This document shows positions 1 through 33,892 of a stretch of 33,892 nt of DNA, in pieces. Source of the stretch: Luminiphilus sp. (GTDB lineage: Bacteria > Pseudomonadota > Gammaproteobacteria > Pseudomonadales > Halieaceae); NCBI GenBank assembly GCA_029253085.1, contig JAQXAF010000036.1, positions 1 through 33,892 on the forward strand, given 5' to 3'. Below the pieces are notes generated by a model, which worked only from the letters and a program-made list of their open reading frames with translations, did not search any database and was not told the origin of the DNA. The position numbers were made by a program, and so were the translations under genes. Positions within the stretch are counted from its first letter, which is position 1; each line of letters starts with the position of its first letter.

Positions 1-395
1 GTTTGAGTCTCGCCGCCGCCGCCGATCTTCGAGTCGCCGACAGCACCGCAAAATTTTGTGCAGCCTATATTCGCATTGGGCTTACCGGCGCTGATATGGC
101 CAGTAGCTACCTTTTGCCCCGATTGGTCGGTGGCTCCTTTGCGGCTGAAATGATGATGACCGGTCGTGCCTATGCTGCCGATGCAATGGATAAACGCGGC
201 TTCCTTTCCGACCTTACTGATCCGGGGGCAAGGGAACCGGCGGTGGAGGCCTTGGTCACCGATCTATTGGCGACGGCGCCCCTTGGGCTTCGTCTGACCA
301 AAGAGGCAGTCCATCTGGGTATTGATTCGTCCTCCATGGAAGCGACTATGGCCCTAGAAGATCGGCATCAGACATTGTTTGTCGATGACCGATGA
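1..395 (+). CDS. Enoyl-CoA hydratase/isomerase (crotonase) family protein, 5' end outside window
   Basis: C-terminal part of a crotonase-fold protein, which hydrates or isomerises enoyl-CoA thioesters in beta-oxidation-like pathways. The visible part starts in the conserved core: an Ala-rich helix followed by ADLRVADSTAKF, then the family-typical stretches GLTGADMASSYLLPRLVG and AAEMMMTGRAYAADAM, then the late helix ending ALEDRHQTL. The upstream half, with the first oxyanion-hole segment, lies before base 1. The open frame closes early, at the TGA at 393-395. The expected crotonase tail is present just downstream in another frame (see 385-456), so the gene looks frameshifted by one base near 383. 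It converges on the mutase operon, so it may serve the same acyl-CoA pathway. The family is clear; the substrate cannot be told. Confidence 0.85.
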   Translation, partial: LSLAAAADLRVADSTAKFCAAYIRIGLTGADMASSYLLPRLVGGSFAAEMMMTGRAYAADAMDKRGFLSDLTDPGAREPAVEALVTDLLATAPLGLRLTKEAVHLGIDSSSMEATMALEDRHQTLFVDDR

Positions 396-456
396 TGCTG
401 CCGAGGCCATGCACGCCTTTCAGGAGCGAAGGGCTCCTGAGTACAAAGGCCGGTAA
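385..456 (+). pseudogene. Displaced C-terminal tail of the crotonase gene (frameshift)
   Basis: Reading from 385 gives MTDDAAEAMHAFQERRAPEY followed by KGR and a TAA at 454-456. This is the usual crotonase C-terminus (acidic turn, helix, then a basic R-x-P-x-(Y/F)-x-G-R end) and should follow QTLFV directly. Removing the single C at 383 joins the two frames as ...QTLFV-MTDD.... The break is either a real frameshift near the 3' end or a sequencing/assembly error. An intact gene would end at 456. Confidence 0.7.
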
Positions 457-475
457 TAGTAAGCAGGCGTCCCGC

Positions 476-496
476 CCGGAGCTGCCGGTGTTTTTT
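476..496 (+). terminator. Possible intrinsic terminator after the crotonase gene
   Basis: A short hairpin, CCGG-AGCTG-CCGG (476-488), is followed by TG and six T residues (491-496), 20 bp after the repaired crotonase stop. An alternative small hairpin, GGCG-TCC-CGCC, lies directly upstream (466-476). The stems are only 4 bp, so strength is doubtful, but the position between two convergent genes suits a terminator. No gene is seen in 457-612. Confidence 0.35.
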
Positions 497-612
497 GTCG
501 CGGCCCTCCCGAGTTGCAGTGCTATCGCGAACCGATAGCCCTTGTAGTTTGCCGGTCAGCGGTGATCACCCGATGATTCTTTCCAAGAGCGAGAGTTCGT
601 TTGGGGCGCGGG

Positions 613-1527
613 TTAGTTCTGTTCTCGGTAAAACTGTTGCAAGAGGTCGGCAGCACCCTCAGGTGCTGCGCTCTCGCTTCTGGCAGCCTCGGGTGATGCC
701 AGAAACGCTTCGAAGTCCCGCAAAAGCTGAGTTTTCGCACCTTCCCTGACCGCTTCACAGCGACGTCTACTCTGCCGGATTTTGGGAGCTTCCTGCATTA
801 AATCGGCCAGCGACTGCCACAGCTCGGGGATGCCCTCATCATCGGTGGCGATAGTAGTGAATACGCGGGGCGGCGTCGCTGCTGGCAAACATTGCAGCGA
901 TTGCTCAAGTAAAATTTTGGCGTTTTCAAGGCCCGGTCGATCGGCTTTGTTCAATACAAAGGCGTCGCCCTGCTCCGTCAGGCCCGCTTTGTTGGCCTGA
1001 AAACTGTCTCCCCAGCCGGGGTTGAGCACAACCGCGACGCGGTCCGCCAGCTCCATAACGTCCAGCTCGACCTGCCCAATACCTAATGTCTCGATGATGA
1101 CCAGCGGCCAGCCTGCGGCATCTAGCACGTTGACCGAGGCGCGTGTCGCAGCGGCAATGCCCCCCTGATAACCCCGTGAGGCCATGGAGCGGAAAAATAC
1201 TTTTTGATCGAAGTGGCGGTAGTCCATCCGCACACGATCTCCCAACAGTGCGCCGCCGGTTAAGGAAGAGCTTGGGTCCACCGCTAGAATGGCGACCGCG
1301 CCGTAATGATCTAGGGCATGGGGTAGCAATGCGCTGATCAGTGACGATTTACCGGCTCCCGGCGGTCCGGTGATCCCCAGTACGTGCGCGGCGGCGGGTT
1401 GCTGCAGGGCTCGCTGTTCAATTTCCAGCGCCTCTGGTCCACCCGATTCAATAGCAGAAATCGATTTGGCGAGTGCTCTGCGTGCGGTGAAACCGTCTCC
1501 CCAGTCAGCACTTGTGGCGTCGCTCAT
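613..1527 (-). CDS. meaB: MeaB/ArgK-type GTPase, chaperone of the neighbouring cobalamin mutase
   Basis: 304-aa G3E-family P-loop GTPase. MeaB-type proteins gate cobalamin loading and protect and reactivate adenosylcobalamin-dependent acyl-CoA mutases in the cytoplasm. Visible motifs: Walker A GPPGAGKSS (about residues 54-62), VDPSSSLTGGALLGDRVRM (84-101), the switch-like segment ETLGIGQVE (146-154) and the guanine-specificity motif NKAD (193-196). The segment between the last two, NPGWGDSFQANKAGL, departs from the usual PGxGDxLQxxKxGI wording, so this is a divergent member. The start ATG overlaps the stop of the B12-binding subunit by 4 nt (ATGA), so it is the last gene of a three-gene leftward operon and is presumably dedicated to that mutase. 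Confidence 0.9.
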   Translation of the reverse strand: MSDATSADWGDGFTARRALAKSISAIESGGPEALEIEQRALQQPAAAHVLGITGPPGAGKSSLISALLPHALDHYGAVAILAVDPSSSLTGGALLGDRVRMDYRHFDQKVFFRSMASRGYQGGIAAATRASVNVLDAAGWPLVIIETLGIGQVELDVMELADRVAVVLNPGWGDSFQANKAGLTEQGDAFVLNKADRPGLENAKILLEQSLQCLPAATPPRVFTTIATDDEGIPELWQSLADLMQEAPKIRQSRRRCEAVREGAKTQLLRDFEAFLASPEAARSESAAPEGAADLLQQFYREQN

Positions 1528-1913
1528 TGTGCTGTGCTGAGTCCTGTGAGCCGATTGGCTGAATCGACAATGTCAGTCAACATTGACCCTGGAGGAAAAA
1601 CTTCGAGTCCCTTTGCCTCGAGCTGCTTGCAGGCATGGGGTGGAATGGTTCCCCCAGCAAAGATTGGCATGTCTGGCGCTGCAGACTGCACCGCGTCAAC
1701 GGCCCTCAGTGCCACATCGATGTGACCACCGATATTAAGACCTACCAAATCGACGTCTTCGTCTATGGCAGCAGCAACAATTTCGGCGGTGGTTGCCATG
1801 CCAATCATGATCACCTCAAATCCAGCATCCCGCAAAGCTCTGGCTACAATAGTTGGCCCGCGCCAGTGCCCATCCAGACCGGTCTTGGCCATAAGAATAC
1901 GTTTTGGCTTCAC
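1524..1913 (-). CDS. Acyl-CoA mutase small subunit (B12-binding domain)
   Basis: Stand-alone adenosylcobalamin-binding domain of 129 aa. The signature DxHxxG is present as LDGHWRG at about residues 13-19; His16 would be the lower axial ligand to cobalt. GLNIGGHIDVAL and FAGGTIPPHA match the later conserved loops. A longer open frame reaches 1979, but I chose the GTG at 1911-1913: it follows the large-subunit stop (1927-1929) by 13 nt, is preceded by an AGGGAG ribosome site, and starts the protein right before the conserved RILMAKTGLDGH core. The split into a large catalytic subunit plus a small B12 subunit is the arrangement of isobutyryl-CoA and 2-hydroxyisobutyryl-CoA mutases and of some methylmalonyl-CoA mutases. 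It must pair with the product of 1927-3579. Confidence 0.9.
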   Translation of the reverse strand: MKPKRILMAKTGLDGHWRGPTIVARALRDAGFEVIMIGMATTAEIVAAAIDEDVDLVGLNIGGHIDVALRAVDAVQSAAPDMPIFAGGTIPPHACKQLEAKGLEVFPPGSMLTDIVDSANRLTGLSTAQ

Positions 1914-1926
1914 GACGTCGCTCCCT

Positions 1927-3579
1927 TTAACATTGAATTGGCGTACGCCAATCACCGAAAACCTCGCGGTATACGTCACCGACCTCTCCCAGGGTTGCCT
2001 CTGCTTCGAGACAATCCATCATGACCGGCATAATGTTGTCGCTGCCACGGCAAACACGCTCTAAATCTTTGAGCGCGGTTTTTGCCCCTTTTTCATGCCG
2101 CGTCCGTTTGACCTCTTTGAGGCGCTCCAGTGCCACGTCGAATGCATCATCGCTCCCGATAAAGCCGTCTATTTCAAAGGGACTGCTATCATCATGAGCC
2201 ATGGTGACACCGACAATATTTGCCTCGCCACTTTCGGTCTGCATAAACTCTTTGTGTTGATTTTCTTCAGCCTTGGCGTGCAACCAACCCGAATCAAGGC
2301 AGGCCAAATAGCCACCTCTTGCGAGGATTTCTTCAAAAAAAGCCCACGCTTTTTCAACGAGTTGCGCAGTGAGTGTTTCGACGTAATAAGACCCCCCGAG
2401 CGGATCAGTGACGTCGGTGAGTCCGGTTTCTTCCATAAGTATTTGTTGAATTCGAACTGACATCTGATGGGCGTGTTCGGAGGGAATGGACAAGGCTTCA
2501 TCGTAGCCCGACACACCTAATGACTGGACACCACCCAGCACCGCGCTGACGGCCATAAGAGCGCCGCGCACCAGATTATTCATGGGTTGTTGATAGGCCA
2601 TTTTTGAGCCAGCCGTTACGCAGTGAATTCTAAGATTAGCTACCCGCTCGTCGTTTATGCCATAGCGTTGTTTTAGCAGGTCCGACCACATAAGCCTCGC
2701 GGCTCGCATTTTGCAGGCTTCCTCAAAGATTTTGATAGAGGCCCTGAAGCTAACTCCGCCACAACCCCTAGCGGCGACTTCTAGGGGAATCCGCCCCCGC
2801 AACTTAATTTCGTCGAGGTATTCTACGGCGTTGGCAAACAAACTCCCCAGCTCTTGATCCGGAGTAAGACCGGTATCGGCTCCGTTGTAACCAGCAATTG
2901 ATACAGGTACCCAGCGTGGAAGATGTTCTGTGCAAAATTCTATGATGTCGCCGTTAAAGCGTAGCCCAGCATCGGTGGGAATCTGTTGTTTGGTGACGCA
3001 TCCGAGATAGGTCAGATTGAAGTCACTCTGCCCAGTGCCAGCTAACTTACTCAGGTCATATCCTCTTTTTTTGGCAACGGCCCAGTAAGCAGCCAGGGCA
3101 AAGGGTGCGTGTTGTACCACCGCGCCTCCAGCATGGCCGAAGCTGGTGTCCATAGGCAGCCCGTCGAGACAGATGGCTGTATCGCGCACGCTTTGCATGA
3201 CCGCGCCCGTCAGCCCTACATCTTCTCTGCGCGCCAGTACTTCGGGATGGTCAACGTTGTAGCAGTGATCTGCCGTATTACGGTCGTGCTCCATGATGAA
3301 ACCGGTCTCACCGTTTTTTAGCAAAAACTTGATGCGTTCATTCTCGTCTTCGGGCTTTCCAAAACCACTGAGCTGAAAAATACGCCAGGGTTTGGATCTA
3401 TAGCCGGAGGGATGAAAGCCTCGGTGATAGGGGGCCTCGCCCGGCGCTACATTCACGCGCTCGGCGTGGGAGTCGGGTATGTCTTCCGCCGTGTAATAGG
3501 ACTTAAGGGGAATATCCGAGCAAGCCTGCACCGTGTCTTGTGGATCTTTTGGGCGCATGTTGTAAAACCTCTCCAGCAT
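1927..3579 (-). CDS. Divergent cobalamin-dependent acyl-CoA mutase, large (substrate-binding) subunit
   Basis: 550-aa TIM-barrel subunit of the methylmalonyl-CoA mutase superfamily; radical carbon-skeleton rearrangement of an acyl-CoA. Family landmarks: PYHRG and YRSKPW near residues 50-65, SGFG at 71-74, NLRIHC at 315-320, VLGGVQSL at 347-354, and DPLGGSYYVE at 392-401. Hand alignment to family members recalled from memory shows unusual active-site residues. The position of Tyr89 of methylmalonyl-CoA mutase (Phe in isobutyryl-, Ile90 in 2-hydroxyisobutyryl-CoA mutase) is Leu70. The position of Asp117 of 2-hydroxyisobutyryl-CoA mutase is Glu97. The carboxylate-binding Arg207 is replaced by Cys194 or Val195. 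Catalytic His244 is Asn232 in IAGYNGADTG. It is therefore unlikely to be a methylmalonyl-CoA mutase; a hydroxylated or otherwise polar branched acyl-CoA is possible. First gene of the leftward operon with the B12 subunit and MeaB. The true substrate is unknown. Confidence 0.9.
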   Translation of the reverse strand: MLERFYNMRPKDPQDTVQACSDIPLKSYYTAEDIPDSHAERVNVAPGEAPYHRGFHPSGYRSKPWRIFQLSGFGKPEDENERIKFLLKNGETGFIMEHDRNTADHCYNVDHPEVLARREDVGLTGAVMQSVRDTAICLDGLPMDTSFGHAGGAVVQHAPFALAAYWAVAKKRGYDLSKLAGTGQSDFNLTYLGCVTKQQIPTDAGLRFNGDIIEFCTEHLPRWVPVSIAGYNGADTGLTPDQELGSLFANAVEYLDEIKLRGRIPLEVAARGCGGVSFRASIKIFEEACKMRAARLMWSDLLKQRYGINDERVANLRIHCVTAGSKMAYQQPMNNLVRGALMAVSAVLGGVQSLGVSGYDEALSIPSEHAHQMSVRIQQILMEETGLTDVTDPLGGSYYVETLTAQLVEKAWAFFEEILARGGYLACLDSGWLHAKAEENQHKEFMQTESGEANIVGVTMAHDDSSPFEIDGFIGSDDAFDVALERLKEVKRTRHEKGAKTALKDLERVCRGSDNIMPVMMDCLEAEATLGEVGDVYREVFGDWRTPIQC

Positions 3580-3585
3580 GTTTTT

Positions 3586-3637
3586 TACTCAGCGTACTAC
3601 ATGTTTACTTTCGAGTATGCAATTGATACGTTGAGTA
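3586..3637. promoter_or_regulatory. Divergent control region with clustered GAGTA/TACTC words
   Basis: The 93-bp space between the mutase operon (leftward) and the dehydrogenase/TetR run (rightward) must hold both promoters. It contains an imperfect inverted repeat, TACTCAGCG (3586-3594) and CGTTGAGTA (3629-3637), matching at 8 of 9 positions, with a short palindrome TACT-TTCG-AGTA (3606-3617) between them. This spacing of GAGTA half-sites looks like an operator for a dimeric regulator, the obvious candidate being the TetR protein at 4854. A weak rightward promoter (TTTACT, 17 bp, TACGTT) can be drawn through it. Inference only. Confidence 0.4.
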
Positions 3638-3672
3638 CAACAACTACAAAAAAATGAACATGGGGGCACGCT

Positions 3673-4851
3673 GTGTTTGGATACGACGCATCAACGCTGG
3701 GCTTAACCGCAACTGAGCGGGTCCATATGGGGCGCCGCGCCGCCGAGACTCTTGGCGAAGAGGCCCAGCTTTTAGGTGCTCAGCGAGTTTTTCTTTTGGT
3801 CAGTACCACATTGCGCAACAAAACCAACGAGATTGCTGAAATTGAAGCGGCTTTGGGCGCTCGTTTGGCACAGACCTACGATGGTATTGCTGCCCACGCC
3901 CCGCGGACGGACGTGTTAAAGGCGATTGAATCTGCGCGGTCAGTGGATGCAGATTTGATCATTACGGTGGGTGGCGGCTCTGTTACCGACGCGGGTAAGG
4001 TTATTGCTCTAGGTCTCAAACACAACATCAACACTCACGAAGATTTCGAGGGGTTCTACGTCTTCGTAGACGATAATGGCGACACCGTAGCACCGGTTTT
4101 TGAAGGTCCCGATATACGTGTTATTTGCTGTCCAACAACGTTGTCTGGGGGTGAGTTCAATACCATGGGCGGTGTCACTGATGATCGCGAAAATAAGAAG
4201 CAGGGCTACACTCACCGTATGATGGCGCCGATCGCTATCGTTCTTGATCCTGCCCTGACTTTGCACACGCCAGAATGGTTATGGCATTCAACCGGCGTGC
4301 GAGCCGTTGATCATGCGCTAGAATCCCTAAGCTCCAATCACTCCAGTTACTTTTGTGATGGTGTGGCTGAAAGTGCGCTCAGGTTGCTCAGTCAGGCTAT
4401 GCCAGCCGTCAAGGCTGATCCCTCCGATCTCGATGCGCGTCTGCGTTGCCAGATAGGTGCTTGGCAGTCGATGATTCCCATTATCGGCGGTGTTCCGATG
4501 GGCGCGAGTCACGCAATTGGTCATGTGCTAGGGGGGACCGCAGATGTTCCTCATGGTTATTGCTCCTGCGTTATGGCGCCGGCAGTGTTGGCTTTTAATA
4601 AGCCGGTTACCGGCGCTAAGCAGGTAAAAGTCAGCGATAGCTTTGGGCGTCCGGGAGAGGATGCCAGCGTTGTGCTCGACGAGTTTATCCGTGGGCTGGG
4701 CATGCCTCGGTCATTAGGTGAAGTGGGGGTTAGCGATGACCAGCTCGATCTCATCGCCGAATACACCATGTTGGATTTTTGGTCCCGCACCAATCCGCGT
4801 GAAATCACTGGCCCCGCCGATGTTCGAAGCATTTTGGAACAGGCGCGTTAA
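3673..4851 (+). CDS. Iron-containing alcohol dehydrogenase / maleylacetate reductase family protein
   Basis: 392-aa member of the Fe-ADH fold, probably an NAD(P)-dependent alcohol, semialdehyde or keto-acid oxidoreductase. The nucleotide-binding signature VGGGSVTDAGK is at residues 99-109. Metal-site histidines are recognisable: His214 (AVDHALES), the pair in SHAIGH (280-284) and PHG (His294). The first ligand, normally Asp in a GxDAxxHAxE motif, is Arg210 here (TGVRAVDHALE); maleylacetate reductases also lack this Asp. Metal use is therefore uncertain. The GTG start follows a GGGG-containing leader. It is the first gene of a rightward cluster, 2 nt before the TetR gene and divergent from the mutase operon, which suggests it oxidises or reduces an intermediate of the same pathway. 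Confidence 0.85.
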   Translation: MFGYDASTLGLTATERVHMGRRAAETLGEEAQLLGAQRVFLLVSTTLRNKTNEIAEIEAALGARLAQTYDGIAAHAPRTDVLKAIESARSVDADLIITVGGGSVTDAGKVIALGLKHNINTHEDFEGFYVFVDDNGDTVAPVFEGPDIRVICCPTTLSGGEFNTMGGVTDDRENKKQGYTHRMMAPIAIVLDPALTLHTPEWLWHSTGVRAVDHALESLSSNHSSYFCDGVAESALRLLSQAMPAVKADPSDLDARLRCQIGAWQSMIPIIGGVPMGASHAIGHVLGGTADVPHGYCSCVMAPAVLAFNKPVTGAKQVKVSDSFGRPGEDASVVLDEFIRGLGMPRSLGEVGVSDDQLDLIAEYTMLDFWSRTNPREITGPADVRSILEQAR

Positions 4852-4853
4852 CA

Positions 4854-5543
4854 GTGACTGCGGCGATTAGTCTCGCGCAAAGTAACCTTAAACATGAGGT
4901 TTCCGATTTTAAACGTCGGCGCATTCGTGAAGAAGCCAGTCATCTGTTTTTTCAGCAGGGTTACGAAGGGACAACCCTCGATGCTATTGCTCAGCGACTC
5001 GACGTTACCAAGCCCTTTCTTTACACGCATTACGCTAACAAAGCCGAGCTACTCTATGACATTTGCAGAACAGGTATTTTGCAGTCGCTAGCAGCCATTG
5101 ATCCTATTCTAGACGACAGCACGGCGACCGCAGCGGATCGCTTGGGTCGCTTGGTAGAGGCGGTTTTGGCGATTATTTTTGATTATCAGGAATTTATTGT
5201 TGTCTACGAGCGCGAAGAAAAAAACCTCGATGAAATGCAGGCCAGAGAAATTCGCGAGCACCGCAGCTTATTCGACCATAAAGTTGCCATGTTGCTAGAG
5301 CAAGGTCGCGCGTCCGCAGAATTCGAGGTGATCGATGCGGTGCTCACCGCTAATACCATTGGTGGAATGATGACGTGGGTAGCACTGTGGTATCGCTCCG
5401 GCGGTAAGCGAACCCGTCACCAGATTATTAGTCATACGCTAAGGATGGTGTTCTCAGCAGCGGGTGCAAACCAAAAAGGTCAAAGCGACATTTTGCCCCT
5501 GCGGCACGAGGAGGGTGGCGTTAAAGGGGTGGATAAAATATGA
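4854..5543 (+). CDS. TetR/AcrR-family transcriptional regulator
   Basis: 229-aa regulator. The N-terminal helix-turn-helix is clear: RIREEASHLFFQQGYEGTTL, then DAIAQRLDVTKPFLYTHYAN and KAELLYDI, about residues 22-70. The rest is an all-helical ligand-binding domain without assignable specificity. The GTG start lies 2 nt after the dehydrogenase stop, and the 3' end overlaps the acyl-CoA ligase start by 4 nt (ATGA), so the three genes are co-transcribed and translationally coupled. Such regulators commonly repress the catabolic genes around them and respond to an acyl-CoA or pathway substrate. The GAGTA-rich divergent region at 3586-3637 is its likely target, by inference. Confidence 0.9.
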   Translation: MTAAISLAQSNLKHEVSDFKRRRIREEASHLFFQQGYEGTTLDAIAQRLDVTKPFLYTHYANKAELLYDICRTGILQSLAAIDPILDDSTATAADRLGRLVEAVLAIIFDYQEFIVVYEREEKNLDEMQAREIREHRSLFDHKVAMLLEQGRASAEFEVIDAVLTANTIGGMMTWVALWYRSGGKRTRHQIISHTLRMVFSAAGANQKGQSDILPLRHEEGGVKGVDKI

Positions 5544-7165
5544 GCACGCAAACATCAACGTCAGACCCGCGCATCCCCGAGCGCGATCGCTGTGTAACGC
5601 GCTATCTGCTGCAACGCTGGGCAGAAGAGAAGCCTGAGCAGATTTTTGCACTGTTTCAAGATGGCGAGGAGTGGACCTACGATGAGCTACTCAGCAGAGT
5701 CCAACAATTGGCCGGTGGTTTTGCTAAAGCGGGTGTGTCGCGTGGAGATCATGTTGCCGTTTGGATGTTTGATGGCAAGGAGGCAATCCTTACGTTTTTT
5801 GCGCTGAATTACTTGGGTGCTGTGTTTGTGCCGCTTAATACGGCTTTTAAAGGGAAGGTACTCGAGCACACGCTTAACCTGTCTGACGCCGAAATTTTGG
5901 TGGCTCATGCGCAACTGTTGGAACGACTTGGGGAGGTTGTTTGTCCCAAGCTGAGTCAGATCATCAGCCTCGGTGATGGTTCGGTTCCTCGGGATTATCA
6001 GGGCACACCTTGGTCCGTTGTTAGTGAAGCTAGTGCCGTCCCGCCTGAACTTGATCGACCCATAGAACCTTGGGACACCCAATCTATTATTTTCACATCG
6101 GGTACTACTGGCCCCTCAAAGGGCGTGCTGTCGTCCTATCTCCATATTTTTACCAATGCGGGCCCTGAGAGTTGGCCATTTGTCACGGGTGAGGATCGCT
6201 TCCTCATCAATATGCCTATCTTTCATATAGGCGGCATGGGTGTGATTTTCGTGATGCTGGCGAGGGGTGGCTCCATTGCCGTTTCAGAGGGATTTTCAAC
6301 CGATACGTTTTGGCCTTTTGTTCGTTCATCGAAAACGACCGTTGTATTCTTGCTGGGTGTGATGGGTACTTTTCTGTTGAAGCAACCGCCCTCCGACGGT
6401 GATCGTGATCACGGGATTCGATTGGTGTTCATGGTGCCACTTACCGAGACATGTGCTGAATTTAAGACCCGCTTCGGTCCCGATGTTTTTACCATTTTTA
6501 ATATGACCGAAGTGAGCTCACCCATCGTGTCAGAGGCCAATCCAACCAAGCGGGGTACTTGTGGCCGCAAGCGCGATGGCGTCGATGTTCGTCTGGTCGA
6601 TGATCATGACTGTGAAGTGCCTCTCGGCGAAATCGGAGAAATGATCGTTCGCACGGACCGCCCTTGGGGCATGAATTCGGGTTACTACAAGCAGAGCGAT
6701 GCCACGGCAGAAGCCTGGCGCAATGGTTGGTTTCACACCGGAGATTGTTTCCGTGTTGATAGTGACGGCTACTATTATTTTGTGGACCGTATGAAAGACG
6801 CGATCCGCAGACGCGGTGAAAATATCTCATCTTTTGAAGTGGAGGCGGAAGTCGTGGCGTACGAGGCCGTTCGAGAGGCCGCCGCCTACGCCGTGCCCAG
6901 TGATGTGGGTGAAGACGAGGTGATGGTGGCGGTTGCTCCTGTGGAGGGCCAGACCATTGATCCCGAGACCTTAGTACGTTTTCTCGGTGAGCAAATGGCG
7001 CATTTCATGGTGCCACGATATGTCCGCATTCTTGACGAGCTGCCCAAAACACCGTCATCAAAGGTCATGAAGCATGTATTAAGAAACGAGGGTATTACTA
7101 GTGATACCTGGGACAGAGCAGCCATTGGCCTGCAATTTAAACGCGAAATACTAACGGCCCAGTAA
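5540..7165 (+). CDS. AMP-binding acyl-CoA synthetase (CaiC-like)
   Basis: 541-aa ANL-superfamily ligase that activates a carboxylic acid with ATP and CoA via an acyl-adenylate. Motifs in order: the phosphate loop IIFTSGTTGPSKGV (about 179-192), the central MTEVSSPIV segment, the adenine/hinge region GWFHTGDCF and DRMKDAIRRRGENISSFEVE, and the C-terminal catalytic Lys in PKTPSSKVMKHVLR. The Arg-Arg-Gly-Glu-Asn-Ile-Ser version of the hinge motif is common in crotonobetaine/carnitine-CoA-ligase-like members. The start ATG overlaps the TetR stop by 4 nt; the stop lies 40 nt before the receptor gene. It probably activates the acid formed by upstream oxidation so that the mutase and crotonase can act on it. 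Confidence 0.92.
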   Translation: MSTQTSTSDPRIPERDRCVTRYLLQRWAEEKPEQIFALFQDGEEWTYDELLSRVQQLAGGFAKAGVSRGDHVAVWMFDGKEAILTFFALNYLGAVFVPLNTAFKGKVLEHTLNLSDAEILVAHAQLLERLGEVVCPKLSQIISLGDGSVPRDYQGTPWSVVSEASAVPPELDRPIEPWDTQSIIFTSGTTGPSKGVLSSYLHIFTNAGPESWPFVTGEDRFLINMPIFHIGGMGVIFVMLARGGSIAVSEGFSTDTFWPFVRSSKTTVVFLLGVMGTFLLKQPPSDGDRDHGIRLVFMVPLTETCAEFKTRFGPDVFTIFNMTEVSSPIVSEANPTKRGTCGRKRDGVDVRLVDDHDCEVPLGEIGEMIVRTDRPWGMNSGYYKQSDATAEAWRNGWFHTGDCFRVDSDGYYYFVDRMKDAIRRRGENISSFEVEAEVVAYEAVREAAAYAVPSDVGEDEVMVAVAPVEGQTIDPETLVRFLGEQMAHFMVPRYVRILDELPKTPSSKVMKHVLRNEGITSDTWDRAAIGLQFKREILTAQ

Positions 7166-7205
7166 GGGTTATAAACCTAAAGTTGTGAAGCGAGGAGTAA
7201 CACCC

Positions 7206-9401
7206 ATGAAAATAATAGGATATTTCCCAAGGTTCCTAGCGCTCAGCAGCGCGGCTGTTATGACTGCTCAAGCGCTAGCCCAACCCGCTCTAGAAGAAGT
7301 GGTGGTGACGGCCTCCAAAAAAGATGTCTCAGTCACTGATCTTGCGGCGGCAGCCAATGTGATTGGCGGTGAAGACATTGTTCCGGGAGGGGTGCAATCC
7401 GTACGCGACATGATTGTCGACGTGCCCAATCTTTCCATCGGCGATCAATTTGGTTTCGCCCGGGTCTTTATGCGCGGTATTGGCATGACCAGTATTGATA
7501 TCGGGGGTGAGGGTGCCGTCGCTTTCCTGCAGGACGGCGCTATTATTCCTCGTCCTGCAGCGCAGTTAATGGGCATGTTTGACTTGGCCCAGCTTGAAGT
7601 ATTACGCGGGCCCCAAGGAACACTGTATGGCCGTGGTGCGACTGCCGGCGTTATTAACATGGTGACGGCGAAGCCCGGGGATGATGTTGGCGGTTACATC
7701 CGAGCAACGGCGGGTAATTATGGTTTGCTTGATATTGAGGGTGCGGTAGACCTGCCTCTCAGTGATGCGCTGTCAGTACGATTGGCCGGTAAGTTTGAGA
7801 ATCGGGATGGTTATGGCACCAACCTGTTTTCCGGCGAGGAAGTTGACGATCGTGATGCTCAAGCTTATCGCGCGACGTTCGCCTACGACGCTGGTGGCTC
7901 CTTTAGGGCAACAGCCGCTTACCAGCATTACGAAGAAGATGATCAGAACTTCGCTTTTCACTATTTTGGCCCCTCGGAGGGTAATCCATTAGGCCCACTC
8001 GCGGTGCCAATTTTTGGTGGCCAAACGGTCTTTCAGGCGGGGGGCAGTATTTACGACATCAACTCCGATCAAGAGGCTATAAATACGCGGGAGGGTGAGA
8101 GCGGTATTATCACTATGGAGTTTGATGTCGCAGAGAATCAGACGTTGAAATCCATCACATCTTTTCAGGAAATGGATCGTTTCCTAAGGGACGATCTCGA
8201 TTCCACCGACGCAAATTTATTTGGTCAGAACAACTACACTGAAGAGAGTGAATCCTGGAGTCAGGAGCTGACCTACAATTTCTCTGGGGATCGTCTCGAT
8301 GTTTTAGCGGGCGCCATGTACTTTGAGGAAGAACTGTACGGTCAGGTTTTGGTACCACTCACCAATATTTGCGCATTACTTGCGCCCGAGCTTTGTGGAA
8401 CACCCGTGGGAGATTTTCTCAGTACCGGTCGGTATGAGCAAAACGGTGATGTTGATATTGAGGCCTATGGTATTTATGCGGAAGCCAGTTACCAGCTAAC
8501 AGAAGCCCTCAAAATAATCGCCGGCGTGCGCTATAACTATGAAGAACGCAGCGGCACAGGAGCTTTTGTGTTTGATGCGGCGGGTCTTGATGTTCCAACG
8601 AATCAAAGTGAGGACTGGAGCGATGTCACTCCTCGTCTAACGGTAGAGTTTGAGCCCAACGACAACATGTTGCTTTACGCGACGTATAACCAGGCATTTA
8701 AGTCGGGGGTAATTAATACGGGTAGTACCAGTCCGGCGCTCGAACCCGAGACCGTCGATGCTTTTGAGGTTGGCGTTAAGGGTTCGACAGCAGATGGCGG
8801 CATGCGCTATGCGATCTCTGGCTTCTACTACGATTATGCCGATCTGCAGATCTCTTTTGTTGATGAAACCAGCACGGTCAGCACCATCAACGCCGCTGAG
8901 GCAGAAAACTATGGCATCGAGGTCGAGATCGATGCAGCGCTATCCGATTCGTTCACCATGGATTTCTACGCAACGTACTTGAGCGCTGAATACAAAGAGT
9001 TCTTCAATGGCGATTACTCGGATGGCTTTGCGGTAAAGGACCTCAGTGGTAATACGTTACCCAATGCGCCGGAGTACACCTTTAAGGTGGGCCTGAACTA
9101 TATGGCGTCAATGATGGGCGGGGATGTGATGTTGCGGGGTGAATACTATTATCAGGACGATGTTTATTTCACCGAATGGAATCGTGCTGATGCGTATCAA
9201 GAGGGTTATGGTCTTCTCAATGCGCGTGCGGTCTACACGTTGCCTGGCGAAAGCTGGAGCTTTGCTGTTTGGGGGCGCAACCTTGCCGACGAGGAAGTGA
9301 TTTCTAACAACATCATTACGGCGCCGCTCTATAACTCGCTGCGGGTGGGTTCAATGTTGCCACCTCGCACCTACGGTGCAACCGTTAGCTTCGAGTTCTA
9401 G
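7206..9401 (+). CDS. TonB-dependent outer-membrane receptor
   Basis: 731-aa outer-membrane receptor for active, TonB-driven uptake. I chose the ATG at 7206 rather than the upstream GTG at 7185 because GAGGAG sits about 8 nt before it and it gives a clean signal peptide ending AQALA before QPALEE. A TonB-box/plug start, LEEVVVTASKK, follows. The plug domain includes VRDMIVDVPNL and LEVLRGPQGTLYGRGATAGVIN, and many amphipathic strands lead to the C-terminal YGATVSFEF with terminal Phe. Lying between an acyl-CoA ligase and a P450, it most likely imports the organic substrate or an analogue rather than iron, although siderophore transport cannot be excluded from sequence alone. Confidence 0.93.
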   Translation: MKIIGYFPRFLALSSAAVMTAQALAQPALEEVVVTASKKDVSVTDLAAAANVIGGEDIVPGGVQSVRDMIVDVPNLSIGDQFGFARVFMRGIGMTSIDIGGEGAVAFLQDGAIIPRPAAQLMGMFDLAQLEVLRGPQGTLYGRGATAGVINMVTAKPGDDVGGYIRATAGNYGLLDIEGAVDLPLSDALSVRLAGKFENRDGYGTNLFSGEEVDDRDAQAYRATFAYDAGGSFRATAAYQHYEEDDQNFAFHYFGPSEGNPLGPLAVPIFGGQTVFQAGGSIYDINSDQEAINTREGESGIITMEFDVAENQTLKSITSFQEMDRFLRDDLDSTDANLFGQNNYTEESESWSQELTYNFSGDRLDVLAGAMYFEEELYGQVLVPLTNICALLAPELCGTPVGDFLSTGRYEQNGDVDIEAYGIYAEASYQLTEALKIIAGVRYNYEERSGTGAFVFDAAGLDVPTNQSEDWSDVTPRLTVEFEPNDNMLLYATYNQAFKSGVINTGSTSPALEPETVDAFEVGVKGSTADGGMRYAISGFYYDYADLQISFVDETSTVSTINAAEAENYGIEVEIDAALSDSFTMDFYATYLSAEYKEFFNGDYSDGFAVKDLSGNTLPNAPEYTFKVGLNYMASMMGGDVMLRGEYYYQDDVYFTEWNRADAYQEGYGLLNARAVYTLPGESWSFAVWGRNLADEEVISNNIITAPLYNSLRVGSMLPPRTYGATVSFEF

Positions 9402-9422
9402 GCGTGTCGGCGGGGCGTTGCC

Positions 9423-10649
9423 GTGAATAGCACGTTCTCCTTCAACCCTATGGATCCGCAACTGCTTGCGGATCCATACCCTATTTTTCGCCAAATGCGT
9501 GAGGACGATCCAGTACATCGGTCAGATCTCGGATTTTTAGTGATGACCCGCTACGATGATTGCCGCCACGTGCTGATTGATAAAGCCTTTGGCCAAGGCG
9601 ACTTTGTTCGTAATATTCAGCTGTTTTACGACGAAGATTTTGACGTGTTATCTCACCCCGCTTATGCCTGGCTGTCCCGTGTATTCGTTATGCAGGATCC
9701 ACCTCAGCACACGCGGCTGCGGGGTCTGATCGCGGGGGCGCTGTCACTGAAGCGCATTCGTGCCCTGGAGCCACGAGTAAGAGAACTTGCTCGCGGGCTG
9801 TTGGCCGCTATAAAAGGCCAGCCCGGCGTGAATTTCATTGAGACCTTTGCTTATCGGTTTCCCACCTTGGTCATGTGTGACATGTTGGGTCTTGAGGAAA
9901 GCGAGTTTTCTGATGAACTTCTTCTGCAGTTGAATCAGGCGATTGCAGATACCTTCCCCGTGTTTGAAACGAGAGCCCTTAACAGCGCTGAGTTGGCATT
10001 AGCCAATCGACAGATGGAGTTTTTGACGGCCTTTTTTGACGACTTGTTTGCCAGGCGCCGTCTCAATCCCCGCGACGATCTGAGTACCGCATTGGCCATG
10101 GCCAACGAGGGTGGCAATTCGATGTCGCCCGAGGAACTCAGTACTTCAGTCATTGGGCTGTTTGGGGCGGGCTTCGAGACGACAGCCCACATGATTGGTA
10201 ATGGGTTGTATCTGCTGGGAGCTCACCCTGAGGAGCGCGCTAAGCTAAAGGCAGATCTCAGCTTGGCGGGTGCTGCGACCGAGGAGATTACCCGCTTCGA
10301 GTCATCACTTCAGGCGACGTACCGCACAGCGCTGTCCGATACGGTGGTGGGAGATCGATCTATTCAGGCGGGTGAGCGTATCTTGACGATTGTTGCGGCG
10401 GCTAACCGTGACGCCGCTGTCTTTCAGCAGCCTGAATCCTTTGTGATTGATGCGCGTCAGGAAAAACCGCTGACCTTTGGTGGCGGCATTCATTATTGCG
10501 TGGGCGCTGAATTGGCGCGACTAGAAGGTCGGATTTTCTTGGAAGAGCTGTTTTCGGTCTACCCCAACTTTCAAGTTGATACCGAGTCTGCACGTCTTCG
10601 ACAGGCGTTTTTATTCAGGGGTTTTGAGCATCTAGGCGTGACACTGTAG
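9423..10649 (+). CDS. Cytochrome P450 (bacterial, soluble)
   Basis: 408-aa haem monooxygenase, normal length for a soluble class I bacterial P450. The haem-ligand loop FGGGIHYC (352-359, Cys359 ligating iron) continues GAELARLEGR. The I-helix oxygen-binding motif AGFETT (249-254) and the K-helix ExxR (EITR, 288-291) are present. QDPPQHTRLRGLIAGALS (91-108) matches the C-helix region. There is no membrane anchor. The GTG start lies 21 nt after the receptor stop, with no strong ribosome site. The stop codon overlaps the next start by 1 nt (TAGTG), so it is coupled to the flavin monooxygenase. No ferredoxin or ferredoxin reductase gene is adjacent, so redox partners must come from elsewhere. It likely hydroxylates the imported substrate. 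Confidence 0.93.
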   Translation: MNSTFSFNPMDPQLLADPYPIFRQMREDDPVHRSDLGFLVMTRYDDCRHVLIDKAFGQGDFVRNIQLFYDEDFDVLSHPAYAWLSRVFVMQDPPQHTRLRGLIAGALSLKRIRALEPRVRELARGLLAAIKGQPGVNFIETFAYRFPTLVMCDMLGLEESEFSDELLLQLNQAIADTFPVFETRALNSAELALANRQMEFLTAFFDDLFARRRLNPRDDLSTALAMANEGGNSMSPEELSTSVIGLFGAGFETTAHMIGNGLYLLGAHPEERAKLKADLSLAGAATEEITRFESSLQATYRTALSDTVVGDRSIQAGERILTIVAAANRDAAVFQQPESFVIDARQEKPLTFGGGIHYCVGAELARLEGRIFLEELFSVYPNFQVDTESARLRQAFLFRGFEHLGVTL

Positions 10650-11731
10650 TGGCTGAAGCGCATCGTACGGCAAGGCGCATGCTGTCACTAGGCCTGTTTA
10701 TGCCCAACTGCTCGAATATGCCTTCGATATCGACTCATGAAGTTGTCTCTGATCAGTGGACTTATGCTGAGAACGAGTTGCTGGCCCAGCGTGCGGAAGC
10801 GCTGGGTTTTGATTACCTCTTTCCCGTATCGCGTTGGCGTGGGTTTGGCGGTGAAACTAATTTCTTGGGAACGTCACTTGAAACAACCACTTGGGCGGCT
10901 GCGTTGTTGCGCACTACTGAGCGCATCAATATTTTTTCAACCGTGCACGTCCCGTTATTTCACCCCTTTGTGGTGGCTAAAATGGGGGCCACTTTGGCGC
11001 ACATGAGTAGTGATCGCTGGGGTCTAAATGTTGTTAGCGGTTGGAGTGCTCGAGAATTTGGCATGATGGGTGTGGAGTTGGCCGAGCACAGTCGACGCTA
11101 TGAGCGCACCGCAGCCTTTATCGAAATTCTTAGAGGGCTTTGGGACTCGACTCAGCAACCCCTCAATCATCACAGTGATTGGTACCGGGTGATCGATGGA
11201 GAGGCATCACCTATCCCTCAACGGCAGCCACAAATTGCCAATGCGGGAACTTCGGCAGATGCCCAAAGTATGACGGCGCGTCTGTGTGACTGGGCCTTTA
11301 TCTCAACGCCATCTATCGCTGCCGTGGGGTCTATCGTTGAGAGTATTGCGTCTCAGGCGGCTGTACATCACCGTCGAGTCAGGACTGCAATTTTTCCTTT
11401 CTTACTGTGGGCTGATAGTCGAAGCGAGGCCGAAGACAGATTAGCGGCAATCATTGCGTCTAAAGACTCTGTGGCGGTCGATAATTGGCTTCACGATTTA
11501 ACCGCGGGTAGCGGCTCGTTTGACGATTTCACCAAAGATATGCTGGCGGCCTCGGGTGGCGGTGTACACGTCGTTGGCACCGCTGCGGACGTCGTGGAGC
11601 AGCTTATTGAAGCCCATAGATTGGGTGTCGATGCAGTTATGCTGACGTTTCCCCAATACCGTGACGATCTCGAACGTTTCGCTCGAGATATCCAGCCCGC
11701 ATTGGTTGACGCGAATATTGTCGCTCCCTAA
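10649..11731 (+). CDS. LLM-class flavin-dependent monooxygenase
   Basis: 360-aa bacterial-luciferase-like TIM-barrel enzyme using reduced FMN supplied by a separate reductase. The N-terminal strand LSLGLFMPNCSN, the helix AQRAEALGFDYLFPVSRWRG, and especially LNVVSGWSAREFGMMGVE followed by HSRRYERTAAFIEILRGLW resemble the RutA/SfnG/DszA-like branch, whose members break C-N, C-S or C-C bonds or perform Baeyer-Villiger chemistry. The GTG start overlaps the P450 stop by 1 nt. No flavin reductase gene is in the window. With the P450 before it and an SMP-30/lactonase-like protein after it, an attractive reading is oxygen insertion next to a carbonyl followed by lactone opening; this is inference. 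Confidence 0.88.
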   Translation: MAEAHRTARRMLSLGLFMPNCSNMPSISTHEVVSDQWTYAENELLAQRAEALGFDYLFPVSRWRGFGGETNFLGTSLETTTWAAALLRTTERINIFSTVHVPLFHPFVVAKMGATLAHMSSDRWGLNVVSGWSAREFGMMGVELAEHSRRYERTAAFIEILRGLWDSTQQPLNHHSDWYRVIDGEASPIPQRQPQIANAGTSADAQSMTARLCDWAFISTPSIAAVGSIVESIASQAAVHHRRVRTAIFPFLLWADSRSEAEDRLAAIIASKDSVAVDNWLHDLTAGSGSFDDFTKDMLAASGGGVHVVGTAADVVEQLIEAHRLGVDAVMLTFPQYRDDLERFARDIQPALVDANIVAP

Positions 11732-11837
11732 CAGCACTATGGTGCGCTTCGCATGATCACAATGAGTCGAGCGGCTTGGGCTTTTGCCCGTGTCGCCCCT
11801 TGCATTTTTCGAGGCATGTTGCTGGGGGATAGGAACC

Positions 11838-12680
11838 ATGGAACGCGGTAAAACTCTGATTTGCGATGGCTTTGCTTTTATTGAGGGACCACGTTGGTAC
11901 GGGGGGGCATTGTGGTTTTCTGATATGTATGACGAGGCGGTTTATCGCGTGGTACCCGGTACTGCCCCTGAGCGCGTGGTGGCAGTGCCTCAGCAGCCAT
12001 CGGGTTTGGGCTGGCTGCCCAATGGTGACCTACTGATTGCGTCCATGCTGGACCGTCAGGTGTTGAGATATACCGGTTCAAAGGCATTGTTACCCTATGC
12101 CGATCTGTCAGCAATTGCAGAGCGTCGTATCAATGACATGCTGGTCGATTCACAGGGTCGAGCCTGGGTGGGAAACTTTGGCTTCGATCTTTCCGAAGGG
12201 GAAGCCGTCCTGCCGGGAACGCTAGCGCGGATCGACATTAATGGATCGGTGCACGCTGCCGCGGGCGATCTGCTCTTTGCTAACGGCATGACCCTTTTAA
12301 ATGGAGGGTCGGTCTTGGTGGTCGCGGAGACCTATAAAGGCTGCCTGACAGCGTTTGATATTTCTTCAACATCTGAGCTTATCAATCGGCGTATCTGGGC
12401 GGTATTACCCGAGGGTGCGGTACCCGATGGTATTTGTGCTGACACAGAGGGTGCGATTTGGGCAGCGTCACCGACGACGGGGTCGGTGTTGCGGCTGCGT
12501 GAGGGCGGTGCAGTTTTGGACAGCATAGAGACTGGCCGGCAGGCGATTGCCTGTGCACTCGGTGGGCCAGAGGGCGACACGCTGTTTATCAGTTCGGCGG
12601 TGGCGACTAAGCGACAGGCATGTCGAGATGCGCTGACGTCCCGCATCGACGCTTATCGGGTATCGGTGCCGGTGGCCTAG
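11838..12680 (+). CDS. SMP-30/gluconolactonase-like beta-propeller protein
   Basis: 280-aa six-bladed propeller of the SMP-30/LRE family, metal-dependent lactonases and related hydrolases. Conserved parts: the first blade FIEGPRWYGGALWFSDM with the metal-ligand Glu in EGP, GLGWLPNGDLLIASM, INDMLVDSQGRAWVGNFGFD with the ligand Asn, and PDGICADTEGAIWAA with the ligand Asp. A longer frame begins at 11784, but the ATG at 11838 lies downstream of a GGGGATAGGA leader and starts the protein just ahead of the first blade. It is the last gene of the rightward run, 106 bp after the flavin monooxygenase. Likely role: opening a lactone produced by the preceding oxygenases. It faces the next ligase gene with only 6 bp between stops. 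Confidence 0.85.
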   Translation: MERGKTLICDGFAFIEGPRWYGGALWFSDMYDEAVYRVVPGTAPERVVAVPQQPSGLGWLPNGDLLIASMLDRQVLRYTGSKALLPYADLSAIAERRINDMLVDSQGRAWVGNFGFDLSEGEAVLPGTLARIDINGSVHAAAGDLLFANGMTLLNGGSVLVVAETYKGCLTAFDISSTSELINRRIWAVLPEGAVPDGICADTEGAIWAASPTTGSVLRLREGGAVLDSIETGRQAIACALGGPEGDTLFISSAVATKRQACRDALTSRIDAYRVSVPVA

Positions 12681-12686
12681 CGAGGT

Positions 12687-14405
12687 TTAGTTCTCGCTGG
12701 GCCGACACGGGGCAATAGCGCCGCCCAGACAGGCTTCCCGAATACCCCGTTTATCAATTTTCTCAGTGGCGCCTCTGGGTAGCGGTTCTGGGTAATGCCA
12801 GATTTTTTCTGGGATTTTAAAACGGGCTAGCGTCTGTTCGAGGGCAGATTGCAGCTGCGAAAAGGTTGGGGCGGTACTGCTGTAAACCGCAGCCCCGACC
12901 GTCTCACCAAGGCGTTCATGGGGAATCGAAAAGACGCTGGCTTCTAATATGCCTTCGATCTGATGTAACGCACCCTCCACCTCGGGGCAGGCGATATTTT
13001 CGCCACCTCGAATGATCATATCTTTCTTGCGACCCACGATATAAACCAGTCCATCCGCATCTTGGTAGGCCAAATCGCCGGTAAACATCCAGCCCTCACG
13101 CAGCGCATCGCGGGTTTGCTCGGGCTTGTTGAGGTAGCCGCGCATATTGGCAGCACTTTTGAGTGCGAGCTCCCCCACGGCACCGGTATCGGCATCGGAG
13201 CCGTCATCCGCGACAATTTTCAGGGCTTGAACCGGCGGTATCAGCAGACCCGCCGCGCTGGGATGATCTATATAGTCTTTTCCTGACAGGCGTAGGCCCA
13301 AGCCATTGGTCTCGGTCATGCCAAAGCCTGTCGCTGGAGAGGCCTGCTTAAACTGTTGGGCAATTTTCCCGACTTGATTGGGCGGCCGCTTAGCGCCCCC
13401 GGCATCGATAGAGTTAAGGGTGGACAGACTGGCACCCGTCGCGGCGGCAGCCTCCAGAATGTCAGCGGACATGGTGGGCACCCCCCAGAAGCGAGTGATT
13501 TGCTCCGATTCTATTAAGTCCACGGCAAGCGCCGGGTCCCATCGCGGCATGAGTACGACTTTACCGCCTGCTGCCAAAGTCAGCAGAAAACAGCTGTTGG
13601 TACCCGAGATATGAAAGAAAGGCACAGTCACCAAATTCGACTGCCCTAAAGGCTGCCCTGTTTTATCGGTGGCGACCGGTATGGGATGACCCATGGCTTC
13701 ATAGGTCGCGAGGATCATTAGCCAAGACCACAACGCTGTAATCACACTGCGGTGCGTAAGGATGACGCCTTTGGGATGGCCGGTAGACCCCGAGGTGTAC
13801 ATAATCGAGAAATCATCATCGGGATCGGTGGCATGGGGAGAAAAATCGGCATCGGGGTGGTGTGTCATCAGCGTATCGAAATCATGGGGCACCGTATTTT
13901 TAGGCCTCACTCGAATCAATGTAATCCCTAACGTTGACGCCGTATCTTGCAGTCGGTCGGCCCGGGCATCATCCACCACCGCCAGTCGCGCACCCGAGTC
14001 CTCAAACCCATACGCCAGCTCGTGAGCAGTCCACCAAGCATTCATGTGCACCGCTACTGCGCCCAAGGAAGCTGCCGCTAGCAGGGTGATGACATACTCA
14101 GGATAATTGCGCATGGCAATGGCAACACGGTCGCCCTTGCTAACACCAAAGTCTTTTTGGAGTACTTGGGCGAAGCGCGATACCCGTTTAGCAAACTCTC
14201 CGTAGCTCAACCGTTCCGCCTCAAAGATCAACAGCTCTCTGTCAGAAAATTCCGCTGCGCTTTGTCGTAACAACTCGGCGAGGGATTTTGGAGCATTGGC
14301 AAATACTGGTAGGGGTGAGCCGTTGACTATCGCGTCGGTCACAGCAAAACGCGAGTTCTCTTGAGTTAAAAGGTCTACGGCTTCTTCCAAAGAGGATGAT
14401 GTCAT
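12687..14405 (-). CDS. AMP-dependent acyl-CoA synthetase
   Basis: 572-aa ANL-superfamily ligase, the second in the window and clearly different from the one at 5540. The phosphate loop is IMYTSGSTGHPKGVILTH (about 201-218), GFGMTETNGLGLRLSGKDY marks the adenylate site, and GRKKDMIIRGGENIACPEVE the hinge. The C-terminal catalytic Lys lies in PRGATEKIDKRGIREA. The N-terminus, through FANAPKSLAELLRQSAAEFS, resembles long- or medium-chain and aryl/alicyclic acid ligases. The gene stands alone leftward, with its own upstream region containing a palindrome beside a -10-like box (14444-14468). It ends 6 bp from the SMP-30 gene in tail-to-tail orientation. The exact acid cannot be inferred. Confidence 0.92.
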   Translation of the reverse strand: MTSSSLEEAVDLLTQENSRFAVTDAIVNGSPLPVFANAPKSLAELLRQSAAEFSDRELLIFEAERLSYGEFAKRVSRFAQVLQKDFGVSKGDRVAIAMRNYPEYVITLLAAASLGAVAVHMNAWWTAHELAYGFEDSGARLAVVDDARADRLQDTASTLGITLIRVRPKNTVPHDFDTLMTHHPDADFSPHATDPDDDFSIMYTSGSTGHPKGVILTHRSVITALWSWLMILATYEAMGHPIPVATDKTGQPLGQSNLVTVPFFHISGTNSCFLLTLAAGGKVVLMPRWDPALAVDLIESEQITRFWGVPTMSADILEAAAATGASLSTLNSIDAGGAKRPPNQVGKIAQQFKQASPATGFGMTETNGLGLRLSGKDYIDHPSAAGLLIPPVQALKIVADDGSDADTGAVGELALKSAANMRGYLNKPEQTRDALREGWMFTGDLAYQDADGLVYIVGRKKDMIIRGGENIACPEVEGALHQIEGILEASVFSIPHERLGETVGAAVYSSTAPTFSQLQSALEQTLARFKIPEKIWHYPEPLPRGATEKIDKRGIREACLGGAIAPCRPSEN

Positions 14406-14443
14406 GATGGTTGTTTACCTTGTTGTATTGATGCTAACTGTTA

Positions 14444-14468
14444 TTGCCGCTGAGTGCGGCAAACTATA
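14444..14468 (-). promoter_or_regulatory. Candidate promoter/operator of the second acyl-CoA ligase
   Basis: A perfect 7-bp inverted repeat with a 5-nt centre, TTGCCGC-TGAGT-GCGGCAA (14444-14462), lies 39 bp before the ligase start. On the minus strand it directly follows a TATAGT that could be the -10 element (14463-14468). No convincing -35 is seen. No T-tract follows on either side, so a repressor site near the transcription start is more likely than a terminator. The rest of 14406-14854 (about 450 bp) shows no gene. Confidence 0.45.
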
Positions 14469-14854
14469 CGCACTTGAGTTAACCAGTACACGGGGTTCTC
14501 GGTGCGCCATATTGCGTACAACCGTTGCTAAAACTCAATCGACGATCCAATTCCTTTTAAGACTTTAGAGTTGCAATGCAATCTACGAAATCAGGCTCAA
14601 ATATACTGCTGAGGCTATCACCGTAGGGTGTAGACAAAGATCAATGTCAGCGAGAAGGCGTGTTTTTGGCTGGGCGTGTCGCAAGGGGTAAACATTCCGG
14701 GGCGTCCGTTTAGAAAGCGGAAAGCCCTCAAGCAGTTGCAGAAATAGATAATTCTAAAAATTGCGCGCAAGGAGTGAGGGTTCGTCAATAGTGTGATTTA
14801 GGTAAGGGGTTCCCGCACAAAACGACTGCTAGCTCCTGGTCTTGCTGCAAGGCG

Positions 14855-15619
14855 TTAGAGTCGGTAGGTCGAGCCTTCCTCATCGAGGATCAATTTGATG
14901 TCTCTCAAATAGCAATCTGCCGAGTCCGGGTATGCAGCGAGCTCGTCAGCGGTCTTTCTGGCGATATTTTCATCAAGAATTCGCAGTGGCTGCCCGGTCT
15001 GTAAAGCACTGATATAAGTCTGTGCTGCACGCTCGAAGTAGTAGAGCTGAAAGAACGTATCGGCTACATTTTGGCCCAATGCTAAAACCCCATGGTTACC
15101 CATCACCATGATGCGTATTTTAGGATTAGTTAGCAGACCCGCGCAGCGAACCCCTTCGGCCTCAAATGCCAAGCCGCCGTACTCAGTATCAACAATATGG
15201 CGCTCATAGAACATGGCACTATTTTGATCGATGGGTGGCAGCGTGCTGTCAGCCAGTGTTGCAAGCACGGTGGCCGCTTTGGAATGTACGTGCATCAGGC
15301 ATCGGGCATGGGGGCACAGCCTGTGAATCGATCCATGTAACCCCCATGCGGTTGGGTCAGGGGCGTCAGGGCCTTTCATTGAGGAAGGGTCATTGGCATC
15401 AAGCAGTATGAGGTCTGAGGCTTTGATGCGCCCAAAATGTACTTGATTGGGGTTCATTAAAAACTGACTCCCCGTGGCATCAACGGCGAGACTAAAGTGA
15501 TTGGCAACGGCCTCATTCATGTTTAGTCGTGCTGTCCAACGAAATGCAGCGGCCATGTCTTGGCGCCGACTCTCCAGGTCGCGATCTGTCTTTAGCGTTT
15601 CAACCGTGCCTCGCATCAT
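14855..15619 (-). CDS. Class II aldolase/adducin-domain protein
   Basis: 254-aa protein of the class II aldolase/adducin N-terminal family, which includes zinc-dependent fuculose- and ribulose-phosphate aldolases/epimerases and decarboxylases. The likely metal ligands are visible: the HxH pair in LMHVHSKAATVLATL (near residues 109-111) and the later His in VMGNHGVLALG. AVANHFSLAVD corresponds to the substrate-phosphate loop region of sugar-phosphate aldolases, but the typical glycine-rich phosphate motif is not obvious, so a non-sugar substrate is possible. Start ATG-ATG at 15619 follows AAAGGA. It runs in the same direction as the DUF1643 gene 66 bp upstream and is separated from the ligase by an empty 450-bp spacer. 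Function not assignable beyond the fold. Confidence 0.85.
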   Translation of the reverse strand: MMRGTVETLKTDRDLESRRQDMAAAFRWTARLNMNEAVANHFSLAVDATGSQFLMNPNQVHFGRIKASDLILLDANDPSSMKGPDAPDPTAWGLHGSIHRLCPHARCLMHVHSKAATVLATLADSTLPPIDQNSAMFYERHIVDTEYGGLAFEAEGVRCAGLLTNPKIRIMVMGNHGVLALGQNVADTFFQLYYFERAAQTYISALQTGQPLRILDENIARKTADELAAYPDSADCYLRDIKLILDEEGSTYRL

Positions 15620-15685
15620 TTAATCCTTTGTCAGTTATGCCAGCAACAATTTGCCAAGTGAACAATCATGAAGTGATTTATAGTT

Positions 15686-16159
15686 CTAGCGAGCGGCCTT
15701 GTCCACTCTAATAAGGCGGCAGCTGGCCGGAGCGTAAAGTGGGTGTCGAGGATGCCCTTGCTGAGTCTTACCAAGGCAGTATAGTCCTGGGATTTTTTCT
15801 ATCAGGTATTGATCTCTGCTTTGTAAGCTGCCCCCGTTGCCCCAAGCGGCGACCACAGGCTCGATTCCCTGAGTCAGCTTTTTTATCCAATAATTATTCC
15901 GGGGGCCCACGGGGTCTTGAACCGTGCATAATTTTCTGGGGTGTTGGCCTCGCCATGCAAAAAGATTGATAACCGTTACCGCAGAATATCCCCAGTCATC
16001 ACTAAATCTGATGATCCTGCGCAGGGTCGGATCATCGGCCTTGGCATCTGCTGTGGAGGGATTGAGGCCAACAAAGATAATTTCAGGGCCATCACCCCAA
16101 CGTCGTTGCAGCCAGTATCGATAGCCCTTGCACCGTGATAGCCCTGCGCTACGTTGCAC
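15686..16159 (-). CDS. DUF1643 domain protein
   Basis: Small cytoplasmic protein of about 157 aa matching the DUF1643 family, whose function is unknown. Recognisable family text: GYRYWLQRRWGDGP, IIFVGLNPSTADAKADDPTL, WGYSAVTVINLFAWRGQHP, DPVGPRNNYW, VVAAWGNGG, and a final GHPRHPLYAPAS. The NPSTAD and GHPRHPLY motifs are the hallmark. I placed the start at the GTG at 16157-16159 (VQRSAGLSRCKGYRYW), which has a GGAAAAGCC leader and fits the family N-terminus; a longer TTG-started frame reaches 16204. Not linked by context to the catabolic genes. Divergent from the NTF2-like gene at 16279. Confidence 0.85.
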   Translation of the reverse strand: MQRSAGLSRCKGYRYWLQRRWGDGPEIIFVGLNPSTADAKADDPTLRRIIRFSDDWGYSAVTVINLFAWRGQHPRKLCTVQDPVGPRNNYWIKKLTQGIEPVVAAWGNGGSLQSRDQYLIEKIPGLYCLGKTQQGHPRHPLYAPASCRLIRVDKAAR

Positions 16160-16278
16160 GGCTTTTCCATCCTGATGTTTCGACAATCGCAAAAGACACG
16201 GCAAACTCCGTTCGGTAGATAAATTAACGTTGGTGCAGTACTTTTATACTCAGAGTTTCGAATTTTTTGAGGGTAATA

Positions 16279-16740
16279 ATGGAGCAGATTGTTAATAACT
16301 TTTACAGCGCAATAAAGTCTGGGGATAACGAGCGCTTGTGGGCTCTGGTTCACGATGATTTTACGCTTGTGTGCCCAACCCGAGATCATGTCCTGTCAGG
16401 AGTTTACCAAGGAAAGTCGCGTTTTTTTGAGGAGGTGCTTCCCTGCGTCTTTGGTTGCGTTGATCCTGAACAAATTGTTTTCTGCGATGAACACCGCATT
16501 CTCTGCGCAGACGAGACTACCGTCGTGGCCTTGGCGGTGAACAAGGGGAGCGCGCGGTCTGGTGAGCACTATGATCAAGCGTACCTCCATATTTTTAAAT
16601 GCGTTGGGGGGCAGGTTTTAACTTTAATCGAGGGTTTCGACACAGCCCTCGCCAATCGGGCGCTGTGGGGTGACACCGTGGCTTTGTCGGCAGATCAGAG
16701 TTTTACGATGGCCAGTCTGGATGCTTTGGGGTTTGCCTAG
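16279..16740 (+). CDS. NTF2-like / SnoaL-type small protein
   Basis: 153-aa protein that begins VNNFYSAIKSGDNERLWALV, then HDDFTLVCP, GVYQGKSRFFEEVLP and VVALAVNKG. This is the alpha-helix-plus-curved-sheet pattern of the SnoaL/NTF2-like superfamily, used by steroid isomerase-like enzymes, dehydratases, cyclases and many binding proteins. The ATG at 16279 has a TTTGAGGG leader and is preferred to the TTG at 16267. It stands between the divergent DUF1643 gene and the Kor operon, 101 bp before the latter. No catalytic residue set can be named, so the specific function is open; the fold call rests on weak pattern similarity. Confidence 0.65.
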   Translation: MEQIVNNFYSAIKSGDNERLWALVHDDFTLVCPTRDHVLSGVYQGKSRFFEEVLPCVFGCVDPEQIVFCDEHRILCADETTVVALAVNKGSARSGEHYDQAYLHIFKCVGGQVLTLIEGFDTALANRALWGDTVALSADQSFTMASLDALGFA

Positions 16741-16841
16741 TTTCCATTTGGCGAAGTGATAAAACTTAAGATTCATGGCTTTATTTTCTGTAGCACGGTG
16801 TGTAGTGTTGTTAGCGGGGGAATATAAAAAGAAGATGTGCA

Positions 16842-18650
16842 GTGAAAGCAACTGATACCAAAGATCCCGAATATTTCCACAAGGTAGTGGACTGCCAGTA
16901 CGCCTGCCCGGCCCACACACCTGTGCCCGAGTATATTCGCCTTATTGCGGCAGGCCGCTACACCGATGCCTACATGGTTAACTGGGAATCTAATGTGTTT
17001 CCTGGAATCCTAGGGCGTACTTGCGATCGTCCTTGCGAACCGGCCTGTCGTCGCGGTCGAATTGAAGACGAAGCCGTGGCGATTTGTCGGCTCAAGCGTG
17101 TCGCTGCAGACAACAAAGACGACGTTAAGCATCTGCTGCCAACTGTGCCGGTAGAGGGCAACGGCAAGCGTGTGGCCTTGATTGGTGCTGGACCGGCCTC
17201 CCTAACGGTCGCCAGGGACCTCGCGCCCTTGGGTTACCAAATTGACCTTTACGATGATCAGCCGGTAGGTGGCGGCTTTATGCGCAGCCAAATACCGGCG
17301 TTTCGATTGCCTCCCGAGGTGCTAAATGAAGAGGTCGACTTCATTCTTAATATGGGCATTCGACAACATTTTCAAACCTATATCTCAAGCCTTAAGTCGA
17401 TTTTGCAACAGGGATATAACGCCGTGTTTATCGGTACAGGGGCACCTCGGGGTAGCGATTTAGACATTCCAGGGCGAGAGGCCTGTGATAAGTCGATTCA
17501 TGTGGGTATCGATTGGTTGGCGTCGGTCGCTTTTGATCATGTCAGCAAGATAGGCAAACGCGTGCTGGTTCTAGGTGGCGGTAATACCGCTATGGATTGC
17601 TGCCGTACAGCTCGACGCGTGGGAGGTGAGGACGTCAAAGTCGTGGTGCGCTCAGAGTTCGCCCGAATGAAAGCATCGGCCTGGGAAATTGAAGACGCCG
17701 CCGGTGAAGATATCCCCATTATCAATAACCATGTACCCAAAGAATTTGTCCATGAAGACGGTGTTCTTAAGGGCATGCGCTTCACCGTGGTCGATGTTGT
17801 TTATGACGCTGAGGGCAATCGCGAATTAGTGCCGACGGGGGAAGAGGTATTTTTTGAGGCAGACGACGTTATCATTGCCATCGGTCAAGACAATGCCTTT
17901 CCCTGGATTGAACGCAATCTTGGCATCGAATTTGGAAAGTGGGACATGCCCGTAGTCGATAAAACCACGTTCCAGAGTACCTTGAAAAAAGTATTCTTGG
18001 GTGGCGATGCGGCATTTGGTCCAGAAAATATCATCACCGCCGTCGCTCACGGCCATCAGGCTGCCATCTCCATTGACCTGTTTTTAAAGGGAGAGCGAGT
18101 CGAAAATCGCTTGGCCCCCGGGGTGACCTTGGTCAGCCAGAAAATGGGCGTACACGAATGGAGTTACGACAGCGAAGTCTCAAACGACGATCGCTACCCC
18201 GTACCTCACGTGAGCAAGGAAAAAGCGCTGCGAGACCGCAAGCTCGAGGTTGAACTGGGCTTTGATATCGAGGTCGCTTATCAGGAGGCCGAGCGCTGCC
18301 TAAATTGTGACGTTCAGACGGTATTTACAACCTCTAAGTGCATTGAGTGCGATGCTTGCGTTGATATTTGTCCTACAGACTGTATTAACTTTATTAATAA
18401 CGATGCTGAACCTGCACTGCGCCAGGCATTGCGCCGTCCCGCGAAACGTGAGGATCAGGATTTGTACGTTTCGACAGCGTTGCCTCAAACAAAACGGGTC
18501 ATGGTGAAAGACGAAGATGTCTGTTTGCACTGTGGGCTCTGTGCCGAACGATGTCCCACGGGTGCATGGGATATGCAGCGATTTTTTTATAGTGTTACCA
18601 AGGCTGGAAGCTCATGCAAGCAAAGCAGTCCGTCAATGACTTCGTCATAA
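16842..18650 (+). CDS. FAD/iron-sulfur NAD(P)-linked subunit of a 2-oxoacid oxidoreductase (GltD-like)
   Basis: 602-aa flavoprotein. The N-terminal region resembles glutamate synthase small subunit, with cysteines at 18, 22, 61, 65 and 69 (CDRPCEPAC) for Fe-S binding. It is followed by an FAD-type Rossmann fold (VALIGAGPASLTVARDL), an NAD(P) Rossmann fold (VLVLGGGNTAMDCCRTARR) and GDAAFGPENIITAVAHG. The C-terminus adds a two-cluster ferredoxin domain: CIECDACVDICP (500-511) and CLHCGLCAERCP (561-572). In 2-oxoglutarate:NADP+ oxidoreductase of Azoarcus, a three-subunit enzyme with a comparable Fe-S flavoprotein has been described (from memory), so this subunit likely passes electrons from the Kor active site to NAD(P)+. 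The 3' end overlaps korA by 37 nt, implying coupled translation. Confidence 0.88.
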   Translation: MKATDTKDPEYFHKVVDCQYACPAHTPVPEYIRLIAAGRYTDAYMVNWESNVFPGILGRTCDRPCEPACRRGRIEDEAVAICRLKRVAADNKDDVKHLLPTVPVEGNGKRVALIGAGPASLTVARDLAPLGYQIDLYDDQPVGGGFMRSQIPAFRLPPEVLNEEVDFILNMGIRQHFQTYISSLKSILQQGYNAVFIGTGAPRGSDLDIPGREACDKSIHVGIDWLASVAFDHVSKIGKRVLVLGGGNTAMDCCRTARRVGGEDVKVVVRSEFARMKASAWEIEDAAGEDIPIINNHVPKEFVHEDGVLKGMRFTVVDVVYDAEGNRELVPTGEEVFFEADDVIIAIGQDNAFPWIERNLGIEFGKWDMPVVDKTTFQSTLKKVFLGGDAAFGPENIITAVAHGHQAAISIDLFLKGERVENRLAPGVTLVSQKMGVHEWSYDSEVSNDDRYPVPHVSKEKALRDRKLEVELGFDIEVAYQEAERCLNCDVQTVFTTSKCIECDACVDICPTDCINFINNDAEPALRQALRRPAKREDQDLYVSTALPQTKRVMVKDEDVCLHCGLCAERCPTGAWDMQRFFYSVTKAGSSCKQSSPSMTSS

Positions 18651-20494
18651 AATTTGCCAACGTCAATGGCACAGGCTCTGCCAGTGCCAACAGCATGTTT
18701 GCCAAAGCGATTTTCCGGATGGGAATTCCGGTGAGTCCCCGAAATATATTTCCTTCTAACATTCAGGGGATGCCCACTTGGTACGAGGTGCGTGTTAGCC
18801 AGGATGGCTACTTAGGGCGACGCGGCGGTATCGATATTATGGTAAGCGTAAACCCTCAGAGTATTAAGCGTGATGTGGCTGAGGTGGAGTCCGGAGGGTA
18901 TTTTATCTACGACTCGACGAAGCCCCTCGACTTACGTTTAATAAGAGATGACATAACCTACTTTGGCATTCCTTTCACGGATATTTGTTTGCGTGAATAC
19001 ACCGATGCGCGACAACGGCTGTTGTTCAAGAACGTAATTTACGTTGGTGCGTTGTCGGCGTTATTGAACATTGATTTTAACGTGCTCAAAGATCTTGTGG
19101 CCGATCAATTTAAAGGGAAGGAAAAGCTGATAACGCCCAACATCTACGCTCTTGAGCTGGGCTACCAATATGCCGTTACCCACTTTGATTGCCCCATCGG
19201 CATTCATTTGGAGCGGGGACATAAGCTTGCCAAGCACATTGAAGACTTTGACAATATTTTAATGGACGGTAACACCGCTGCGGCTTTAGGCGCTGTTTAT
19301 GCCGGTGCGACGGTGGCCGCTTGGTACCCCATTACGCCATCCACCTCAGTGGTCGATGCCTTTGACAAGTATTGTCGCCGTCTGCGGATAGACCCCGGTA
19401 CCGGCAAGAAAAATTACGCGATTATTCAGGCTGAAGATGAACTGTCTGCTTTAGGTATGGTCATTGGGGCCAACTGGAACGGAGCCCGAGCCTTTACGGC
19501 GACTAGCGGTCCCGGTGTTTCGCTGATGAGCGAGTTTCTTGGCCTTGCCTATTTTGCCGAGGTTCCTACCGTGCTGATCGATGTTCAGCGCGCGGGCCCT
19601 TCGACGGGTATGCCAACACGTACGCAGCAGTCTGATGTGTTGATGGCTGCTTACGCCTCCCATGGCGATACTAAACATGTATTGCTGTTTCCAGCGACAC
19701 CTGCAGAGTGCTTTAGCATGACGGTAGAAGCGTTCGATCTGGCAGAGCGTTTGCAGACCCCGATCATAATTATGAGCGACCTTGATCTTGGTATGAATGA
19801 GTGGATGTCGCCACCCTTAGAGTTTGACGCCGACTTTAAATACGATCGGGGTAAGGTCCTCAGCGCTGCCGATCTCGACAATATGGAAGAGCGGTTCGGG
19901 CGTTATAAGGATGTCGATGGTGACGGTATTCCGTACCGAACATATCCTGGAGTGCACCCTGATAAAGGGGCCTATTTTACCCGGGGAACCTCACGGGACG
20001 AATACGCGGCCTATACCGAAGATGGCGATGAATATGTCCGTAATATGGATCGCTTGCTAAGAAAGTTTGAGACGGCCAAGGGTCTTGTGCCAGAGCCAAA
20101 AATTAAGCAGTCCGAAATGGAAACGCGTTACGGCGCCGTATTTTTTGGCACTACTGCGTCACCGGCTTACGAGGCGATTGAGATTCTCGAAAAAGAGGGG
20201 ATTGATCTCGATACCATGCGAATTCGATCCTTTCCCTTCAATCATGAAGTCGAGCAGTTTATTCGCGAGCACGATCGTATTTTTGTTATTGAACAAAATC
20301 GAGATGGTCAGATGCGGCGTCTGATGCTCAATGAGACTAGCGTCCCAGCGAAGGAAAAATTCATTCCTATTCTTGAATATAACGGATTACCTGTAACGGC
20401 TAGAAAAATTGCAGGCATGATTCGAAACTATGTGACCCACGGCAATGTCACACCGCTGACGCGGCGCACGGCTGCTGAGGAGATAAGTGCATGA
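18614..20494 (+). CDS. korA: 2-oxoacid:acceptor oxidoreductase, fused gamma-alpha subunit (KorA)
   Basis: 626-aa fused gamma-alpha subunit of the thiamine-diphosphate oxidoreductase family that cleaves 2-oxoacids oxidatively to acyl-CoA, here most likely 2-oxoglutarate to succinyl-CoA. The gamma domain (about 1-195) begins FANVNGTGSASANSMFAKA and contains PSNIQGMPTWYEVRVS. The alpha domain follows with YPITPSTSVVDAF (about 237-249), FTATSGPGVSLMSEFLGLA, VDVQR-like VLIDVQRAGPSTGMPTRTQQ, and a C-terminal domain ending near EYNGLPVTARKIAGMI. The start ATG has GGAAG just upstream inside the preceding gene; the stop overlaps korB by 4 nt (ATGA). Substrate assignment to 2-oxoglutarate rests on overall KorA-like wording; other branched 2-oxoacids are possible. 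Confidence 0.9.
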   Translation: MQAKQSVNDFVIKFANVNGTGSASANSMFAKAIFRMGIPVSPRNIFPSNIQGMPTWYEVRVSQDGYLGRRGGIDIMVSVNPQSIKRDVAEVESGGYFIYDSTKPLDLRLIRDDITYFGIPFTDICLREYTDARQRLLFKNVIYVGALSALLNIDFNVLKDLVADQFKGKEKLITPNIYALELGYQYAVTHFDCPIGIHLERGHKLAKHIEDFDNILMDGNTAAALGAVYAGATVAAWYPITPSTSVVDAFDKYCRRLRIDPGTGKKNYAIIQAEDELSALGMVIGANWNGARAFTATSGPGVSLMSEFLGLAYFAEVPTVLIDVQRAGPSTGMPTRTQQSDVLMAAYASHGDTKHVLLFPATPAECFSMTVEAFDLAERLQTPIIIMSDLDLGMNEWMSPPLEFDADFKYDRGKVLSAADLDNMEERFGRYKDVDGDGIPYRTYPGVHPDKGAYFTRGTSRDEYAAYTEDGDEYVRNMDRLLRKFETAKGLVPEPKIKQSEMETRYGAVFFGTTASPAYEAIEILEKEGIDLDTMRIRSFPFNHEVEQFIREHDRIFVIEQNRDGQMRRLMLNETSVPAKEKFIPILEYNGLPVTARKIAGMIRNYVTHGNVTPLTRRTAAEEISA

Positions 20495-21540
20495 CATTTG
20501 TAAAACCGGCCTTTCGACATCCTGATGCCCCCATTAATGAGTTGGGTCGCTCTAGGCAAGATTACGAGGGTGGTTTATCCACACTTTGTGCGGGCTGCGG
20601 GCACGACTCCGTAAGTGCTGCAATTATTGATGCGTGTTTTGAGCTCAATATCGAGCCCCACAAGGTGGCCAAGTTATCGGGCATTGGTTGCTCTTCGAAA
20701 ACGCCTGCCTATTTTTTGTCTGGCTCTCACAGTTTTAATAGCGTCCATGGACGTATGCCCTCGGTAGCAACCGGAGCTAACCTTGCCAACCGTGATCTTA
20801 TTTACATCGGTATATCGGGCGACGGAGATACCGCCTCCATAGGGCTGGGACAGTTTGCGCACGTCGTGCGACGCAATCTGAACATGACGTATATCGTCGA
20901 AAATAATGGCTGCTACGGTCTGACTAAAGGCCAAGACTCCGCCACGATGGATACAGGGTCGCCGAATAAAAAGGGTGACATCAACATGTATTCACCGATT
21001 GACCTTGCTCGACTCGCCATAGAGATCGGTGCCACTTTTGTCGGTCGTAGCTTCTCTGGAGATAAACAGCAGCTTATTCCCTTGATTAAGGCTGCCATCA
21101 GTCACCGCGGTTTCGCGCTACTAGACGTGGTATCGCCCTGTGTCACCTTTAACAATCACACCGAGTCCACTAAAAGTTATGAGCATATGCGCAGCGCCAA
21201 TACGGATATGCCGGTCGATTTTGTTCCCATGCGTCAAGAAATCACTGCGACCTATGATTCAGGAGCGACTTGTGAAGTGTGTATGCATGACGGTTCGGTA
21301 GTGCGACTGTACAAACAGGACAATGACTACGATATTGAAGATCGCCAGTCGGCATTGGAGGCGACGAGCCATTATGCCAAGGAGGGAAAAATTCTTACGG
21401 GTTTACTTTACATCCAGCGCGACAGTGAAGAGCTGCACGACGTTCTCGACACGGCCCGGCGTCCGCTTAATTCAATGAATGAGCTGCAATTGTGTCCTGG
21501 TCCGCGCTTTCTTGACTCGATTAACGCCGGTTTGCGCTGA
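20491..21540 (+). CDS. korB: 2-oxoacid:acceptor oxidoreductase beta subunit (KorB)
   Basis: 349-aa thiamine-diphosphate-binding beta subunit. Cysteines for its [4Fe-4S] cluster are visible: Cys33 and Cys36 in TLCAGCGH, one in SGIGCSSK and one in VVSPCVTFNNH. The ThDP/Mg motif is GDGDTASIGLGQFAH followed by NMTYIVENNGCYGLTKGQ. HGRMPSVATGANLAN is also typical of KorB. It overlaps korA by 4 nt and completes a three-gene operon with the Fe-S flavoprotein and KorA. The complex should form succinyl-CoA (or a homologue) with electrons going to ferredoxin or NAD(P). A small membrane-protein gene follows 21 nt later and may be co-transcribed. Confidence 0.92.
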   Translation: MTFVKPAFRHPDAPINELGRSRQDYEGGLSTLCAGCGHDSVSAAIIDACFELNIEPHKVAKLSGIGCSSKTPAYFLSGSHSFNSVHGRMPSVATGANLANRDLIYIGISGDGDTASIGLGQFAHVVRRNLNMTYIVENNGCYGLTKGQDSATMDTGSPNKKGDINMYSPIDLARLAIEIGATFVGRSFSGDKQQLIPLIKAAISHRGFALLDVVSPCVTFNNHTESTKSYEHMRSANTDMPVDFVPMRQEITATYDSGATCEVCMHDGSVVRLYKQDNDYDIEDRQSALEATSHYAKEGKILTGLLYIQRDSEELHDVLDTARRPLNSMNELQLCPGPRFLDSINAGLR

Positions 21541-21561
21541 TCGATAGGGTTTCCTAAAACG

Positions 21562-21948
21562 ATGTTTCCTAGCTCAGTGAAAAAGCGTATCAGTGACGTA
21601 CTCGCGTGGTCGGGTTTTGTAGCGCTTATTTTTTGTTTTTTATCTTTTGTGATGCCTTTTTTAGACATCTCGGGTGTCATTCATCAACTTCTCGATACCT
21701 ATGACGAAGTGAGTAACTGCGGTTCACAACGCTGCGAAGCTCAGTTAAGTATCGAGGGTTTGCCTGAGCGCCAGGGGTGGTTGGGAAATGTGCAGGTTTA
21801 TCTCGCCGCTTGGCGCTATGAAGCATTCTTGATTTGGTTGGGTGTTGGTATTTTCCAGAGCTTCTTTATTCGATCGTTTCGACTGTTGCCGTGGCGGCCG
21901 GTTATCGTGCGTATTGTCACCCGAGTACCGCTAGAAGATATCGATTGA
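21562..21948 (+). CDS. Small two-TM membrane protein of unknown function
   Basis: 128-aa protein I do not recognise. After a basic start (VKKRISDVLAW) comes a hydrophobic helix FVALIFCFLSFVMPFLDI, then about 60 residues of mainly polar sequence with a Cys pair (NCGSQRCEAQ), a second hydrophobic stretch AFLIWLGVGIFQSFFI, and a basic C-terminus RSFRLLPWRP. This predicts two membrane helices with a loop that would lie in the periplasm, where the Cys pair could form a disulfide. The gene begins 21 nt after korB on the same strand, so it may be read from the Kor promoter, though no functional tie is evident. Confidence 0.6.
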   Translation: MFPSSVKKRISDVLAWSGFVALIFCFLSFVMPFLDISGVIHQLLDTYDEVSNCGSQRCEAQLSIEGLPERQGWLGNVQVYLAAWRYEAFLIWLGVGIFQSFFIRSFRLLPWRPVIVRIVTRVPLEDID

Positions 21949-21991
21949 TACTTTGGCCGGGCAGGTTCTATGGTTCTTTTCTGCGGTGAGC

Positions 21992-22049
21992 CGCGCTTTA
22001 AACCGGCACTTAACTTGCACCGCCTTGACTCACCGCCCTTTAAAGCGCG
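21992..22049. repeat. 11-bp perfect inverted repeat between convergent genes
   Basis: CGCGCTTTAAA (21992-22002) and TTTAAAGCGCG (22039-22049) are exact reverse complements 36 nt apart, in the 214-bp gap between the convergent membrane-protein and TerB-like genes. A smaller hairpin, GCGG-TGAG-CCGC (21983-21994), overlaps the left arm. No T-run follows, so a classical intrinsic terminator is not supported, but a bidirectional transcript end-structure is possible. No gene is seen in 21949-22162. Confidence 0.5.
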
Positions 22050-22162
22050 CTTCACTGAGCAACCCCTCAAGCCGCGGTTATTGTTTTAAATCTGCACCGC
22101 GCGGGGGCGTCTAAATTCAACTGAGTTTGTTCTGCACCCAAACATTATTGGCCTGAAGTTTC

Positions 22163-22606
22163 TTAGGTGGGTTTGGCCTGATGCTTCATGCGCATCAAGT
22201 CGGAGTGGGAGACGTACAGGAGGTCTGCCACTTTTCGAATTAAATGCTCTTCATACTTGTCGAGTTGGTCATCGCTAAAGGCGATCTGCCACATTAGACC
22301 GATTAATTGGCATCTTTCCTCGGGTTCACACGCGTCTACGATGACTCGGGTAAATTCGTGCAGAGAGACGGCGTCACTCGACCGCTCGGCAGCCAGGCTC
22401 TCAAGGGCCGTGAGACCCTCGTCATCAAGATTAAACGTGTTCCGAAGAAGTTGTAGAAGTGCTGCGCGTTCGTCGTTACTAAAGTCGGCGTCAGCTTTTG
22501 CCACTTCAATTAATAGGGCCGCGGAAGCGAGCTGCCTAGCGTCGTTTGTTGCGGCCTGGGGTTCCGCTTGGCTTGCGGAGAATAGCTCTATTATTTTACC
22601 AATCAT
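22163..22606 (-). CDS. TerB-like (tellurite-resistance TerB domain) protein
   Basis: 147-aa all-helical cytoplasmic protein. The family pattern is visible: ASAALLIEVAKADADFSNDE followed by RAALLQLLRNTF, a central helix, then RCQLIGLMWQIAFSDDQLDK and YEEHLIRKVADLLYVSHSDL. The two acidic turns (ADADFSNDE and FSDDQLDKYE) are the conserved metal-binding-like positions of the TerB/DUF fold. Despite the family name, stand-alone members are widespread and no tellurite operon (TerC/D/E) is here, so a resistance role is not supported. The start lies 15 nt after the cysteine synthase stop on the same strand; the two are probably co-transcribed. Confidence 0.8.
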   Translation of the reverse strand: MIGKIIELFSASQAEPQAATNDARQLASAALLIEVAKADADFSNDERAALLQLLRNTFNLDDEGLTALESLAAERSSDAVSLHEFTRVIVDACEPEERCQLIGLMWQIAFSDDQLDKYEEHLIRKVADLLYVSHSDLMRMKHQAKPT

Positions 22607-22621
22607 GTGTGAGTCCTAGAA

Positions 22622-23674
22622 TTAACTGTCGGCAAGCGCCTGTTCCTCTGGTGTCATTTCCGCCGGAATCGCCTCAAACAGGGGTGTTGAGAGATAGCGC
22701 TCACCGGTATCGGGCAGCATAACCAGCATGACTGAACCGGCTTCAGCATCGGCAGCGACTTCCATGGCAGTCGCTAGGGTCGAGCCACCTGAAACTCCAG
22801 TGAGTATGCCTTCTTCCATGGCCAGCCTTTTGGCCCAAGTCATTCCGTCCTCGGCATCAACCGGTCGAATTTCATCGAAGCCGTTGTGATCAATGCTTTC
22901 CTGCAGAACCAGCGGAATAAAGTCGGGTGTCCAGCCTTGGATGAGGTGGGGAGACCAGGCGGGGTGACTACCATTGGGTGATCCGTCGTCGTTGCGAGCC
23001 TGAGCTTCTCCTGATCCTATCAGAGTCGCTGTATGGGGCTCGGAGAGTATGATTTTGCATTCGGGACGCTCCTTGCGAAGCACTCGCGCGACGCCTGAGA
23101 CGGTCCCGCCAGTCCCATAACCCGAGACCCAGTAATCGAGTCGCGAGTCGGCAAAATCAGCCACGATTTCGGGGCCTGTTGTCGCCTCATGAATATCGGC
23201 ATTGGCATTCGACTCAAACTGGGCGGCAAAGAACCAGCCATTATCAGCTGCAAGCTGGCGCGCCTTACGATACATGCCAATGCCTTTTTCGGCCTTGGGC
23301 GTCAGTACAACTTTGGCACCGAGAAAGCGCATAAGCCGCCGGCGCTCTATTGAAAAGCTGTCTGCCATTGTGATCACGAGAGGATATCCTCGGGCTGCAC
23401 AAACCATGGCCAGTCCGATGCCCGTATTACCTGAGGTGGCCTCGACAACCGTTTGTCCGGGCTTGAGTTGGCCGCTGCGCTCGGCGGATTCGATAATATT
23501 GAGTGCCAGTCGATCTTTCACGGAGCCCAGTGGGTTGAAGGATTCGACTTTTACATAAATCTCTACGTGGTCCGGCGCTATGCGATTAAGTTTAACGCAG
23601 GGTGTATCGCCTACTGTGCGCGTGATGTCGCCGTAGCGTTGTCCTCTACCCTGAGTTTGATAAATATCAGACAC
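22622..23674 (-). CDS. cysK: Cysteine synthase A (O-acetylserine sulfhydrylase)
   Basis: 350-aa PLP enzyme (fold type II) that makes cysteine from O-acetylserine and sulfide in the cytoplasm. The PLP lysine is Lys53 in NPLGSVKDRLA; EATSGNTGIGLAM (78-90) binds the substrate carboxylate; GYGTGGTVSGVARVL is the phosphate loop; GVSGGSTLATAM lies near the C-terminus. An open frame extends to 23770, but I chose the GTG at 23672-23674 (VSDIYQTQG), preceded by GGGAG; the upstream extension has no family match. Length is slightly above typical CysK because of the C-terminal extension PEEQALADS. Promoter must lie in 23675-23871, where I see no other gene. First gene of a pair with the TerB-like protein. 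Confidence 0.92.
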   Translation of the reverse strand: MSDIYQTQGRGQRYGDITRTVGDTPCVKLNRIAPDHVEIYVKVESFNPLGSVKDRLALNIIESAERSGQLKPGQTVVEATSGNTGIGLAMVCAARGYPLVITMADSFSIERRRLMRFLGAKVVLTPKAEKGIGMYRKARQLAADNGWFFAAQFESNANADIHEATTGPEIVADFADSRLDYWVSGYGTGGTVSGVARVLRKERPECKIILSEPHTATLIGSGEAQARNDDGSPNGSHPAWSPHLIQGWTPDFIPLVLQESIDHNGFDEIRPVDAEDGMTWAKRLAMEEGILTGVSGGSTLATAMEVAADAEAGSVMLVMLPDTGERYLSTPLFEAIPAEMTPEEQALADS

Positions 23675-23871
23675 GTTTTTTCTCCCTAGGCTATGTTTTG
23701 TTATGTCACCCGAGCGTCGCGTCCCATTGTATTGGCAGCGGCGATCTGATGTGTTGAATAAGGGTCTCACATCGACCCATAGGTTCGCGCTTCAAAATGT
23801 GTGACAGCGCCTTTTTCCTCGGCCTCTTGCCTTTCATAGGTGGCAAAGTGTCGCGGGTCATTAAATTTCGC

Positions 23872-24240
23872 TCAGAACAGTGCTAGTGCCATTTTAATCA
23901 AAACGAGTACCGAGCCTCCCCAGACGATTGAGCGAATAATCGGTGTCCCCAAGACATAGAGGATTAGATAGACTCCGCGCAATGAAAGCCAATACATTGC
24001 CAAACTGCCTGTATCAATACCTTCTATCTTGAGCAGCAGAGCAATAGTGATGAACGCGGGTAATGATTCCATATAATTGGCTGCGGCTCGCTTGGAACGC
24101 TGTGCCAAAACCGATAGCTCCACCACGTCATCACGGGCACCTAGCAGCCATTTCCCGTGGGCTAAGCTAAACACCATGGGCACTAACCAGACGTGAACCA
24201 GTAGCAGCATCAATGCAAAAATAATTTCAACATTTAGCAT
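23872..24240 (-). CDS. MAPEG-family membrane protein
   Basis: 122-aa integral membrane protein with about four hydrophobic helices: an N-terminal segment from IIFALMLLLVHVWLVPMVF, one around LPAFITIALLLKI, one around YLILYVLGTPII and a C-terminal one SVLVLIKMALALF. The loop QRSKRAAANYMESLPAF matches the conserved basic/Asn-rich motif of the MAPEG family (membrane-associated eicosanoid and glutathione metabolism). Bacterial members are mostly uncharacterised; some have glutathione-transferase activity. It diverges from the Baeyer-Villiger monooxygenase gene, sharing an upstream region with a palindromic site at 24271-24283, and may be controlled together with it. AGAGG precedes the ATG. Confidence 0.82.
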   Translation of the reverse strand: MLNVEIIFALMLLLVHVWLVPMVFSLAHGKWLLGARDDVVELSVLAQRSKRAAANYMESLPAFITIALLLKIEGIDTGSLAMYWLSLRGVYLILYVLGTPIIRSIVWGGSVLVLIKMALALF

Positions 24241-24270
24241 GATAAAAACCTCTGTTATTGTTTGGTTTGT

Positions 24271-24283
24271 TAGGTTAAACCTA
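24271..24283. promoter_or_regulatory. Palindromic operator-like site between MAPEG and BVMO genes
   Basis: TAGGTT-A-AACCTA is a perfect 6+6 palindrome with a single central base, lying 31-43 bp upstream of the MAPEG start in the divergent region. A related shorter palindrome, GGTAACC, follows at 24287-24293. The position overlaps where the leftward promoter should be, and size and symmetry suit a TetR- or MarR-type dimer. No regulator gene adjoins it. Confidence 0.4.
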
Positions 24284-24438
24284 TCAGGTAACCATCGATT
24301 CTTACAGCACTGTGTTTGACCATAAACCCACTTGCAGTGATGCCGCGGTTTTTTACTGCCATTACTTTATGGGGTAGGTCAGCAAAGATGGGCGTTCGGG
24401 GCGTGTTGGGCGATGAATTGGAAATAGTGGAGGGGTAT

Positions 24439-26043
24439 GTGAGTCATAGTCGGCTGGATGCGCTGGTGGTAGGTGCAGGGGTCTCGGGCCTCTATCAGCT
24501 TTATAAGCTTCGTGAGGCGGGTTTAAGCGTTGTCGCGTTGGAGTCTGCTCCCGATGTCGGTGGCACTTGGTATTGGAATGCCTATCCGGGGTGTCGAGTT
24601 GATTCTCCGGCCAATATTTATCAGTACTGGTTCTCTCAGGAATTACTCGATGATTGGGCATGGTCTGAACGCTTTCCAGCACAGCCGGAGATTAAACGCT
24701 ATTTACAGCATGTCGCGAACCGATTTGACCTTTATTCCAGTATTGAGCTGGCTACCCGGGTGGTCTCTGCGCACTGGATTGAGCAGGAGAGTCGTTGGCA
24801 TGTAACGACTGACGCCGGTGTTGTCTACGCCGTAAAGTATCTCGTGAGCTGCGTAGGATTGCTGTCAACACCGAAGGTGCTGTCATTCCCTAACCAGGAC
24901 GCGTTTAAAGGACAGGTTTATCACACCGCGCAATGGCCACAGGAGCCGATTGATCTCAAGGGTTTGCGAGTCGGTGTGATTGGCAATGGTGCGACCGGTA
25001 TTCAAGTCATTCAAACCCTTGCCCCTGAAGTCGCCGAATTAACGTCTTTTCAACGCACGCCACAATATGCGGTTCGCATGAAGAACTATGCCGTCGATGA
25101 TAAAATTATGGCCGAGTGGCGCGCTGACTATCCGCGCTTGAGTCAGCTCGTGCACAACACTTTTGGTGGATTCCCCTGGGATCCTGCCGAGGAGGGCCAT
25201 GCGGCGACATTAACGCTAGAGCAGCGTCGCGAAGTGCTAGAGGAATGCTGGGCAGACGGATCGTTGCGTATGTTTGTAGGGACCTTTCCTGAGGTCTTGG
25301 TAGATCCGTTGATGAATGAGGAAGTCACCGAATTCGTCCGCGAAAAAATCCGCGTTCAAATTAACGATCCTGATTTGGCGCAAAAACTGATTCCGCGTGA
25401 TCACGGCTACGGACTGAGGCGTGTGCCTTTAGAAAATGGCTATTACGAAGCCTTTAACCGATCGAATGTGCATCTTGTGGATATCAAGGCGACGTCAATA
25501 GACGGATTTTCGGAACGGGGTCTTGTGGTTGGCGGTAAAGAATATGTGCTTGATGCCTTAATCATGGCGACGGGTTTTGACGCGGGTACCGGCACCCTCT
25601 CGCGCATGGGCGTTGAAGGTCGTGACGGAAAATCACTGACGGCGTTATGGCGCGATGACATCCGGACCACCTTGGGGCTCCAAGTCCATGGCTTTCCGAA
25701 CCTTTTTCTGGTCGGGGGTCCACTCTCACCCATAGCGGCTTTTTGCAATGTTCAAACCTGCGCCCAACAGCAGGTGGACTGGGTTACTGATGCGATTTTA
25801 AATGTCGTCAATTCTGGCAAGTCAACCATGGAGCCCACTGCTGAACGTGAGGAGGAGTGGGTTCAGCACCATGATGAGGTGGCAAATGAAACGCTCATGA
25901 TGACCATTGATTCTTGGTATACAGGTGCCAATATTGAGGGCAAACAGCGGCGCTTGCTTTCCTACATTGGAGGCGCACACGTTTACCGGGAGCTTTGTGA
26001 TGAGATTCAAGCGCAGGGTTATCCGGGTTTCACTATTGAATGA
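24439..26043 (+). CDS. Flavin-containing Baeyer-Villiger monooxygenase
   Basis: 534-aa NADPH- and FAD-dependent type I Baeyer-Villiger monooxygenase that inserts oxygen into ketones to give esters or lactones. First Rossmann motif GAGVSG (12-17) after LDALVV; then ESAPDVGGTWYWNAYPG; the BVMO fingerprint FKGQVYHTAQWP (156-167); the NADPH Rossmann motif GNGATG; and ATGFDAGTG toward the C-terminus. The open frame extends to 24316, but the GTG at 24439 has GGAGGGG immediately upstream and gives the normal family length with the FAD motif near the N-terminus; the ATG at 24388 is the alternative. It precedes an esterase by 47 bp, the usual ketone-degradation pair, and diverges from the MAPEG gene. 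Confidence 0.92.
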   Translation: MSHSRLDALVVGAGVSGLYQLYKLREAGLSVVALESAPDVGGTWYWNAYPGCRVDSPANIYQYWFSQELLDDWAWSERFPAQPEIKRYLQHVANRFDLYSSIELATRVVSAHWIEQESRWHVTTDAGVVYAVKYLVSCVGLLSTPKVLSFPNQDAFKGQVYHTAQWPQEPIDLKGLRVGVIGNGATGIQVIQTLAPEVAELTSFQRTPQYAVRMKNYAVDDKIMAEWRADYPRLSQLVHNTFGGFPWDPAEEGHAATLTLEQRREVLEECWADGSLRMFVGTFPEVLVDPLMNEEVTEFVREKIRVQINDPDLAQKLIPRDHGYGLRRVPLENGYYEAFNRSNVHLVDIKATSIDGFSERGLVVGGKEYVLDALIMATGFDAGTGTLSRMGVEGRDGKSLTALWRDDIRTTLGLQVHGFPNLFLVGGPLSPIAAFCNVQTCAQQQVDWVTDAILNVVNSGKSTMEPTAEREEEWVQHHDEVANETLMMTIDSWYTGANIEGKQRRLLSYIGGAHVYRELCDEIQAQGYPGFTIE

Positions 26044-26090
26044 TTTTTTTAGACGGGCTCAGCGACAACCCAATTTGGAGATAAAGAAGT

Positions 26091-27146
26091 ATGACTTACG
26101 ACCCTATGCAAGACGACCGACTCGACATGCGCAATCGTGGGCTGTTAGCGGGATTCGAGGCGCCGATGCTATCCCAAGCCGGCGATGTGGCAACGCGGGA
26201 GGAGGCCTTAGCGGTTGCAAATACTCCTGAAGCGCTTGCTGTTGAAGCGACAATGTCAGAGTTGTTGAATGCGTTGGACAATGAAGATGTTACGCCGTCA
26301 AAGGGACTGAGAATTACGTCTGAATCGCTCGTGTCACACCCGGATGGAAATACCATTAATCTACAAATTATTCGTCCGGATACCGATGAGATTCTGCCCT
26401 GTGTTTATTATATTCATGGCGGAGGCATGGCCATTCTTTCGGCTTTTGATCCGAATTATCGCGCTTGGGGCAAGACGATCGCGCACCAGAATCTCTGTGT
26501 TGTTATGGTCGATTTCCGGAACTCCCTTCGCCCTTCATCAGTGCCTGAAGTGGCACCCTATCCCGCGGGTTTGAACGACTGCGTTTCGGGGTATAAGTGG
26601 GTGACGCAACAGCTTGGAGCTCTGGGTATTCATGGCGATCAGATTATGATTGCAGGTGAAAGCGGCGGCGGCAATTTGGCTATTGCGACGACGATGCGCC
26701 TGATTGCCGAGGGTGGATCTGTAATGCCGGTCGGCCTCTATGCCTTGTGCCCCTACATTCTTGGAGCTTGGCCCTCTGATGCATGCCCATCGTCAAGTGA
26801 GAACGAGGGCGTTTTGATTAGCGTGGTAAATAATCATACGACCATGGCTTACGGTATCGATGCTTTAGAGGCTCGCGACCCTAAGGCATGGCCAGGCTTT
26901 GCTACCGAGGCTGACGTTGCGGGCTTTCCGCCGACCATGGTGAGCGTTAACGAGTGCGATCCACTCAGAGATGAGGGGATCGAGTTTTACCGGTTGCTTC
27001 AGCGGGCGGGTGTTTTAGCACAGTGTCGCCAAGCCATGGGGACTATCCACGCCAACGAAATTTTCGGTGCCTTTATGCCAGATATTTCCCGTGTTACTGC
27101 CCGAGACATGGCGGGCTGGCTAGAGGAATGCCTGCTGGCTAAATAG
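26091..27146 (+). CDS. Alpha/beta hydrolase, HSL-type (family IV) esterase
   Basis: 351-aa carboxylesterase of the hormone-sensitive-lipase group. The oxyanion-hole motif HGGG is at 109-112 (YYIHGGGMAIL); the nucleophile elbow GESGGG gives Ser191; Asp290 in NECDPLRDEG and His320 in GTIHANEIFG complete the triad. The N-terminal cap region (about 1-80) is acidic and variable. Cytoplasmic, with no signal peptide. The ATG at 26091 follows a purine-rich GGAGATAAAG leader, 47 bp after the Baeyer-Villiger monooxygenase stop, so the pair is probably an operon: the ester or lactone made by the monooxygenase would be hydrolysed to an acid and an alcohol. Confidence 0.92.
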   Translation: MTYDPMQDDRLDMRNRGLLAGFEAPMLSQAGDVATREEALAVANTPEALAVEATMSELLNALDNEDVTPSKGLRITSESLVSHPDGNTINLQIIRPDTDEILPCVYYIHGGGMAILSAFDPNYRAWGKTIAHQNLCVVMVDFRNSLRPSSVPEVAPYPAGLNDCVSGYKWVTQQLGALGIHGDQIMIAGESGGGNLAIATTMRLIAEGGSVMPVGLYALCPYILGAWPSDACPSSSENEGVLISVVNNHTTMAYGIDALEARDPKAWPGFATEADVAGFPPTMVSVNECDPLRDEGIEFYRLLQRAGVLAQCRQAMGTIHANEIFGAFMPDISRVTARDMAGWLEECLLAK

Positions 27147-27171
27147 CCGGTCCTCGGGTCGCGCGGCGTCC

Positions 27172-27207
27172 GTTTGCAGGCACGTCTTATCTAGGTGCCT
27201 GGCAAAC
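27172..27207. repeat. Strong hairpin between convergent genes, possible terminator element
   Basis: GTTTGCAGGCAC (27172-27183) pairs with GTGCCT-g-GCAAAC (27195-27207): twelve base pairs with one bulged G and an 11-nt loop. A third segment, TGTTTGGGCAGG (27218-27229), could pair with the second arm instead, giving an alternative hairpin. No T-run is present. It fills the 140-bp gap between the convergent esterase and SDR genes, so a bidirectional 3'-end structure is likely. Confidence 0.5.
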
Positions 27208-27286
27208 ACATTCATCCTGTTTGGGCAGGGTGCCAGGGGTTGGTATCGACCGCGGAGGCGGCCAGTTTAAAATCTGTTATTGGGGT

Positions 27287-28054
27287 TCAATGTGCCGTGT
27301 AGCCGCCGTCGACAACCATTTCGCTACCCGTCATATACCGTGATTCATCAGAGGCCAAAAAAAGTACCGCATTGGCAATATCGATGGCTTGTCCAAGATG
27401 CCCCATAGGGATGGCGGCAATGATATTTTGATGGAATTCCTCTGCTGAGTCCCCCATCGCGGTGATGCCTGCCGCAACCATGGGCGTCTCAATGAAACCC
27501 GGGTGAATTGAGTTGACGCGTATACCGTATCCTGCCTGAGTGCAGTGCAGAGCCGCGGATTTTGTCATGAGTCGAACCGCCCCTTTGCTAGCGTTATATG
27601 CGATTAAGTTGGGATCGCCAATGATGCCCTCAATCGATGAAATGTTAATAATCGATCCCCCTGGCTTCGACATGAGGTCCAAACAGCTTTTCATTCCTAA
27701 AAACACCCCTTCACTGTTTACGCTGTTGACTGCGCGCCAGTCGGAGAGGGAGGTTTCCTCAATATTTCCTGTGAAAGCCACGCCCGCGTTGTTGACCAAT
27801 ATATCCAGAGAGCCGCAGGCCTCAGCAACCGTATCGTGTACGCGCTGCCAGTCGGATTCCTGCGTAACATCATGAAGGAGTGCTGTAGCGCTGCCCCCTG
27901 ATTTTTGAATAGCTTGAGCGACGCGCGTTGCCGAGTCTTGGGAAATGTCAGTGACAAAAACGTGCGCGCCTTCTTCTGCAAGCCGCAGGCTGCTGGCTTC
28001 CCCAAGGCCTGAACCACCTCCAGTTACCAGAGCGGTTTTATTATTAGTTCGCAT
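27287..28054 (-). CDS. Short-chain dehydrogenase/reductase (SDR)
   Basis: 255-aa classical SDR, NAD(P)-dependent alcohol/ketone oxidoreductase. Cofactor motif TGGGSGLG (about 11-18) and an Asp in FVTDIS that favours NAD(H). NNAG follows LDILV; INISSIEG gives the catalytic Ser and YNASKGAV the Tyr and Lys. HPGFIETPM and the C-terminal MTGSEMVVDGGYTAH are standard for the 3-oxoacyl-reductase/3-alpha-hydroxysteroid-type branch. An RBS-like GCGAGGA lies before the ATG. Convergent to the Baeyer-Villiger monooxygenase/esterase pair; it could oxidise a secondary alcohol to the ketone substrate of the monooxygenase (inference from location). Confidence 0.92.
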   Translation of the reverse strand: MRTNNKTALVTGGGSGLGEASSLRLAEEGAHVFVTDISQDSATRVAQAIQKSGGSATALLHDVTQESDWQRVHDTVAEACGSLDILVNNAGVAFTGNIEETSLSDWRAVNSVNSEGVFLGMKSCLDLMSKPGGSIINISSIEGIIGDPNLIAYNASKGAVRLMTKSAALHCTQAGYGIRVNSIHPGFIETPMVAAGITAMGDSAEEFHQNIIAAIPMGHLGQAIDIANAVLFLASDESRYMTGSEMVVDGGYTAH

Positions 28055-28183
28055 TGGTCATGGTCCTCGCTGAATCAACTTTGGAAGAAAGCCCATGCTG
28101 AGGGATGGCGGTTATGATGTCATCACTACTTGCCATTTATTTGTGGCGATATGATTTTCAGCGTTGGGCGTGATGTGCTGTTA

Positions 28184-28222
28184 GGGGGGGGGTGAGTGGG
28201 TTTTTGGGTATGACTTTCGGGG
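28184..28222 (+). other. G-tract cluster, possible G-quadruplex
   Basis: On the plus strand a run of nine G (28184-28192) is followed by GGG (28198-28200), GGG (28206-28208) and GGGG (28219-28222), with spacers of 5, 5 and 10 nt. This satisfies a loose four-tract G-quadruplex rule. It sits in the 282-bp gap between the divergent SDR and zinc-motif protein genes, which otherwise shows no gene. Long G runs are also a common place for sequencing errors and phase variation. Confidence 0.4.
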
Positions 28223-28336
28223 TCCCATCAACCCGAGGTTCTCCGTGGCGAAGTATTTGTAGTGGAGGCGGGTGTCTGTGAATCACAGTGACGACACGGC
28301 CATTATCGGTAGACCATTGTTAGGAGTGGCCTGACT

Positions 28337-28768
28337 ATGCGGCAGTCTGCTAGCCAGCATTCCATAAGGGTCAAACCTAAATGGGTTTTATTTTTGGGTG
28401 GGCTGTCGTTAGTCCTGCTGTTGGCTGGACTGTGCCAAAAATCAAGTTCAGAGTTTTGTGTGGGAGGGGGACACGAACTTTGTCCAGACCTTCTCGGCGC
28501 TACGATACGGATAAAGCGGTATGCCCTCCCCTCGATGGTGGCGCACATTTGTGGTGACAGGCGCAGTAACGCCTGCGCGATCCGAAAGGCTCGCTGGCAA
28601 CGAGTGACCTGCGAGGTTCATGTGCTGACGCCGGAGGCTCCCGGCGTGCTCCAGCACGAGTTGAACCACTGCCGTGGATGGGAGCACCAAGGAGATTCTC
28701 AGGAAGCCTACGGTCAGCCCTGGGTGCCAAATTGGCGGCTAGTTCATGCTCGGGGGGGTATCGATTAG
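28337..28768 (+). CDS. Small membrane-anchored protein with metzincin-type zinc motif
   Basis: 143-aa protein. A basic N-terminus leads to one hydrophobic helix, WVLFLGGLSLVLLLAGL (about 16-32), a signal anchor or uncleaved signal. The rest is Cys-containing (Cys33, 41, 49, 72, 80, 92, 112) and would be periplasmic. Near the C-terminus is QHELNHCRGWEHQ (106-118), an exact match to the HExxHxxGxxH zinc signature of metzincin proteases (His107, Glu108, His111, His117). The protein is far shorter than typical metzincins and has no obvious Met-turn, so activity is unproven. A TAGGAG lies 11 nt before the ATG. Stand-alone gene; no substrate suggested by neighbours. Confidence 0.65.
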   Translation: MRQSASQHSIRVKPKWVLFLGGLSLVLLLAGLCQKSSSEFCVGGGHELCPDLLGATIRIKRYALPSMVAHICGDRRSNACAIRKARWQRVTCEVHVLTPEAPGVLQHELNHCRGWEHQGDSQEAYGQPWVPNWRLVHARGGID

Positions 28769-28798
28769 CGTCAGGTCATTCACTCATCAGATCAAGGA

Positions 28799-29392
28799 TC
28801 AGCGAGGACCCTGAGCAATGAGTTGGCCGACTTCAGGAGTGAGCGGAATTTCAAATGAAACCGCCGAAAGCACTAACGCATCTTTCGACCGAATGAGCCT
28901 CGCATTGGCATAGACCGTATTTCTGCCGACGGTGTAGGTGCCCACCACCACGGCGGTGGCTTCATGATTTTGGGCGAGGGCTTCTAAATCACGCGAAAGC
29001 ATGAGTTCACCTTGAGATGGATCAATCGTTAGCGCGTCGGCAAAGAGTGGCTCGGTAACCTGGTAACCATCGCTCACAAATTCTGTGCTGCAGTCCTGCC
29101 CCATGAGGCGTCCAAGCTGTGAAGACTGATTAAGTGCACTGAGGTCAGCAAAACTGACCACTAGCAGTGTGTCCTTGCGTTTATTGGTGTGCTTGGCGCG
29201 ACGGATGAGTTTTGCACAGGCTGTTTCGACTTCTGCGCGAAGATCAATCGTCTCCTGCTGGGTTGAATAAATGCTCTGGCTTGCCGCGTTACCACCGTAG
29301 TAGTTGCTGCAGGCTGAGAGCCCAGCGAACCCCAAGACAAGAACAAACGCTCTATGAAGAGGTAAAACCCGATGTGGCTGCTTGATGTTCAT
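28799..29392 (-). CDS. FlgO-like outer-membrane lipoprotein
   Basis: 197-aa lipoprotein. The signal sequence ends in a lipobox, FAGLSAC, so Cys28 is the lipidated residue and the mature protein is probably anchored in the outer membrane. The mature part carries the FlgO-domain pattern: LLVVSFADLSALNQSSQLGR, then GYQVTEPLF, GELMLSRDLEALAQNHEATA, VVVGTYTVGRNTVYANARLI and DALVLSAVSFEIPLT. FlgO proteins support flagellar assembly or outer-membrane stability in Vibrio, but no flagellar genes are near. The start overlaps the preceding lipoprotein gene by 4 nt (ATGA), so the two are translated as a pair. Confidence 0.82.
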   Translation of the reverse strand: MNIKQPHRVLPLHRAFVLVLGFAGLSACSNYYGGNAASQSIYSTQQETIDLRAEVETACAKLIRRAKHTNKRKDTLLVVSFADLSALNQSSQLGRLMGQDCSTEFVSDGYQVTEPLFADALTIDPSQGELMLSRDLEALAQNHEATAVVVGTYTVGRNTVYANARLIRSKDALVLSAVSFEIPLTPEVGQLIAQGPR

Positions 29393-30087
29393 AAAACAAG
29401 AGGCCCTCGGACCTTAATAGTTCCGCCGCCCTGATAAAGCCCGGCGTCGGCAGTGCGCAGGTAATAAATGGATGAATGGCTGTAAACCAACCGCGCGTCC
29501 TGTCGGACGCGCGTTGTTAGAATGATTTCTGTGTCTGGTGTCGGTGAGTCGGCATTCATGTACTGATAAAAATCGGCACCGATAGCGGCGGGTATGAGCA
29601 AGGCTGCGGGGTTCGACCAAGCTTCAATCGCATGGCCAATAATATAGGCCGATAGTACTGTAGTGGAGATAAAGCCAGGGGGGAGATTCAGCTGGCTGCG
29701 TGCTGTAAAATCGATAACTTCAATGTCGTACTCAACCCTTGCATCTTCTCCTGCGTCAAATAAAAGCGCGCCTTCATTTAATAGGCCTTCCGCCAGAAAG
29801 TCGTGGTAAGCCCGATCAAACGCCGACTCACCGCCGCGTCCTCGAGGGTTGAGTCGAAGTGAGGGCGCTTCGTCAAAGCGCGTTACCAGCAAGTGCGCTT
29901 CGTTGTGGGCAATAAGTTGCCAGTGCGCACTCGCTTGAAGTGTCTGTTGATAGATTTGCGGGAACTGCTCGCTGATTGGGTAGTCAGCGGTGCGATTACC
30001 CTGTGCAGCGTGCTGGCAGCCTGCGACGGCAATCACCCCGACAAGCGTAAGCGCTTTCCGGGAAATTCCATTGAAGATGCAAGGCAT
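29389..30087 (-). CDS. Putative lipoprotein of unknown function, partner of FlgO-like protein
   Basis: 232-aa protein not assigned to a family. The ATG at 30087 (GGAG 6-7 nt upstream) gives a normal lipoprotein signal: MPCIFNGISRKALTLVGVIA ending in the lipobox VAGC; the frame is open to 30123. The mature part has a 60-residue beta/alpha segment with HWQLIAHNEAHLLVTRF, then DARVEYDIEVIDFTARSQLN, a moderately hydrophobic region around STTVLSAYIIGHAIEAW and PAALLIPAAIGADFYQYM, and a final TTRVRQDARLVYSHSSIYYL. The closing segment speaks of a small beta-domain like those of envelope assembly lipoproteins. Upstream of and overlapping the FlgO-like gene by 4 nt; together they are a two-gene envelope operon. 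Confidence 0.75.
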   Translation of the reverse strand: MPCIFNGISRKALTLVGVIAVAGCQHAAQGNRTADYPISEQFPQIYQQTLQASAHWQLIAHNEAHLLVTRFDEAPSLRLNPRGRGGESAFDRAYHDFLAEGLLNEGALLFDAGEDARVEYDIEVIDFTARSQLNLPPGFISTTVLSAYIIGHAIEAWSNPAALLIPAAIGADFYQYMNADSPTPDTEIILTTRVRQDARLVYSHSSIYYLRTADAGLYQGGGTIKVRGPLVL

Positions 30088-30694
30088 ATCCTGCTCCACA
30101 TGACATTTTGGCTGAAAACTCAATCTAATGTGAGTAGCGACTTTTCAGCAGAAAACTTGAGGGCAACAAAAAATAAAGTTGCCCGGTCATGTGTTTCAGG
30201 CCTTTTTTAGGCTTCGCCGGTGCGGCTTGGTAAGGCAGCTCTTGTGACAGGCGTCGTCTGGGCCCCGCCTTTGCCAATCAAAGCACTCTAAATATGTATT
30301 TTATTCATCATATTGTTGATATTAATAACGGAAGAGCGATACAGACTGCGCCAATGGCCACGGTTAATAAGTCGGAAGCTGAGTTGCTCATAAAAATTCT
30401 CCTAAAGATCACGTTGGTGGTTGATTGTGAACATTTACGAGACACGCTGCAGCCTAGATTACCCCTTGTAGTTGTTAATATTCCTTATTATTCAATTAAA
30501 ATTAATTATACATAACCTATAGATATATTATGGGCGAAGAGTGACCCGCTGTTGGGTTGCTTATGCTGCCAATCAGCGATTTTCGGGGCTTAGAGTTTTG
30601 GGCAGCGCAGTCGGACAAAATCTAGACGGGTGAGGGCTGTGTATAATGCCCCTGCGTAATGTATGGAAATATCCTTTAACTCTCGGAGTTTAGT
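30088..30694. other. Intergenic region, about 600 bp, without a supported gene
   Basis: The space between the lipoprotein pair (leftward) and the HiPIP gene (rightward) has no convincing reading frame. It holds the leftward promoter of the lipoprotein operon, a short hairpin-like GCCTTTTTTAGGC near 30200-30212, an AT-rich stretch around 30470-30530, and the HiPIP promoter region near 30642. An open frame at 30294-30515 lacks a ribosome site and any family pattern and is not called. Confidence 0.5.
30642..30647 (+). promoter_or_regulatory. Candidate -10 element of the HiPIP gene
   Basis: A consensus TATAAT lies 47 bp upstream of the HiPIP ATG. No good -35 hexamer is present at 16-18 bp, so the call rests on the -10 match and position alone. 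Confidence 0.4.
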
Positions 30695-31018
30695 ATGTCG
30701 CACAACACCTCTAGAAGAACGTTTATCAAAGGCGCTGCTGTAGCCTCATCGGCAATGCTGATCGCAAGATTCTCACACGCCCAAGGGCCGATCGTAGCTG
30801 CGGACGATCCCACGGCAACGGCGTTGGGATATGTTGCGGACCACACAGCGGTCGATACCGCGAAGTGGGCAAAGAAAGCGGGCCCCGGTGGTGCAGGACA
30901 GCAGTGCACTAGCTGTGCCATTTATCAGGCCATTGATGATGAGTACGGCGCCTGCCCAATTTTCGCGGGGAAACGAGTGCACGCCAATGGCTGGTGTAAT
31001 AGTTGGCTCCAGAAATAA
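30695..31018 (+). CDS. High-potential iron-sulfur protein (HiPIP), Tat-exported
   Basis: 107-aa periplasmic electron carrier. The N-terminus SRRTFIKGAAVASSAMLIA is a twin-arginine signal, as expected for a protein folded around its [4Fe-4S] cluster before export; cleavage is likely near SHAQG. The four cluster cysteines are Cys71, Cys74, Cys87 and Cys101, in CTSC, YGACPIF and GWCNSW, with the HiPIP spacing and the typical aromatic/Gly surroundings (FAGKRVHANGW). GGAG sits 6 nt before the ATG. HiPIPs deliver electrons between cytochrome bc1 complexes and terminal oxidases or reaction centres. Single gene, ending 13 bp from the convergent homocysteine methyltransferase-family gene. Confidence 0.93.
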   Translation: MSHNTSRRTFIKGAAVASSAMLIARFSHAQGPIVAADDPTATALGYVADHTAVDTAKWAKKAGPGGAGQQCTSCAIYQAIDDEYGACPIFAGKRVHANGWCNSWLQK

Positions 31019-31031
31019 GAGCGCGATGTTG

Positions 31032-31952
31032 CTAGGGCGCAGCCGGTAGGCCACAGAGCTGCCGGCCTCTGCCGATAATGCCCCCTGCCAGTGCTTCAAT
31101 GTGGGAGGGGCCTACTTCACAGCAACCGCCTAAAATAGAGGCACCGAGGTCGAGCCACTGCAACGCCATCTCTGCGTAAACGGCAGGGTTCAGGTCCGCT
31201 CTTGCTGTAAGGACATCTACAGTTCCCCCAGGTTTCAAGGCCGTAATAGAGTGAAAGCCATTAGCGTAGGCGCCAAATATATCGGTAGCCTTTGCGACCA
31301 GCGGCAACCCTTGGTCGATGGCCTCCGGAACAGAGCAGTTGAGTATCACTGACAGCGGTTTCAATGGCACACAGGCACGCAGCGCGTCCTCGAGTAACTC
31401 ACCCGAGCGCAGCAACGTACCGTCTTCATCTTGCACGGTGAATGCCAGATGCACGCCGGTTCCTGCTTCTTGTGCTGCGAGCAGTACCGCTTTGCCCTCG
31501 GCAATGGAGCTCAGGGTCTCTGCAAGAAAGCCATCAACATGGTGCCGTTGCAACTCCATGAGTTCCTTGTATTCATCTTTCATCTGCGTTGGGCTGAGTG
31601 GGCTTTGCTTCAAATAAGATGCCGTGAGCGGCGGAAGCGACGCTACGACATCGATTCCGTTAAGCCCTGAAGCCTGTATGCCTGCGCGTGCCAGATCTCC
31701 AGCATGCTTTAGTAACTCGGGTAGGTCCGGCAGCGCCGTTCCCATTTGCAGTCGGTGTCGTGTGACTGAATAGGTATTGAGGCAGATAACTCGAGCACCG
31801 GCGAGGCAGAAATCTCGGTGTACGCTTGCCACGAGCTCAGGCTCGTCCATCATGACCTGCAGCGACCACAGCGGATGCGGTTTCGCCGCGCTGCTTCGAC
31901 GGATCAATTCTTGTCCCATTCCCCCGTCGAGGAGCGTGATGGCAGTTGTCAT
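31032..31952 (-). CDS. Homocysteine S-methyltransferase family protein
   Basis: 306-aa TIM-barrel protein of the homocysteine-binding (Hcy) domain family, which transfers a methyl group from S-methylmethionine, betaine or a related donor to a thiol. The start LLDGGMGQELIRR is the family hallmark. The zinc-binding cysteines are in VILNCSVPEAI and the adjacent pair in ILGGCCEVGPSHI. ETLSSIAEGKAVL and DVLTARADLNPAVYAEMA are also typical. Cytoplasmic. GAGAGATCC precedes the ATG. It follows the dehalogenase gene on the same strand by 35 bp, so the two may be co-transcribed. The methyl donor cannot be inferred; S-methylmethionine (MmuM-like) is one option. Confidence 0.88.
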   Translation of the reverse strand: MTTAITLLDGGMGQELIRRSSAAKPHPLWSLQVMMDEPELVASVHRDFCLAGARVICLNTYSVTRHRLQMGTALPDLPELLKHAGDLARAGIQASGLNGIDVVASLPPLTASYLKQSPLSPTQMKDEYKELMELQRHHVDGFLAETLSSIAEGKAVLLAAQEAGTGVHLAFTVQDEDGTLLRSGELLEDALRACVPLKPLSVILNCSVPEAIDQGLPLVAKATDIFGAYANGFHSITALKPGGTVDVLTARADLNPAVYAEMALQWLDLGASILGGCCEVGPSHIEALAGGIIGRGRQLCGLPAAP

Positions 31953-31987
31953 GGTAAGGATCTCTCTTTATAAGCTAAATGAAAGGG

Positions 31988-32902
31988 TCAGGGGTTAGAT
32001 TGGATGAAGCTGTCAATCAAGGCTACCAGTGTATCCGGAATATCCTCCTGGCAAAAATGCCCGACACCCTCAACATCAACAATGGGAGCCGAGGGAAACA
32101 AACCTTTGAAGTCGCTGATGGCATGATCCTTGGCAATGCCAAAGTCCTTGTCGCCGGAGACCAGCATGGCGGGTTTGGCGCGCAAAGCATTGAGATCCCC
32201 ATGCTCTAGCGTTTCACGTACAAAAGGGAGAAACCTTCCTTCATGAATGTCCAGTGGAAAGCTAATGGCGCCAATGCAGCTAGCTCGGTCGGGAAAGGGC
32301 GCTGAATAGGCGCGGATCCAGGTGTCAGAAACGCCGCAAGAGTTTTGAAAACCGATGATTTTCATGACTGAAAGTACGGTGCTGCCCATTTCCCCTAAGA
32401 TGCCCTCGAGAGTGCCCGCCTTGGCATGCTTTTCTATCCATTGAAACCAAGGAGTTTTACCACCGATGGCCTTGCCGCCTCCGTAACCCAAAACGGTGTT
32501 CATGAGGAATAGCCTTCGAACCTTTTGGGGATTTCGCGCGGTAAAAGCGCCCGTGATGGGCCCGCCCCAATCTTGTCCCACAAAAGTAATGTCAGTGAGC
32601 TTGAGCTCTTCGATAAGGGCCTCTAAATTCTCTACATGAGTTCTGAGTGTGTACTCTTTGTTTTGTGGCGTTTCTGATTTTCCAAAACCCATGTGATCGG
32701 GAACAATGACACGGTACTTTGCGGTGAGGCCTGGAATCATGTTCCGGTATAAATAGCCCCAGGTCGGTTCTCCATGAAGCAATACGACAATCTCGCCGTC
32801 TCGTGGTCCCTCATCAATATAATGCTGCTTAAAGCCCGCAGCTGTTGAAAAGTGGGGGTGGAACGGCCAGGTGCCGTCAAAAGTTTCGTCAGCAGAGATC
32901 AA
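31988..32902 (-). CDS. Haloalkane dehalogenase-like alpha/beta hydrolase (DhlA-like)
   Basis: 304-aa alpha/beta hydrolase of the haloalkane dehalogenase group, which replaces a carbon-bound halogen by hydroxyl. HGEPTWGYLYRNMIP (43-57) is strongly reminiscent of DhlA of Xanthobacter, with Glu45 in the oxyanion/halide region. The nucleophile elbow GQDWGG gives Asp111 with Trp112 as halide stabiliser. Asp253 (SGDKDFG) and His282 (GVGHFCQED) are the likely acid and base; the cap contains several Trp (TPWFQW) as second halide-ligand candidates. The start is a TTG at 32902; no ATG lies nearby in frame, and an in-frame stop blocks extension. Related epoxide hydrolases also use an Asp nucleophile but lack the HGEPTW wording, so dehalogenase is preferred. 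Confidence 0.85.
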   Translation of the reverse strand: MISADETFDGTWPFHPHFSTAAGFKQHYIDEGPRDGEIVVLLHGEPTWGYLYRNMIPGLTAKYRVIVPDHMGFGKSETPQNKEYTLRTHVENLEALIEELKLTDITFVGQDWGGPITGAFTARNPQKVRRLFLMNTVLGYGGGKAIGGKTPWFQWIEKHAKAGTLEGILGEMGSTVLSVMKIIGFQNSCGVSDTWIRAYSAPFPDRASCIGAISFPLDIHEGRFLPFVRETLEHGDLNALRAKPAMLVSGDKDFGIAKDHAISDFKGLFPSAPIVDVEGVGHFCQEDIPDTLVALIDSFIQSNP

Positions 32903-33053
32903 TGTCTTTAGGCCCTTTTATCTAAATTGATAAGTTGCATTGGATTGGCATTAAAGCCATCAATTTTAGTGCGAGGTGAGAGCGACTAATGTTGTGTACG
33001 GCGCTTGTACCTGACCTTGTCATGGCCTAGTGTACCCTCAAAATTGAGGCGGG

Positions 33054-33892
33054 ATGAGCAGCATGGCAGTAGGGTATTTTGCGGGTAAAAAGGCAGTGGT
33101 TACCGGAGCAGGAGATGGTATCGGTCGTGCGCTTGCTCAGCAGCTAAATTCTGCAGGTTGCGAGTTATGGTTATGTGATATCGATCCGGGTCGATTGGAA
33201 GAGACCCGAGCTAGCCTTGATGGGCAAAAGGCCGCTGTGCATACCCATATTGTGGATTGTGGTGACCAGGGGGCTATCGTGAATTGGGGGCGACTTGTTG
33301 CTGGGGAAACTGACCGTCTTGACGCCGTCTTCAACAATGCAGGCGTCGCTTACGGCGCACCTTTTGCCGACGCCAGTGAAGAGACCTTTCAGTGGTTGAT
33401 GGCCATCAACTTTTGGGGTGTGGTGTGGTCAACCCGGGCTTTTTTACCATTGCTACAGGCAGCTCCCGTGGGGCATCTGGTAAATGTATCTTCCATCTTC
33501 GGCATGATCGGTGTTGCCGGGCAAAGCGCTTATAACTCTGCAAAATTTGCTGTACGAGGCTTTACCGAAGCGTTGCAAGCAGAGTACCGCAACAGCGCGA
33601 TTAAAGTGAGTTGTGTCCACCCGGGTGGAGTGGCTACAAACATAGCCCGGCGTGCTCGTGCCGACGGTGAGTGGGCACTTAGCAATGCCGATGAGCGCGA
33701 TGCCCAGTTTCGGCAAGTCGCTAAAACAACACCCGATAAAGCGGCCGAAATTATTCTTAGGCAAGCGGCCGCTGGAACACCTAGAATATTTGTGGGGTGG
33801 GATGCCCGCATTATGCATTGGCTGACTAAGGTGTTCCCTACAAGCTATCATTTTTTTATCGAACGTCTCGGACAAAATAGTGAGCCCAAATA
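33054..33892 (+). CDS. Short-chain dehydrogenase/reductase, stop codon cut by window edge
   Basis: 279 codons of a classical SDR; the last two bases of the window, TA, are probably the first two of the stop codon. Start ATG at 33054 follows GAGGCGGG; a second ATG lies at 33063. The protein opens MSSMAVGYFAGKKAVVTGAG and continues DGIGRALAQQL, giving the cofactor motif TGAGDGIG. Later come DAVFNNAG, VNVSSIFG (catalytic Ser), SAYNSAKFAVRGF (Tyr and Lys) and CVHPGGVATNIARRA. The C-terminus with FVGWDARIMHWLTKVFP resembles the SDR branch with a membrane-associating tail found in proteobacterial acetoin-dehydrogenase-like/retinol-dehydrogenase-like SDRs. Transcribed away from the dehalogenase gene across a 150-bp gap. 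Substrate unknown. Confidence 0.88.
   Translation, partial: MSSMAVGYFAGKKAVVTGAGDGIGRALAQQLNSAGCELWLCDIDPGRLEETRASLDGQKAAVHTHIVDCGDQGAIVNWGRLVAGETDRLDAVFNNAGVAYGAPFADASEETFQWLMAINFWGVVWSTRAFLPLLQAAPVGHLVNVSSIFGMIGVAGQSAYNSAKFAVRGFTEALQAEYRNSAIKVSCVHPGGVATNIARRARADGEWALSNADERDAQFRQVAKTTPDKAAEIILRQAAAGTPRIFVGWDARIMHWLTKVFPTSYHFFIERLGQNSEPK

Follow-up and report, generated by a model that had tools for sequence, protein, structure and literature searches.

To our knowledge, few substrate classes have been described for the B12-dependent acyl-CoA mutases. In these enzymes, His244 contacts the thioester carbonyl during migration, and in the P. shermanii mutase, Thr85, Arg87, Ser114, and Asn236 are presumably the residues that contact CoA. 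His244 is retained in the rows of our alignments representing methylmalonyl-, 2-hydroxyisobutyryl-, and fused isobutyryl-CoA mutases, as well as in that of Xaut_5043, which, with Xaut_5044, we take to be the pivalyl-CoA mutase. The loss of this histidine, which the initial annotation of the locus described here called unusual among known mutases, is indeed so with respect to these rows; ethylmalonyl-CoA mutase and unfused isobutyryl-CoA mutase, which were also invoked, were not identified by name among the rows compared.

The window, a stretch of 33,892 nucleotides from Luminiphilus sp., encodes such a mutase without the histidine, followed by a B12-binding ORF and a MeaB ORF, the three being separate. 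The features of the locus are as follows:

3 to 395, forward strand: enoyl-CoA hydratase, truncated at the edge of the window, homologous to L034:1760-2566
613 to 1527, reverse strand: MeaB-type GTPase chaperone, 304 aa (PF03308, 216.3 bits against a cut-off of 23.1; PDB kin 6cum and 3nxs)
1524 to 1913, reverse strand: separate B12-binding subunit, likely 129 aa (PF02310, 70.3 bits; DxHxxG motif present as DGHWRG)
1927 to 3579, reverse strand: acyl-CoA mutase large (catalytic) subunit, 550 aa (PF01642, 453.6 bits against a curated cut-off of 22.1; PDB sequence and fold matches)
2884 to 2886, reverse strand: Asn232 codon (His244 position), computed from the ORF
2998 to 3000, reverse strand: Cys194 codon (Arg207 position, one-residue insertion near), computed from the ORF
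3133 to 3135, reverse strand: His149 codon, clade-specific, from the alignment (about the Thr166 position, an approximate equivalence with a two-residue alignment gap directly before it)
3289 to 3291, reverse strand: Glu97 codon (position of Ala116, or Asp117 in HcmA), computed from the ORF
3370 to 3372, reverse strand: Leu70 codon (P. shermanii Tyr89 position), computed from the ORF
3583 to 3640, no strand: imperfect inverted repeat in the divergent promoter, 27-nt arms, 70% complementary
3673 to 4851, forward strand: iron-type alcohol dehydrogenase, divergent neighbour (PF00465, PF25137)
4854 to 5543, forward strand: TetR regulator (family scan)
5540 to 7165, forward strand: AMP-forming acyl-CoA ligase, predicted maker of the mutase substrate (PF00501)
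7185 to 9401, forward strand: TonB-dependent receptor, predicted to take up the parent compound (translation read by eye)
9423 to 10649, forward strand: cytochrome P450 (PF00067; nearest solved kin vitamin D3 25-hydroxylase)
10649 to 11731, forward strand: luciferase-like monooxygenase (PF00296)
11784 to 12680, forward strand: SMP-30/gluconolactonase-like protein (PF08450)

The protein encoded at 1927 to 3579 is confirmed as an acyl-CoA mutase large subunit, its top match among PDB sequences being HcmA, the large subunit of 2-hydroxyisobutyryl-CoA mutase (4r3u, 319.5 bits), which is also the top fold match of its AlphaFold model (TM 0.83-0.84). The motif of the B12 subunit aligns to 2yxb and to the small subunit of 4r3u; the start of this subunit was chosen by comparison with the near copy C63, the ORF staying open to 1979, and its stop overlaps the MeaB-type ORF by 4 bases. 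The MeaB-type protein scores 232.3 bits with TIGR00750, narrowly below the cut-off of 240.75. The inverted repeat, whose arms are identical in the C63 copy, is a candidate operator. Several Luminiphilus mutase genes have a similar sequence in their upstream region, as judged by eye.

HMMER alignment to solved structures and MAFFT both place Leu70 opposite Tyr89 of P. shermanii and Ile90 of HcmA, and Asn232 opposite His244; Glu97 lies opposite Ala116 (Asp117 in HcmA), 27 residues after Leu70 as in HcmA, with no gap between them. The clade to which the protein belongs carries a one-residue insertion between Gln184 (Gln197) and Pro201, so that Arg207 falls opposite Cys194 or Val195. Cys194 is favoured because the helix near this position terminates at residue 193 in the AlphaFold model, where the mean pLDDT of block 191-200 is only 74; moreover, Cys194 is invariant and position 195 variable in the 75-row alignment described below. 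All four positions were thus correctly assigned by hand in the initial annotation: Leu, Cys (or Val), and Asn stand where methylmalonyl-CoA mutase has Tyr, Arg, and His, and the combination is unlike that of any characterised mutase compared. The barrel is extensively remodelled. The positions of Thr85, Arg87, Ser114, and Asn236 are occupied in the clade by Arg66, Phe68, Ile95, and Val224, which makes even CoA binding uncertain (Arg66 and Phe68 were partly selected for, since one of the two short peptide patterns with which the loci were found, [ST]K[PA]WRIFQ, spans residues 62-69).

The further proposal that Leu70 and Glu97 point to a substrate with a hydroxyl or other polar group fares less well: Leu also occurs in Xaut_5043, and Glu97 may be surrounded by, and pair with, the clade-specific Arg66, His98, Arg100, and His149, in which case its role as a partner could be structural or catalytic and need not involve binding a hydroxyl. 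In one locus, L095, Glu97 (replaced by Lys) and His149 are altered together, which suggests that Glu97 has a partner within the protein.

This residue set is nearly invariant in 73 related loci from Halieaceae, Steroidobacteraceae, Alphaproteobacteria, and Acidimicrobiia, and hence in two phyla. Conservation was counted in an alignment of 75 rows (the window and 74 loci), over the rows with a letter at the position: Leu70 is present in 73/74, Glu97 in 71/73, Cys194 in 71/71, and Asn232 in 70/71. L101, which the tree places outside the clade, departs from the set at Leu70, Glu97, and Asn232; the only other departure is that of L095 at Glu97. These four residues lie outside both search patterns, and a pattern-free search with the whole protein found clade members (15 loci and the window) with an identical set. 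A larger alignment (84 clade rows, 131 others) contains some loci in duplicate, taken from each of two collections, and its counts therefore overstate the sample. The dN/dS between the window copy and C63 is 0.018, and the mutase is thus under strong purifying selection; this value and the clade-wide conservation rule out a sequencing error or a decayed gene.

When the genomes of 38 of the 74 loci were searched, at least two PF01642 matches were found in 37 and a match stronger than the clade member (E 4.1e-200 or better) in 32, so that most of them carry the clade gene in addition to another mutase. Some of the stronger mutases (L181, L198) place away from the methylmalonyl group in the 78-row tree. 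The clade loci include records of named strains, namely, Pseudohaliea rubra, Haliea alexandrii, Kineobactrum sediminis, and Acidithrix ferrooxidans. A scan of viral contigs gave no relative, and a plasmid search gave solely matches below 60% identity, in 419 records; a phage or plasmid origin was rejected on these grounds. Likewise, a cobalamin riboswitch or other known RNA was ruled out, no Rfam match reaching the gathering score in 131,317 bases from six sources. Searches among openly licensed papers (CC0, CC BY, and CC BY-SA) turned up no account of the clade.

A quick tree of 78 rows was compared with a careful, bootstrapped tree from which the signature columns had been removed; to the latter, P. 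shermanii MutB was added, and 15 of the 78 rows were left out (L187, L197, L033, L029, L037, L071, L112, L121, L143, L144, L205_2, L209, L213, L216, and L217). The methylmalonyl-CoA mutase group closes without the clade in both (SH-aLRT 100 and 100/100, respectively), and these fully supported branches rule out a placement inside it, in answer to the question for which the initial annotation had wanted a tree. A position of the clade as sister to that group was not rejected by AU tests (p 0.236 and 0.199), and of two tests of a grouping with HcmA, the careful one rejected it (p 0.0017) and an earlier one did not (p 0.146); the first AU tests left out the long branches L187, L197, and L033. In the careful tree, the clade joins L188, L189, L190, L191, L195, L206, L207, L208, L210, and L219 (97/96) in a deep branch; none of the 26 members sampled from it has His244. 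This placement is provisional because of the long branches and the dropped rows: in the 78-row tree, L187 (branch length 1.41) lacks the histidine yet falls outside the branch, and L197 (2.59) has it yet falls inside; both were dropped from the careful tree.

The neighbours were counted, at 40% identity or more, in the 46 clade loci flanked by 5 kb or more on each side. The B12 subunit accompanies the mutase in all 46, and an acyl-CoA ligase of the window type or of an actinobacterial type is found in 42 (60/73 of all loci), the four without it being L066, L074, L082, and L083. MeaB is found in 33, the iron-type alcohol dehydrogenase and TetR in 32 each, the TonB receptor in 29, enoyl-CoA hydratase in 26, cytochrome P450 in 18, the luciferase-like monooxygenase in 14, acyl-CoA dehydrogenase in 13, and a thiolase in only one. 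The SMP-30/gluconolactonase-like protein has a match in 3/73 loci (counting every hit up to E 1e-8, however weak). The neighbour genes of the proteobacterial loci differ from those of the actinobacterial loci, so one single substrate is not assured. The PDB kin of the alcohol dehydrogenase are maleylacetate reductases and one family member whose substrate is not given, and a metallo-hydrolase at L060 is nearest to an organophosphorus hydrolase and lactonases; prediction of the substrate from these two neighbours and the P450 gave no unique compound.

In our preferred reading, to which we give a probability of roughly 0.7, the window encodes a functional acyl-CoA mutase that depends on adenosylcobalamin, belongs to a distinct clade, and serves a catabolic cluster for a branched or cyclic compound. 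That the enzyme looks functional, as annotated, is supported by the B12 subunit, MeaB, the ligase context, and the purifying selection. The absence of Tyr89 and Arg207 speaks against a substrate with a free alpha-carboxylate such as that of methylmalonyl-CoA, and the best reading is that the mutase unblocks the beta-oxidation of a branched acid without this group. The loss of the histidine, together with the breakdown-like gene clusters, means that the clade probably acts on an as yet unrecognised substrate, and an undescribed rearrangement is plausible. In the scheme that we infer for catalysis, the CoA substrate, the direction of the reaction, and the roles of Asn232, Glu97, and His149, the cluster would take up and oxidise the parent compound, and the ligase would form a CoA thioester with a carbon skeleton that prevents beta-oxidation. 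The mutase and its B12 subunit would then perform Co-C bond homolysis and hydrogen abstraction, after which the CO-SCoA group would be shifted to the neighbouring carbon; MeaB would load and repair the cofactor, and enoyl-CoA hydratase and dehydrogenases would degrade the product. Without Tyr89 and Arg207, the pocket may be open to a bulkier or uncharged group, and the amide of Asn232 may serve as the donor that holds the thioester carbonyl in place of His244, possibly assisted there by the clade-specific Glu97/His149 pair.

An HcmA-like mutase acting on 2-hydroxyacyl-CoAs, with Glu97 binding the hydroxyl as Asp117 does and a 3-hydroxyacyl-CoA as the product, is an unlikely alternative, for which speak the exact position of Glu97, the top sequence and fold matches, a gene cluster of ligase, B12 subunit, and GTPase like those at the Methylibium and Xanthobacter relatives of HcmA, and the one test that did not reject the grouping. 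However, the careful analysis did reject it, HcmA and its eight kin among the compared rows retain the histidine and have Asp, the joint change in L095 suggests a protein partner for Glu97, and both the acyl-CoA dehydrogenase and the enoyl-CoA hydratase would be superfluous for a 3-hydroxy product. A quaternary-carbon (2,2-dialkyl) acyl-CoA substrate, as for pivalyl-CoA mutase, would suit a catabolic setting with a ligase and beta-oxidation genes; Leu at the Tyr89 position is common to Xaut_5043 and some of its kin, and in quick trees the Xaut_5043 group and the clade fall together within a broader assemblage of weak support (88 and 92.3). We nevertheless find it doubtful: Xaut_5043 has His244 and Gln at Tyr243 where the clade has Asn232 and Tyr231, the careful tree places its group elsewhere, with L201 and L202 (86/71), its identity as the pivalyl-CoA mutase is itself presumed, and Glu97 would lie opposite an apolar group.

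That an odd active site carries out one of the known reactions (of methylmalonyl-, ethylmalonyl-, or isobutyryl-CoA) would accord with the ordinary fold and with the AU tests, under which the clade may be sister to the methylmalonyl-CoA mutases. It is made improbable by the replacement of all three methylmalonyl determinants, by the separate stronger mutase in 32/38 genomes, by the full support with which the methylmalonyl group leaves the clade out, and by the score of 339.3 bits, against a cut-off of 876, with the NCBIfam methylmalonyl-CoA mutase equivalog PRK09426, a model that includes the fused B12 domain and so handicaps separate large subunits. The loss of the carbonyl-contacting histidine and the remodelled barrel could also be taken to indicate an adenosylcobalamin radical enzyme that acts on an acyl-CoA by elimination or another radical reaction, without skeleton rearrangement; this seems very improbable, nothing positive speaking for it and the fold, B12 subunit, and context all being mutase-like. 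Finally, a catalytically dead or regulatory protein, which the loss of a catalytic residue alone might suggest, is scarcely credible in view of the dN/dS value, the B12 subunit with its cobalt-binding motif at all 46 well-covered loci and MeaB at 33, and a residue set conserved across two phyla.

Beyond the preferred reading of a working mutase in a catabolic cluster, the trees tentatively raise the possibility that the clade belongs to a deep branch of mutases that lost His244 early, in which radical migration would be His-independent (through an Asn amide and Glu97/His149 here) and substrates would go beyond the known mutase reactions. We know of no characterised member of this branch, which could hold several further reactions and would be a wider surprise than the clade itself. 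The naturally conserved Asn variant makes the role of His244 testable in an enzyme whose evolution dispensed with this residue, and the clade points to a route by which coastal Halieaceae, and likewise Acidimicrobiia, catabolise branched compounds.

Compared with the known systems, the locus differs from the fused isobutyryl-CoA mutase (IcmF), where B12 domain, GTPase, and mutase form one chain, in having three ORFs, and the mutase scores 134.6 bits with the IcmF model NF045497 against a cut-off of 1500. With methylmalonyl-CoA mutase (1req, 2xij, 6oxc), it shares the fold and Gln197, Tyr243, His328, and Glu370 (here Gln184, Tyr231, His319, and Glu361), but Tyr89, Arg207, and His244 are all replaced, the B12 domain is on a separate chain, and the clade lies outside that group. 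Xaut_5043/5044 resembles the clade in its Leu at the Tyr89 position, its separate subunits, and a nearby GTPase and TetR gene; of its pocket (Leu 89, Gln 243, His 244), only Leu is common, and it has no acid at the Asp117 position and a long branch of its own. The ten His-less mutases (L188-L191, L195, L206-L208, L210, and L219), nine of which come from two genome bins, have Asn, Asp, Gly, or Phe at the 244 position but other residues at most remaining pocket positions, and long branches. With HcmAB, the locus shares separate large and B12 subunits and an acidic residue at the Asp117 position, and with the Methylibium and Xanthobacter relatives of HcmA, a separate B12 subunit, a GTPase, and an AMP-binding ligase in one cluster; HcmA, however, has Ile, Asp, His, and Gln where the clade has Leu, Glu, Asn, and Cys (or Val), the first two changes being conservative, and the two form separate groups in the trees.

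The mutase genes of the window, which comes from an incomplete bin of 2.29 Mb (152 contigs, 79% complete) with Luminiphilus and other Halieaceae as its closest named relatives, are transcribed from the minus strand, and an enoyl-CoA hydratase gene lies at the window's left edge:

3579-1927, minus strand, first in transcription order: acyl-CoA mutase large subunit, 550 aa
1913-1524 (likely; the ORF is open up to 1979), minus strand, second in transcription order: separate B12-binding subunit
1527-613, minus strand, third in transcription order: MeaB-type GTPase
3-395: enoyl-CoA hydratase, cut at the left edge of the window

A divergent plus-strand cluster comprises, in order, genes for an iron-type alcohol dehydrogenase, a TetR regulator, an AMP-forming acyl-CoA ligase, a TonB-dependent receptor (identified by eye from its translation), a cytochrome P450, a luciferase-like monooxygenase and an SMP-30-like protein. 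C63, another contig of this bin, is collinear with window positions 1-8845 (86.9% identity over 8,862 columns), including the mutase, the ligase and the TonB receptor; it represents either a related strain that ended up in the same bin or a duplication. The hydratase at 3-395 ends earlier than, and differently from, its C63 homologue, possibly through a frameshift or misassembly. In the divergent promoter, an inverted repeat at 3583-3640, the arms of which are identical in the C63 copy, is a candidate TetR operator; by eye, similar sequences lie upstream of other mutases of this clade. Further along, positions 16842-21537 carry apparent 2-oxoacid:ferredoxin oxidoreductase genes with a pyridine-nucleotide/4Fe-4S partner protein.

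The initial annotation had proposed by hand alignment that the mutase carries Leu70, Glu97, Asn232 and Cys194 or Val195 at key active-site positions, and HMMER alignment to solved structures bears this out. Leu70 aligns with Tyr89 of the P. shermanii methylmalonyl-CoA mutase and with Ile90 of HcmA, the 2-hydroxyisobutyryl-CoA mutase (PDB 4r3u); Glu97 aligns with Asp117 of HcmA, with no gap between these two positions; and Asn232 aligns with His244. Since the protein has one additional residue between Gln184 and Pro201, Arg207 falls opposite either Cys194 or Val195. An AlphaFold model (mean pLDDT 82.4, pTM 0.85), the top PDB matches of which are HcmA (TM 0.83-0.84), then methylmalonyl-CoA mutases, then IcmF, terminates a helix at residue 193, in a region where residues 191-200 average a pLDDT of 74; because of this helix end, and because Cys194 is the conserved one of the two, Cys194 is the preferred counterpart. 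Around the barrel, the clade shows further changes of its own that are close to invariant: Arg66 for Thr85 and Phe68 for Arg87 (both within a pattern used to find the loci), His98 for Phe117, Arg100 for Leu119, His149 near Thr166, Val321 for Gln330, Gly355 for His364 and Ser357 for Asn366. The active site has been rebuilt thoroughly, and in a conserved manner, within a known enzyme family.

The extent of this conservation was assessed on 74 loci that a profile built on nine clade members picked out of the genome_contigs collection. The scan works via two peptide patterns, NIMP[AV]MM and [ST]K[PA]WRIFQ, so relatives having neither are missed and residues 62-69 and 515-521 are selected for; Leu70, Glu97, Cys194 and Asn232 all lie outside both. 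In the 75-row alignment (the 74 loci plus the window), where partial rows count only if the letter is present, Leu70 is kept in 73 of 74 rows, Glu97 in 71 of 73, Cys194 in 71 of 71 and Asn232 in 70 of 71. L101, an Anaerolineae locus with 33-34% identity, departs from the rest at Leu70 and Asn232 and accounts for one of two Glu97 exceptions. Both trees rule it out as a clade member, so the clade consists of 73 loci plus the window, two of these loci (L094 and L105) being contigs of one assembly. The other Glu97 exception, L095 from an Ilumatobacteraceae bin, carries Lys at 97 and also at 149; this one sequence hints that the two positions are coupled. The same four residues occur in clade members found by a pattern-free, whole-protein search. 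Going by record titles, the hosts belong to Halieaceae, Steroidobacteraceae, Alphaproteobacteria and Acidimicrobiia, and the lowest identities are about 55%. The clade mutases of two bins titled Klebsiella pneumoniae and Janthinobacterium lividum closely resemble those from Halieaceae or other proteobacteria, and these titles seem doubtful. The window's mutase is under strong purifying selection: the window and C63 copies differ with a dN of 0.021 and a dS of 1.17 (dN/dS 0.018).

In a quick tree of 78 rows, the clade (18 rows, including L087) forms one branch (SH-aLRT 100) with a stem of 1.89 changes per column, separate from the methylmalonyl, HcmA and Xaut_5043 groups. Once the columns of residues 68, 70, 97, 194 and 232 had been removed, a careful tree built from 64 rows placed the clade inside a 26-row branch (support 97/96), with those three groups (100/100 each) outside it; none of the 26 rows has His at the 244 place. 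This branch calls for caution: its rows are long, and two alphaproteobacterial bins supply nine of the ten partners that lack His. Two changes at this place suffice on the careful tree, the second being in L201 and L202. Of all 131 non-clade rows, some of them duplicates, 111 carry His, 19 have a different letter and one has a gap. Long rows were omitted from the careful tree, including L187, which lacks His yet falls outside the group in the quick tree, and L197, which has His yet falls inside it. In approximately unbiased (AU) tests, the careful data set rejected a grouping of the clade with HcmA (p 0.0017) and did not reject one with the methylmalonyl group (p 0.199); the quick data set rejected neither (p 0.146 and 0.236, respectively). 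In the quick trees, but not in the careful one, the larger set around the clade takes in the Xaut_5043 group (support 88 and 92.3). The clade is secure and outside the methylmalonyl group; its sister placement is provisional, and it possibly belongs to a part of the family that lacks His and is as yet unexplored. L201, L202 and L217, from genomes that also carry clade loci, form a second lineage without His244, with Gln in the alignment, Glu at the Asp117 place too and a very long branch.

A clade member was found in 15 of 97 genomes comprising the window's own and its relatives (E 6.8e-284 or better), 14 of the 15 being among 57 genomes of its own genus, and in 3 of 369 genomes spread over its class, its own counted (E 1e-110 or better, with no more than three candidates scored in each genome). 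On these counts, the gene is patchy and accessory. In a PF01642 search of 38 clade-bearing genomes (38 of the 74 loci submitted), all 38 had a match, 37 had at least two and 32 had one stronger than the clade member's own (E 4.1e-200 or better), the six others being G792, G806, G808, G809, G810 and G822. Of the stronger mutases placed in the tree, L165 and L178, as well as L001 of the window's genome, belong to the methylmalonyl group, and L181 lies elsewhere. Two alphaproteobacterial bins, marine by their titles (G807, which carries L074, and G824, which carries L103), have 18 and 17 PF01642 matches, respectively, along with 22 and 26 matches to the B12-binding domain; many of these mutases adjoin a B12 domain, and many have pocket residues unlike those of characterised rows.

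Among the 46 loci where the mutase is flanked on each side by 5 kb or more, and at an identity of at least 40%, the B12 subunit was found at 46, an acyl-CoA ligase (of window or actinobacterial type) at 42, MeaB at 33, the iron-type alcohol dehydrogenase and TetR at 32 each, the TonB receptor at 29, enoyl-CoA hydratase at 26, P450 at 18, the luciferase-like monooxygenase at 14, acyl-CoA dehydrogenase at 13, a lactonase-like metallo-hydrolase at 12, a short-chain dehydrogenase/reductase (SDR) at 11 and thiolase at one. With truncated loci and weaker matches counted, the B12 subunit is present at 69 of 73 loci; at the other four (L094, L102, L104 and L108), the contig ends inside or just at the mutase. 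In actinobacterial loci, the mutase, B12 subunit and ligase remain but most other neighbours are exchanged, frequently for a nitroreductase or a putative ABC substrate-binding protein (assigned by reading, with no family match). Such a gene set would look like a catabolic unit for uptake, oxidation, CoA activation, skeleton isomerisation and beta-oxidation.

Mutases of this family act by homolysis of adenosylcobalamin, abstraction of a substrate hydrogen, migration of the thioester carbonyl group and return of the hydrogen. The window's B12 subunit retains the cobalt-binding DxHxxG motif, and the clade mutase with this subunit would follow the established radical course, with MeaB at hand. With Tyr89 and Arg207 lost, the methylmalonate-binding pair is gone. 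Asn232 could still offer the thioester carbonyl a hydrogen bond. PDB 1e1c is, by its title, methylmalonyl-CoA mutase with the H244A change. Glu97 may bind a substrate hydroxyl or may instead pair with residues peculiar to the clade (His149, Arg66 or Arg100). The initial interpretation, an unusual active site possibly serving a hydroxylated substrate, stands in part, as regards a residue set unlike the methylmalonyl type and a position outside that group; Leu70 is no specific sign of a hydroxyl. Xaut_5043, which we take to be pivalyl-CoA mutase, likewise has Leu at the Tyr89 place, so Leu70 alone points as readily to space for a bulky group as to a hydroxylated substrate.
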